A DNA stretch of 64,000 bases from Paramacrobiotus metropolitanus (taxonomy: Eukaryota; Tardigrada; Eutardigrada; Parachela; Macrobiotidae): contig NW_026570249.1 of assembly GCF_019649055.1 (NCBI RefSeq), positions 1 to 64,000 of the forward strand. Reading direction: 5' to 3'. Positions 1 to 64,000 of the stretch are shown one piece after another; the first letter of the stretch is position 1; the number at the start of each line of letters is the position of its first letter. Below the pieces are notes generated by a model. It saw only the letters and a list, made by a program, of their open reading frames with translations, made no database searches and had not been told where the DNA came from. The position numbers and the translations under genes are program-made.

Positions 1-101
1 AATAGATATTCGGTTTTGTGCGTTATACAGTAACGAATTCATAATGTCGATATTTCGCATAACTGCTCTTTATCGTTGCTAGTGTTTGTATTTCACGATT
101 A

Positions 102-1656
102 CTAATGCAAGCAATAAAAACCTCCCGAAACGAGCTGCGCACATTGCCAACTCCGATGCGCAAAGGTTGAATTGGTCATACAAATACGATTAGTGCAACA
201 GCGTTGCTTCTGCACATAAACATTTCCAAATCGCATTCGCTGTTTCTTGGGGGGTAATTCAAACAGCAGCAACTTTTTCAGCGTAAGAATCTTGGACTGG
301 CAGTGCAGGCAGACGATGATGTTTAAAGTGGCTATGCCGACAGACAGCAGATGCGCGAGGAGAAATTCTCGGCCCGAGATCTTTTCAAAATTAAAGGTCA
401 CTGACTCCAGACCTAATACGTAGTCGACATCATGTACCAAGACGAAACACTGCATAGCCATGGCGCTTATGCAGCCAAATGCACAGCATACCAAGTTGAG
501 CTGAACACACCACTCAAGACGACTGGTTTCTTCCCAGTATTTTGTCAGCATCTGTTGGGACTCCAATCCCATTGTGGACAAACTGCTCCAAGCGTGCATT
601 TTGCTCACAATGTCCCAACCGAAAATGCACGAGAGTATGCTGCCAACGCCTTCATCAGGACTACTGAGGCTTTTAAGGATAATCAAGAAGTATTCGCAGA
701 AAAGTCATCGCGCACTTGAAAAGTTTCGATTACCTTTATGCCGGCATTGTCATAAACGACACTCTACTGTTTATTTATTTAAGTATTCGGCGTTTTTCCG
801 TTCTGTTGCAACACGATACAAAAATTTATAGTGCATAGGTTAACTTTGTATATAGCTTTAATTTTACTTGCCGTCTTAACTTCGCATAATTACAAAAGTT
901 ATTCACTTACCTCCCTGTTTTTGCACTTAGCCACGCTCGAAGTAAAAGATACTGACATGCTATGCGGAAGTCGCACCGCGACAACCGCACTAGATGACCA
1001 AACCTACTCAATCGGTAGAGTGGGAATATGCTCTGGACTCCGTAAGTGGTACTACTGCCTACTTCCGCTAGGTACGAGCGGATTGCTGTGCCTAACGAAA
1101 GTTACCGAAACCAAAACACTCAGGAACTTCCCAAATGTTTAATCACCAAACCGAACGAACGAACAAACAGAACAGAACGAGATATGAACTTCCTTCTAAC
1201 CTAGAGTCACACGACCTTTCAGCTAGAAACAAGCTCACAGATTTAGTTGAAGTTAGAAACTTCAGACTGATTAGTTAAACCAGAATCGTGGATGCAATTA
1301 GCGATCCAATCCGTTAGATAAGAACAGCAAATCGTACGTAACAGAATACACAACACGTACGTCATAACACGTACGTACGTAATACGCGCAATCTATGCAT
1401 AGCGCGTTAATACTTTCCCCGCGAGGGTCCAGTATAGGACCGTCGTTTTCACAACAAGCAGGACCACACTGATAATAACCATCCGGCTAAACTGCGATCT
1501 AACAGATTCGACGCAAGACCGTCTCACACAACTCCTTCGGGCCTCTTCCCGAAATTGTTGCTCAGCAGACTGGCACACTGCACAAAGGCAGTCATTTTCT
1601 GTGGGATGGTGCGGCACTGACGGCTCCTCCATTATCGATAACAACTTCTCTGGCAA
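102..1656 (-). CDS. Chemoreceptor-like multi-pass membrane protein, copy 1, probably disrupted
   Basis: Two blocks match the gene at 20.4-22.6 kb. Block 1656 to about 1411 encodes the N-terminal part (a PHHPTE motif, then a hydrophobic segment). Block 686 to 102 encodes hydrophobic segments ending in a conserved CQSKI..LKK..LFE region. The 3' tail of the first exon reappears at about 945-905, followed by a GTAAGTG donor. The coding exon is thus split by about 465 bases that copy 3 lacks. The membrane topology and the position next to other receptors suggest a 7TM chemoreceptor related to gustatory receptors, but I see no TYhhhL signature, so the family is inference. It may be a pseudogene or may have gained an intron. 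Confidence 0.45.
946..1410. other. Insertion inside the first coding exon of chemoreceptor-like copy 1
   Basis: The segment is absent from the paralog at 22.25 kb, where the two flanks are continuous. It holds a GAACGAAC-type simple repeat near 1150-1180 and TACG-rich palindromic stretches near 1335-1385. I see no terminal inverted repeats or transposase. It could be a non-autonomous element, a new intron or a rearrangement scar. Confidence 0.5.
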
Positions 1657-3104
1657 AACAAATCATTTCTTTTCTCCCGCAACTGAAGCAGGAATGGTTC
1701 TCAAACCTTACTTCTGCCTAAACCGTGGGGTTTTTAATTAGCAGATTATACATAAACATCCATCTAACAAAAAACAAAACACGCATCCATGAAGGTCTCA
1801 AGATCGTCCGCCATCCATTGTCCAAGAAAGAGCAAATAGTGCAAAATTCCGGATCTGAATTTTTTTTAGCAGGTTTACAAGCAGATCCGTCTGAACAGAC
1901 AGTTTTCTCGTGAAAACATTAGGCGGCTGTTATAATTCAAGGCTATGCTGAATCAGTATTGCTGATCTTTAAATTACAGTGCCTATCTAAATACATGTAT
2001 ATTTGGATTGCATATTACGAGCATTACAGTACAGTATATGTAGCTAATAACCAGCAGAAGGGATGTTTAATTTCGATTCTTATTAAACGTCAATTTTGAC
2101 ATAAAATAATGCAATATTAAAGTACTGCGGACTTTTCTGCCCATAAAGGCCAGCTACTAACGGTGACAGTAAAATCGCTAAATTTTGGAGAAACCAAATC
2201 TTGCTCATGCAAACCTGCAATGCCCGCCTGCTGGCGCAATGCTTATATAGGCTCACGGTCAACTTGTAGTTTCCATGTAGTGGCTTCCAGTTCATACACA
2301 AACTAATAATGAGCCTTGAAAGTTGAAACCATATCCTTCTGCAGCTGTCCATTCAGATTTGCAGGCCAGATATTCAAGACTGTGTTGAAACTTTTTAAAT
2401 TTGCACTCACAACAATAAGACGATTGTGTTGTTGGGATAACTTAGGAGGAGTGATTCTTGTTCCCGGTTATTTAAATTAAACGTCACCTTCGCATAAAAT
2501 ACAGCAATACAGATATAACTAAATACATAGGATGTATCATACTCCGAATACTGCTAGTATTCTGCGCTATAGATCCAGTATTGTCCAGTGTCCATGCGGA
2601 CATTACTTACATATATACCAGATCGCTCAATCTGTATCAACTTGGACTTTTCAAAACTGTGCGTGCAGATGATTTTAGATGCGCAAATACAGTACGAAGT
2701 ACTAATAACGCAACAAACTGCAACTATTCCGTTACCATATGCTTCGCAAGCTTAGTTATGATCGGATCGGTATTATTTTATCGGATTTTATTATGGTATA
2801 CGTAGCACTGCTAATCTTGAAATACTCATTGTATGTCCAGCAGTTGCTGTGCTAATATCACTCACCGTAAGCCTGGAAAGCTAGAACCGAATGCAGAAAA
2901 TAATAACCATCTGTTTGGTATTAAATTTACTGGTTCTTCTTATTGTCAGTGCTTCTACATGAGCGTTGCTGCCGACAGCAGATTTGGATGTATATATCGT
3001 AGTGCTTGAAAAGTTAATCATCGTATTCATGCCGGTAACAGTATGCCCACATTTTAATGATCATAACATAACATCTTTAACCATAATCATTATTTCACTG
3101 TGCA
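1657..3104. other. Intergenic, no gene seen
   Basis: Only short ORFs without domain character are present (for example 1725-1913 and 2581-2805 on the plus strand, 2083-2352 on the minus strand). The composition is AT-rich, and no RNA gene is recognised. Confidence 0.5.
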
Positions 3105-4148
3105 TTAAGTTTTGAATACTACCCTCATAGCATTCCTTTGCAGCCGATGCATCAAAACAAGCGCAGCTTGCCGCCATTCCTTTGACGCAAAGAGGCACAG
3201 AATCGGGCTGATGGTGCAATCTAACGCAAATAAAAAGTTGGACATGGCCAGAATTCTTATGTCTATAACGGGAGTCACCGCCAGAATGCTATACACAACA
3301 TGACCGGGCGTCCAGAAGACAATGCAGCTAGCAAAAAGAACTGTCAGCACTCCGAAATGGCGACTTCCGTGATGTACTAAGGTGGCTCTTGGGCGGGAGG
3401 TATCCAAGCTAATCGAAGATGACACTGACGGAATGCCGTCCCGGTATCGTCTTAAAGCCAACGAACCCACTTGACGTGTCTGCCGAATAGCCGTCTTAAT
3501 CTTCCACAGTACAACTGGATAGACGATAAGGACCAGTAACTGAGGAACCACATGAGTCAAATATCCAAAGATGTGTGCATATAAAATATAATCTGTAGCA
3601 AAATTATATAAGCAGAAATCTTGTAGGCCACGCGAGCGCGCACGAGGATCTCTCCCGGCAAAAAGAGGAATGCAGAGAACGTTGACAAATAACAACACAC
3701 AGACAATCAATACAGCAGCAACTTTGCCGGTATGCTTTGCTCGGTAGTGAAATGGAAAGGTCACTGCCCACAATCGGTTGATACTGATTAAGGCCTGCAA
3801 ACAGATTAAAGTCGCACTAGTACTCTGCATGCAGTATAACGCTAACACACAAAAATGATCGCCAAAAATCCATTGGAGGGATAAGTAATTGCTTATGTTA
3901 GCGATGCTATTGGTGGACGATTTAACAAGATCCATGAGCGACAGGCTTAAGAGGTAGCTGTTGAAAGGCTTCCGCAAACTTGGAAAACTGCAGAAAAGTG
4001 TAAGGAACAGAGCGTTGGTCAAATAGCTAATGAGTTCTATGGTGACATATAAATATCCCATAAAAACAACATCTTCGTGTCGTACATCACTGTGGGTTAA
4101 ATTCTTTGTCGCATTTCTGAACAAAAATTGGCTTTGATTTCCGGCCAT
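3105..4148 (-). CDS. Class A (rhodopsin-like) GPCR, orphan, intronless
   Basis: A single-exon 347-residue receptor with seven hydrophobic segments. The N-terminus has N-glycosylation sequons (NQS, NAT, NLT). The TM3 cysteine (GDHFC) and an ECL2 cysteine (DFCLY) can form the usual disulfide. The DRY position reads NRLWAV, TM6 keeps the F-x3-W-x-P pattern as FWTPGH, and the TM7 NPxxY motif is degenerate (SPILC). Its closest relative here is the divergently oriented gene at 5935-7044, with the same HFGVLTVL entry to TM6 and D-C-T-I-(S/N)-P in TM7. The ligand is unknown; it may respond to a small molecule or peptide. The start is the first ATG ahead of the sequons. Confidence 0.85.
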   Translation of the reverse strand: MAGNQSQFLFRNATKNLTHSDVRHEDVVFMGYLYVTIELISYLTNALFLTLFCSFPSLRKPFNSYLLSLSLMDLVKSSTNSIANISNYLSLQWIFGDHFCVLALYCMQSTSATLICLQALISINRLWAVTFPFHYRAKHTGKVAAVLIVCVLLFVNVLCIPLFAGRDPRARSRGLQDFCLYNFATDYILYAHIFGYLTHVVPQLLVLIVYPVVLWKIKTAIRQTRQVGSLALRRYRDGIPSVSSSISLDTSRPRATLVHHGSRHFGVLTVLFASCIVFWTPGHVVYSILAVTPVIDIRILAMSNFLFALDCTISPILCLFASKEWRQAALVLMHRLQRNAMRVVFKT

Positions 4149-5934
4149 GTTTCGCGCTATAAAAAATGAAGTTCCATACTTAGCGCAGATGCATGGCTAA
4201 CTTTAAGGACTACGATTTCTCGTATAATAATATATCCGGATTAGTAACCTTGGCAAAGAAACTTTTAACCTGCGCGAGCCGTCTAGCTATTACCAGAACC
4301 TAACCAGCCTTTATTTCTTTGCGTGATCAGAAATCCCGCCCTATTGACCGGCTTATACTCATATGACCTAAACATGCTATGACATTTGACAACCTTTACG
4401 CAAAGCTTTTACGCGAAGCGGCGTATTAAAATTATCTCCTCCTGCTGAATCATGTCGAATTATAGGCCAACTTACACACCTCTGGCCTCTGGGAAGAACC
4501 ATTTCCGCTAGGCGATATAACTGAATTAGTACAGTGTCCCACTGTCCAGTTCTATTAGGTAAGCCGTGCCCATGTAATTAAGGCGCCGGCGGCATTGATT
4601 TAATGTGTTATTTCAATAAAATAACAACTTTTTATGGTACGATCACTACTCGTATCGTTGTCTGCACTCCTTTGAAGCTTGGCATGCATGATTCTTCATA
4701 TCTATACAGTACAGTTATAAAAAATCATGCATGCCAAGCAGACTGTACTGACACTGGTGTGACTAGTACAGATAGCTCTATCGAGGTGGTTTACCCAGAG
4801 CTAATGCTAAAAGAAAGTAAACATTCCGTTTTCAAAAACATGAGTACAGTAAGTATAAATTATAAGTTTTTAGACGCGAGTACTTCTAGAAAAATATATC
4901 GTACATATGTACGATAGAGGGCCATTCTTGGATGTCATCCCATAAATGGAATCCGTACGTACGGTACGGGACCGGGAGCACAAGTACTGAAACCGTCAGC
5001 TCAGGTACGCAGTTCTTTTTAGAAAACGTCGACCTTTAATGTTCATAGTTTTTAGGGATTCCCGATTGCGCTATGTTTAATCATGGCTTCATGGTGACCA
5101 TCGATTTCCCGTTGTGAGAGGGTTAGCATCACAACGTAAAGGAATTTCTCCTTGAAACTGTCATGAAGTATTTTACTCTTTATTTTTTTGAACTCATAAA
5201 TAATTCACTAACATTTGGATTAAATTTTTATGCGACTTAGAAATGACATACTCGTATAAACTGTAGCGGTCGGCTGGACGTTCCAGGAGCCATAATATTT
5301 CAAAGTATTCTGTACACCAGGCGTACGCCCCGGCTTGCTTGCTCATGCATGCACTATTCCCCACCGGTACCGGCGATATGTCCAGTAATAATTGACACGG
5401 CAGCTGATGTCTGGTTATAAATCATTCATCGATGTTTCAGGCAGATTTCCACCAAATATGAAACACCGGATAGAGTTGACTGGGTTTCGACTAATTATTC
5501 CCGACTACTGTTTTGGAGATATGCTAGAGATTATCTATATAATCTATTCATTTATCCGCTCCGCCGGCGTTTGTCGGCGATTATCACGGGCAGAAGCCAC
5601 TGCGTGACTGTGGAATCCCTCTACATGGGCCGCATAGCGTATTACGTCAGTGAGTTCGCTGGAATTCTTTCTAATCGGGAAGAGGACACTTTTGACTAGC
5701 TCTTTTCATGTAATCATTAGATGACATTGTCCCACCACCATGCTAACTTGTTCCCACGGCACGCTCTCTTATGTAGAAAATCCGTAGGCTTATAAAGCCT
5801 AGAGATTGGAAATATCCTGACAATATGCGGAAATTGCTTATCCCATTGGATGTTATCCAAGCCCTTACGATAACTTCAATGTTGGTGTTGCACTGCTCCT
5901 CAATTCGACAAGCAATATTTTAGCGATAAATTAA
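4149..5934. promoter_or_regulatory. Divergent intergenic region between two sister GPCRs
   Basis: 1.8 kb separates the head-to-head receptor genes and should hold both promoters. No convincing gene is seen; a 104-codon plus-strand ORF at 4603-4917 runs across an inverted repeat and looks fortuitous. No TATA box is certain. Confidence 0.4.
4677..4739. repeat. Perfect 17-bp inverted repeat (hairpin)
   Basis: The arms at 4677-4693 and 4723-4739 (GCTTGGCATGCATGATT and its complement) are separated by 29 bases. They lie in the divergent intergenic region. The role is unknown: cruciform, small RNA hairpin or remnant of a small transposon. Confidence 0.8.
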
Positions 5935-7044
5935 ATGGCTGTTTCTTCCCAGTCTTCAGGGATGCTAAAATATAATGTGACAGATACGTCACTGAATGCA
6001 TCTTTGTCGTCTGTCGCGGCGGAGTTAGTTAACACAAATTCTATGGGATGTCTCTACACCATCTTGGAACTATTTAGTCTGCTTAGCAATCCTTTTTTCA
6101 TTCTGGTGTATAAAAAATCTCCGCAGCTGCACACGCCCTTCAATAAATACGTTCTAAATCTAGCGGTACTGGACGTTATCAACATGTTCACCGTTCGGAT
6201 TGCCGACATCACGAACAATTTAAACATCCCTTGGTTTCTTGGGGATCATTTTTGTATTGTAACCTTATACTGCTATCAAAGCGTCAGTGCTTGTCTGGTT
6301 TATATCCATGTCTTGATCAGTGTCAGTCGATTATGGGCAGTGACCTCACCGTACAGCTATCGATTACGGCATACTCATAAACTGACCACTTTACTAATTG
6401 CTTCAGTGGTTATATTTTCTAATTTCTTAGTCCTGTTACTTTTTATCGGCCAAGATCGTCGAGCTCGCGGACATGGTCAAGAAAACTTTTGCTTGTACCA
6501 CTTTGTATACACTTCTTACTTTGGAGCATTAGGCTTTATAGCGCATGTCGTCCCTCAGATTCTTGTGATGATAATTTATCCAATTGTTTTCTGGAGAGTT
6601 AGAACTGTCACGAGAAACAAGTCCCGGATTGCATCCGTACAAATGCGCGTCATCCCTATAATTCAAATCACTAATCACTCTGTTTCATCGAACGTGAACT
6701 TAGCAGGTAGCCTGACCAGTCTGGAAATACAGCCCCAGACTCCAGCCATTGCATGCGCAGCCACTGACAGGTCCACGTCTCACCACGGAAACCGGCATTT
6801 TGGAGTGTTGACGGTCTTACTCATTAGTTGTGTTGTTCTTCGCACGCCGGGACATATTGCCAACGTTTTGGTGGCAGCGAAGCCGAATTTTGATATGAGG
6901 ATCTTAGCAATATGCAATTTCATGTTTTCTCTAGACTGCACGATCAACCCCGTGTTTTGCTTGTTGGTTTCCAAAGAATGGCGGCATGCTACCATTGTTG
7001 TCCTTGGACAGTTATACAAAAGCGTTGGGAAGCTGCACTGCTAA
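5935..7044 (+). CDS. Class A GPCR, orphan, intronless paralog
   Basis: A 369-residue single-exon receptor, sister of the gene at 3105-4148. Seen features: sequons in the N-terminus (NVT, NAS), seven hydrophobic segments, paired cysteines (GDHFC before TM3 and ENFCLY in ECL2), SRLWAV in place of DRY, a long third intracellular loop rich in Ser/Thr, and TM7 with NPVFC instead of NPxxY. TM6 reads LRTPGH, so the conserved aromatic/Trp toggle of its sister (FWTPGH) is changed. The loss of both DRY acid and NPxxY tyrosine is shared by the pair and is therefore a lineage feature, not random decay. Ligand unknown. Confidence 0.85.
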   Translation: MAVSSQSSGMLKYNVTDTSLNASLSSVAAELVNTNSMGCLYTILELFSLLSNPFFILVYKKSPQLHTPFNKYVLNLAVLDVINMFTVRIADITNNLNIPWFLGDHFCIVTLYCYQSVSACLVYIHVLISVSRLWAVTSPYSYRLRHTHKLTTLLIASVVIFSNFLVLLLFIGQDRRARGHGQENFCLYHFVYTSYFGALGFIAHVVPQILVMIIYPIVFWRVRTVTRNKSRIASVQMRVIPIIQITNHSVSSNVNLAGSLTSLEIQPQTPAIACAATDRSTSHHGNRHFGVLTVLLISCVVLRTPGHIANVLVAAKPNFDMRILAICNFMFSLDCTINPVFCLLVSKEWRHATIVVLGQLYKSVGKLHC

Positions 7045-7400
7045 ATTTATTGTTAAAACCTAGTACTGAAGTACAGTGTAACAGTTTTTATTTTCTGTTA
7101 ACTGCGAAGTGCTTGTGCTCTTGTTTGGAAAGATATACTCTGCTTTGTACATACAAGCATGAATGGAAGTATTTTTTAAAGCATTTCGTCTGTGATGTAC
7201 AGTGTGTACTGATAATTTTTATTACAATTCTTACTGTAAATAAAACTGCACACGAGGTGCTCTCCATTTAGCACACAAAATACAAAAATGAAAATTAGAG
7301 TTGTTTCAACAGAAAAGGTCACAAGTTCCTCGCAGTCACAGTAGTTGTGAATCGTGATTGCAAAGTGGTACATCCAGATGTGGAGTTACGAAGCGCTCCG
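7045..7400. other. Intergenic between convergent GPCR genes
   Basis: AT-rich 3' flank of both genes, with AATAAA-like signals (for example near 7238). No separate gene seen. Confidence 0.4.
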
Positions 7401-8701
7401 TCAACCCAGGCTTTGTGAAATAATAGAAACCGCTCCATGAGTGCGGGTTCGTTTACCAATTTTTGCAAAAAATAAACTTCCAATCCGGTATGAAGTGACA
7501 CACGGTAAAAGTTTTTTCAATACGACAGTAACTCGACGGCGGTAATCAGCAGTCTTCGCCAAGTAGATGAGCTAAAATTATTGCAATCGAGTGATTTACG
7601 TGCAATATTAATGTCATAATTTTCACATTTTAGGGTTAGTGAATTGAACACTTCTTAGTTCGGGCAGCTCCATATTACAAACAGTTCTGTTCACAACGAT
7701 ATATTGAACCTGTTGTGGGTGCAATAGTTGCGTTTTTAATAGAATATTAGTGAACTCGGAAAAATTGTGGAATATAGACTACGTATGCTTACCGGAATAG
7801 TGGCGTAGCAGAATAAAAGTAACGCACGAAGTACCAGCTGCACAAACGGTTTCGAATTGTACTGTGGCGCGAACAAGCTAGAGGCGATCGGCGCTGGAAG
7901 CATCGCCACCGCGTACCACGTAGCCGACCAGAAAAGCATTTTAACATTTCGATAGCGTTTCTTCACAATGGCATTACTTTGTCCATTTGGTGTGCTTGCT
8001 GATACAACTTGAGCGGAAACCTGGCGTGTTAGTATAGACGTCCTCGTCCAAATGTAAACCAAAACGACAGAATACATCAGAAAAACGATGATAATTGGTA
8101 ACGCGACGCAGAATATTAATACAATCGTATACACATCGCTGCCACGGAACGGTAAAATTCCGCACATTCCCCACGGTTTCATCGACTGCATATGCCCGCC
8201 AATATCGTAGAAGAATAGAAGATTGCAGACAAAGGGCACGAAATACGGTGCCATCAGCATCGGCACGATGACCACTGGTTTCGTCCAATGAGCGTACGTA
8301 TGGGGGAACAGTACGGCGACAAACCGGTTGGTAGCGATGACCATCTGTGCCCAATCAGCGGAGTAGACGTTAGAGAAGTAGAACAGCACTACGTAGCGAC
8401 AGAAATGCGCCGGCATACGCTGAGTATGCTCACCGAAATACGCGGCAAAGGCCATCATGGGCATTTCGATGCTGCATAATATAAAATTTATAAAAAGGGA
8501 GTTGAGGATCAGTGAACCGGAGCCGGAGCGCAGTCGGTGGGATGTGATAATGCCACATATTAACAGCAAATTGGAGGTAGCACCAAATATCGCGAAGAGA
8601 AGCATAAAAAATAGCCATGTGGTTAAACTAACGCGGTATTCCGTCCAAATTGAAATTGGTGTTGATGAATAGTTCACAGTTAAATTCATACTGTTATTCA
8701 T
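7401..8701 (-). CDS. Class A GPCR, orphan, one intron inside TM7
   Basis: Two exons: 8701..7793 (303 codons) and 7571..7401 (56 codons plus TGA), giving 359 residues. The donor is CCG|GTAAGC and the acceptor TTTTAG|CTCATC. Splicing rebuilds the end of TM7 as ...IPLIYLAKTADYRR, an NPxxY equivalent followed by helix 8. Reading through the donor instead loses that helix. TM3 ends in NRFVAV, and cysteines before TM3 (AHFCR) and in ECL2 (GMCGI) can pair. Start ATG precedes sequons (NLT, NYS). It is a close paralog of the gene at 9879-11290, with identical exon lengths, so the pair is a tandem duplication. Ligand unknown. Confidence 0.85.
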
Positions 8702-9878
8702 TCCTTTGAAATATTACGACCGGATTTTCAAGATAAACCTGCTTATAAAAATGTTAAACCAGCGGAAACAACAGCACATTCGGTTTTGTACGGCTGTCAC
8801 AATAATAATTATAAGCTGTCGTTCTACAATTTACTAGCGGGTGTAAAAACTGACCCTATAACCAATGCCCCGGTAAAAATTACAGTAAGTCCATAAGTGA
8901 ATTGTTCGGAGTAGGGAAGCGCGATGAGTTTGACAATTACCGGAAATAAATACCTTACATGAATGTGAGCCCGCCAATCAAGACCCCATCCAGAGATAAT
9001 AGCTTTGGTGAAAGCTTTTTAACCGTACATCCGCGCATTGAAGGGAGAGTGATCCAGAAGAATTAATTTGGTTTCCATTCCCAGCGTATCATATATAATG
9101 TAAAGCGTGATCGATCTTAATGACAATGACGTATATTTTTAAATTTGTTTGGGATAAGCAATCCATGCTCACTTAGGCTATGTGTGGTCCACTTCCGATG
9201 CACGATAAAAAATTACAACATCTCATCATACAGCAGTGTGCAGGCATTAGGAAATCTCGAATCGGGAGACGATATTAAAATTTGTGCATTTAAATGTCGT
9301 CGAAAAAAGTAATTCGCTTCCGGGCGTAGCAAATAATTATTATTATGTTCTAGTTGATCGATAGTCGATACCACTTGAAATTATATATTGAAGTATCGGA
9401 TAATTATTTACTTTGGTGCGGCATGCACTAAAAAGCCCCACTTCATGGATTACGTAATGAAAATTAAACTAAAATGTCGTATTGTAAACTGTTTCAAAGC
9501 TTTCATACCGAAAATACAGATACGCCGGCTCTGTTGAGGTTCCTGCATGTTTGTTAAGCTTAATAAATGTAATTATGTAGTAAACACTCTCCAGTATATT
9601 GTATGTTTTATTATTTTTTAAGTTACGTTGCGACGGCTTTTACATCTGTTTACAGTGGCCGATACACAAATTGTGGAGACGTCAACATGCAGCACCTGAA
9701 TATCATACTGCTCGTGATGCAAAATGCATTAAAACAGTCGATTTCGCATATCTAACGTAGTGCCATGTCATTCCTGTTTCCCCGTTTGCAGTCACATTTC
9801 CGACCACAATTTCTATCGTATGGTGAATGTACAGCATCTGCAGCTTCCCAGTTCCCAGTCATTTTGCGGTGATAGGCA
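8702..9878. other. Intergenic, no gene seen
   Basis: About 1.2 kb of AT-rich DNA between two same-strand GPCR genes, presumably including the promoter of 7401-8701. No ORF of note on either strand and no RNA gene recognised. Confidence 0.5.
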
Positions 9879-11290
9879 CTATAAAATACTTTTTATCCCC
9901 CCTGATAACGGACCTTCGCTAGGTTTGCCAGAGTAGTGGCTTGAGTTCAACTCGGGCGATTGGACGGAGCAGCAGCATGATCTGCGGAAGTTCCTCCACA
10001 GCTGTCTGATGCGATGCCGGTAATCTTCCGTTTTCGCCAAGTAGATCAACTGAAACCGTAAGAACGTTATAAGTAATGTCAAGATTTTTAACAGGTTCCG
10101 CTTACGATTTGCCGTTTGTATAAGCTCCATGAAAAAACACAACGCATTAAAGATATTATATGCATGCATCACAATTACTTACACATTTGTGCCATAAAGG
10201 TGTGTAAGTAATTGTGAACTTAAATAAATTGTGGACTATATTTTAGGATTTGAATTCATTGGCCCTAAATGGCTGGAGTTTAAACAACTCCATAATATTT
10301 AATAATAACATATCAGCAACATGCTAAACTGAGTTATTACCAGGTGCGATCAAGAATGGTTAATTTAACATGCATCCGTACCGGGCTAGTGGCGTACACA
10401 GCCAACAGTAATCCCCTCAGGATCAGTTGCAGCAACGGCTGTGAGTTGTACTCGGCGGAGAAAAAACTGGATGTTATCGGCGCCGGCAGCAGCGCCGCTG
10501 AATACCACACCGCCGTTAGAAAAAGCATCTTCACACTGCGATACCGTCGTCTGAACAGCGCACTCTGATTCCCTACGGCGACGGGATGACCTTCCGCCGA
10601 TTCGATCTGTCGCTGCGACGTGAACGACCGCGACCAGACCACCACGAAAATCGTGATATACAGTACACCTAACGCGGCAACCGGCAGCGCCACACATAAC
10701 GCCACCACCACCGTGTACGTGTTATTATGCGGAAGGGGCTTCACACCGCAAGCGCCCCACGGTTTCATGGCTTGATAATGCGCTCCAATATCGTAGAACA
10801 TAACGAGATTACAGGCAAATGGAATAACGTAGGGAATGACCAGCATGGGAATGATCACTTTTGGAGTGGTCCACTTTGTGTATATATGCGGAAAAAAGAT
10901 GGCGACAAACCGGTTAATGCCGATAGCCAGTTGGGCCCAGTCGACCGTATAGACGAAGGAGTAATAAAATAATACCAGATATTTACAAAAGTATTTCGGT
11001 GCGTGTTGGTAATATTCACCGAAGTAGGTTGTGTATATCAGAATCGGCATATCGATGCCACACAGAACGAAATTAATAAATAAGCAATTTAGGATTAATA
11101 TTCCTGATCCGCGGCGGAGTTTTCTGGACGAAAGGACAGCACAAATTAACAAGGAATTGAGAAATGTCCCGAGGATGGCAAACAGTAGCATTACAATAAA
11201 CCATATCGTTAAACTACTGCGGTACGTTATCCAAACCGGAATTTCCGCTGCGCTGGTATTAACAGCAACGGAATTTGTGGATGCATTCAT
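9879..11290 (-). CDS. Class A GPCR, orphan, tandem paralog with intron in TM7
   Basis: Exons 11290..10382 and 10049..9879 give 359 residues, the same exon lengths as the paralog at 7401-8701. The donor is CCG|GTACGG and the acceptor TTTCAG|TTGATC. The spliced TM7 reads ...SPLIYLAKTEDYRH, matching the NPxxY-helix 8 position. It has an N-terminus with sequons, NRFVAI at the DRY position, a cysteine before TM3 (YFCKY) and one in ECL2 (GACGV). The tail ends with a Cys-Cys-Cys cluster that could be palmitoylated. The intron holds a perfect 16-bp inverted repeat. Ligand unknown. Confidence 0.85.
10170..10216. repeat. Perfect 16-bp inverted repeat in a GPCR intron
   Basis: CACAATTACTTACACA at 10170-10185 is repeated in inverse at 10201-10216 around a 15-base loop. 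It lies wholly within the intron of the flanking receptor gene, near its 5' splice side. Confidence 0.8.
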
Positions 11291-12480
11291 ACTTTAACCG
11301 TTTGCATCAACAAAGAATGAAAGGTGTGATTATATAGAAAAACGTATTATGTTATAATTTTAGCCGGCCTATCTTCATATGGACTATATCATATCATCCC
11401 GAAAATTGGCTGTTGGTAACGGATTTGCAAAGTTGATTAACTGAAATGGCAGGATATCGTGACAAATTGTAACGGATGTTTACTATTAGTAAAAGAACAA
11501 TGATACCGGCACAGTTTAAAAATTAATAGACATCTCGATGTTGATCAGCTTTAACACGGAAGTCTGTTAATCCGCGGAACGCGAGAATATACGAGCGGTA
11601 TTACATGTCAACCAATATCGAGCGGAAGTGGATAATCAGTCTCCGTTAGCATCAATCCATTTGCGGTCCAGTAAGCCAGCGTCGACGAGACTCGATTGCA
11701 GCCAGATTATGTCTTGAAGAAAACTGGTCTGCGGTGATATCCCGGCAGGGAAGTGCATTTATTGCTTCCGCGAAAATGTTGTTCTTTACTCCGATGCCAT
11801 GCTCCCATCCGAATAATACTGCTGTACAAGCAGCTAACTTTAAACGAACCATCACTTCATATACACGCAGCAATTTGGCTGCGTGTCTATACGGCACAGA
11901 CAGTAATAACGTATTGATTTTCCACCAAGAAACAGTTCCACGGAAAATATATGTGGCGTGAAAATTTCCCATCAAACAACGGCGGCTGTCAGTTAAAAAT
12001 TTAAACTATTTTTAATCTTCCAAAGAGGTGATTTTGTTGATTAACGATGTTGACTAGAAAATGCAGTAGCCACTGGTGTAAAATATATGCTAACACTGTT
12101 TTGTACGTTATGTCACTAACACTGTTTTGTCTGCAGTATTAACTGCATACACAGATGTACTGTATAAATTTTAATGGCAAAAAAATATAAATCCTTGCCT
12201 CTTCGTTCCGTTTTGTTATTTACCATGTATCGCTTACGATTTAAACTGTGTAACTAACTTTTTAACACCGACCACACGGCACACGCCAAAAATTTGGGCG
12301 TAACCTGTGCGCACAGTAGTGGCGCGTGTCATATTGTGACGTACAGAATTACTAAATTACTGTGATTACTGTACGTAATGACTGTAAAGAAATTATTACA
12401 AATTCGAAAACAGTTTTGGCTTTCCTACTCAGATATTCCAAGATGCTGTTCCATTATTATTCCCACTTACATTATCCGAA
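11291..12480. other. Intergenic, overlapping small ORFs only
   Basis: ORFs on opposite strands overlap at 11652-11975 (minus, 107 codons) and 11734-11961 (plus, 75 codons). Neither shows a domain, signal peptide or splice context, so I do not call a gene. The remainder is AT-rich. Confidence 0.4.
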
Positions 12481-14182
12481 TTAAAAATGGCTGCTAACGT
12501 TTAGGAACTCTTGATGGATCATGTGACGTATTGATTCGAGGTCGGCTTTTGACAAATTCTTGTCCCCAAGTTCCAACAGAATCAATGCGTACGTAACAAA
12601 ACCGGCAACAAGCTGCAACGAAAAACTAGAAACGTTCCATTAAAATGAACAAAACTGAAAAATTTGTTGTGCACAGGCCACACGCGGCCTGTGATTATGG
12701 ATACCATTTACCTTGATTATGAATGTCCGGTTGACAGCCACTAGATGCGCGATCGTAAACCCAATATTCCCTGCTTGAAGTTCATGGAGATGCGACAACA
12801 CCATTGAGCGCTGTTTTTTGTTGTCCATCAGGTGTATAGTTCTTCTCATCACAGGAACAAAAGCTTGAGCCTGCAAACAACAATTAAGTGAAATTTCCTT
12901 AATAGTTACAGTTGTTCGTATTTGACGCCAAAAATAAATCCAGCTAAACGGGGAACATATAAACTTCATCAGTATATTTTCATAAGTGTAAAAGCCACTA
13001 TACACTGTACAGCTGTTAATTACATAAGTGGAATATTTTTTTTTGCCAACAGTAGGAAAATATGCCAATCAGTGTTTCTGTACAACTTTAAATTAATTAC
13101 TAAAGCAGTCTGAATACGCAAACCTTTGGAGGCCACTAAGAAAACCATACCTGTTCATGCACAAAAATAAATCGAAATGTCATTACACACAGAACGAAGA
13201 GGTCATCTGCAAGTTCGAAATACTGAGGTGCATGCGCGCGGTCAAATGCCGACTGCTTCACTGTATCAATAATATTCAGAGCAGACATAAAGTAATATGC
13301 ATAATACGACAGCGACACCCAGCACAACATGGCGTCCAACTGATAAACCTCGTGACTCAATTGAACATGGTGAGTAAAATCTCGCAGTACAGACAAAGTA
13401 GCAGCAGATCGCGATACACTGTCACCATCGATCGCTGCTTTTATAACAATTTTTTTAAAAACTATTCCCATTGCCATGCAGATCGTGGTTATTAACCACA
13501 AGTTCAGGGGACTGCCGATGGGAACAACGCCATCCACGACAATGAACCACAAACGTGAGATTATCCCAGAGTGCACGAGATCCGGATAACGGCACTGCTC
13601 ATGCTGGGCTTTTTTAAGCAAAATGATGCCGTCAAGTTGGTGAACCAAAGGAGATATACCAAAAAACCATGAACGAATCATATATCTTAATATAACAACC
13701 ACTGCCAGGCCGGCTGAACAAAAGGTCATCAACAATTTCTCTTTTCTGGTGCAGTATTCTAGAATAAAGGTGTCCAAAATTTTGAGGGTATTGGTATATG
13801 TTGCATGCATGGACATAAATATCAGGATGGCGACAGGAGTGCTTAAGTTCTGTAGGAATGCAACAGCGAAACTGACAATGCTGGCCGTTAATGAATTTCT
13901 TTCCGGCAGACCTGCTGCTGCAATACAGTACGTGCGGTATCCGCAGAGGCCGAAATACGTCAGGAGATATGCGGCAATGACACCCCCATGTAGAACTACG
14001 ATTATCAACCGACCACACGAATTCAAGAACAAGTGGCTGCGTTTGCTTTTATCGGAGACAACAGGCGCAAGACGAGTGCTTGTTCGGAATCCGTGACCGA
14101 TGAGTTTCAGAATGAGCAGGCATGGAGTCAACTGCTTTGTCAAAAAGCCCTGCTTGTCGCGGCTGGTTCTTAGCAGGGTCAT
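12481..14182 (-). CDS. Gustatory receptor-like 7TM protein (7tm_7-type)
   Basis: Three exons: 14182..13151, about 12871..12712 and 12612..12481, about 440 residues. This is a typical length for insect-type gustatory receptors. The first exon carries most hydrophobic segments. The second encodes the last intracellular loop (LSHLHELQAGNIGF...). The third begins with LVAGFVTYALILLEL, which matches the TYhhhhhQF-type signature of the last helix in this family (Glu for Gln). These proteins are ligand-gated channels or chemoreceptors with an intracellular N-terminus, unlike GPCRs. Acceptors TTTGCAG and GTTGCAG and donors CAG|GTATGG and AAG|GTAAAT support the model. The stop is TAA at 12481. The ligand cannot be told. 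Confidence 0.7.
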
Positions 14183-14837
14183 TGTAACCGTTGTGACCTC
14201 CTAAAAATCTCCCGATGTGATTACTTGTTAATGACCCTTTACCAGAACAGTTCGCATTAGCGTCGACAAAACTCGTAGCAGCTTTGGGATTATCAACGTG
14301 TTAACTCGATGAACTATTACGAAGTATGCAACAGTTTAGAAGTACATACTGTCATATTAAGAATCCAACTGCTTTGCGCAAAATTACATCTGAAGTTTTG
14401 TGCAAGCTGCAGCAGCTGTGCACACTAAACACCTGTCTATGAACTAAACACTACGTATACAGTAAATTCCATGGAAAAACAATAATGACTACGGGTAGCT
14501 AGCTATTTACGGATAGACTAGCTGAATACTGCGGACCGTAGTGTCTGATGACTAACAAATTGATATCGAATAACATCAGAACAAAGACAGCAATGTACAT
14601 AAATTTGCCTTAATTCGATTTTTACGAAACTGCACTTTTCAAGTCTGATGAAAACTTATCAATGAAATTTAATAACAGCTGGAACAGACTTTTAAAACTC
14701 TAATAAAATTTGCACATCACAAGAATGAACGGGAAAAGCACACAAAACAGACTTTTTAAATATTAGAACAGAGCATAAGCAAAGTCTAATATCACAATAC
14801 TGTAATAATACCAAAATTCCACGGCCATGCAGTGAAT
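14183..14837. other. Intergenic, no gene seen
   Basis: AT-rich spacer between the gustatory receptor-like start and the 3' end of PLC copy A. Nothing recognised. Confidence 0.5.
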
Positions 14838-17103
14838 TCAAACACATTTGATATGGGCGTAAAGGGTAGATAGGTTCAATTGCCGTTCATCAGGTCCGAG
14901 ACGATAAACATGGTGACAGCCTGAAAAGTGTAAAAATTAGTAAGCGCTGCGAGTAATATAAACGGTGATTTCAAAACAAGTTTTTGAAAATATTACTACA
15001 TGCATTGCCTCATCAATATTTTCTAAAGAAAAACAATAGGAAATAAATTAAATAAAGCGGTGGAACTCAGTACTTATGAAAATTACACTATAATCCCAAC
15101 TCTGAACGCCAGCCTTACCTTGCTGCACACAAGTAACCGGTATATCGTACTGAGCAATCAAGCACCGATTTCGAAAATCCGTATCTCGAGGCTCGATCCG
15201 TAATACCGCCAGATCAACATTCCGAATATCAAAAGAAAATTCCTTATTCCAAACTGGGTTAAATCCTTAGCAAAACATACAGCGTTCATAAATCATTTCT
15301 ACCCAGACAAATTAAGCCAATGCTCTCACCGTTGTTCTTAGCCGGCGTTGTCGACATCACCTCACAGTCTTCCGGACATCCATAAATCTCCACAAACACA
15401 AAAGGATCAGATATCTCTTTTTCCCCGGCCACCGGCACCTTGGGCAACTGCTGGGCACTGATGACTCTCACCGTGAGCTGTATCCGGCGGCTTTCACCTG
15501 GCTCGCTCGTAATGTTGCGCATATGCTCCGGCTTCAAAATATAGCCGCATCCGCCGTTATTGCCGAAGAAAGCCCGGTAGATCTGCGTTTCTTTGGATTT
15601 ATCCTGATAATTAATTGCCACAATCTGACAACCGGCATCCATTCCAGGAAAAGGATTCATGCTGCAGGAATCGGTGCGGATACCGGCGGGATAAATGCGC
15701 ACCAGATGCTGCGCGCAATGGCGGACGAAATCATCGCGCGTGTTGCTGACCCGGGTTCGCTTATTCGACTCAGCAGTATTGTCCATTCGATAATATTTTC
15801 CTACAAAAACAAGGTCCAACATAATGTCATAAATACCCGAGCAACCCTTTAAACCAGTGTACCACACCGATACTGCAGTAAACTTCCAACCGCTTACTTT
15901 TAAAAATAATGAGAAAACAAAAAAGTGTGCGTAGTTTACTGCATAATTAGTATGTTTGTAGCAACAGTATCTTGCTTCATCGTACATGCTTCGCTTTAAT
16001 TATTATGTAACTATTTCCTGCTTATCTTTAATTTCAAACACCGTCGTCTCTGCCATAAAGAAATCATCGAAATTCCCCTTCCTTAATAAAGACACTGCAA
16101 AAAAATAGCACAATTACCTCCCAGACTCAAAAGCTTATGAGCCCGGTGTTCTTGAATGGGGTCAAACGTCTGGATCATCCATTCACAGGTTTCCACAAGG
16201 CTCGGCCCAGGATCACATTTATCATCACGCGCTTCTTGTTCGATAAAAAGAAAGTTCTCAAGATCATTCACAGTCCAGAAGTTATGCAATACGGACGGGT
16301 ACCTGTTAAGTACAAAGCATGATAAAGGTTAGCAGATACATCTTCTACCGTGCTGTAGCTTACTGGCGAAAAATGTCCTTTAGTGCCGGACGTTCGGATA
16401 GAAGCGCGTAAAACCGGTGAATGTCTTTCATGTCCAGTGCATACAGTCCACTTAAAGTTCTGGTTATTCCGGCTGCCTAAAAAGTCGTTGCAATATATTG
16501 TATTACCGTACAACATGAGCAACAAAACACAAAATTCCGTAAATTCTACAGTTTAAAATGCACAAAAATTTAACTCAGTACTTACTTTAAGATCAGCTTG
16601 TTTTCATTAAACCGTTCCCCAGGTAAGTAAAAATAATATAAAAAAAAGCACACTTTCGTTTCAGAAAAAAAAATAAGATAAAAATTTCAGAAAACAATTT
16701 GGGCCAAGAAGGGCGCTCTAAACCAAAGGACAAATTAATAAACAAATACTTACCTGAAATATTTCCATGATTTGTTGGTGAGAGATTTTCAAGTTCAGTC
16801 GATCCATAGGTGTCATACAATCTTCGAAATTCAGAAGTTCGTCAGCAGATTGATTAGTAACCACATAGCTTCTTCGCAGCCACCTGTTGTAAATGCAAAA
16901 CGTAAAACAAAAACAAAGATGGATCAATTCATCTTGTCCGGCTTTCGCCATTACAGAATTTTCGTATCTGTGAACCGCTGCCCGCTGGCACTATTTTACA
17001 CACATTTCCAAGCGTTTTTCCGTTCCACTTGCTGCTTTTCGTCAATCAGATGGCGCACTGCATGTTTCCATTTATCGCAGACATCTTCATCCGGTGTGAA
17101 AAC
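14838..17103 (-). pseudogene. Phospholipase C delta-like copy A, X domain deleted
   Basis: The homologous pieces appear in order on the minus strand: PH-domain end (about 17103-17000, PDEDVCDKW), EF-hand exon (16893-16755), two further EF exons (about 16480-16373 and 16300-16100), then Y domain plus C2 (15820-15330, with [11 protein letters not shown] and [10 protein letters not shown]) and the C2 end exons (15270-15120, 14920-14838). Compared with copy B, about 1.2 kb coding the whole catalytic X domain (both active-site His) is missing near 16085. A GGA-to-TGA change gives an in-frame stop at the following exon, and one base is lost near 17020. The first EF loop has lost its first Asp and its Gly. 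It cannot hydrolyse PIP2. It is a pseudogene, or at most a source of a non-catalytic fragment. Confidence 0.75.
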
Positions 17104-18154
17104 TTCTCCCGATGCCGAGGGGATGGCAGCGACCGCACTGGCAACTAATACCAGGAAAATAAATAAAGCCCATAAGCCCCGACGGCGATCAACGTGGGGC
17201 AGGGGAAGTACAGGGTATCCCCCACAAGGAAACAGGAAGTCGGCTCCTCCCACCGCCTGGGCCCCTCCTGGTGCATTTTCCACTACGTTCAACAATCGCA
17301 TGTAATACATGAACGAAGCCAGGCTAACTAGAAACGCCACCAGAGCGGCTACTCCATATAGGTTAGCATTACCTGCAAAGCAAGGCTCTGTGCAAGCATT
17401 ATGTGGCGCGCAAGCGGTAATCGTGTAAACAATATGACTTCAGGGCGCACAAGAAGGAAAGCGTTTTGAATAATTAAGCAAGAATTCTGGATGGGCTACC
17501 GGCTATCAGCTTACTCGCTGGTGTAACCTGTATTTGACACGGTACTGCGTCTGCATCTACCACAATCAAATGATGCGCCAAAAACGGCTTCCTCATCGTT
17601 CACTTTCTTTTCTGGCCCGCAAGCGTACAATAACTGCATACTAACTTTTTTATGATTTGTTAATAGCTTTTTTGCAGATTTCTCAATAATTTTTACGCGC
17701 TTCGCCCGTTACCCGACGCGCATCGGTTACAAAGCAACTGACCTGTACGTACCATCAATAGCAATATAAAAACAACAATCTCTTCCGTTCTGGCTTATTT
17801 CAATTCGGAGAAGTATGTTTTTTCTTGAGCGGCAAACAGCCTCGTTCAGATACGTAAAATACTCACGATCAATTTGATATTGGAACGGTATGTTCGGTAC
17901 TGGAACATGTAAATAAAGTTCGCTCTCCACTCTTTCTCTCTTGCTATCAGTTGTGCCCAGGACAAACGCATGCCAAATCTACTGTACCTCGTATAGTGCA
18001 AAAACAGGAACTTACATGCGTTAAGATTAAGAATCGAAGTACTTCCTGGACAGAACTGGTGGAGAGTGTCGATCAGGATTGTAACCAACCATGCTCCGAC
18101 AAAGAAAGCAATCCATCCAACGTGTAAAAATAGGTTAACCGAACAAAATACCAT
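17004..18154 (-). CDS. Membrane-protein exons fused upstream of the PLC copy A remnant
   Basis: Exon 18154..18016 starts with ATG and encodes a hydrophobic helix followed by ILIDTLHQFCPG. The donor is CAT|GTAAGT. Exon 17372 to about 17004 begins after TTTGCAG in matching phase and encodes two more hydrophobic helices around a Gly/Pro-rich loop. It then runs without a stop into the PH-domain end of PLC copy A. I see three transmembrane segments; the family is not recognised (a small tetraspan type is possible). The phase agreement suggests a real transcript, giving a chimera of a membrane protein and the broken PLC. It is not known whether its own 3' end was lost. Confidence 0.45.
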
Positions 18155-18632
18155 CTCTCTGCTGTAGAGGATCGCACTAATTAGGGGATTTCAAGTGTAA
18201 ATGGCGTTTAGCTTGGAAATAAAATTGTCTAAACTCGCTCCCAGCGATTCTTAGAGAATGTCAAAATTTTTGCCCACTGAAATTCTATGGTACGATTGAC
18301 GAATATAATAATATTTCGCCGTGCTAAAATCTGCATTGCAGTGCACAATTCCAAATGGTGTGAGTCTGTGAGACCCGGTGAGTCAGTTTTGCTCTCGGAC
18401 TCTCGAAAAGTACTGGACCACATGAGTCACACGCTCACAAGCGGCCGATTTCAAAGCAATAATTTAAAATGCGTTTTTTTCAACATGATACGCTTGATAG
18501 CGCCGTTCACATAAATCAACAAATTAAAAATAAGGAGTGCTTATTAGTTATTACTTATTAGTTAATAGTGGTATCAAAATTAACTTAAGTACTCCGATTG
18601 GTAGTCACTTGGGTTTATTTAAAATGTATTCA
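18155..18632. other. Intergenic, no gene seen
   Basis: Probable promoter side of the membrane-protein exons. No domain-bearing ORF. Confidence 0.4.
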
Positions 18633-19016
18633 TTAGGAAACTGCCAAACTGGCTATACCAAATTGAATAATAAGCACTACGGTACTCACAGAGTGCATTA
18701 ATATTGGACGGAATGGCAGCCATGGATGAGCCGGGGATGATAAAGCACGCTGGGCCTGCGGTCGAAGGTGAAAGGCCGAGGACGTCGACATGCCGGTAGT
18801 ATCGATGGTGCTAGTAACGGGCCGGGCGTAGGGAGACGCGACACAGCTGTATCCATCGCGGAGCTTAGCGAAGACGCTCTGAATGGCGTCACCCACGGAA
18901 TGCAAATGACCTTGGTGGGGTCACTGCCACCAGAAGCCGCATCGATCCGTCTGCTGGGATACGAAGTGCGTTGGGATTCGTCTCCACGCATGGCTAAGTT
19001 GGCTAAATATGGATGA
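18633..19016. other. GC-rich island with overlapping ORFs on both strands, possible exon
   Basis: The island is clearly more GC-rich than its flanks. On the minus strand an open frame from about 18905 ends at a good donor (CACTCT|GTGAGTACC near 18688). A second minus frame starts with ATG at 18991, and a plus frame spans 18768-19016. None matches a family I know. The minus-strand donor makes a coding exon on that strand the better bet. It could equally be a promoter-associated CpG-like patch. Confidence 0.25.
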
Positions 19017-19265
19017 CAATTTGGTGTTCAGCCGCTGTAGTTTTTTCGACGGATCATAAGCGGTCATCCGACACCCTTATCCGCTGTAGCAGCATGGCCG
19101 GTTCACCTTTGGCTACACATGGAGTACAATCCATATTCATTTTGGTGGTTACAGTAAAGAATTTACACATTTGTAATCCATAAGCCCATATACAAAGCGT
19201 ACTTTATCGTTATGGTTTCATTCGACGACTACCAATGATTTAAGCAGTACACAATAATTATTTTC

Positions 19266-19560
19266 AGTTTTTGAGAGCATGCAATAACAACTGCCCGAAA
19301 CAAGCTGCGCACCCTACCAGTTCTGTTGCGCAAAGGTCAAACCGGTCATCCAAATATTCCAGTAGCGTTGCTTCCGCACATGACTTTCCCCAATCGCATT
19401 CGCTCTTTCTTGGGGGTAACACTCAGTTAAATAGCAGCAACTTTTGCAGCTGCATATACGCAGGATGCGAAGTTGAACAGAATACACCACTCGAAACGGT
19501 GGGTTTCTCCAGTATTTAGCCAGCGTTTGTTCGGATTCGAATCCAAACACGCAGTCTTAC
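19266..19560 (-). pseudogene. Chemoreceptor-like copy 2, internally deleted fragment
   Basis: The DNA aligns with copy 1 positions 102-560 in the same order and strand. About 200 bases between the two conserved ends (copy 1 about 281-485) are missing at the junction near 19441, removing the central helices. No N-terminal exon is seen beside it. It is a relic of the duplication that also produced copy 3. Confidence 0.65.
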
Positions 19561-20107
19561 GGACCATCACTGAAAACAGGGAACGGGTAACACCGGATGT
19601 TGGGTGTTAACCACAGCAGTCGATCGATGGAGCTAGAAGGAACTAATGTGGCTGTACAAGATCCGAAACCGGCAAAGCTATACTTGTGCAGTTCCAGCGT
19701 ACATGTGGGAGCTGATTCCGTTTAAAGAGACCAACGCGAGGTATGTCCTCCGCGGAGAGACCCGGATCGACATGGCCGCGGGGTCACGGATTGGAAAGAT
19801 GACCGTATAAGCAATGAGGCTGAAAACCTTGTTTGATAATTACTTGTAGCGGAAAAAATAATGGCCCTGAGTTTTTTGTTGTGGATGTTAAGGAATACCT
19901 GTCTTTTCTTAGATCTACGAACCATTGGTGATGTTCCTTATCTCGGTTCCTGACCAGACTCTTGAGTACCTCGAGGGTTTGTCTGCTCAATGAACAAACT
20001 AAACTGTGGCTAGTACACAGTATCAGTATTTCGTTTCTAGAGCAAGCATCACTTTATTTGGATTATTAAAAACACTACGTAATGGTCACAGTGAACAGTA
20101 TTAAAAA
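19561..20107. other. Intergenic between chemoreceptor-like copies
   Basis: Only short overlapping minus-strand frames (19722-19990) without recognisable features. No gene called. Confidence 0.4.
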
Positions 20108-22563
20108 TCAAAACAACTCCGGCAGCAATTTGACCCGGCAAGCCGTAGACGTTAGAGAACTTAGCATACGAAGTACCTGAAATCTAAAAATAAGCAGATG
20201 AATATTTACAAGTCGGCTTTCGGTGGCAGGTAGTTTAGGTGATGCAATGGGTAACCGTGAACGGCTGTATTGATGACTGTCCGTAGTTCGTATGTCCAGT
20301 AAAAAATCCTTTGTATCATTGCATCCAGATTGAAAATGCAGTATGTACTGCTCGTCTTTGCAGTAAACGCAGTAAAAATCACCCGCGCGATATGGGCTGC
20401 GCACATCAAATCGAATCGGCCATCCAATCTTAACAGCGTTTCTTCTGCACATAGTTGTTCCAGACTGCGTTCGCTGTTTCAGGAGGATGATACTCAAACA
20501 GCAGCATCTTCTTCAGCGCAGAAATCTTTGACTGACAACGCATGCAGACAATTATACTCGCAGTGGCTATGCCGATAGACAGCAGCGGAGCCATGAGTAA
20601 TTCTCGGCCAGAGATCTTCTCAAAATTAAAGGTCACCAACCCCAGCAGGCCTAACGCATAGTCGAAATCGTGTACGACAACGAACAGTTGCACGGCCACT
20701 GCGCATACCCATCCAACAGCGCAGCAAATCGCGTAGTGCTGAATGTACTGCTCTAGATGGCTGCTTCTGTTCCAGCATTTGATCAGCGTCTGCCTCGACT
20801 TTAATTCCAGCGTCGAAAAAAATCTCCAAGCATGCATTTCGCTTATGACGCCCGAACCCATTAAGCACGGACCAAAACTACCAACGCATCCAGCTGGACC
20901 GTTGAGACTTTGTAGGATAATCCAGAAGTATTGGCAGAAAAAGCCTTCACGCATCTGAAAAGATTCCAGTTACCCTTGTATTATCTCAGCAGTCATACTG
21001 GACTTCAAAATGATGGTTACGCATAGCCATCCATACGCAAAGCGCTGTGCACAAGTACTTACATCTTTGTGTCGTTCACTGTAGAGATATACCGAAAACC
21101 GGTAAAGAGCGCTTCGGCTCATTTGAAAAAGGTCTACCTTTAATTGTACAATAGCACCTACCGGGTGGCCCAACAAAATGGCGGTCTAGTTTATCAGTGT
21201 AAACTGGCCCCGCCCAACGTCCGATTGACTTCACATTAGATTGTTTTGAAAGAGCAATGTTTAAGACATAGAACTGCTTAATCGTACTTAACGTAAACAA
21301 AGATTTAATTTTTTTGTAATTTATTTTAATAAAATAGGTGGATTTTGACGGTGTCCCAGAACCTAAAATTTGGATTTCCCCATTTGCGAATTAAAAATTG
21401 CTATTATTCAACTTAGTAGGTTAAAGATTGTCGCTTTAGTATTTAAGGTAGAGGGGTTGTTTCTTGTTTTTTTTTAACGTAAAGGGATACGGTATTTTGG
21501 TCACCGCGTTCGATCCAGAGACTAGAAAGCTGGAGCGCCGCACATTTAATTTTCGTGAAATCCCCCACCAGCATTTTCAGAACTGAATTTCTCACCAGCG
21601 CTGCAAGAGCGGATCTCAATCAAACTTGCTTCTAGAAGAGCAATACCTTAGCTACATATAACAGCTGAACCAACAAGTTTTGTTGGAGCCTGTCATGCAG
21701 CAAAAAAATTCCAATAAAATCACTCAAAAAATAGACAACAAATCGGCATTTTTTCGAAACGTGATTCGAGTGTACTGCTCCCCCACTGCTAGCACTATGG
21801 AGACGGCGTTTTGTATGCTGATATGGATCGTCCTTCTCTACATAAAACAGTTGAAAAAATCAAAATAGTTTCTATGGATAATAAATCACACGAAATTTTG
21901 TAGTTCAAAAGCTGGGTCATAATACGCTCCCGGACGATTTCAGTTGGCACAGTTTTTTGAGAGCGTGTTACAACTTTTCAACAAAAACTTTTTGACATCC
22001 TATAGCTAATAAAATTTGTAATTTAATGGATCTAAAACCATCGTTGTACGACAAATGGTTCACGACCAGCAGAACCAAAACTGAGACCGCCATTTTTTCG
22101 GGCCACCCGGTAGTGTTACATAACTTTAACTTCAAACAAAAAACGATAACTGATTCTCGTATAATCGATTGCTTAACGATTGCATATATGAGAAGGCATT
22201 CTAAAATTGTATATTTACCTCCGGATTTTCGCACTTAGCCAGGCTAGGCGTGGAAGAATAATATATTCTTCCCGCAAAGAGCCAGTACAGAACCGTCATT
22301 GTCACAACAAAAAGAACCACATATAAACCAATTAGCCACCTAAAATGCGATATAACAGATTCAATGCAAGAGCGTCTTATGCCAGCCCTTCGCGTATCTT
22401 TCCAAAGCTGTTGCTCATCAGACTGGAACACTTGAAAACGGTAGTGGGTTTCCGTGGGATGGTGCGGCATTGAAGACTCCTCCATTACTGATAATAACAT
22501 TTTTGTAAACAATAAGACGATTGTAAAATTCGAGGGTAGATCTCGCTGCAGCAAATCACCCAT
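20108..22563 (-). CDS. Chemoreceptor-like multi-pass membrane protein, copy 3
   Basis: The first exon, 22563 to about 22232, encodes the N-terminus with PHHPTE and a strong hydrophobic segment, and ends at GAG|GTAAAT. After an intron of about 1.27 kb, the acceptor TTTTCAG leads in phase into an exon from about 20954 that encodes three to four hydrophobic segments and the CQSKI..LKK..LFE motif. The frame stops at 20430. An overlapping frame continues to 20108, so a further exon or a frameshift at the C-terminus is likely. It is the best preserved of three copies. Size and topology fit a 7TM chemoreceptor; the gustatory-receptor link is inference, as the last-helix signature is not found. Confidence 0.5.
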
Positions 22564-23562
22564 CTGGGTTCTTTATTTAAACATCGATTTCGCATAAAGT
22601 ATACTTAGTATACAATATACACAACTCTGCTACTGCGTACAAGGCTGCTAACGTTCCCCAGTAATCGATAATTTTAGAAAGACTTGTCCAGACCTTACTC
22701 ATATACTAAGTGGCACTGGTAACCCAGTTTATGTACTGCGAGCGAAAAGGCTGGTAACGGACTAAGGCTGTCAGTTCAATCGATACTTTTTGGAACGCTC
22801 ATCCAGATCTTACTAAGCGTAAAACCGGCAGGGAATTTGTGGTTCATGGCGGCAACGGGCCTGATTTCCAGGCAAGGAGAAGGACAGTCGCGTAGAGCTT
22901 TGTTAACCCATTAAGAGCATGCCTAGAAATCATCGTTGTGATATGCGAGAATTACGATCAAAATATTTGTATCAGCTACCGTAGCTGATTATCATAGTTC
23001 TGTATGTAAGCGAATACTGTCCATGCATGTGGCAAATTGATAGTTACAGTGGGATCAAGAGGTCATATTAATCACGGAGCCCGAATTTCTGGTGTTAAAG
23101 ATAGACTCATAATTCGGTATATGTACGTATTTTTGCATGCGCTAATAAGACTGCAATATTACGTAAGTAATATTCCGTACAGAAGTACAATTATCTACAG
23201 AAGTAACACAACTATGCGTAACTAAGTATATCGTATTCGGTAAAAGCATTGTACATTGTACAATGTCTCGTGCATAACTGCATTCAGTAACGAAAGTCTT
23301 GGAACTCAAAAACCCAGTACAACATTTTGTCCAGTCTCTTAAAACCTTGCCACAGATTTTGGGTTGGATTATAACAGCTGGAATAAACTCTTAAAACTGT
23401 AATAAAAAGTGAGTATCACAAAATTAAACGAGAAAAGTCACAAAAGCGTTTACCGGACTGCCTGGGTCCGAAAACACGCTAAATGCAAAAACTCCGGCAT
23501 CGTTACCAAATGTACACGTGCCGAATCCGATCACTAATGTATTCTTAACATATGCAATGAAT
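22564..23562. other. Intergenic, no gene seen
   Basis: Contains a short palindrome near 23249-23267 (CATTGTACATTGTACAATG). The only ORFs are short. The region separates copy 3 from the 3' end of PLC copy B. Confidence 0.4.
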
Positions 23563-26500
23563 TCAAACACATTTGATTTGAACGAAAAGCGTGGATAGGT
23601 CCAACTTCCGTTCATCGGGTCCGAGAAGGTTAACATGATGATAGCCTAAAAAGCGTCGAAAGTCAGTAGGACAAAGGTACCCTCAAAAACATCGCTTTTT
23701 TTTAAAAGCTACAACTTCAGCGTATTATCTTATCTAGTTTTTCTAATGAAAAATAATATAAAACAACGGTGTCGGCTAACTGTAAAATTGTTAGGATTTC
23801 TGACGCTTACAAAAAAGTCTTACCTCGCTGCACACAAGCAACCGGGATATTATACTGAGCAATCAAACACCGACTTCGATAATCCATATCTCGAATCTCG
23901 AACCGTAATACCGCCAGATCAACATTCCGAATATCGAAAGAAAATTCCTTGTTCCAAACTGGGTTAAACCCTAAGCACGACATACAGCATTTGCGCATCA
24001 TTCTATTTCTTCCCAGCCGAACCAACGTTCTCACCGTTATTCTTAACAGGCACTGTCGCCATCACCTCACAGTCTTCCGGGCATCCATAAATCTCCACAA
24101 CCACAAAAGGATCAGATATCTCTTTTTCCCCGGCCACCGGCAGCTTGGGCAACTGCTGGGCACTGATGACTCTCACTGTGAGCTGCATCCGGCGGCTTTC
24201 ACCTGGCGCGCTCGTAATGTTGCGCATATGCTCCGGCTTCAAGATATAGCCGCATCCACCGTTATTGCCGAAGAAAGCCCGGTAGATCTGCGTTTCTTTG
24301 GATTTATCCTGATAATTAAATGCCACAATCTGACAACCGGCATCCATGGCAGGAATGGGATTCATGTTGCTAGAGTCGGTACGGATACCGGCGGGATAAA
24401 TGCGCACTAGATGCTGCGAGCAATGGCGGACAAAATCATCCCGCATGTTGCTGACCAGGGTGCGCATATTCGGCTCAGCAATATTATCCATTCGGTAATA
24501 CTTCCCTACAAAGACAAGGTCCAAAGTAACGTCGTAAATATCCGTGCAACCATTTAAAACCACCATTCACCGCGCTAATAAACCACTTTAAAACCACCAC
24601 CGCACTAATAAACCACTGTGTGTGGGCAACTTCCACTGGTTAATTTTAAAAAAATAACGAGGACCGAAGAAAAGTTTGCATAGATTACTCGCACGCACAG
24701 TATCTTTTTAAGCAACAATATCTTGCTTCATCGTGCATGCTTCGTTTATGTACCGTAATTCCAATTTCCTACTTATTCGTAATTTCAAATACCGTCGTCT
24801 CTGGCATAGAGAAATCCTCTAAACTCTCCTTCCTTAATGAAGACGCAGTCCGAAAAAGCTTTGGCTATCTGAAACTTGCGGCGTTTATCCTTCTCATGAT
24901 GGCTAAACTTGACACGATAATGGGCGAACCGCTGCTCCCAGTCAGATTCATCCGTAAATGGTTCATAGATGGACAGGAAAGACATTTCGGAGTCGTCCTC
25001 TTGGTCGCTCACACACCCTTCCTTAACCTCGTAGAATTCAGCATCGTCAATAGCACCCGGAGGAAGCTTCTTGGCTGCCAAGAGGACACAGTTTCGCAGT
25101 TGTTCCGGAGAAGGGAGATTGTTCATATCCGCACTTTCCTTCTCGCCGACAAACAGCTGTTCCTTCAAAATATCTTTCAAGTATTCCGCCATCCGTCGCT
25201 GCTGTTTAACGGAGCAGTGGTTCTCCAGCGAAAGAATAAGAGGATAACTGTTTCATTAGAAACAAATAAGGTTTCACACTACTTCATAATTTTCGCGATT
25301 AAAAGAGCGATTTTTAATAATTCGTTCAGTGTCAGGCGATCGGAAGATCTACGACACAGCACAATAAAACAGAAACTTAATGCATACTCAGAATTAATAA
25401 AAGCATAGGATTTAATGGCTTTCAAGGCGTGTTTGAATTCCATCTTTGTGGTTAGTGTAAACCCGTGAGTGATCATGGGCTCTCCATCCGGCCCATCCCA
25501 ACAATCCACTGCAATGCGAGCAGCGGTTTATTCACCTGTTACGGCCTAAAACTATCTTTTCATATACATATACAGTGAAACGCATTACGTAAGACTAACA
25601 AGTTAAAATAACGTAAGAATAACACATAATAAGTTGTCACACAGGTAGTTACCGGTAAGGAAGATTTATTGATATGTAGGTCAGTGTAAATTTTGTAAAA
25701 ACTTACATTCAAGACATCGACATCCGGTTAAAATCGCTGAGATGTATCCTTCAATGCTTGTTGCACCAACTAGCTGCTTGTCCAATAAATACGTGTTGTG
25801 CTATCAAAAATTCAGCTGCATTTCCGAAGTTACGATCAGATCATGCCGATACACTTACCGAGGAAGCGATATAGTAATTCTGCAAAGGCTGTGTCATATC
25901 CTGGTAAACGGCTTGAAAATCTGGGTTGAACAGTCCCAAACGTGAACTTAACATTAAATCACGGAAACCTAAACCAAATTACTAATTACTGTTAAAGTTG
26001 TCAAAACGAAATGGAATTTTTTGCAGTGCGACTGCAAAATTTAGTAGTTACCGCTAAGACTCAACAGCTTGTTATCCCGATTTTCCTGAATGGGCTCAAA
26101 TGTCTGGATCATCCATTCACAGGTTTCCACAAGGCTCGGTCCAGGATCACATTTATCATCACGCGCTTCTTGCTCAGTAAAGAGAAAGTTCTTCAGATCA
26201 TTCACAGTCCAGAAGTCATACAATTCGGAAATGTACCTGTAAAGTATAAAGCATGATAAAGTATAAGCAGACAGATCTTCCACCGCGCTGTAGCTTACTG
26301 GCGAAAAATGTCCTTTAATTCCGGACGTTCGGATAAGAGCAGGTAAAACCGATGGAAACCTTTCATGTCCAGTGCATACAGTCCACTTAAAGTTCTGGTT
26401 GTTCCGGCTGCCTAAGAAGTCATTTCGATAGAACATCGACATCAAAATACCAAGTTAGCAAAACACAACTTTTGGTAATTAATACAGTTTAAAATGAAAA

Positions 26501-27940
26501 ACACAGTACGTAAACATCAGCTTGTGTTCTATTAAACTGTTCCCGGAGCAAGTAAAAATAAATCGAAGGAAATCACAATTTCGTTAATATTTCAGAAAAC
26601 AACCGGGCCACCAAGGCCACTACAAATCAAAAGAATAAATCCCTAAAAGCTCACCTGAAATATTTCCATGGCCTGTTGGCGAGAGATTTTCAGGTTCAGT
26701 CGGTCCATAAGTGTCATACATTCTTCGAAATTCAAAAGACCATCAGCAGATCGATCAGCCGCCACAAAGCTCTTTCGCAGCCACCTATTGTAAACGCAAA
26801 ACATAAGACAAAAACAACGATTGGTGAATGCCGGCTTTCTCCATAACAAGGCGCTTTTCTCTATGCACCGTCGATAAATCAATGTTGTACACACATTTCC
26901 AAGCGTTTTTCCCGTTCCACTTGTTGCTTTTCATCGATCAGACGGCGCATGACATTAATCCACTTATCGCAGACATCTTTATCCGGCGCAATGAGATCCA
27001 ATGCTTTACCGGAGGAAAGCACAATGGAGAAGCAGATGTCTTCCGGATATTTGCGGACAAAGCGTGCCGACTTTTCGCGCCGATTAAATCCATCGGTGGA
27101 ATAGCCAGCACGGACTTCCTTAACTTCGTCCAAATCCACTGTCGAAAATAGATACAAAATTGCCAGCACATATTCAAAACATTAGTAGAAAATTCAAAAT
27201 ATTTGAAATTATTAAGGCAAAATAAAAACAGATTGCATGATCCTATTTTGCAGCAAATCACGGCAAATTTTGCAATATCGGCACTTCAACACGACTTCCC
27301 AAATTAATACTGTACGATCAGAACCTGTAGTAAAGAGCATACATCAGAAGTAACAGAAAATTAAAGAAAATTTATCTGACTTAAAAGCAGCGAAAAGATG
27401 GTGAAGCCCATGGTCAGGGTTTGTGTTCGGTATCACTTTAAGATTTACACAGACAAACTGTATCGTATGTGCAGAATTTCTAGAGTAGATTCGCGCCATG
27501 CAACATGAATGTCAAGGCCGAAACACTTTGTACGTACCTTGGCGATACTCAGATCTGGAGAAGCAAATCCATTTCCGCAGTGGGCAATAGCACAAATATT
27601 CCTTTTTGTTGTCGATGCAGTAGGTACGACGGTAAGTCCGGTGCGAGCCCAGCTTCAGCAGTGTATGTCCATCTTGGATGTCATGCAGAGCTCTTGTGTC
27701 TGTCAATGGACCAATACTCGTTTCAATGACCACCCGCTTTCGCATGAACGATTACGACATAATACTGGACGTTGTAGGATAAACCTCTAACGTAGATGTG
27801 CAAATTGGAAAACTTTAGGCGCTAAAATTAGAATAAAGTCTGCTCTGGTCAGAAACAATCGTACAAACAGCATCCTCATGATCATCCTTCTGTGGCTTCG
27901 GCTGTTCCTTCTTACTGCCGGAACGTCCCAGCGACGGCAT
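23563..27940 (-). CDS. Phosphoinositide phospholipase C, delta-type (copy B)
   Basis: A gene of about 13 exons with the full delta order. PH domain (about 27710-27538 and 27147-26893, QDGHTLLKL), EF-hand loop D-R-S-A-D-G (26787-26655), further EF region (26410-26050), X domain ([14 protein letters not shown], then HNTYLL, then [10 protein letters not shown] and THGFTLTT, 25930-25390), an acidic X-Y linker (25195-24830), Y domain ([23 protein letters not shown]) and C2 ([23 protein letters not shown], to TGA at 23563). Both catalytic His are present (HNTYL and THG). The enzyme cleaves PIP2 to IP3 and diacylglycerol at the plasma membrane under calcium control. The start is ATG at 27940; the first donor is uncertain. 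Confidence 0.88.
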
Positions 27941-28380
27941 TGGAATACTTAAACGTTAACAGAGATAGTCAAAATCAATTACAAATGCTGTGCTAAATGG
28001 AGTACGAAAATTTTACACTTGAACCTTTAATTTTCGAAAAAATAGTTTACACTTTTCACTTCAGAAAAACGAGCAAATGTGTAAAGTGTAAAACTGGAAA
28101 ACAATCAAAACGTGTTGCATTTAAAATGTGGGCAAACATTTTTCTTGAATGTGCAATCACAATGCATACCATACCAGATACGGTAGTAAGTACTGGGCGC
28201 GGAGCCTTTGTGTGCCGTACATTCACCAGCCCAGCCCAGAGAAGTCTTCAGTTTCCCCAGTGACCAGAAATCATAAATGCACAGAAAGTTTCAAGAAACA
28301 AGAACAATTAATGTACTTACGTTTTAATAATCTTAATTTTGACTTATTTCGTGATTGTTATTGTTGTTTGTTTTCCACAG

Positions 28381-28775
28381 CGTCTCAGCTGAGGTGATTT
28401 ACAATAAGCAGATGGCGGAAGATCGGATCGCCTCTCTTCGTGCAAAGATCCAGGCTCGTGATCTGATAGGCATACAGGCCCTGGAAGCGGTACTTACTCT
28501 GACACACAAGATACCGAAGAGAGTAATAAGTATGCAAGAGACCTGTGATGGATATGCAGTTGTTGTCGTTTTTGCAGGCACGATCTGCAATTCGTAAGCG
28601 AATAGAAGAGAATGCCCAATCTCTGGTTAGGGCAAAAAGAATCGTACAACGGGCTAAAGAATTAAATCGGAAGCATGAAAAGGGGAGCCAAGATTTTCCC
28701 TGTAAAAGGAAACAACGTCGCAAGTCTCCAAAGGATAAAAGCGATGATGGCGCGGACGTTACGACTGCAAACTAA
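28381..28775 (+). CDS. 3' exons of a small basic coiled-coil protein, unidentified
   Basis: Exon about 28381..28489 follows a pyrimidine-rich acceptor (TTTTCCACAG) and ends GCG|GTACTT. Exon 28578..28775 follows TTTTTGCAG in the same phase and ends with TAA. The joined product is helical and charged (RIASLRAKIQARD.., RSAIRKRIEENAQSL), then a Lys/Arg-rich tail (KRKQRRKSPKDKS) resembling a nuclear localisation signal. The frame is open upstream of the first ATG (28412), so earlier exons may lie between 27.99 and 28.3 kb. I do not recognise the family. The retrotransposon sits about 350 bases downstream, probably in or just past the 3' UTR. Confidence 0.5.
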
Positions 28776-29121
28776 CGTGGTTCGTCCCAAAGGGCAGTAC
28801 CCATCTGGACTGGAGCCTTCCTAGTTCCTGAAATAGCGTATGTTACTCGTATTTGGTGTTTCCGCACTTTGGAGTTGGTTTACAGTAGTGTGTTCCTTTG
28901 CATCGTATTGTGTGTTTCCCTACCGTATTTCTCCCATATGTGCCGAGACATAATACCCTTTTTAGCAGTTTATACTTTACCTTGTCGCTCTTATCTTCGA
29001 TTATTAAATCTTCCGCGCGATGAATGTTGTCGTATCCAAGAAGTACTGCGACATGATGTGGGTCTCGTTTTAAGCTGAAAATAGTTTAGCTGCATAAGGC
29101 AGTCAACTGTTTTCGCTGTTA

Positions 29122-29125
29122 TTAT
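29122..29125. repeat. Target site duplication, left
   Basis: ATTA lies directly outside the TG of the left LTR and is repeated at 43604-43607. A 4-bp duplication is usual for Ty3/gypsy integrases. Confidence 0.75.
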
Positions 29126-29403
29126 GCTGTACAGAGAAACGACAACGGAAACAACATCTCCTCGAAATAATCGCTTTTATTTCAATGAAATAAATGCTAA
29201 TCAGCATCAAAACAAATCTCTAAAGGTGAGAAAAAGGGCATGAAACCCAGAAAAGCTAGGAAACGATGTTAACGGTTCCTAGGTTGGCACTCGAATGGCA
29301 AACACGTTCAAGCGTGTTTGGAAAACTGGCGAATGGTGAGCCGATCCAATGATGGTGAGGCGAACACGCCACTATCCTGTGCGCTACGCACAGCACTCTG
29401 ACA
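29126..29403 (-). repeat. 3' LTR of the retrotransposon
   Basis: About 278 bp, matching 43325-43603 with a handful of differences (for example A/G in CCCAG(A/G)AAAG and a 1-base length change). It begins TG and ends CA. An inverted repeat ACACGTTCAAGCGTGT lies inside. Confidence 0.92.
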
Positions 29404-29960
29404 TGCAACGGGACGGGATGCCGAGGCCCCTTGAGGCTCAAAACAGGAATGAGAAAAAAACAGGGAAATGCGTGTTAAATGCAACGCAATGAGCAGTTTT
29501 TATTAAAAAAAAATGTGCCAATTATTCCATCACAGTTAGTGAGAACACACGCTGCAAAATGCGGCGTAAAATTAATCAAAACGAGTTCTAAACTCGTAAC
29601 AAAATTCCGGTAAATTTAATCCGATTTAATCCCATTCCACACGTTAATCCGTGTTGTTTTGCAGGTTTATTCCGGAGCTTTTCCTCCAATCATACGCATT
29701 GTTGCGTCGATCCACGACATATGTGCAGCTTAGTGCATCTACGGCAATTTATTCATTCGATTTATGCAATTAATGCACTACGGCAATTCTGAAACTGATT
29801 TGTGCACTGATTTGTGCGTCTACGGCAATTCGTTTCTGTAATGATTGAAATAAATTCAATCTGGTGCACTCGTTGGGCAACTTACGGCGATTAAATATCA
29901 GTATATACATTGTATACATTGTACGCTCTTGCGATTTTTATTTTAGCATTTAATGCTTTT
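29404..29960 (-). other. Retrotransposon 3' non-coding region with repeated TACGGCAATT motif
   Basis: About 0.56 kb between the last ORF and the 3' LTR. TACGGC(A/G)ATT recurs at 29739, 29779, 29821 and 29883, with a shorter form at 29962, spaced about 40-80 bases. No clear polypurine tract abuts the LTR on the coding strand. Confidence 0.6.
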
Positions 29961-30713
29961 TTACGGCATTTGTACCTGTGGTTCCGCATTCAATACATTA
30001 AGAGCATCGCTCAATACGGTGGACGTAGCTCTAGCTTCGTCGCTATCTTCACACATGTCAGCATCCACCTCAGCTGCGGGGATAAGAAAATACAACGGCT
30101 CATCGTCGTTGTCAGGAATCGTGACAACACAAATGTCCAATTCCAGAAGAGTCTTATCCGGGTTATCGGCGGCTATCAATTCCCGCTGTTTTTCCCGCAA
30201 AGCTTGCCGGGACGGGAAGAGAAAATTATTCTCTATCGACGGCTTCTCGTCCGTCTCCATCGCAGCTTCTTGCTCCGTTGTCTCAGGAGTTTCCTGAATT
30301 GTCAGTAATTCTACTGACGCGGTTACTTCATTCTGCGGCGTTCCGCTTGTCGGTGCTGGTATATTTGCAGTCTCCACTGCCGGTACGGTGGTTACGGTAT
30401 CAGCTGTTGGTACAGTCTTTGCTGTACTATCCGATACAACTGGCACAGCGTTAGCTATCTTCGGCGTTTCTTCACTTCTTACAGTGTCGTTCGACACTAT
30501 CGGTTTCTTCAGTCCAGGCTGGACTGTTTTACTGGTTGACGGAGTGTCAGGGGAATTTGGAGCGACTTTGCGCTTTCCCTGGTTCTGACGTTCAGCAAAT
30601 CGCTTAATGAGATCATAGATCCCGTCATAATGTCCATTATGGATAGCTTCGGTTCCCATCGATTTGCATAACTTGCAGAAGATCTTTAAGGACCTTTGCC
30701 TGCTGTTCCTCAT
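29961..30713 (-). CDS. Retrotransposon accessory ORF7
   Basis: Up to 250 codons. It overlaps the end of ORF6 in another frame; the likely start is the ATG at 30659, about 20 bases before the ORF6 stop, giving about 232 residues. The N-terminal part is basic (a KRFAERQNQGKRK stretch). The middle is a Thr/Val/Pro-rich low-complexity linker (repeated VPAVET and VPTADT-type units). The C-terminal third is acidic with a compact hydrophobic segment (LLELDICVVTIPDND). No family recognised. Its overlap with ORF6 suggests coupled translation. No signal peptide or membrane segment. Confidence 0.6.
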   Translation of the reverse strand: MRNSRQRSLKIFCKLCKSMGTEAIHNGHYDGIYDLIKRFAERQNQGKRKVAPNSPDTPSTSKTVQPGLKKPIVSNDTVRSEETPKIANAVPVVSDSTAKTVPTADTVTTVPAVETANIPAPTSGTPQNEVTASVELLTIQETPETTEQEAAMETDEKPSIENNFLFPSRQALREKQRELIAADNPDKTLLELDICVVTIPDNDDEPLYFLIPAAEVDADMCEDSDEARATSTVLSDALNVLNAEPQVQMP

Positions 30714-31485
30714 TAAGAGGCTCCCCCATACGATTAACGTAACTCTTTAATCGGCGATTCTGCTCAGCCTGACGATATGTCCGGGCATAATGATGAGCGT
30801 GGCAATTGCCCATTAACGCGGAGAGGATAACCAGAATATACTTCTTTAATCCCCATCCGATAGGGATGGTGTCCCATGTGATTTTCATGGGAGCTATCTT
30901 ACGCTGCATAGCGCAAGCGGCACGGCAGAAAAACCAGAACTTTGCTGGGTCCGTGTCCGGTAATATAAACTGAAGGAGGAATTCTTCCGGCTCTTCAGTA
31001 AATAGAATTTTGAATTGGGAAATTAATTCCCAGTCGACGACGGTAATCTCAATTAATTTATCTTTCAGCTGGGAAATATCCAGCGCACTGCGTAAACCAT
31101 AACGGCGCGGCGTTTCATATCGCCTGATCTCCATCTGGCGGAACAGATCAATTTTATACATATTAATCGAATTTTTGATACGAATATCGTATCCAATTAT
31201 ACGCATCAAGTCCAGCGTATCCGTGATGGCCTTGCCAATTTCCGCTCGCTGATCATCGTTGACGGTGCCAAGTACTGACACAACACGATCAATATATTGA
31301 TCAAGATCTCGACGAATAACGTCGATATCACGACGGATATGCTGTGGATGCGTCTTACGCTCGGGCATCAATAATACAGATGCGTCCGGCTGGTATTTAA
31401 CCGGTTCACCGCGCGTTGCGCGGACATTCCAGTTCGGCGTTTTCTTCTTCTGAAATTTAACAGCTGCATTCAGTTTACCAGGCAT
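30637..31485 (-). CDS. Retrotransposon accessory ORF6
   Basis: 282 codons from an ATG 11 bases after the ORF5 stop, so termination-reinitiation is possible. The product is mostly helical and globular, with a basic N-terminus and a helix (RRDIDVIRRDLDQYIDRVV). A hydrophobic core follows (FWFFCRAACAMQRK, then WGLKKYILVILSALMG) with a His-rich turn. There is one buried-looking hydrophobic helix but no signal peptide, so an envelope role is not supported. No homolog recognised. Its length and low repeat content suggest a folded protein under selection. Confidence 0.65.
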   Translation of the reverse strand: MPGKLNAAVKFQKKKTPNWNVRATRGEPVKYQPDASVLLMPERKTHPQHIRRDIDVIRRDLDQYIDRVVSVLGTVNDDQRAEIGKAITDTLDLMRIIGYDIRIKNSINMYKIDLFRQMEIRRYETPRRYGLRSALDISQLKDKLIEITVVDWELISQFKILFTEEPEEFLLQFILPDTDPAKFWFFCRAACAMQRKIAPMKITWDTIPIGWGLKKYILVILSALMGNCHAHHYARTYRQAEQNRRLKSYVNRMGEPLNEEQQAKVLKDLLQVMQIDGNRSYP

Positions 31486-31496
31486 TATATCGCCTT

Positions 31497-32525
31497 CTAC
31501 AAACGAGTTATCTGGGTTTTCCCCACGTTCGGTGAGTTATAAATAATCTTCTGCCGAGTTTTACCACTAGCATTGCTAGTGTTGCTAGAATAACTAGCAC
31601 CCGAGTTCGGCTCAGATTCGAAGACTGGTTCACTTACAGGTACGGGCTGCACTCGCAGCAATTGTAAGGACGGTTGTTGGTTTACTGGTGGCTTCCTGGT
31701 CAGCGGCGGAAGATTCGCTAACAACGGATTGGTTTGCCGTTGTTGTGGCTCTTTCGGTGCTGTTCCGGCTGGCCATGGACACGGAGTTATCGTTTTTGTC
31801 TCCGGGTCATATTTATAACTTCCACTGGGGAGATTTTGCTGAAGGTGAGCAATATGCTCAGGTGGCAAAGCACCCGGCGGTACTTGCAATGCCATGTTCG
31901 TATATCGAACTGGCTGTTGCTGCTGCTGCTGATATCCCGCTGGTGGCAGACTTTGCTGCTGGTATGGCTGCGGCGAAAACATAACTGACGGCTGCCATTG
32001 GCCATATGCTGGTTGTTGAGACGGCATTTGCTGTCCGCCGACATTCGTCGGATAATTCTGCAAATTGTGAGAATTATCTCTGTACGAGGAGGGTTGATTA
32101 CCCGTATTAACCGGGAATATCTCAAAATTCCCACAAGTACTATTCACAGGAATAGTTACCTGATTCGGTGGTGCTGTGATGCATTGCATCAAATTAGCGG
32201 TATTCCGTCCGAAGTTCTCCGGGTGAGTCGCACACGACCATTCGTCGGCTTGGTCACTGATGAACTTAACGGCGCTCTTGTGAATGCCATTATAGTAATA
32301 TGGCGAGGCGCAGACAATCGTCCAATACTCCGGCAGCGTTATGGTGCGATACGCATCCAGGCTGCGCATGAGTACTTCGTCGAACAATCGGGAGACAACG
32401 ACTTGCGGATTATCCGATCGGTAGTTGGGTCCCAGCGTGCATTCCACGCATTTACGGTTATTTGTATTGTTTAAACAACGATTGCAGGAGCGCATTGGCG
32501 CACAGGCATACGGTAATTCCTCCAT
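31497..32525 (-). CDS. Retrotransposon accessory ORF5, Cys-rich head and Gln/Pro-rich tail
   Basis: 342 codons from an ATG (32523-32525) that lies two bases after an ideal 3' splice site (ATTATTTGCAG). The N-terminal 35 residues hold six cysteines in pairs (C-x5-C-x2-C and C-x2-C spacing), which could bind zinc. Residues about 45-110 look globular with aromatics. The rest is low-complexity, Gln/Pro/Tyr-rich (including a run of six Gln) and probably disordered. No family recognised. The splice acceptor suggests it is made from a spliced subgenomic mRNA, in the way retroviral accessory genes are. Confidence 0.65.
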   Translation of the reverse strand: MEELPYACAPMRSCNRCLNNTNNRKCVECTLGPNYRSDNPQVVVSRLFDEVLMRSLDAYRTITLPEYWTIVCASPYYYNGIHKSAVKFISDQADEWSCATHPENFGRNTANLMQCITAPPNQVTIPVNSTCGNFEIFPVNTGNQPSSYRDNSHNLQNYPTNVGGQQMPSQQPAYGQWQPSVMFSPQPYQQQSLPPAGYQQQQQQPVRYTNMALQVPPGALPPEHIAHLQQNLPSGSYKYDPETKTITPCPWPAGTAPKEPQQRQTNPLLANLPPLTRKPPVNQQPSLQLLRVQPVPVSEPVFESEPNSGASYSSNTSNASGKTRQKIIYNSPNVGKTQITRL

Positions 32526-32640
32526 TTCTGCAAATAATTTAAAATAATTAAATTAAGCAGTATTTACGGCGTTTTAATATTATTGCGTAGTATACGCATC
32601 TAACCACCTCGGAGATACTTTTATTTAATTGTCTTCTTCA
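32526..32640 (-). promoter_or_regulatory. AT-rich spacer with probable 3' splice site before ORF5
   Basis: 115 non-coding bases, the only sizeable gap among the accessory ORFs. On the minus strand it ends in a T-rich tract and ATTTGCAG two bases before the ORF5 ATG. Confidence 0.5.
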
Positions 32641-32925
32641 CTAGCGTGGTCTAATACCACGGATAATACCATCCCCGCGATGCGGGTCATTCAGACCGAT
32701 TATTCTCGGGTCGCTAATCAAGCGACTTATCGCCAGACTTACGGCGTCATCTACTTGGTTAGCTATGGCTGGGCATACAGTCGCAATATACTGTATGATT
32801 TCGTCAGGCGATGATCCGAAGGGATCACCAATTTCTGCAATCGTTTTTACAACGATTTCATCCCACTCGGGAACTTTATCGAACTGCACTTTTTGCAGAA
32901 AAGATAAACCCTTACGACCGAAATA
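32641..32925 (-). CDS. Retrotransposon accessory ORF4, winged-helix-like, in frame with ORF3
   Basis: 94 codons open from the TAA that ends ORF3 (32926-32928), in the same frame and with no ATG. The core (WDEIVVKTIAEI..GSSPDEIIQYI..AISRLISD) has the helix-turn-helix spacing of the linker-histone globular domain and resembles the central part of ORF3. A short basic tail follows. It would be produced only by stop-codon readthrough or as an extension lost by mutation. Assignment to the H1/H5-like fold is by pattern, not by search. Confidence 0.5.
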   Translation of the reverse strand, partial: YFGRKGLSFLQKVQFDKVPEWDEIVVKTIAEIGDPFGSSPDEIIQYIATVCPAIANQVDDAVSLAISRLISDPRIIGLNDPHRGDGIIRGIRPR

Positions 32926-33651
32926 TTAAGACGGCGAAGTCTCGCCATTATAGCGGCGGGTTATTTGGGAATCTTCATACATCGTTCGAATCATCGACTG
33001 CACAGCGTACGGTTGATAAGTACCGAAATACTCGCTTATCCGCTGTGCTGTGGGATTTTCCCCTCTCTGTTCAATTTTATATATGGCGATTGCCAAATCA
33101 TTACGCGATGGCCGTGCCAACAAATTTTTCTGTTCATCCTGTGCTATGGGCCTTCGCCCGAATGGAACGCGCTTTGCGGGTGAATACGGTACTTCTTCCA
33201 CATGTTGACCGGTTAGTTCGGCAATCCTTTTGCGGTTAGTTTCCACTAGGGCATATCGCCCACTATTCCCGGCCAGGGCCGCATCTACGATTATTCCCGT
33301 GGCGATTGCCTCATTAACTGCGGTAGTGACATCTGAGTAACGCTGCTCAGGATTGACTGAGTCTAATGGCATTGTTAGGTACATATACCGAACAATCTCA
33401 TCAATGGTCGATCCACGAACATTATGGATGTCCCTAATGGCAATTGCCACTGCTTCTACCATTTTCTGCATGTTGTTGACTCTCATGTCGACATATCGAC
33501 TTTTACGATTTGCGGTTATCGCATATTTCATCGTTGGTGACCAATTTTCATAAACTTCCACCAACGTACCGCGCTCTGACGCTATTTTTACGATGGAAGC
33601 GTATTCCTCGGTATCAATAGGCCGGGGGGCCAAAATCTGTCTATATCTCTG
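32926..33651 (-). CDS. Retrotransposon accessory ORF3, linker-histone (H15)-like domains
   Basis: About 241 codons, open from the TAG that ends ORF2 (33652-33654), in the same frame. There is no ATG near the start; the first usable ones are well inside. Residues about 55-130 read like an H1/H5 globular domain: MVEAVAIAIRDI, then GSTIDEIVRYMYL, then AVNEAIATG.. and a closing GNSGRYALVE, the place where H1 has a Gly-Ser-Gly-x-(Y/F)-x-L strand. A second segment near the C-terminus (NDLAIAIYKIEQRGENPTAQRISEYF) has a similar helical pattern. Such domains bind DNA, so a role in compacting or targeting element DNA is possible. This is inference. Confidence 0.55.
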   Translation of the reverse strand, partial: QRYRQILAPRPIDTEEYASIVKIASERGTLVEVYENWSPTMKYAITANRKSRYVDMRVNNMQKMVEAVAIAIRDIHNVRGSTIDEIVRYMYLTMPLDSVNPEQRYSDVTTAVNEAIATGIIVDAALAGNSGRYALVETNRKRIAELTGQHVEEVPYSPAKRVPFGRRPIAQDEQKNLLARPSRNDLAIAIYKIEQRGENPTAQRISEYFGTYQPYAVQSMIRTMYEDSQITRRYNGETSPS

Positions 33652-34542
33652 CTAAAGATAGGCCGGTGCCGCCATCTTATCCCTCTTCCGGATACTATTT
33701 ATGATATCCAATGTTATCGTCGTAACATGGGCTATCTGGTCACTAGACACCGGTTTCAGTGGTTGTGACGGCCCAGCCTTTGCTGGTGGTTCTGGTTTTG
33801 GTTCCGGAATTTCCGGGGAATTGTCTCTACCATTAGACTCATCACTCCCTTTTTGAGCCGTTGTACTACAACGCTCGTCAATCATGAGCCGCGGCTGTTT
33901 GTCCTCATCCGAGGATGATGAGGGCTGACGTCTCAGTCTTTCCCGAACCTGAACGACACGCCTTTGCGTCTCTTCCCTTTCTTCTTCTAATTTACGCTTT
34001 TTATCCTCTTCGCTAGGCGAAGTCGTGCTTTGCACACGATACGGGTTTGTCCTACTGGATATTGCTGCGCTAGCAGCGGGCGACGGTGTTCGCGTTCCTC
34101 CCAACTGAGGAATTATATAATCTAATTCCTTCTTTATTTGTACCAGTGTCCCGGTGCGTGACTCAGCTGGGATTTTCCCTTGCGAATTCGGAGTTTGCTG
34201 CCCAGAACTTAGCTGGCGTGAGATCGGTGCTTGCACGACTCCTAACGGAGTTGGAAACCGAATTACTGGCTGCTTTGAGCCATGCTCTTTCCAGAACTCC
34301 GGGGGCGGTTGCACTTGCAACTGTGAACGGATCTGAGTCAACACCTGCGGCGTGTTATACACATGCTGCGGTATCGTAACTACTCGAAGTTCTCTCCCAT
34401 TCGGAGCGTCTGTTTTCGTCGGGGCAAAAGGGCCTTCCATTATGAAGGATTGTCCCCAACGTTGCCTATCTCTGGCCTCTTGCCGCTCATGGTCGGCGAT
34501 CAGCTTTGCTAATCGCTCGTCGGCGTCTGCCGGTGGTTTCGG
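33652..34542 (-). CDS. Retrotransposon accessory ORF2, disordered charged protein
   Basis: 297 codons counted from the ORF1 stop (34543-34545), or 262 from the first ATG at 34440. The frame is the same as ORF1 and only one TAA lies between them. The upstream 34 codons are open and charged. Seen features: Gln/Pro-rich first half, a KKRKLEEEREETQRR coiled-coil-like basic/acidic stretch, a poly-Ser acidic patch (SSSSDED), a Pro/Glu-rich region and a short C-terminal helix. No family recognised. It is probably an intrinsically disordered linker in a larger readthrough product. Confidence 0.5.
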   Translation of the reverse strand, partial: PKPPADADERLAKLIADHERQEARDRQRWGQSFIMEGPFAPTKTDAPNGRELRVVTIPQHVYNTPQVLTQIRSQLQVQPPPEFWKEHGSKQPVIRFPTPLGVVQAPISRQLSSGQQTPNSQGKIPAESRTGTLVQIKKELDYIIPQLGGTRTPSPAASAAISSRTNPYRVQSTTSPSEEDKKRKLEEEREETQRRVVQVRERLRRQPSSSSDEDKQPRLMIDERCSTTAQKGSDESNGRDNSPEIPEPKPEPPAKAGPSQPLKPVSSDQIAHVTTITLDIINSIRKRDKMAAPAYL

Positions 34543-35073
34543 TTATTTACTCCGTTTAGGCTTCGCCCTCAACGCTTTCTCTACTCCTTCCTTTGAAGGT
34601 GATTTAATCGGTTTTTTCACAATCGACTCGTAAGGCACTTCTTCGACTTCTTTTGAGGTCCCTGCCGCATCACTTTGTGCTTTTGCGCGCGCTACGATGG
34701 CCTTTGCCAACCTTTCCGCAGGCGGAGTAATATGCAGTTGATCAACTGCAGCTATTTCCTCTGGTTGGGCAGCAGTCGCTGCCAATGAGTGTCTGTACGA
34801 TGCCAAGTCGCGTTCCCGATTACTTCGTAAAATTAATTCATATTCGGCATATGATGCCACTATTACTGGATCAGTCTGCGTGCTACGTGACATAGTCACT
34901 GGAATTACTTCTGGTGCCACATTGGGCAAATTACCGGCGTTTTGAACATTCTGGACATTTGGGGCAGCAATTCGCTGCATCGGACGGTAAGCTTGATTTC
35001 CCGCTACGGGTGGGGCGAAGAATCGAGGATTACCTCTGCCAACCGGTCGGTTCGGTCGCTGATCGCGGTCCAT
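34543..35073 (-). CDS. Retrotransposon accessory ORF1, Arg/Pro-rich head
   Basis: 176 codons from ATG at 35071-35073. A strong 3' splice site (T-rich tract, CCATTGCAG) lies 11 bases upstream on the coding strand, shortly after the pol ORF stop. The head is rich in Arg, Pro and Asn (RDQRPNRPVGRGNPR) with repeated NVQN/NLPNV units. The middle is helical and charged, and the tail is Lys-rich. It ends with TAA followed directly by an open frame into ORF2. It is probably the first product of a spliced downstream mRNA. No family recognised. Confidence 0.6.
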   Translation of the reverse strand: MDRDQRPNRPVGRGNPRFFAPPVAGNQAYRPMQRIAAPNVQNVQNAGNLPNVAPEVIPVTMSRSTQTDPVIVASYAEYELILRSNRERDLASYRHSLAATAAQPEEIAAVDQLHITPPAERLAKAIVARAKAQSDAAGTSKEVEEVPYESIVKKPIKSPSKEGVEKALRAKPKRSK

Positions 35074-35194
35074 TGCGGAAATATCTGCAATGGAAAAAAA
35101 TACACAATTTAATTGTGGATTTTTGTACGGTATTTTGATTAAGCTTCGCTTTCCTATCTTATTTCAATTAAAACGATCGTTTTAATTTATCATT
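35074..35194 (-). promoter_or_regulatory. Spacer after pol with probable 3' splice site for ORF1
   Basis: About 120 non-coding bases. Reading on the minus strand, an AT-rich stretch is followed by a T-rich tract and CCATTGCAG|ATATTT, then the ORF1 ATG. Confidence 0.5.
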
Positions 35195-38100
35195 TTATTT
35201 CTTACGCACTTTGTACGGTAGTTCAATAACTACACGGTTAACCCTAATGTATCCATTAGCGCTTTTGCGCAGTTTCAACATGAATCGCTTTTTTGGTACT
35301 GATTTATTAGCGCTATTGCGCTGAGTATTACTATCACCATCGTCCACGGTTTCCCATTCCTCTGTATCGTTTACAGGGGAATCATTCGCAGGATTATCTG
35401 CGGAGGTACGGACCACATCGTTATGGGGAAGTTCGCTCAGTCCGTGACTTTCTAACAAATCTTTAATTAGTAAAGTCTCGCTCTTGCGGTCTTCCTCTGT
35501 AGCTTTGTACGGTTTAAGTCTTTCACAGTTTACAATTCTAATTTCTTCCGATTTATCGGAATTAATTCTCTTTATTTCCACAGCATTTGTGTATGGAAAT
35601 CCCACGATTTCCCACGGTTCTATTTCGAATTTACGACGGAAAGACTCCGTTTCGCCTTTCTTTTTCTCTATTTTGAGAATAACTCGGTCTCCTATGTTAT
35701 ATGTATCATCAGATCGCCGTTTGTCGAAACGTTCGGCATTCTTTTCGAATTCTGTATTTATATGGATTTCGGCGATTTCACGAGCCCGTTTCAAATTATA
35801 CTGGAGATCTTCCAGGTAGTCCCGAATTGTCGGGTGATCTACCGGTAAATTTGTTTTTGTTTCTGTATCTGCAGGAATAACCTGCTCTCTTCCGTATAAC
35901 ATAAAGTAAGGTGACATATTTGTCGTTTTATTTGCTACCCGGTTTTTTCCAGCAATAACGAACGGTAGGACTTTGTCCCAATTTCGCTCGCGGCCATCAC
36001 TGGCGTACATCGCGAGTGAATCGGCAATTGTTTGCATTTGTCGTTCGACAAGTCCGCGCCCGATCGGGTGATACGCAGCACCAAAATGGTGCTGTATTCT
36101 TAAACGTTTATTTATTGCTTCCAATAAATGGTTATGGAAGTGTGTTCCTCTGTCTGTATTCAATATCTGTGGTGTCCCGTAAGGCAAGAACACGTCATAG
36201 ATTAAGAAATTAGCGACAGTTTCCGCTTTTGCATCTGGTATCGGTTTTGCAATTACGAATTTCGTGAGTTCGTCTATCGCTACGGCGATATAGGTATTTC
36301 CCCGTGTTGTTTTGGGCAATGGCCCTTTTAAATCTACTTGCATTCTAAACCACGGCTCGCCGATAGCGAGCTGCTGCAGTTTGCCGGGTGGCGCTTTGCG
36401 CAGTGTTTTGCGATGCTGGCATGCAAAACAATGATCTACGTACTTGATAATCTGAGAGACCATATTCTCCCAGAAATACCGCAAGGCGATCGCCTGATAA
36501 GTTTTGGCGCGGCCTAGATGACCGCTAGCTGGTGCATCATGCATTGCATGCATGATGTCGACTCTCATGTGCTTTGGCACGACAAAACGGCGGTTAATTC
36601 GGCCGTCTTTCTCTGAAATCTTATATAATACACCATTCCATAATTCATAGCCGGAATAACCGGGTCGTTTTAATAAGTGTACGCTTTCTACGCGTCCTTC
36701 TAGCGCATGAATTATGCGCTCCACATTGGGATCTTTCTCCTGTTCGGTACGATAAAATTTGAAGTTGTCTTCAACTTCCTCATGATCGGCTCCATCCTTA
36801 ATCGTTACTACACGAATAGTCGGAGTACTGAATTTAGAATCTTTAAACTCATCCCAGTCATCGTCTGGGCATTCTATAGCTTCTCCTACCGGGTGTCTAC
36901 TCAACGCGTCAGCGTTATCACACTGTTTTCCCGGTCTATACAGTATAGTCATTTTATGGCTGCTTAGCTGGAGTGCCCAGCGCGTTAAACGGCCATTTAA
37001 CCCCTCTTTGCGGGAAACCGATCTCAATAAATTAGTTAAAGCCTGGTGGTCAGTCTGTACTGAGAAATGCGAGTACTCAATAAAGTGTCGAAATTTTCGA
37101 CATGCAAAGACTACTGCCATGCACTCTAGTTCCGTAATCGGATACTTTTTCTCAGCGTCTGTGAGCAATTTGCTCGCATAAATGATCGGGTGTCCATCTT
37201 GGTGCAATATCGCACCAATTCCTATTGTGGATGCATCGCATTCAATTACGGTCGGTTTACTTGGATCAAATTTTGCCAGTACTGGTGCATTAATTAATGC
37301 TGATTTCAAATCAGCAAATTCACTGTCGTGATCTATCGACCAATTCGCTTTCACATCAATTTCTCCTTTTAATAAGCCGTATAGACGGCGTGTTCTACCG
37401 GCAAAATCCTTAACGAATTTCCGGTAATAATTACACAGTCCTTGGAATGACCTCAGATCTTTTTCTGTCTCTGGCTTTGGGTATTTCTCAATAGCTGCTA
37501 TTTTATCAGGATCTGTTTTTATTCCGTCCTTGGACACAATATGTCCAAGGAAATGTAGCTCCGTTTCGCCAATATGGCACTTACTCGGTTTCAATGTGAA
37601 ACCAGCCTTTAAAAGGCACTCACACATTAAACGTATTTTACGTTTAAGATCTGCGAAGTCTTTAGCGGCAGCAATAATATCGTCCAAATAAGCGAAAATA
37701 TTTTCGCAATGGACGTCCGACAGTGTCCTGTTCATGGCTTCCTGAAACGTTGCAGGGCCATTACAGACGCCGAACGGCATTCTTAAAAATTCATAGAGTC
37801 CGTCCTGCGTAATAAACGCAGTTTTTTCTATCGAATCTTCGTGCATTTGCACCTGCCAGAATCCGGCATTACAATCGAAGCCACAATAGTATTTATTGTC
37901 AGCTACTGCTTGCAGTAACTCATCCGGATTAGGAAGAGGATAATTGTTCTTTTTCGTAGCGTCATTTAATTTTATATAGTTCACGCAAAATCGCGTGCCG
38001 ATAGTTCCATCGGGATTTTTCTTACTAGCTAATACTACGGGAAAACACCAGGGAGAATTCGATTTTCGAATTATCTCTTTTTCCAGCATTTCGTTTACAT

Positions 38101-38242
38101 GCTCTTGAATGATCTCGCGGCCTCGCCACGAGGTTCTATGCGGTTTACATTTAATCGGTGCAATATCACCGGTATCAATTTGGTGCTTAACTATTTGGAC
38201 ATCGCCAAACGGGCGGGTTTTTGTTGCAAATCGGATATTCAA
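35195..38242 (-). CDS. pol: Retrotransposon Pol: reverse transcriptase, RNase H, integrase
   Basis: 1015 codons. RT (residues about 20-240) shows LPNPDELL, FRMPFG-type LRMPFGVCNGPATFQ and the catalytic YLDDI. RNase H (about 300-450) has ECDAS, the ELECMA glutamate, TDHQAL and NADALSRHP. Integrase (about 560-900) begins with an HHCC zinc domain (HDAPASGHLG .. CFACQH) and has the DDE triad in QVDLKG, NTDRGTHF and GLVERQ. A C-terminal Lys-rich domain follows. The order RT-RH-IN is that of Ty3/gypsy. All catalytic motifs that I can see are intact. The start has no ATG: the frame overlaps the protease ORF by 56 bases and would need a frameshift or a 1-base repair to join. Confidence 0.93.
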   Translation of the reverse strand: MNIRFATKTRPFGDVQIVKHQIDTGDIAPIKCKPHRTSWRGREIIQEHVNEMLEKEIIRKSNSPWCFPVVLASKKNPDGTIGTRFCVNYIKLNDATKKNNYPLPNPDELLQAVADNKYYCGFDCNAGFWQVQMHEDSIEKTAFITQDGLYEFLRMPFGVCNGPATFQEAMNRTLSDVHCENIFAYLDDIIAAAKDFADLKRKIRLMCECLLKAGFTLKPSKCHIGETELHFLGHIVSKDGIKTDPDKIAAIEKYPKPETEKDLRSFQGLCNYYRKFVKDFAGRTRRLYGLLKGEIDVKANWSIDHDSEFADLKSALINAPVLAKFDPSKPTVIECDASTIGIGAILHQDGHPIIYASKLLTDAEKKYPITELECMAVVFACRKFRHFIEYSHFSVQTDHQALTNLLRSVSRKEGLNGRLTRWALQLSSHKMTILYRPGKQCDNADALSRHPVGEAIECPDDDWDEFKDSKFSTPTIRVVTIKDGADHEEVEDNFKFYRTEQEKDPNVERIIHALEGRVESVHLLKRPGYSGYELWNGVLYKISEKDGRINRRFVVPKHMRVDIMHAMHDAPASGHLGRAKTYQAIALRYFWENMVSQIIKYVDHCFACQHRKTLRKAPPGKLQQLAIGEPWFRMQVDLKGPLPKTTRGNTYIAVAIDELTKFVIAKPIPDAKAETVANFLIYDVFLPYGTPQILNTDRGTHFHNHLLEAINKRLRIQHHFGAAYHPIGRGLVERQMQTIADSLAMYASDGRERNWDKVLPFVIAGKNRVANKTTNMSPYFMLYGREQVIPADTETKTNLPVDHPTIRDYLEDLQYNLKRAREIAEIHINTEFEKNAERFDKRRSDDTYNIGDRVILKIEKKKGETESFRRKFEIEPWEIVGFPYTNAVEIKRINSDKSEEIRIVNCERLKPYKATEEDRKSETLLIKDLLESHGLSELPHNDVVRTSADNPANDSPVNDTEEWETVDDGDSNTQRNSANKSVPKKRFMLKLRKSANGYIRVNRVVIELPYKVRKK

Positions 38243-40150
38243 GGAATATTTCTTTAATTTCTCGGATTTCCTGTGCGGTTAATTCAGGATTTATTTTTAA
38301 TTCGTCAACTGCTTTTATCACAGTCTCCTGTTCTTCTGGTGTCATTTCAGCCAACATTGTGGCATTAACCTGGATATTTATATCAGGGATTTCTTCGTAC
38401 GGTTCTAAATAGCCAATAAATTGGCCTTTCTTAATTGACTGCCGCTGATGTTGAAAGTTAACGAATACCATATCAAATTTTTTATTTTGTGGTTTAACCA
38501 CTCCCTCCATCGGTTTTATCCGCCGTTCCATATACAGGTGCGGACTAGGAAGGAATAAAAATTTATCAGTATCGAACTGCTCATCTGCATCGAATTGGAC
38601 ATTTACTGTCGCCCAATTAGTACCCGGATTAATTAGTAGTTTTTCGCCGGCGAAGACTTTAATAGGCTTAGCGCGTGTGCCGCGGTAAGTGGGGTTAATG
38701 CTCGGAGACTCGGAAAATTCCCAAGTCGGAGATTCATTAGTGATCACGGCAGAATCAGTGGGCCCTACCAATTCTGCATTTACGATAATTAAATTGTTAG
38801 AATCCGGTACTACTTCGATGTTAGCTTGATTAATTAAATTATTGTTAGTTTCGTTACTAGCGGCAATATTGAGGGAATTCCTCACTACGATAGGCGGATC
38901 ATCCTTTAAAAATTCAACTACCTGCGCCATCGGCGCGAAACTGACTGATCGATTATGGTTCGCTACGGTTTTAACATCCGTTTCATTTACGTAATTGTTG
39001 AGCGGTTTACACTCGTTCAGCTGGTACGGCAATACTGGCAATTTACGCCGTTCTAATTGCGCCAATATGCGCAAAGGTGTCCGTAGTACATACGGTAGCG
39101 GTATTTTAAAATATTTAAAAATTTCGTTTAGGTGTCTCTGTTTCTCCTCCAAAGCGGCGTACTCCGCTCTGTACTGCTTAGCCAAATTACGAACAATTTC
39201 TTCTGCTTTTGCAGAATCGATACCGGGCACCGGTGTTTCATCGTCCAGGAATAAATACATGACGTTAGTACCGTCTTCTTTAGCTTTAATTAGGTCTTGT
39301 ATTTCTTTTATGAGTACTCTGTACTCCCCCCCCAAAGACGTCGAGACGTCGCCTTTGTGGCTAACCGGGCTTTTATCTGTTTTTTTAATACCGGCTTCTG
39401 ATTGCCGACTGGTTTCGCTACAATCCCTACTGTGGCATTTGCCACGGGTATCGGGGAAGACTTCATTCCCTTCTGGTACGGCACTTTCCTCTGCTTGTAG
39501 CTCCTCTACGGACTTGTCAATTTCTCCCGTTGCCACGGGTATCGGGAAGACTTCTTCCACTACGGTGTTTGTCGTTTGAATAACCGGCGACGCCGGTTCG
39601 TTCATTATTAACGGTCCCGGTTTCTTATCGGGCTGATATTCTAAATATCGCAATTTGTTGTGCCGGACGGCATAAAATTTATCCAGCAGGAAATCCTGCC
39701 CCAACAGTACTTTTACTTCATCGGTCGTTGGCTTAATATAAGCCGAATGCAAAGATTCGAAATCTTTAATTTTAATTGCTATTCTACAGTAATGTGTTTC
39801 GAGGAATCCACGGACTCCTCCGATACCGCGAATATGTAGCGGTTTAATTAATGGTATTCTTGCAGCTTTAATTTCGTTTGCAAATTCACTAGAAATTAGT
39901 GAAGTCTCCGCACCGGTGTCAATCATCACTGGTACTTCGCAATAATTTATTATTGCTTTCAGCATTAATGGTGCGGTTCTCTTAGGTTCGTCGTTGTCAG
40001 TTAAAGTTGTAAGGTTAATATCAGCATCGCTGATATCCGATAATTCATCGGCATCCATTTCGACTACTCGTAATCCATTGATTACAGTTTCTTCGGTTTT
40101 ATCCGGCGGTTTGGGTGGAATCGGGTCGGTAAAGCCGGAATTTACCGCCC
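38187..40150 (-). CDS. pro: Retrotransposon aspartic protease region
   Basis: Open from about 40150, with the first ATG at 40058 (623 codons). The retropepsin signature DTGAETSLIS sits near residue 50 after the ATG, and a conserved IRGIGG flap-like motif follows. A long acidic, probably disordered segment comes next, and then a second region that leads into the RT N-terminus (EIREIKEIFLEYP). The homology to the RT lead-in continues across the ORF end into the Pol frame. The break at 38187-38242 therefore looks like a one-base indel rather than a natural protein end. It cleaves the Gag-Pol polyprotein. Confidence 0.85.
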
Positions 40151-40981
40151 CTACTCGTTTTCCTGATCGGCCAAACCGGAAAACGGATTATTATCCGGTA
40201 ACGGTGATCCTGGCGTCGGGCGTATCCGATCTTCTACTGTGCCAGTACTCTGGCGGGAATTACTCCTCTGCCTGGCTGGCGAATTAGGCTCACTTCCTGA
40301 CTGACTGCCGTTACGGCGCTGATAGAAATCGGCGGCATATCGCCGATTTCCGGTTTCTGGATCGTGATAGGCTAGGTATGTCGGATTTTCACATCGCGGT
40401 TTATCGCGGAACTGACAGTCTCGGAAGTAGTGCCCGCACAAATCACAATGCTGGCAGTACTTCACCACTCTATTGCCACGCAGAGTTTTCTGCAAGGCCG
40501 GCGACCGATCAGTCGCTTCCTGTATTTTACTGGCATTGTTAGCCCACTGTTCCTTGCGCGAAGGCGCACGATTATCCCCACCGCTATTGCGACTATCATA
40601 ACTTTCAGCTTTGCTAATATTACTCTGACTGCTAGCGGCACGACTGCCGTAGTTAGATTTTCCGCTATTTTTACTACTTGGCCGCGGCGGGCTGGCTGCC
40701 GCTGCCGCATAAGTCTTTGGTTGTACTTGTACAGTTCGTACAGTTACTGCCTCGCTATCGCGGTCCTGTTTGCGTCGGACGTTGCCAACAGGAATTACAT
40801 ATTTCTCAGGATTGTTTGACGACAAATAGCGGATTATTTCCAGAAATTGTTCTGGTGTTAGCGGTCTTATTATCTCTATTTTATCGTGCAACTTCTCGTG
40901 GGTTTTCAACCCTTTTACGAGGAAGTTTACGACTTGTTCCGGTGATCCGTTAAATCCCGCGCGATCGCGCAATGTCATCAT
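40151..40981 (-). CDS. gag: Retrotransposon Gag C-terminal part with CCHC zinc knuckle
   Basis: 276 codons in a different frame from the upstream gag ORF, overlapping it by 32 bases. The N-terminal part continues the capsid region. The middle is Ser/Asn-rich and basic. A single nucleocapsid knuckle of the C-x2-C-x4-H-x4-C type is seen as CQHCDLCGHYFRDC, followed by more cysteines. The tail is Ser/Arg-rich. It packages element RNA. The overlap suggests a one-base indel, or a +1 frameshift between the two gag parts. Confidence 0.85.
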   Translation of the reverse strand: MMTLRDRAGFNGSPEQVVNFLVKGLKTHEKLHDKIEIIRPLTPEQFLEIIRYLSSNNPEKYVIPVGNVRRKQDRDSEAVTVRTVQVQPKTYAAAAASPPRPSSKNSGKSNYGSRAASSQSNISKAESYDSRNSGGDNRAPSRKEQWANNASKIQEATDRSPALQKTLRGNRVVKYCQHCDLCGHYFRDCQFRDKPRCENPTYLAYHDPETGNRRYAADFYQRRNGSQSGSEPNSPARQRSNSRQSTGTVEDRIRPTPGSPLPDNNPFSGLADQENE

Positions 40982-42626
40982 TGACTGATAATGTTTCCAG
41001 AGTCTCTTGACCTGGCTTATACATACGGTTTGCTAATTCAGCGAGCGCATTTACTGCTCTTTTCGAGTCGCCAAAACGGGCGATTAGTTGTTTCTTCCAC
41101 TCTTTATAAGTTGTCGGCGGCGTCGCCGACGTTATCAACCCATTATACCAAATAATGGCATCGTCTTTAAGGCAATACGCCAATTCAGTAATCTTCCTTT
41201 CGTCAGTTACCCAACGATTTGCGGTTGCCGCGTGCTCAAATTTAATAATAAAACTGTCGATGTCCTCTTTACTACCATTGTAGTTGGGACGCGGTACGGG
41301 CTGTCGCATCACTTCAGCCAAATCCGATTTTCTCACGGGACTTACGGTCCTGCTTTGTCCGATGCCCGCTCGCTGAATTTCTTCCCGCAAAATACTGCGG
41401 ATAAACTGCTGCTTGTCAGCACTCGGCATTTCCCGGGAACCACTCTCGTTCACTGCCGAGGGTGTATGCTGTACACGGGATGATTCTGCTTCAGTGTTAG
41501 CGGCATAAGCCCTACTAAGCGGCCGTTCGCCGTATTCCACTGCCTCTGGATTCATCTGCCGGTCATACAGTACTCGATAATCCCTCGCAAGGGAATTGAA
41601 TTTCCCAATAAGGGACTTATGCTCCGTTTGGTTTTCGTACAGCATAGACTGCACATTCTTCAGGTCTGTTACGTGATTAAAATTAGCGATTTTCAGCCGC
41701 TGATTTTCTTGCCATACTTGATCAAGCATGGTGTCTTCTTCAGCTAATTGCTGGTTCATCTCGGAGTTTCTAGCACGAGCTTCATCTACTTTTGCCTTCA
41801 GTTCGGCGATTGCCGCATCCTTTTCGCCTATTACGGCCCTCAGGCCTAACACAATCTTTTCCATATTTTTAAAGGAATTGTGGGCGTGCTGGTACTGATT
41901 TTTATGGTGTTGTACTTCGTCTTCAGCTACTTCTAGCTTTCTTTGCAAATCTTTAATCGCTACCTGATTAGCCGAAATTGTTTCGGTTGCCTGTTTTAAT
42001 TCCACAACGGTGGAACCTGTTGCCGGCTTAGCCGCGGAGGTCAACAATTCATTTAAATTAGCAGTGTATGATTGCGTTTTACGCAATGTACTCGGTACTA
42101 CCGTCACAGGTTCTTCTTCTTCCGTTGTTACGGATTTATTTAGTTCGCTTTCGCTTACATGGGTGAATGACCCCGTTGTGGCAGTGGATTCCGTAGTACT
42201 TTCAGACCGTTCCGGCGCAGGCGCGCGTTCCTCTTCCCGATTATCGGGATTAACTTGTCTAACTTTGTCTGGCGTCAACGGCCTGAAAAACAACTGATCA
42301 GGCGGCTCCATCACGGGCGTATCAAGGAGATTATCTCCTTGATCCATTCCGGTCACTTTACGCGGTTTACGGGTTTTATCTTGGAGGACTTTGTGGGTAA
42401 TTTCCACACCTGCCTCCTTCAGCTGGTTTGCCTTACTACGAGTAACTTTATCCGGTTGTGGAGCTCCGCTTGTACCAGCCTTTGCTGGATCGTCAGTTAT
42501 CCCTTTCAGTACTTTACTGGCTGACTTTAGGACGTCTTCTACGCCCTGTTTCAACCTGTCAATGGCCTGGGCTGTAAATAGCCTGCCCCACGCAATTCTA
42601 TTAGGCTGCTCTGCAGCTACACACAA
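40950..42626 (-). CDS. gag: Retrotransposon Gag N-terminal part (matrix/capsid-like)
   Basis: About 558 codons in an open frame without an early ATG; the first in-frame ATG is at 42347. A frame upstream of 42626 extends to a TGA and is hydrophobic. A coiled coil spans roughly residues 215-330 (heptad-rich, QAIKDLQRKLEVAEDEV). The C-terminal part has the retrotransposon gag capsid pattern (WVTDERKITELAYCLKDDA, then WKKQLIARFG). It forms the particle. The missing start implies either translation from a spliced leader region, a non-ATG start, or damage to this copy. Confidence 0.85.
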   Translation of the reverse strand: MCVAAEQPNRIAWGRLFTAQAIDRLKQGVEDVLKSASKVLKGITDDPAKAGTSGAPQPDKVTRSKANQLKEAGVEITHKVLQDKTRKPRKVTGMDQGDNLLDTPVMEPPDQLFFRPLTPDKVRQVNPDNREEERAPAPERSESTTESTATTGSFTHVSESELNKSVTTEEEEPVTVVPSTLRKTQSYTANLNELLTSAAKPATGSTVVELKQATETISANQVAIKDLQRKLEVAEDEVQHHKNQYQHAHNSFKNMEKIVLGLRAVIGEKDAAIAELKAKVDEARARNSEMNQQLAEEDTMLDQVWQENQRLKIANFNHVTDLKNVQSMLYENQTEHKSLIGKFNSLARDYRVLYDRQMNPEAVEYGERPLSRAYAANTEAESSRVQHTPSAVNESGSREMPSADKQQFIRSILREEIQRAGIGQSRTVSPVRKSDLAEVMRQPVPRPNYNGSKEDIDSFIIKFEHAATANRWVTDERKITELAYCLKDDAIIWYNGLITSATPPTTYKEWKKQLIARFGDSKRAVNALAELANRMYKPGQETLETLSVNDDIARSRGI

Positions 42627-43324
42627 AAGAACGGCTATCGCTGATAGGAATCAGCTAGTTCTTTGACATGACTTTCAGACAGAATCGGGGAAATCCGCTC
42701 CACTGAGCCATCGCTCCGTTACAAATAACCTTTGCAAATAGTAATTTGTGTGCTCCGTTAATAATCAAATCAAACAATATTCTCGAAATAGAACGATCGT
42801 TCTCCTACAGAAGGATGTCATCCAAATACACCACAACGATATCTGTTACAATAATCCGTACAACTCTGCCATCTATTACGATAGCCAAAACTTTCTTCAT
42901 TTTGGACTGTACAATATGCAGTTTAGTCGAGAGCGATCGTTCTCTTCCTTCCCCGTTTTCATAAAACGTTAGTTTCTATAAGACACTATTTTCTGGACAG
43001 AAATAATCCGTCCTTTAAGGAATTTATCCTAGTAAATTCAAAATTATAGGCTTAATGCCTACCACTTTGATACGTTGTCCGCGGTTCTTCTCCTTGCTGG
43101 CGGCCGCGTGCCTTCCGAACCAGCGACGCTCCTTGCTTCTGAAGTAGGGTTCTTCTTCTGCTGTTGCTGGGCTATCGCTGGTAAGCCAAGGTCTCCACCA
43201 AAGAGAGGAAACTTCCGTGTTACGGCGTGTTCAATGTGACGCCGTTATCGAGTGCAGAATGTCAACAAAACTACGGGAATGACAGGGATCTTAAGGCATC
43301 TCCACCATCTCGGAGAAGCGTCTA
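42627..43324 (-). other. Retrotransposon 5' leader
   Basis: About 0.7 kb between the 5' LTR and gag. The motif CGATCGTTCTC occurs twice (near 42792 and 42936, plus-strand reading). I could not recognise a tRNA primer-binding site next to the LTR: no TGG-starting stretch abuts it. Confidence 0.5.
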
Positions 43325-43603
43325 CGCTGTACAGAGAAACGACAACGGAAACAACATCTCCTCGAAATAATCGCTTTTATTTCAATGAAATAAATGCTAA
43401 TCAGCATCAAAACAAATCTCTAAAGGTGAGAAAAAGGGCATGAAACCCAGGAAAGCTAGGAAACGATGTTAACGGTTCCTAGGTTGGCACTCGAATGGCA
43501 AACACGTTCAAGCGTGTTTGGAAAACTGGCGAATGGTGAGCCGATCCAATGATGGTGAGGCGAACACGCCACTATCCTGTGCGCTACGCACAGCACTCTG
43601 ACA
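43325..43603 (-). repeat. 5' LTR of the retrotransposon
   Basis: About 279 bp; pair of 29126-29403. In the element's sense it reads TGTCAGAG...CTGTACAGC(A/G), so the terminal A is changed in this copy. It should carry the promoter and polyadenylation site. Confidence 0.92.
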
Positions 43604-43607
43604 ATTA
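43604..43607. repeat. Target site duplication, right
   Basis: ATTA directly outside the CA end of the right LTR, matching 29122-29125. Confidence 0.75.
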
Positions 43608-43985
43608 GGTACTTAACTTACCTCATACCTGTGACTTGTAAGTGATCCTAACGTACGTACTCTGATGATTTTATAGTTTTAATACTTACACTTTTTGTAT
43701 ATCTACAGACTAATATATACCACACAAGGACGTGAATACATTTAAAGCATTTATAAATCTTTAAAACTTAAAAAAGATAAGAACAAGCTGCAAAACAGCA
43801 CCGATAAAAATCTAAGATTCAATTTTGATCGACACGGGGTTTGCATCACTGACAAGCAGGAAAAGCTGCCAAATGAAAGCCCGGGCAAAGGCACCGCAAG
43901 AAAGGCAACCGGAAATTCGTTTCATGCTCCTCTTAAGCAGTAAAATATCATAATGCTCGATAAAAATAATGTATATATTCGCGGA
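43608..43985. other. Intergenic, no gene seen
   Basis: AT-rich DNA between the retrotransposon and the 3' end of PLC copy C, probably including the latter's 3' UTR. Confidence 0.4.
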
Positions 43986-46900
43986 CTATTCCGCATCCAA
44001 GGCTTCTCGGATTTCTTCCGGAACGATAACAAGTTTACGAACTTCAACAAAGATAGATGCCATTTCCAACGGCAAATCGTTCTTGGTATACAATTCTACA
44101 TGACGGTATCCTGCAAACATCGTTTAAATCAATTCATCCATATGGTCAGCCGGACAAAAGTTACCTTCTTGCAAACATCCAACAGCAATTGTATGCTGCC
44201 CAATGAGTTTATTCTTTCCCACATTAGCCTGATCGCGCACCTTAAAGCGCAATACAGCTAATTCGGGACTTCGAATGAACAAATCGACAGTCGTGTCCCA
44301 TACCGGATTAAAACCTAAAACAGCAAGATAAATAAATCAAAACAAATCTCATTAAACGCAGTAAACCAAAGAGTGCTATAAAAATCTTAACTCCGACCGG
44401 TTACTACGAAATTGTATGCATAATATGCAATCAACCCATAATTATGGACAATTAACCGGATACTTAGTTAGCGGTGACAAATAAAATCGATAAATTTTTT
44501 TAGTAATCCAGTAATCGATCAAGATGGCAACTGTACCGTTATTTTTGATAAATTTCGTGCTCTTCTTCTGTTGATCAAATTCAGCGCCAACAATCTGCAC
44601 AACAACATAGGGATCAATGATATCCGACAACGCCGTTCCCACCGGTTTCGGTAACTGTTGTCCACTGATCACCCTGACAGACAACATGAGCGCTGGACGC
44701 ATATTCTTGAAAGCGTTATAATCTAATCCCGGGGTTCGCATGTACTCCGGCTGCAGTATGTAACCACATCCGCCATTGTCCCGAAAGAGAGCGCGGTAGG
44801 CTTGCGTCGGACGATTATGATTCTGGTAATTCATGGCCACAATCTGACAACCCGAGTCCAGAAGGGGAACGGCATCAAAGTTAGTCGACGTGATGCGGGT
44901 GCCTTTAGGATAGATGCGAACGAGCTGCCGCATAGTGTGCTGAATGATTTCTAGATGGTTCTTCTTGATCAGCTTCAGAATTTTGGATTCAGATACGGAG
45001 CTGATTTCGAAAAATTTTCCTAAAACCAAATTAATTAGAGAACAACAATTTTTTGAAAAGAATGCTATACAGTCTGTACACTTTCTTAAAATTAATCATA
45101 TAACCGATGCGTTGTCACTTTATTCTTACCATCGGCGTGCGCTGAAAATGTTCCTTTAAATTTAACCGCTTTCAAATAAACGCAGTCCGATAATGCCTTG
45201 GAAACTTTCAGAGTTTCTTTCGGTTTCGTTACGGGCTTCTCCGGCTCGCCTTTATCGTGGTGATGATGGTGGTTGTGATGATCATGGTCGTGGTGTTCGC
45301 TGTTTTCTTCTTCATCCAAATCGACATCCGCGTCATGCAATATTTCCGTTGGAAGCTTTTTGGCTTTGATGAGCACTTTTCCCTTCAGCTCTTCCGGCGA
45401 CGGACACGCTCTGTCTTTGCAGCGAATGGGCCCGGTAAATAAACGATCTCCCAGAATATTTCTCAGATGATAAGCCATACGATCTTGCTGCGCGACGGAG
45501 CAATGGTTTTCAAAAGAAAGAATGATCGGGTACCTAACCAAAAGACCAAAAACATAGTTTTATGAATTTCTTTCCTGTCAGCAGCACTACAATTTTAACG
45601 AATTACTAAGGAAACAAACAGTTAATGTAAAAATGCTTTTAAGAATTCACAACTATGCAGTGTAAGTGTTCAACACAAAATATCGCAAACTCAAGGCCGC
45701 AGTCGTGCTCAGAATGGACGAAATCTTACTCTGATCTTTTGAAGCCATGATCCCGCACAGCTTCAACAACATCTTCAAAATGAATGTCCGTCGTCAGTGT
45801 TCCTCCGTGAGTAACAATTGGCTCGCCATCCTTTCCATCCCAGCAATCGACTGATTAACAACAACGTTGATATTAATTTTTACTGTAATGCTGTGCGCAT
45901 TTACGACCAAAACTTACGTTCAATGCACCGGCACCCTTTCAATAAGCAGTAAATATATCCTTCTATGCTGCTCTTTCCCGTTAACTGTCCACCCACCAGG
46001 TAGCTATTATGCTGAAATGCAACAAACAATTTTTGTTTCAAAACTATGAAATCAATCGCAGTCCAGCTGTGTACAAATCAATCATACCGAGGATGCGATA
46101 AAATAATCCGTTATCGGGTGTGTCATGTTGTCCCGTACAAGATTGCAATTAGGATCGAAAGCGGCGCAACGTGGACTGAGCAATATGTTTGCCAACCCTA
46201 AAGCACAAACAGTGTCACCAACCAAAGCAGCACCATAAAATTACAACTCCGCCAGCATTTCAAACACACACTTCTGTTTACAAAAACTGCTTAAACCAAA
46301 TAACAACACCGACATGCAAGTAGTTAAACCGCTTCCCAAATCGGAAAAAAATATGTGTACCAAGCCAGAACAATTTTGCTGTGCAAGTTACTAACCCGAA
46401 AGAGATAAATGGCCTAGATCCCGTTCTTCGCTGGGCACATCGAAAGAGCGAATCATCATCTCACATCCTTCTTCGTCTATCATGTATTCGTGCTGCGAAT
46501 CTTGCAAAAACTTTAGCAGATCTTTCGCTGTCCAGTAATCTGCCTCTTTATCGGCTTTGAATCTACGTATTAACAATACCGCGTAAGCTCTTGCGATAAC
46601 GTCGACAACACAAATAACGGAACATAATGCTCACTGTTCAAAAATATCGACAATTTCTGGGCGTTTGGCGATTAAATTGTAAAACCGCTCAAATCCCTCC
46701 ATGTCCAGGACGGGTGCACCGTTAACCACATGTGCCGGTTTAGCTGCCTACGACAAAAACAAAATCTTACAGGCGAACTACAAACGACATATCGTATTGT
46801 TTTGTGTACACAACTATTTACAACTTTATTCTACTACACATTTTTGTATAATTAATCAACGCTTCAATAAATACTCGTACTGCAAAACGCCTACTGCGTA

Positions 46901-48216
46901 TCAGCATCAAAATAGTGTAAGCGGGATATCAAGTTCCCATAAACAACCGCGGTCGGTTCTAATTTATTCTTAAAACACACCTGGAAAACTCCTAAGGCTT
47001 TTTCGCGACTGAACTGAATATTCATCGAGTTCAAGAGACGAACTGCTTCATCTGAACTAAGACATCCATCCGCATTTTTATCAGCAATTTCGAATTTGCT
47101 TCGAAGCCAGCTAAAATCCAATAAAATAATTAATTAACAATAACACCAATAAAATAACTGGAGAAGCAATAGCTACTGCACATACATGTTTGAGTTAATT
47201 ACCGCCAATCCTAAACCCGACAAAATGTTGGTATATAGGTTGGTTGGTATGTAGCTATTCTGAAATTTTTCGTTTTGATTTTTATCTACAAAAATTATCG
47301 TCTAAGAAAACGCATACTTCTACAAACGTACAACATAAATTCATGATAACAAATATTTTACACCAAAAACAAATAAATTAATACGATTAAAATTAAAAAA
47401 TAAAAGTGATTACATGAATAAGTGATGATTTTACTGCTGACGATTAGTGATAACTATGAAACACTATTTAAACTATAAACTACGCTCGTAGCCTCGTAGT
47501 GTATGCGAGACTGCGAGTACACTCGTAGTGTACTCGTAGATCAACCAACAATCGCAAGTAACTTATGATAACTTACCCGCTGAGTTTAGCATCACGATTG
47601 GCGCGAGCATTTTCATCGATCAGCTTCTGCAGCACCGCCACCCACATATCCCGCACGTCTTTATTTTCCGCAATCAAATTCAGAATCCGCTTATTCCGCA
47701 GTACAATGCAGAAGCAGCGATCCCCGGGGTATTTCTTAACAAACGCTGGTTTTTTCTCGTTGAAATTAAACGTATCCGAACTGTAGCCCGAGCGGACTTC
47801 GCGAACATGGGCAACTTCAACTACAATCCCCACCGAATAAATTAATCCACTCTGGATGATGGCTGCAAACAGTACCTAATCGGTGCGGAGTGAAGCACGC
47901 GGGTCCGGCTGTATCGTACACGATGGTGCGCATATCGGGACGCAGGGAGAATTCCCGATGCACTTTCCCTCCAGCGGCCTTCAGTTTGATCAGCCGATGC
48001 CCGTTAATCACCGCTTCCAGCCAGCGTTCATCTGCAAAAGATTTTGCGAATTTTCGAGCATGTCCGGGCCAAGCGAAGAAGATCAGCGAAAACACAGCAA
48101 CACACAGCAGTTTCCAGCTGCTTACGCTTCAGTTCTTCGGGATCCGCCGTCGACGTCATCTCGGCGTTATCACCGTCCCCGTGCCCGTTCTCTACCAACA
48201 ACCCATGGTTTTCCAT
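43986..48216 (-). CDS. Phosphoinositide phospholipase C, delta-type (copy C), His-rich linker
   Basis: ATG at 48216. Early exons 48216..48126, 48031..47876 and 47820..47577 agree in phase and encode the PH domain ([16 protein letters not shown]). Then a canonical EF loop [12 protein letters not shown] (47110..46981), further EF exons (46746-46390), the X domain ([43 protein letters not shown], 46190-45760), X end plus linker (45540-45110), Y ([26 protein letters not shown]), C2 ([24 protein letters not shown]) and final exons to TAG at 43986. Both catalytic His are present. The linker contains [17 protein letters not shown], unlike the acidic linker of copy B. It hydrolyses PIP2, and calcium binds at the active site and C2. 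Confidence 0.9.
45246..45300 (-). other. Histidine-rich insert in the X-Y linker of PLC copy C
   Basis: A run of CAT/CAC-rich codons gives at least ten His with interspersed Asp in about 17 residues. The X-Y linker of PLC enzymes is autoinhibitory and usually acidic; a His/Asp run could bind metal ions. Copies A and B lack it. Confidence 0.85.
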
Positions 48217-49982
48217 ATTTAAAATTTCATTAAATAAATGGAATTAGTGCGGAAATCAGTATCCGCATTCCGCAGGGTTCCGTACACAGGGATTAAGTTT
48301 TATCTCTGCGGGAAATGCAGCAGCATGATGCATTTTTTTGCAACAGCGATACGGCAGTGCATGCCACGACGGAATGAAGTTCAGCACTTCGGTAGAAGAT
48401 GCATAGTCATATACGTAAACGTACATAATCAGAATGTAATTTCACAGCAGTCAAAATGTCGTTCAAGGGCACAAAATGCCTAGATTACATTAGTAACAAA
48501 AGCAAAAAAACCAGAAATATCAGAACAGGTGCATACTTTATGTGTACTGCACCGACAGGCACAGCAACAGTGAAGGTAAGTTACCGTAATAAGCCGCTAA
48601 GCGAGCTGTAATAAATCAAATGACCCGGCATTTCACGGCAGGTTTACCAACCTCAACCTGCTGTAGACGATTATCTGGTAGTGTTCTACTTGTAACACAT
48701 CCGCTTATTATTAGACTTCAAAGAATCCCGCTCCTGCATTCATATCTAGGCAGCAGCTACCTGTATCTGTGTCAAAATTACTTATCATAACTGCTTACGT
48801 TTAGAGGGCATACCGTACATGAGTACAATACACAGTACCACATGCATCTTTTGTACATCTCGTATTTACATTGCTACAATATTGTTCTATTTATTGGCTA
48901 TTTCGGTTTAGTGTATGCAAACGTCAAACGGCATTGCTTGTACCAGTTTGAATAAAAATTTCGTATTTTTGGATATTCTTCTTGCTGCGTATCTATTCGA
49001 ACAATATTTGCACCAGCTTGTATAATATGTTACTTAATTTCTTTAATTTTACATTGTTATCCGTTAACAGAGTGTACAAACCTTTTTCTAACCACTAAAG
49101 GGGGCCGAACATATAATTAATTATTAGCATGATATATCTATATATCTGTATTACAATACGCGGATGCAGAGTATGAGTAGTATCCCTTAAAATAAAATCA
49201 AAATTACTGTACCGAAAAACTCTCACATTATTTGTAATATAGACAACAAAGATGAATCTATGATCGTGCGATTCATGCCCGGCGTGACGTTAGCGGCATC
49301 CAGCCAAATTTTGATTTTCTGGCAAACGTTGTAATTTACCGCGCCTTTACTATCGAGTAGCTACTTTAGCGTTTGGAATTTGGCACCAGTATAATTAAGT
49401 GCTGACAAAATTTAACGACAATGAGTGGGGACATACATACCCTACATTGTACAGTATATGTCTGGAGAAAACAAACTGCAGTTTATTTTGACAGTAAGCA
49501 GCATAAACTGCACTTACGTTTCCGCCCACGAGCTAAGAACTTGCCAATGTCACAAAAAGGAGTGCCCACCACGTCGGACTTTATGAGCAACTACACCGAA
49601 ACATTTGACACACAGATACATAATCAACACCGGTGTTTTTCTTGGTCTAATAAGCAAAAGAAAATGGATATCGACAATAACCAACCAGATTCTGAATCGT
49701 ACTTTCAATAAAATACAAACTTTTATCTCCGCAACGTAATCGAACAGGCGGCGAATTCATTATCCACTCACTTTGCATCTATGAGTTAAACAGCCATCTA
49801 ACACAATGTCGCGAAATCAGCATAATATTCTTTTATGTGTGGAGAGAACAATTCAACCACAAGATTCCACTCAGCAGAAACTGTCCAACTACCATTGCAA
49901 CTGAAAGCACAATACTACGGTAGATGAGCCGACAATACCGCGTTCATTTCCCGCTGACACAAAGCAAACTCCTCCGCATATT
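48217..49982. other. Intergenic; one small ORF of doubtful status
   Basis: 1.77 kb between PLC copy C and methylmalonyl-CoA mutase. A 96-codon plus-strand ORF at 49421-49711 begins with ATG, is polar and lacks a domain or signal peptide. I rate it below gene status. The rest is AT-rich with no RNA gene recognised. Confidence 0.35.
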
Positions 49983-52900
49983 TTACGCTCGCCGCGCTGA
50001 CTGATGCTGTTGTCCCTGTTCGTGCGCCAACACGTTTTTCTTGATACATTCCAACACGTCCCGTGCAGCAACCGGGATCGGCGTGCCCGGACCAAAAATG
50101 GCGGATGCGCCCGATTTATACAGGAAGTCATAATCCTGTGGTGGAATAACGCCGCCACAGATAATCAGAATATCCGGTCGACCCATCCGAGATAACTCCG
50201 CGGATAATTCGGGCACCAGTGTCTTATGACCCGCCGCCAAGGAACTCACACCAACGACATGCACATCAGCATCAATAGCTTGTTGGGCAACTTCTGCCGG
50301 CGTCTACAAAAGTAGCATTGTATTGTATTACCAGGTATTACCTATAGCATTGTATTACTAGGTTACTACAATGCTATCTAATATTGCTCGTAAGATAGAT
50401 GTCGGGTAAAGTTAATTTTCTTTTCAAGGACGCTTCGATTCCAAATTATGTGCTATAAAATAAACTTAGTGCATAAGAAATATATACTGTACTTGTTCAA
50501 TGCTTGAAGTACCCATTTAGGTATAAAATACTCGTACTTAAAATAATTATTAGTGTTTTAGGTTTTAACTGCAAAATTTTCTGTAGACCACACAAATATT
50601 ATCCAAACAAACAAAATATCTCAACAAAAAAATAACTCCAAGAAAACAAAACTAATCAATTAAGGATTCATATTCACCATACTACAGCGCGCAAGCCAAA
50701 CATACCTGAAACAATGGTCCAATATCCACATCGAAGCCTAAATCAGCGAATCCAGTCGCAATAACCTTTGCACCTCGATCATGTCCATCCTGGCCCATTT
50801 TGGCTACCAAGATGCGCGGCCGTCTGCCCTCATCTTTTCCAAACTGCTCGACTTGTCGAAGAACACTTTCGGTTTCCTCTCGCTGTCCGTATTCCGCTTT
50901 GTACGCCCCGCTGACCATCCGGCTGGACGCCACATGCCGCCCGAACACTTTCTCCATGGCCATGGAGATTTCTCCAAGCGTGCACCGGGCACGAGCTGCA
51001 TCGATCGCCAGTGCCAGCAAATTCCCCGTACCGGATTTGGCCGCGTTCGTCAAGGCATCCAGAGTCTGCTGGGCTGCTGCTTCGTTCCGAGAAGCCTTTA
51101 AACTGGTAATTTTCCGTACTTGGCTTTCACGCACGGCGGTATTATCGATCATAAGAACTTCCGTCTCTTCTTCAGTTTCCAACCTGAATAACAGAGAAAA
51201 CTCTGTTCTTTATTATCGCTTTTATTGTCGTTCGTAATGGATCGCTATGATTTTCTATGCTAAAACTCCTGGTTTTATCTGAAACGCAGCATACATAGCA
51301 AGTAAAATTGTTCTTCATACTATAAGGAAAATATTGTCAATTGTATCGCCCACATTTCTGTTATTAACCTGTATTTATTGACGCCAACGATAGTTTCTGT
51401 TCCGGAATCAATGCGCGCTTGCCGGATAGCGGCACATTCTTCAATCTTCAACTTCGGAATTCCTTCGCTAACGGCTTTCACCATGCCACCCATGGCTTCA
51501 ATCTCCTCAATAACTTTTTTGCCAGCTTCGTACATCTGCTGCGTGAGACTTTCCATCATGTATGATCCTCCCCAAGGATCGATCACCTATTGACAAGGAT
51601 TTGACTATTTAAGACGAAATGGATGCACACCAAAATTCGCTTTACCATTAGTATAAAAGACCTTAATAATAATTATTAGTATTTTTCGATGTCAGGGCAT
51701 ACCTTCGGTATCCCGGTTTCCTCCTGGAGAATAATTTGAGTATTTCTAGCTATTCTAGCACTGAATTTGGAAGGCAGAGCGAGGGCTTCGTCGAAAGCAT
51801 TCGTGTGGAGCGACTGCGTCCCGCCGAATACGGCAGCCATGGCTTCTACTGTAGTCCTAACGACGTTGTTGTAAGGATCCTGTTGAGTCAGGGACCAGCC
51901 AGACGTCTGACAGTGAGTGCGCAGCAAAAGAGATTTCTGACTTTTTGGTTTGAATTTCTCCTTGATAAGTTCAGCCCATAATCGTCGTGCAGCGCGCATT
52001 TTAGCAATCTCCACGTAGAAATTCATCCCGATGCCCCAAAAGAAGGACAGACGCGGAGCAAATTCATCAATCGAAAGTCCAGCTTTCAGACCTAGGATCA
52101 ACAAAATTAGGTAAAGTGGCAAGGGCTTGAAAGTTTACCGTTGTTAATGCTTATGGCGACGCTATTATCACTCTATCGGTGATAGTAAGCGTTAGGTGAT
52201 AGTAAGCAATGTAATTTGTAATTCAACTAGTGAACACAAAATCGAAAAATTAACTGAATGATAAGAATGCTTAAACCATTTAAAGCTGAGCAAAATTAAA
52301 ATATCTGTACCAAAGAAATTAAATTAACACGGAGCGAATTCCATACCTGTCCGACAATATTCTAGTCCATCAGCAATTGTATAAGCCATCTCCAAAACGG
52401 CATCGGCACCGGCCTCCTGCATGTGGTATCCCGAAATGGATATGCTGTTAAAATTGGGCATATTTTTGGAGGTGAAGGAGAAGATGTCGGCAATAATCCG
52501 CATGGACGGCTCCGGAGGATAAATGTACGTATTGCGCACCATAAACTCTTTGAGGATATCGTTCTGAATCGTTCCTGTGATCTGCGCCTGGGTTGTGCCT
52601 TGTTCCTCCGCAGCCACAATGAACATGGCCATCACCGGAATCTACGAGTACACAGAACAAAACATGTCATAGAAGTATGCAATGAACATGCAATATAAAA
52701 TACCAATTATAAAAAAGAAAATGCTTTTTATTTTAGATTATGTCTTTACAGGCGCAGACATTCGTAAATCACGGTAAATGTACTGCAATAGACGAAAAGA
52801 ATGTGCAAAACAAATACTGCTGGAAAACCGATGGAATTAATAAAAAAAATAGAATAACACTACCACAAATCGGAAAACTGCATAATAATTACAATTTTCA

Positions 52901-53697
52901 CAAAACGAACAGTCGATACGTTACAGTCGCATTTGTAATACCTACACAAGAAAGCAGAAATCGGGATAATAAAATTTAAAAAGAAATTAAATCAATACTG
53001 TGTTGAAAGCCAAATTGACAAAAGCACTGCCACTTCTGCATGGCTCACACAAAAATAACTTCCGTATTTTCAGCAACGCTACAATTGACATTCGCACCAG
53101 AGAGGCTTCTTACCACCGCTCCATTCATGGTCATCGATACGGACATCTTATTCAACGGTATCCCATCGAATAAAATCTTCATATCCTCCACCGAATCAAT
53201 GGCCACTCCGGCCATACCCACATCGCCCCTGACGCGCGCATTATCCGAATCGTAGCCGCGATGCGTGGCCAGATCGAAGGCCACACTCAATCCCTGCTGG
53301 CCGGCCTTAATATTCTCCCGGTAGAATTTATTGCTCTCCTCCACCGTACTAAAACCCGCATACTGCCGGATCGTCCAGGGGCGCTGCGCGTACATGGTGG
53401 GGTAGGGACCGCGGGTAAAGGGATACTTCCCTGGCAGTTCATCCTGGACGGATTCCGTATCGGTTTTCGTATACAAGGGCTTGATTTCCAGACCCTAGAC
53501 AAACGATATAAATATTTCACTATAAGCCAGTGTTAGCATGCAAGTCCATCCACCTCGACGGTTTTCCATGTCAGTTTCGCCGCGGGATCTCCGCCTTTCA
53601 TCTGCTTCTTGGCCAGCTCCGTCCATTCCGGATGCAAGGGTTTCTGGCTGGCAGAGCTGGTCGCCGTGCGTACTGCCAGACGCTGAGCGTATGCTCC
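49983..53697 (-). CDS. MMUT: Methylmalonyl-CoA mutase, mitochondrial (start exon not found)
   Basis: Seven exons agree in phase: 53697..53554, 53494..53114, 52641..52347, 52091..51703, 51586..51369, 51183..50706 and 50303..49983, giving about 741 residues; the animal enzyme is about 750. The substrate-binding barrel is clear ([79 protein letters not shown]). The C-terminal cobalamin domain has DGHDRG (the D-x-H-x-x-G motif whose His ligates cobalt) and GGVIPPQDY. It converts (R)-methylmalonyl-CoA to succinyl-CoA in propionate breakdown. The first exon, with ATG and targeting peptide, must lie upstream of 53697, and I could not place it. Confidence 0.95.
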
Positions 53698-54370
53698 CTA
53701 TGCGTCAAACATCGCGATTACAAATCAACATGGATCGCACGAGACACAGCGGCTGCTAACTTGGATAACGTACGTACTGGAAGGAATGGTAAAACATCTG
53801 CTGCAGATGTCTTCACTAGGTTCCGAGCCATATTCCAGGATCCAGTAAACCAGAGTACAAAATATCTTGGATGGAGCCGCAAACGGATTATCCTTGCAAA
53901 TTGGTTTAAAAAAGCAAAATTCTCTGTAGACGAAACGAAACCCTTGCAGTTTTGCTCGCAATCGGAATCCGTTGCCTTGAATTTGAAATTTTTTGTGGTT
54001 AAAAATGCTTTAAAATTAGTTTAGGTAGTCTGCGCAACTGCACACATGATCAGCTGAGCACCTCGAAGTTCGCAGCTATGAAAAATGGGGCGATTGGCCC
54101 CTCAAGCAGTGGTCGATGTAGCTGTACTACTGCTGTCAACATGCCTTGCTACTCTACGCTACTTCCGTTAGGAAGTGGTTTCTAGCAGCTGCCTATCAGA
54201 GGCGGTTGATGCTGCTTCCTCTGATCGGTGGATTTGGTGCCGGATATTGTCCCGGAGATTTAATTGTGAGCGCTACTCTTCTGAGTAGTACATAGATAAT
54301 TGAGCGCGCCGTGTAGTGAGTTATAAAATTAATTTGATCAGTTTCCTACATTTTCAAATATGCTCCCAGA
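53698..54370. promoter_or_regulatory. Intergenic between MMUT and a plus-strand gene; should hold the MMUT first exon
   Basis: The missing short start exon of MMUT and probably a bidirectional promoter are expected here. A minus-strand frame at 53961-53725 has no matching donor phase. Nothing else is recognised. Confidence 0.35.
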
Positions 54371-54807
54371 ATGCAATATCAATTTCGCAAGTTGCTTTCG
54401 ATAGACGGTAATGATATGCTCTTCGAACTGCTCACGATAGACGCCAACACTGTACCGACTACCGATGCGAATACAAAAAAGCAATTTGCTACCTACGTCA
54501 GCAGCCCATTGTTGGCTGTGCCGCTGTGGGCAGGTAAGTAAGTACGTAATCTGGACCTGCAGCTTCAGGTCTCACAAAAATTTACGGGTTCGGAAGTGCA
54601 CGATCTATGGCTCCAAAACCGGAAGTTAACACTAGCGGGCATTCTGAATCGGTTAACCTTGTTATACCATTCCCGCCACCACAGGTACATGCCGAAATAT
54701 GGCTGAATAACATCTTCCGGTCGATGAGATTTCAAAAGTCAATAAAATCACATACAGGACACTTGCACTTTATTGCGTCCTGCCTATGTACCGCTAGCTT
54801 TCTGTAA
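54371..54807 (+). CDS. Possible small protein with a 29-base intron, unidentified
   Basis: An open frame from ATG at 54371 runs 163 bases to CAG|GTAAGTAAG. A second frame begins after CTGCAG at 54563 and runs in matching phase to TAA at 54807. The removed piece (54534-54562) is only 29 bases, has ideal GT and AG ends, and contains a stop if retained. The product would be about 135 residues: hydrophilic, then Ser/Pro-rich (VIPFPPPQ) with a Cys-containing tail. No family recognised. It may be a real gene with an exceptionally short intron, or a pseudogene with an indel. Confidence 0.3.
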
Positions 54808-55174
54808 ACAGTTCATGGGATTTGCTTATACTTACAGCTTTGTGTTTTTCCCTGTCGTATCGTTTACATAATTATTTATACTGAAGATTGGAAGGCATTC
54901 ATTTAAAGGTTATATTATGCGGGTTATATAGATCTGCAAAAATTTCTGAAAATGCTTAGAGCCATAATATCTGTTCAATCAAATTGTTTGAATTCATCGA
55001 GCTTTGATGTATTTCCCCGATACAGGATCATTTATTACTCATTATTCGTCATGCACGGTACTGAAGCATGGATCCGGTCGAATCGTTCAGTTTTTGTGAT
55101 GCAGCCTACGTCTTAACAAATTACAAATCAAACAGAATAACCTGCGAATTTCATGATAGATTTTATAATTCAGA
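54808..55174. other. Intergenic, no gene seen
   Basis: Short AT-rich spacer upstream of the GPCR, presumably its promoter. Confidence 0.4.
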
Positions 55175-56185
55175 GTGAATGCAGGTGTAGAACCCCGTGG
55201 CATCATGAATGTGACAGTTTCCGGCAGCAACGCCACGGTGCAACCTCTGTTGCTGTGGTCAGTCACCGGCATATTTGATGTCATCATCATGGTTTTAGGT
55301 TGCGTGCTAAATGGATTCATTTTGGTCATTTTCATAAAAGACCAGCATCTCCGTACGCCCTTTATAGTTTACCTCGTCAATCTAACAATAACTAATTTTG
55401 TGATGTCCGCTGGATTTATGCCTTTAGCACTGATCAATGACCTTTATGGCGGAATCTGGACGAATGAGTATCTATGCACAGCTTACATTTATTTCTCGTA
55501 TATCTGGACAGCTGTTTGTATTCACGGACACGTGTTAATAACCGTTAACCGTCTGTGGGCCATGCAGTTTCCCGTTTCTTACCGCAACAACTTGCACAAA
55601 GCACGTTTAGCCATGATTCTGTGTGTTGGAGTTTTCCTGTATGCTCATGTTTTGATTGTACCGTGTGTTGTTTTGGATGCATTATTTTATCGCATCCCAT
55701 TAACTGATAAACCAAGTTGTGATATCAATTTAGAAACCCAAAAAGGTTATATATTTTTCAATGAAATTGTCACACTGATTTTACCGATTGCCGTTATCAT
55801 ATTAGCATTTCCCTACTTATGCTACAGACAGCGGCGTCGCAGGATTATTAGCCGGCATCACTCGACCGTGCAGGCGGTGGAGATGAGTAAACAGTCGAAA
55901 GGTAACTTATCCAGACTACATCACGATGAAGGCAGGACTTCGCCGGAAGCACGTTCCTTCCTGATTCTCAGTTTGTTAACTTTAATTATTGCCGTGTCTT
56001 GGGTGCCGGCACAAGTCCTGTCGATTGTGGATTTGATTGATCCGAGTATTGACACAACCACGCCTTGGCTCGTGGCTAATTTTCTGAATGCTCTGCAGCC
56101 GGTTTTGGATCCTTTGTTGCTAGCTTTCACTTTCGGTGATCTGAAAACCGCAATAGGAAAATATTTCCTGGTTTGCAAACGTTAA
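55175..56185 (+). CDS. Class A GPCR, orphan, intronless
   Basis: 336 codons from ATG at 55175; a second ATG at 55205 just before the sequons (NVT, NAT) is equally good. Seven hydrophobic segments. Cysteines before TM3 (NEYLCTAY) and in ECL2 (KPSCDIN) can pair. NRLWAM stands at the DRY site, followed by QFPVSYR. The third loop is basic (CYRQRRRRIISRH). TM6 has SWVPAQ, and TM7 ends in DPLLLAF, a DPxxxY variant without Tyr. It shares NRLWA with the genes at 3.1 and 5.9 kb but is more distant from both. It lies far from the main receptor cluster. Ligand unknown. Confidence 0.85.
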   Translation: MNAGVEPRGIMNVTVSGSNATVQPLLLWSVTGIFDVIIMVLGCVLNGFILVIFIKDQHLRTPFIVYLVNLTITNFVMSAGFMPLALINDLYGGIWTNEYLCTAYIYFSYIWTAVCIHGHVLITVNRLWAMQFPVSYRNNLHKARLAMILCVGVFLYAHVLIVPCVVLDALFYRIPLTDKPSCDINLETQKGYIFFNEIVTLILPIAVIILAFPYLCYRQRRRRIISRHHSTVQAVEMSKQSKGNLSRLHHDEGRTSPEARSFLILSLLTLIIAVSWVPAQVLSIVDLIDPSIDTTTPWLVANFLNALQPVLDPLLLAFTFGDLKTAIGKYFLVCKR

Positions 56186-57208
56186 AAAAATAAGTGGAAG
56201 GCAATCAGAAAATCAGTTGTCTGCGGATGAATAAATAACATATATTATGCACGACTCAGAAGTACGCTTGCAATGCCATACGGCCGGTACCGGTGTAGGC
56301 TGCACACAAACGTTTGTAAAGATAAAAACAATGTCACTACAGAATGAAGACACATATTGCAAAAGGCGCTACAGTTGCAACTGTGCCATTCCTTACTTAA
56401 AATAGCTATACTTCTATCTATTACCACATATTTCTCAAAATATTCTGTTATACAAAGAATGTTTTTCAAGGCGCTGCATCTCCATATATAAGCAGCAAAG
56501 GTAAGGATACATAGTTGTGTTCACATGCTGCATTGCAAATTGCAGCACAAAATTGTAATGTACCCGGGTAAAAACCACGTATTACATCTTTAAAGCAACG
56601 GTTCTGTAAGTTAAGTTTTCTGAGTTCAGTTAACACAAGGAATCTACTACGACTACGAATATGTTAATATCATTATTTCCGGCAAAAAAAACAAAGAGGT
56701 GATCGTGTAAAATTTACTACGAGTTGAAAAATTATGTATACAGAACATAAATAAATAATCTGATAGAGTATGACAGTGCCAAAATACTTACTGCTACCAG
56801 GTCTGTATCTCCTAAGTCCCTGACACCACGTGGAGCATGGTATTTTTGAAAGTAAACGCCAACATTTTAACAGCTGACGTTGGTAATGTTGCAATTTTTT
56901 CTTCCAAGGACAGCTAACTGTTGCCTGGAAAAAGGGTGTGTGAAAACACAGAAGTGCCTTATTAGCGAAATTGTGCCCATTAACCAAAACACATTTTTGA
57001 TGTAAACACTTCAGTAGGCAACCACTTGGGCAGATTTCCCACATTCCAGCATAATTTCATACAGAATTTACACGATCCTGTATTACCAAGCACGACACAG
57101 TGCCCGTATTTAAAGCTCACATGTCAGTAATTTTTAAATTACTAAATCTCTTTTTCTTGATACAAAACCGTTTAATTTAGCGACATTTCTAAAGCTTTGT
57201 GTCAAAGA
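56186..57208. other. Intergenic; minus-strand ORF of doubtful status
   Basis: A 123-codon minus-strand frame at 56673-57044 is Cys/Leu-rich with no signal peptide or domain. A GTAAGTATT donor-like site near 56790 lies within it. I do not call a gene. The remainder is AT-rich. Confidence 0.35.
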
Positions 57209-57632
57209 ATGAAATTCACCTGGGTATTTCTTGTTGTATTGTTTGTTGCGTTTGCCGGTAAGTATTTCGGTAGTATTCAGTTAATAATATTGTATATACC
57301 GTAGAGTTCTGATCCGATTTGAGTTTCAATGATTTCAGATTAAAGTTTGTCTTTTAACATTAACGAATATCGGGCGGTATATCCATGAATTATAAATTTT
57401 ATAATTCATACATATTCCGCCCGATATTCGTACGTTTTGCATTTTTATTATGCTTATTATAGGCGTAATGTCCGGTGTGGATGCTCAGCGGGGCCGTGGC
57501 GGCAGAGGCGGCGGCGGGGGCCGTGGTGGTCGGGGTGGTCGGGGTGGTCGTGGAGGTCGCGGCGGTGGAAAACGCGACATCGAAAGCCAGTTACCAGATG
57601 CATTCCGAGACCAATTCCTAAGCTTGAACTGA
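57209..57632 (+). CDS. Small secreted Arg-Gly-rich protein with GKR processing site
   Basis: Two exons, 57209..57257 and 57463..57632, give 72 residues in consistent phase (GCCG|GTAAGT and ATTATAG|GCGTAA). The first exon plus a few codons is a clean signal peptide (MKFTWVFLVVLFVAFAG), cleaved probably near VDA/Q. The middle is a pure Arg-Gly tract of about 30 residues (RGGRGG units). A GGGKRD step follows and then a 19-residue acidic C-terminus ending in SLN. Gly-Lys-Arg is the usual signal for prohormone cleavage with amidation, so it could be a neuropeptide precursor. An antimicrobial or matrix protein is also possible. No family recognised. AATAAA lies about 45 bases past the stop. Confidence 0.65.
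57364..57430. repeat. 33-bp near-perfect inverted repeat within an intron
   Basis: Arms 57364-57396 and 57398-57430 pair at 30 of 33 positions with almost no loop. It sits inside the 205-base intron of the secreted Arg-Gly-rich gene, between the donor and the pyrimidine-poor acceptor. Confidence 0.85.
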
Positions 57633-58600
57633 ATGGCGCACTTGCCCTTCGATTATGTAATCTGCTCAGGCGCAAATAAATATTCATAAATTAGCTATTT
57701 CGGCAGGTGCTGAATTGTGCTACCATGTTTCCTTTTATTATTCGCCAAATCGGATTTTTTTTATTTGCATGCTAGTTGCACGGTATGCCGGCACGTTCCG
57801 ATCCAGTTTAGTATATTACTATACAGCATGTAGTATTTAATAAAGTGAAAATTACTTAGTACTGCTTACGCAGCTAAGGTCAAGATTGTAAATAAATCTT
57901 TCAATTATCGCATATTTGTATATTGTACAACTATCTATTGTAGAGGATTTGCGGAAGCCTTTAAGCAACGTACACAAAGGTTTGACGTCACGGTCGCCTC
58001 CCTAACAATAAGTAATGTGATCATGTGGTTATACCTACATTACTGTACAGATATTAGTGTACTGCTTATTTTTGCTTTTCCCAGACTAACAAAAATTAAG
58101 TACTCGCCACACAAAGGTAAAATTGCATAGCCCAACAACTGTGTCAAACTATTACACAATACTGACCTTTCAAATGCCGGCAAATTTGAAAACACATTAA
58201 GGTCAGCATATCCTGCATTTCCCCTTCCGGTGCACATAAAGGGGAAACACCTTTCGGGTACGCGGAAAAAGTGGAATTCAAATGTGGGCGTACATCCGCC
58301 TAGCAGAATAGGCTTGATCTTATAATACAAATGGGACTGTGACAAAAAGGCGGGGGTGGAAGTACACAATGCGGTCTTATTACTCATTTAGTGAAGAGTG
58401 AACAATATGCCACACGCTAAGTTGTCTTAATGTTTGAAGTAAAAAAGATATGATAAATTGCTAATGACACCGCGAATAAAAATAACCCAACTGCGTTTTC
58501 TATAGAGGAGGTTATATATAAATGAATTTGTCATATCCATTCGAGATGACATTTTGTAGTACTGGTTGTGCGCCGTAATAGATCATGCGCGCCGTTAGTG
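57633..58600. other. Intergenic, no gene seen
   Basis: A 115-codon minus-strand frame at 58040-58387 lacks any feature and is rated fortuitous. The remainder is AT-rich, including the promoter of the Ig protein. Confidence 0.4.
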
Positions 58601-60629
58601 ATGGCGCCAAAGCACGTTACACTAAAAATGCCCAGTACACCTTTCGTTCTCTTAATAACTGCATTAACGTTTTTGAATACGGAATATTGTATCTGTGATA
58701 ACACGAACGACTCCGAGGTGCCGCCTTTGGATAACGATGTCGAGGATGTACAGGTGGGTTAAGCTTTTTGACGATTGCAAGTTAATATGCGAGTACAATT
58801 ATCGTAATAACTAACGGCCAAGTCTAGAAAAATAGTAACTTAATTTATTATTATTTACCCATGTAGGATCTCTTTCTACCACTTGATGTGCCTCGACTAC
58901 GTACAGGTTTGCAAAACTTAAAGTACCTATATATATATATACGTCGCTCTGCAAGTACAAAAACCATATAACTTCGTAGGTATGTCGTAATTAATACAAA
59001 TTATGGATTCATATATTAGCGGCTGAATTTGCTAGTCAATTCAATTACATATTTTTATAGCGGTTGTTAACTACATAAAGCATTCTATAATTACGTCAAA
59101 ACATCGAGCATACACGCATATTTGCACAGATACAATTATTCTGTTATTCAGAATTTCAAGTATGTATTATACCAATGGCCATATGCAGAAGTATGCATGT
59201 GACCTTTAACAAAATGGGGAATTAAACCAACAAATATACTAATACACGCGCGAGAATTAAAGATATTTCAGCAGTGCTGTGCACAAGCACAATAAAGTAC
59301 TACCCTTTCGTAATACATAATTTTAACGTCATTAAAATAGTTTTCTTTCATTAACACCAATTGCTGTTTCTACGTGATTGGCTGTGATGTGTAGCTCATT
59401 ACCATCCCAACCGCTTGATATTCATTGAGCCAAAACCGCCCCGCCATTTGGAAATTACTCCTCAGCAATCCATAACCATCGCCTGTGAAGTGGCCAGCAT
59501 TGATGGACCATCACCGGTGGTAGCGTGGTACCGCAATAGTGAACTGATTTCCAACGAAACGGAAATTCAAGAAGATTTACAGAGCAGCGCCAATATCCGC
59601 TACATTACCAGTGCCACCCGTAGTCTCCTGCATCTTGACTGCGTTAATTCGCATGATGTAGGACTATACACCTGCGTTGCGAAAACCCGATACAAAACCA
59701 TTCGGACCACTACAAGCGTGACCCTTTCTTCAGGTACAATTTTATGTAACTGTAGTCGAAAAAAATTCTGGTGATTGTATAAAGTAAGCTTCTGTTAAAA
59801 ATTTGTCGTGATACGGTATAAAACCACTTAAGCTTCCAAATCTGTAGGTTTATACAGGAAGATGCTGATCTGCAGTTTTATGTGGCATCTAAAACATTAT
59901 AATAACTAAATTTTTAAGTGCAGTTTGAATGACTTTATTGATGTTATATGCGTATGTACTCAGTACAGTACCTGTACAAGCTTCGTGGTAGCGTAAACCA
60001 CAGCCTTTTTTTAGGATCACCAGAGAGAATTGTAGCTATTGCCTTGGCTCAGGAATGTTTAAGGAAAACGATGCTGCCCCACTTCAGTCCACCACGAATC
60101 GTAACCTGGAGCAAAAACGTTTTACAAATGCAGGGTTTAAGTGCCCGCTTATTTTGCCGTGCTACCGGCAGCCCACCTCCGGCAATATTCTGGGAGCTGC
60201 AACAAGCTCATCCAACAAAAATTGGCACTATTAGGTCAATAACCAGCGACGATACCAAATTTAAGGTAAACTGTTAAATGCTTAAAAAAGTCACAGAAAT
60301 ACCTAGCAATATATTTCTCCATTTGCACTAAAACAAGAGACGGCAAATAATGTTTCCCCAGTTCCCTATTTTTATTACCAATATAATGGGAAGACAAACT
60401 GAAGTGGACTTTGGGTATGTTGCAGATCGCACCAAATGGCGATTTAATTGTTATGGATCTGGAATTCAATAATGACATGGGTTACTATGCGTGCCGAGCG
60501 CGAAATATGTTCGGAGGGGAACGCATTGAATCGTTTTTATACCCCGTCCAGGATAGTAATCCAATAGCCATTAATATGCACGTGCACAGAAATGGACCAC
60601 AACGCACACACACAATTATGGAAAATTAA
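58601..60629 (+). CDS. Secreted protein with two immunoglobulin domains (ZIG/ImpL2-like)
   Basis: Four exons: 58601..58753, about 59434..59733, 60015..60265 and 60426..60629. The first encodes a signal peptide (PFVLLITALTFLNTEYCIC) and an acidic spacer. Ig domain 1 (exon 2) has ITIACEV...VAWYRN...LHLDCVNSHDVGLYTCVA, with the Cys-Trp-Cys core (Cys, Trp, D-x-G-x-Y-x-C). Ig domain 2 (exons 3 and 4) has ARLFCRATGSPPPAIFW and LEFNNDMGYYACRARNMFG. There is no transmembrane segment or anchor after it. Secreted two-Ig proteins of this layout in ecdysozoans include nematode ZIG proteins and insect ImpL2, which act in neural maintenance or bind insulin-like peptides. Which one applies here is not known. 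The start of exon 2 is uncertain. Confidence 0.8.
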
Positions 60630-61889
60630 TTTCCTAACATTTCAGTTTTGCGCATATGGACCTAGCCAACTAGGTACCCTTTCCCATACTTTGCACAGAA
60701 GTAACAAGGCGGTCTGCGGTTAAATTTGCACAAACAATGGCATTTCACAAAAACCTTCGCCGGCGCGACACAATTTTATTATAACAGGCAACAGTTCTGC
60801 ATCCAGAATGCAAAGTAGCCAACCAATTTATCAACTCTCCATTTCGGAGTTAACCAGTAATCTATCAGTATTAATACTCTCGTCTTCACTGAGAGGTGGA
60901 AATTTTATCTGCGCGATGTTATAAAGTGTTGATACCGGTATTCCACGGTTCTGCAACACTTCGTTAAGTCTTGTGGGCACTGTTTGTTGTCTGCTTTAAA
61001 AAATTTCAACCGATGCCAGTTTTACCGGCAGAACTACGTACAGTAATTTTTGCACCAACGTGACTTATATAGAGTCTATATCTATAGTTAGGATACTTGT
61101 ATCTCATATATATACCGTAGCAGCCATTGTCTTGCACGAAGAATTTTGTAGTATGTATAATCAATAAACGATTTGATGAGGCTGCAGGTAATTGAACTAG
61201 ATAAAATAGATTTTAAGCAAGCATTTTTGCATCATTGTGAAGTCACTGTGTGCCCAATCCAAATTTACACGCCTTTTCCTGGAACCACCGGCCTGCTAGC
61301 GCTGGACTACTATTTACTAATTAATTTATCATCCTTCTCTTAGCAATATTTTTTATTAATACCTAATACTGGTGTAATTTATTGCAATGGAAATGGATTA
61401 CGTCTGCATACAATTGTTTTTGTTATAATGGCATGATACTGTACCGCACAACGGCACATCTTCTAAAAATAAAACTCAACATGTAAAAGCAAAATTTAAT
61501 AATGTACGAGCACGAACATTTGTACATATTACACGTACTGCACAATCGTACCGTGCATCCGGTTCGGCTTTACACGTCTATGAAGCTTTTACACTAGACC
61601 CAGCATATACTACTTCCGTCTACGTCGTGTCGCAATGGCTTACATAAAGTCAACGCACAAAGTAGTCGATAACAGCGGATTAACATAACGAAATAAAATT
61701 ATTACGCAAATTTATTTGAGTTTTAATAATTTGATAATATTAAAAATTATATAAGCCGCGAAATGAAGTAAAACGTTTAGGCTTTTACAGATTTCTTTGT
61801 CGGAAACTTGGATTTGAAGTCTGTAATCGGTGCGGTTCTGCTAAACTATTGAGCCACTGTGGTCGTTTACACTGTAGTATAACAAAATT
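60630..61889. other. Intergenic, no protein gene seen
   Basis: AT-rich DNA with a TATATA tract near 61110. The last 150-200 bases should hold the U3 promoter; I could not pick out a proximal sequence element with confidence. Confidence 0.4.
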
Positions 61890-62119
61890 AAGCGACCTAC
61901 TTCACAGGATCAGTGCATTAGGTTGTTAACTGCGAACAGTCTGGAACTGTGCGCGTACACCAAACCTCGATGATGAGGAGTAGTGATCCCTTCTGAGCGC
62001 GAAGCCGTTTTGGGCGGTTGGTCGAAAGACTGTCGCCCTGACATTGATGACCGTTCCTTTCCCCCTTGACTACGCGATAGTCGGGGGATGAGGAGGGAGG
62101 GATCGCATTCCGAGCGGTT
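61890..62119 (+). ncRNA. U3: U3 small nucleolar RNA (box C/D)
   Basis: About 230 bases, with the U3 landmarks in order. The 5' domain has a box A-like TACTTCACAGGATCA near 61898. Then a C'-type TGATGA at 61971, box B CTGAGCGCGAAGCCG at 61993-62007, and box C ATTGATGACCGTTC at 62043-62056. A long GC-rich 3' hairpin (CCCCCTTGACTA / TAGTCGGGGG) follows, and a D-box position reads TTCCGAGC at 62109-62116. Boxes B and C match animal U3 almost base for base. U3 guides early cleavages of pre-rRNA in the nucleolus by base-pairing. The terminal D box has CCGA where CTGA is expected. The ends are estimated to within a few bases. Confidence 0.9.
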
Positions 62120-62724
62120 TGGCTCTAATTAACCAAAGAAAGTGGTAGTGCTTACGAAAATGAGAAGAACGTAAGGTTGTAAGGTTCGAGACTTGGAAGG
62201 CGAAGATAAGTTCTGAGTTCAACTTCTGACTCAACTCTTGGCCGGACGCAATCCATGGAAGACAGTCAGAATAGAATAACAGAAAAACTGCAACATTCTA
62301 AATGGGAAAACGTTTAAAATTGTACTGTTCTTCATCGATAAAATTGTAGATTTTGTAGTTTAATAAAAAAATAAATTTATTGTTAATTTTGTTGTCGAGT
62401 CATTTGACTCTCGCGCGTTCTTGATGATATCTGCTACAAAAAGTTGGGCAGTGTTAAACATTTCTGTAACGTTTTCAGTAGATGCATCCTGTCAGCGATG
62501 AGTTGGAGGATTGGTTTTGGTAAGAGCAACAAAATATGTCATAAATGTCATCATATCGCCATGTAATTGCAAGTTAGCAAGGAATAATTATCCAAACTTT
62601 ATGAACCGATCAGCTAAAACAGCCAGCAAATAACAAACCGCGAAGCAACATTATTTGAAATAGTGAATCGGTACCAAAGCTGAACAAAAGGACAGAAAGC
62701 TTAAAAAACATATGTTAGGGGAAA
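62120..62724. other. Intergenic, no gene seen
   Basis: Spacer between the U3 3' end and the 3' end of RPN1. AATAAA-type signals for the minus-strand gene are likely, but none is singled out. Confidence 0.4.
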
Positions 62725-64000
62725 TCATGTCATATCTTGATCGGTCGATCGCTTCCGTAACACAACGAATCCTTCCAAAACGGAAGTCAGCGGCACATCT
62801 ACAATGAATTCCGGATTAAGTAAATAAAATCTATTAAAAGTCATAATCTATACGAAAATTCAGTTCACTTTGCCAAAAGTGTGATGACAAACCTCACTGC
62901 GTTCGTCAATCAATAATTTTACAAACAAGCTCTATTTTCCCCTTATCACTTTTTATTGTTAATATTAAATAAATCGTTAACAAAACAGCGTAAATAACAC
63001 ATAACATCTCATTACTTACAGTCATCAGTCGCCAGTTCAGCGCGTTCTCCATAATTCATCAGTACTGGCGTGGTATGAGTCTGGAAACCGGTGATCGCTT
63101 TAGGACGTCCAGCTTGTCCCACAATATCCACAGCCTACATACGGACCATTTGTTTAGCACGTGGCCGATGACACCACACCAAATTCTTACAACAACGACT
63201 GATGACATCACATTGTTACAAAAACGTTCATTTCCGCCACACTTCTTACCGTTCCCACACGGACAGTGGTCGTCACCGGTTTGAGATCCTCATCAAAACA
63301 GACCAACATTCGCGACTGGATAGCCGGAACCAAGTAGTACAAAAGATAATGATGCTTGCCCAGGATCGCTATAACAAAAAATTTTCTAAAACGGAAATCT
63401 TAACACCACGGTAAAGCAATGACTTACTTGATTTAACATCCAAACAAGCCGTTAAAACAACCAGCAATCCAGCCAGTGCAGCTCGACTGACCAGGAATCG
63501 GTCACTGTACTGCGGAGAGAGGGTATGCGTTCCTTTGCCCATATGCAATAATCCCTGCGCGATGCGCACCATAAATAAACTATTGGCATCCTTCGTGTGG
63601 TAAACAGCCAGATTGCGCAGCATGGTCGCCAAGCGGGCATTGTTGGTCCCTACATCGGGCGATAATTATAACCGATCGGCAAATCAAGAAAAACTGCGAA
63701 TTCATCTACATACCGGCTCCGATTAACCCCATCGCAAGGACTGAATTTGAAGCCACTTCACTGTCGTTATCGTGAGAAAATTTGCTCAGGGTGTCCATAA
63801 CGGTCAATTTGGGATTGGACACCGAGAGCAGCCCAAGAGCTAACGGCACCGCACGCCGGAGAGCTGCATCGCCGTATCGGAGCTGTAAAATGTGGAACAT
63901 GTTGAAAGTTGTTTACAGTTTTTTTATCGAAGCACACATTACTGACATACCAAATGCCCAAACGAACGCAGTGACATTTCCGATCCGATATCCTCGCCCA
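62725..64000 (-). CDS. PSMD2: 26S proteasome regulatory subunit RPN1 (PSMD2), 3' part
   Basis: Six exons agree in phase: 63951..>64000, 63882..63714, 63649..63428, 63368..63250, 63134..63020 and 62798..62725 (TGA). The upstream exons lie off the window. The seen part covers the last proteasome/cyclosome repeats ([48 protein letters not shown]) and the conserved C-terminus ([57 protein letters not shown]). RPN1 is the largest non-ATPase scaffold of the 19S base. It docks ubiquitin receptors, shuttle factors and the deubiquitinase UBP6. It is a housekeeping gene and acts in cytosol and nucleus. Confidence 0.95.

Follow-up and report, generated by a model that had tools for sequence, protein, structure and literature searches.

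Two conserved genes beyond integrase in an oversized Ty3/gypsy-type retrotransposon of the tardigrade Paramacrobiotus metropolitanus

Layout of the element

The stretch of DNA analysed here (the window, 64,000 nucleotides) comes from the tardigrade Paramacrobiotus metropolitanus and carries, on its minus strand, a 14.48-kb Ty3/gypsy-type retrotransposon (29125-43603). In the direction of transcription, its ends and its gag and pol regions are as follows:

43604..43607, target-site duplication ATTA, right side
43325..43603, minus strand, 5' LTR (repeat pair)
40950..42650, minus strand, gag, first open piece, with a coiled-coil-like region and, probably, the beginning of a Ty3-type capsid (under the Pfam cut-off)
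40151..41032, minus strand, gag, second open piece, lying in a different frame, with a CCHC zinc knuckle (by eye) and probably the remaining capsid
38187..40187, minus strand, pol, first piece, with aspartic protease and linker
35195..38278, minus strand, pol, second piece, with reverse transcriptase, RNase H and integrase (H2C2, D-D-35-E)
29125..29403, minus strand, 3' LTR (repeat pair)
29121..29124, target-site duplication ATTA, left side

The LTRs with their short target duplication, and the domain order PR-RT-RNase H-integrase, are those of a Ty3/gypsy LTR retrotransposon. A recheck of the window bears out the LTR pair, the ATTA duplication and the length of about 14.5 kb; the start, originally placed at 29126, moves by one base to 29125. 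The two 279-bp LTRs are identical apart from one internal base and the final base, and LTR divergence is 0-0.6% within each of six copies of the element as against 8-21% between copies. Both gag and pol are scattered across differing frames in the window copy, the first gag piece scoring 16.8 bits against Ty3_capsid, under the Pfam cut-off of 29.1, and the second giving no match in a Pfam search. The hexamer GCCGTA occurs 13 times on the coding strand of the element and three times on the opposite strand, with counts of four and nine in the 49.5 kb of flanks.

Two broken genes between integrase and the 3' LTR

From the pol stop at 35195 to the last ORF at 29961 is a distance of about 5.2 kb, in line with the extra block of about 5 kb and the single 115-base spacer (32640-32526) of the original prediction. 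The block had been described as seven ORFs, all on the coding strand; its longest ORFs are indeed there, but the opposite strand also holds ORFs of up to 161 aa from stop to stop. The number of genes is two rather than seven:

32641..35073, minus strand, ORF3, about 820 aa in other copies, here with three in-frame stops; three winged helices in its C-terminal half
29961..32525, minus strand, ORF4, about 850 aa in other copies, here in the frames 32525-31497, 31485-30637 and 30713-29961; N-terminal Cys cluster, conserved core and basic motif

Four of the pieces (35163-34543, 34542-33652, 33651-32926 and 32925-32641) are consecutive in a single frame, with nothing but the stops TAA, TAG and TAA between them, and the same reading frame, ORF3, is unbroken elsewhere, with 822 aa at one locus (L050) and 824 aa at another (L051), and is open over 841 and 839 aa at two more loci, both cut at the start. 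The other three pieces are parts of one gene broken by frame changes, ORF4, which forms one open frame of 822-859 aa at seven loci. Seven separate genes are thus ruled out by the four in-frame pieces and by the open frames of other copies, and the tight packing that had suggested a multi-gene cassette is an artefact, since pieces of broken genes had been read as genes.

Splice-like signals accompany both genes:

35085..35100, minus strand, pyrimidine tract and AG, acceptor-like, ahead of ORF3
35028..35036, minus strand, donor-like GAG|GTAATC at ORF3 codon 13, with NCBI protein model P0004 pointing to its use
34929..34937, minus strand, second donor-like CCG|GTAATT at ORF3 codon 46, its use indicated by models P0012 and P0006
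32528..32540, minus strand, acceptor-like site (attatttgcag) ahead of ORF4

By eye, an AG after a pyrimidine-rich stretch precedes ORF3 in all nine sequences inspected (the window and eight loci), and no convincing conserved splice donor was found in the 5' leader. Two of the NCBI protein models, P0004 and P0012, which are predictions, contain junctions joining the start of ORF3 to ORF4. Together, the splice-like sites and these models suggest that ORF3 and ORF4 may be expressed from spliced mRNAs.

Both genes are present in 13 of 17 LTR-paired copies, which shows that the block is not a one-off capture. Comparison between copies gives low Ka/Ks ratios, with a median dN/dS of 0.089 for ORF3 (15 pairs) and 0.125 for ORF4 (28 pairs), figures that are rough because dS is as high as 1.5. 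Among seven divergent loci, with POL identity of 48-67%, the order POL-ORF3-ORF4 is kept in four and an ORF3 match is absent at three. The 3' block is a real gene set under selection in an oversized Ty3/gypsy-type element, and the original prediction is partly supported overall: the open frames of other copies, the low dN/dS and the order kept across families agree with its view that the block is neither junk nor a nested insertion. A second element or virus lodged within a normal Ty3/gypsy element would account for the 5 kb of additional length, but the same order recurs across other copies and families and no second repeat pair of at least 40 nt lies within 28000-45000, and we give this reading almost no weight. 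It is extremely improbable, too, that the genes are captured host cargo with no function for the element; the winged helices do resemble those of cellular chromatin proteins, but both genes have low dN/dS, by which neutral cargo is ruled out, and are kept across diverged families.

Domains of the two proteins

The C-terminal end of ORF3 holds three winged-helix domains, the first linker-histone-like, the middle one KAT6-WH1/SAMD1-like (marginally) and the third KAT6-WH2/linker-histone-like. Pfam Linker_histone, the winged-helix H15 domain, exceeds its cut-off in five of ten ORF3 pieces, with a top score of 37.7 bits; the piece from the window copy reaches 13.3 bits, and those of one locus (L068) gave no Pfam match. 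The first winged helix matches Linker_histone at E <= 0.5 in all five members, one of which (L063) exceeds the cut-off. The third, similar to the first (hhalign 96.5%), matches Linker_histone in four of seven members and has KAT6B (8e4v) as its top PDB match at E 5.5e-5. For the middle domain, the top PDB match of the profile is KAT6A (E 0.0046) and SAMD1_WH is found in two of seven members at up to 17.6 bits, under the cut-off; these matches are marginal, with sigma factors next at E 0.05 and weak Phage_int_M matches in three of seven. A profile of the full C-terminal region ranks archaeal MJ0754 (E 0.0026) above winged helices. The structure model of ORF3 (mean pLDDT 55.7) is too weak to use, and Foldseek found nothing for it at E <= 0.001, listing LexA and DtxR at probabilities of 0.77 and 0.87 over 47 columns with E > 3.

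ORF3 is not a linker histone in composition: its net charge of +3 and -7 is without the positive charge of that protein, and it is neither strongly basic nor equipped with a basic tail. Of 61 candidates scored in a genome-wide Linker_histone search, a single one matched at E <= 0.001; it reached 104.9 bits and is taken for the host histone H1, and no ORF3 copy was listed at this threshold. Pfam searches of ORF3 and ORF4 gave no match to the MYST acetyltransferase domain of KAT6. With three winged-helix domains, ORF3 resembles proteins that bind chromatin.

A zinc-finger-like Cys cluster marks the N terminus of ORF4, which also has a conserved core without recognized relatives and a basic motif (KRK, KKR or KKRK) in four of the six proteins scanned. 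Pfam, NCBIfam and PDB yielded nothing usable for it, its structure model (34.5) was unusable, and the core shows no similarity to ORF3 or to the first gag piece, the one compared, and its readings as an ORF3 relative and as a second gag were rejected. ORF4 adds a protein family without recognized relatives. For relatives outside the host, protein searches matched P. metropolitanus only, a weak negative with about 8000 candidates scored per search, and scans of viral_contigs found no relative.

The placement past pol and the acceptor-like sites match env genes, and ORF3 or ORF4 could in principle be a diverged envelope protein, making the element a tardigrade retrovirus. We consider this very unlikely: the top 19-residue hydropathy in the element's family is 1.36 for ORF3 and a borderline 1.65 for one stretch of ORF4, with no clear membrane segment, 1.75 being reached only in the Ala/Val-rich tail of one relative, and the domains of ORF3 are of DNA-binding type. 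No signal-like N terminus was seen by eye, and the signal peptide and transmembrane fusion protein of errantivirus-like elements were not found by hydropathy and visual inspection.

Possible roles and related systems

On balance, and as a single joint reading, we favour the view that the window element belongs, as a broken copy, to a Ty3/gypsy-type lineage that is long-lived, recently mobile and without a recognizable env, and that this lineage encodes gag, pol and two nuclear regulatory proteins, probably through spliced subgenomic mRNAs. ORF3 would bind chromatin, holding the nucleic acid or integration complex of the element on nucleosomal DNA, or alternatively keeping the integrated copy transcribed; ORF4, whose mRNA would join the start of ORF3 to ORF4, may act as a nuclear partner or in RNA handling. 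More tentatively, and short of an even chance, an env-less animal lineage may have built a two-gene nuclear cassette, in which a KAT6-like winged-helix tandem reads nucleosomes and linker DNA for the choice of integration chromatin or for resistance to silencing, and in which the second gene is a new family whose message shares the start of the first.

As far as is known, LTR retroelements target chromatin mainly by way of integrase, and chromoviruses, which carry a chromodomain at the integrase end, are like the tardigrade element in having a chromatin-binding module, whereas the tardigrade module sits in a separate protein and has another fold. If the favoured reading is right, winged helices of histone-H1/KAT6 type in a protein of their own, encoded by the element, would give another, directly testable, route to host chromatin. 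The N-terminal WH1-WH2 of KAT6A/KAT6B places a SAMD1-like before an H1-like winged helix (PMC9908889), an order that the marginal middle domain and the third domain of ORF3 may share; unlike KAT6A/KAT6B, the SAMD1 WH and histone H1, ORF3 has an extra H1-like winged helix ahead, and no acetyltransferase domain was found with Pfam.

A related system is Cer1, a Ty3/gypsy element of C. elegans, in which a large non-env protein past pol, CERV, is made from a spliced mRNA and splice signals lie within genomic RNA (PMC10309623). ORF4, or ORF3 with ORF4, might similarly be translated from a spliced mRNA and act in the nucleus to export genomic RNA that is still unspliced, with chromatin binding secondary. 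With splice-like sites retained in its genomic RNA, the element would meet the difficulty of export known from Cer1 (PMC10309623), and the basic motifs and Cys cluster of ORF4 would suit such a protein; no RNA-binding domain is recognized in ORF4, however, and H1/KAT6-type winged helices are described as binding DNA (PMC9908889), and we regard this reading as rather unlikely. CERV is, besides, one protein with exons 1-3 in the gag frame, and the part of PMC10309623 that describes it mentions no winged helix, whereas the tardigrade element has two proteins, ORF4 models that begin with ORF3 codons and three winged helices in ORF3.

The view that this slot holds at most one env-like gene was overstated, non-env extra ORFs being on record in PMC6431247 and PMC5408684. 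Burro of planarians, a giant gypsy element, and Ogre of plants, with one or two extra ORFs, are oversized Ty3/gypsy elements with added coding capacity (PMC6431247). According to the same account, Burro has other domains, mostly in one huge polyprotein, and env-like homology, and Ogre owes its size largely to long LTRs; the tardigrade genes are separate and the LTRs 279 bp. Bdelloid rotifer LTR elements share a non-env third ORF past pol and spliced messages, but these ORF3s are described as enzymes, of GDSL or DEDDy type (PMC5408684), unlike a DNA-binding-type protein paired with one of unknown kind. Extra ORFs are known from other oversized Ty3 elements, and no precedent for the ORF3 and ORF4 pair stood among the literature matches listed. 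The gene models of the P. metropolitanus genome include genes of the element, and in one case such a gene is fused with that of a phospholipase C.

Two genes downstream of pol

The Ty3/gypsy-type LTR retrotransposon with an ATTA duplication proposed from the sequence was found on the minus strand of the window, and the coding block of about 5 kb placed behind its integrase measures 5.2 kb. The 14.48-kb element has 279-bp LTRs and encodes, in order, gag, protease, reverse transcriptase-RNase H-integrase (with D-D-35-E spacing in the integrase) and this additional block, which holds two genes, ORF3 and ORF4.

29125-43603, minus strand: window copy of the element
32641-35073, minus strand: ORF3
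29961-32525, minus strand: ORF4

The original prediction had counted seven separate ORFs; these are two genes, the pieces lying in single open frames in other copies. In the window copy, where both genes are broken, pieces 1-4 (35163-32641) share a common frame with only three stop codons between them, while the last three, those of ORF4, are separated by frame changes; gag and pol are also spread over frames, through either damage or programmed frameshifting. Open ORF3 frames measure 822 aa in locus L050 and 824 aa in L051, and 841 and 839 aa in two loci truncated at the start; a fifth copy (L054) is interrupted by a stop close to the beginning. For ORF4, the seven loci read have open frames of 822-859 aa, with the first residues missing from one of them (L015). 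Many further match rows for pieces of either gene are fragments or bear stops. Protein records of P. metropolitanus match copies of the element, one of them at 100% over 94% of an ORF3. The NCBI protein model P0011 (LOC129588425, on the window contig), annotated as uncharacterised, corresponds to the 3' piece of ORF4 (window 30713-29970). The motif CTCCGAG[AG]TGGT occurs at window 43315, just inside the 5' LTR, and at 32614, just before ORF4, and is absent elsewhere on the element coding strand.

Additional ORFs are already known in LTR elements, according to PMC6431247 and PMC5408684 and, by their listings, PMC7264820 and PMC11963269. Among the matches listed in a literature search of titles and abstract starts, with few subscription journals, no description was found of tardigrade elements of such make-up, or of a retrotransposon with a winged-helix, linker-histone, H15 or SAMD1 domain.

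Copies, relatives and selection

Copies were defined by pairs of LTRs on the same contig and strand, at most 20 kb apart. Of 56 candidates from the LTR search, 40 were scored, making copy counts lower bounds; 34 of the 40 matches paired into 17 copies, and six remained unpaired. A one-off capture of the block is excluded, since at least 13 copies in the 169.8-Mb genome (13 of the 17 among the matches listed) hold both ORF3 and ORF4; one of the others has ORF3 only, two have ORF4 only and one has neither, and the median span of the 17 is 14.5 kb. LTRs diverge by 0-0.6% within copies (six copies, four comparisons using only part of the 3' LTR) and by 8-21% between copies (15 pairs), and several old sublineages have therefore moved recently. 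The window copy carries several disruptions, yet its LTRs are little diverged: either it was defective before it moved, or some disruptions are assembly errors. Leader-like sequence follows the 3' LTR of one copy (C195), perhaps reflecting a tandem arrangement.

An ORF4 piece (30637-31485) has at least 75 genome matches, down to 23% identity, with 138 of 234 candidates scored. Seven divergent loci (L063-L069) were compared, and the order integrase-ORF3-ORF4 recurs in four, whose POL identities are 67% (L063), 62% (L064), 48% (L066) and 52% (L068). L067 has protease, POL and ORF4 with no ORF3 match, and ORF4 is the sole match among element parts in L065 and L069. The ORF4 core of L066 is tripled, the units lying 714 nt apart and sharing 99-100% identity across the reported 300 nt; the three near-identical cores fall within a single 1059-aa frame (L066:5218-6945). 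In L065 (2970-3792), a 75-nt repeat array lies directly upstream of ORF4, with a related 65-nt unit at 817.

Both genes gave low ratios in a scripted Nei-Gojobori codon comparison, with median dN/dS of 0.125 over 28 pairs of eight ORF4 sequences and 0.089 over 15 pairs of six ORF3 sequences and no pair above 0.19, figures that are rough because dS is high. In 100-codon bins, the winged-helix part of ORF3 and the ORF4 core lie at 0.02-0.10; low values are also seen at the ORF4 start (0.06) and in a single bin from the N-terminal half of ORF3 (0.04), and the highest bin is in the ORF4 tail (0.35).

Winged helices of ORF3 and the ORF4 core

Pfam Linker_histone exceeds its cut-off in five of ten ORF3 pieces from seven loci, with 24.6-25.6 bits in four copies of the window element's family and 37.7 bits in L063; the match in L064 stays under the cut-off, SAMD1_WH gives a sub-threshold match in one L066 piece, and for three pieces there is no Pfam match. 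The piece from the window copy covers domains one and two and scores 13.3 bits for Linker_histone.

The three domains of the C-terminal half were excised and each aligned across families. The first is matched by Linker_histone in all five members, in L063 above cut-off at 25.1 bits; its PDB match to histone H1.0 is weak (E 0.7). For the middle domain, KAT6A (7y43, E 0.0046) leads the PDB matches, and bacterial sigma factors (E 0.05) rank ahead of SAMD1 (6lui, Atherin; E 0.28); in Pfam, SAMD1_WH appears below cut-off in two of seven members and Phage_int_M weakly in three. The third matches KAT6B (8e4v, E 5.5e-5) and, in four of seven members, Linker_histone (best E 0.00081). First and third domains are similar (hhalign, 96.5%), and comparison of the middle with the first revealed no likeness. 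The whole C-terminal profile also matches archaeal MJ0754 (E 0.0026), in a stretch that comes before the winged helices.

In PMC9908889, the source of the 8E4V deposit, the KAT6 winged helix WH1 is reported to recognise unmethylated CpG, and WH2 to bind the dyad of the nucleosome in the manner of H1/H5; 8E4V is taken as WH2 because WH1 was handled there by a model. The KAT6 order, SAMD1-like then H1-like, is the same in ORF3. Neither the element nor its flanks are depleted in CpG (1.27, 1.08, 1.14), so a CpG preference alone would not mark few places in P. metropolitanus.

The beginning of ORF4, read in eight loci (L011, L035, L064-L069), contains a cysteine cluster, CxxCxxN; RxC comes after it in most, and L069 is less regular. 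The ORF4 core has eight invariant residues (alignment A1) and no trustworthy match in Pfam, NCBIfam or PDB. A basic motif (KRK, KKR or KKRK) is present in four of six ORF4 proteins scanned.

Splice-like sites, proposed working and neighbourhood

By eye, acceptor-like sites precede ORF3 in all nine sequences (the window and eight loci). In the window element's family, four of five members have a phase 1 donor-like site, AG|GTAAT, at ORF3 codon 13 (L057 lacks it); in L063 the site is at codon 12 and in L064 at codon 16, and none was seen in L066 or L068. NCBI gene models join ORF3 codons 1-13 (P0004) or 1-46 (P0012) to ORF4.

Most likely, Gag and Pol would be made from full-length RNA and ORF3 and ORF4 from predicted spliced RNAs; ORF3 would bind host chromatin in the service of element integration or expression, and ORF4, sharing its message start with ORF3, would act as an ORF3 partner or RNA handler. 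The rival explanation with most weight, by analogy with CERV as described in the accessible part of PMC10309623, would be a role in RNA export.

A third model, P0006 (phospholipase C eta-2-like), begins with window ORF3 codons 1-46 (35073-34936) and continues into phospholipase C exons (27703-23566); by this model, the neighbouring gene may draw an alternative first exon from the insertion. The element is inserted between the second and third of three consecutive phospholipase C-like paralogues identified by P0006 matches; the GPCR-like ORFs were recognised by eye.

14841-17106: first phospholipase C-like paralogue
23566-27703: second phospholipase C-like paralogue
44037-47821: third phospholipase C-like paralogue
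3105-11293 and 55169-56185: several GPCR-like ORFs
61891-62118: U3 snoRNA gene (97.1 bits)
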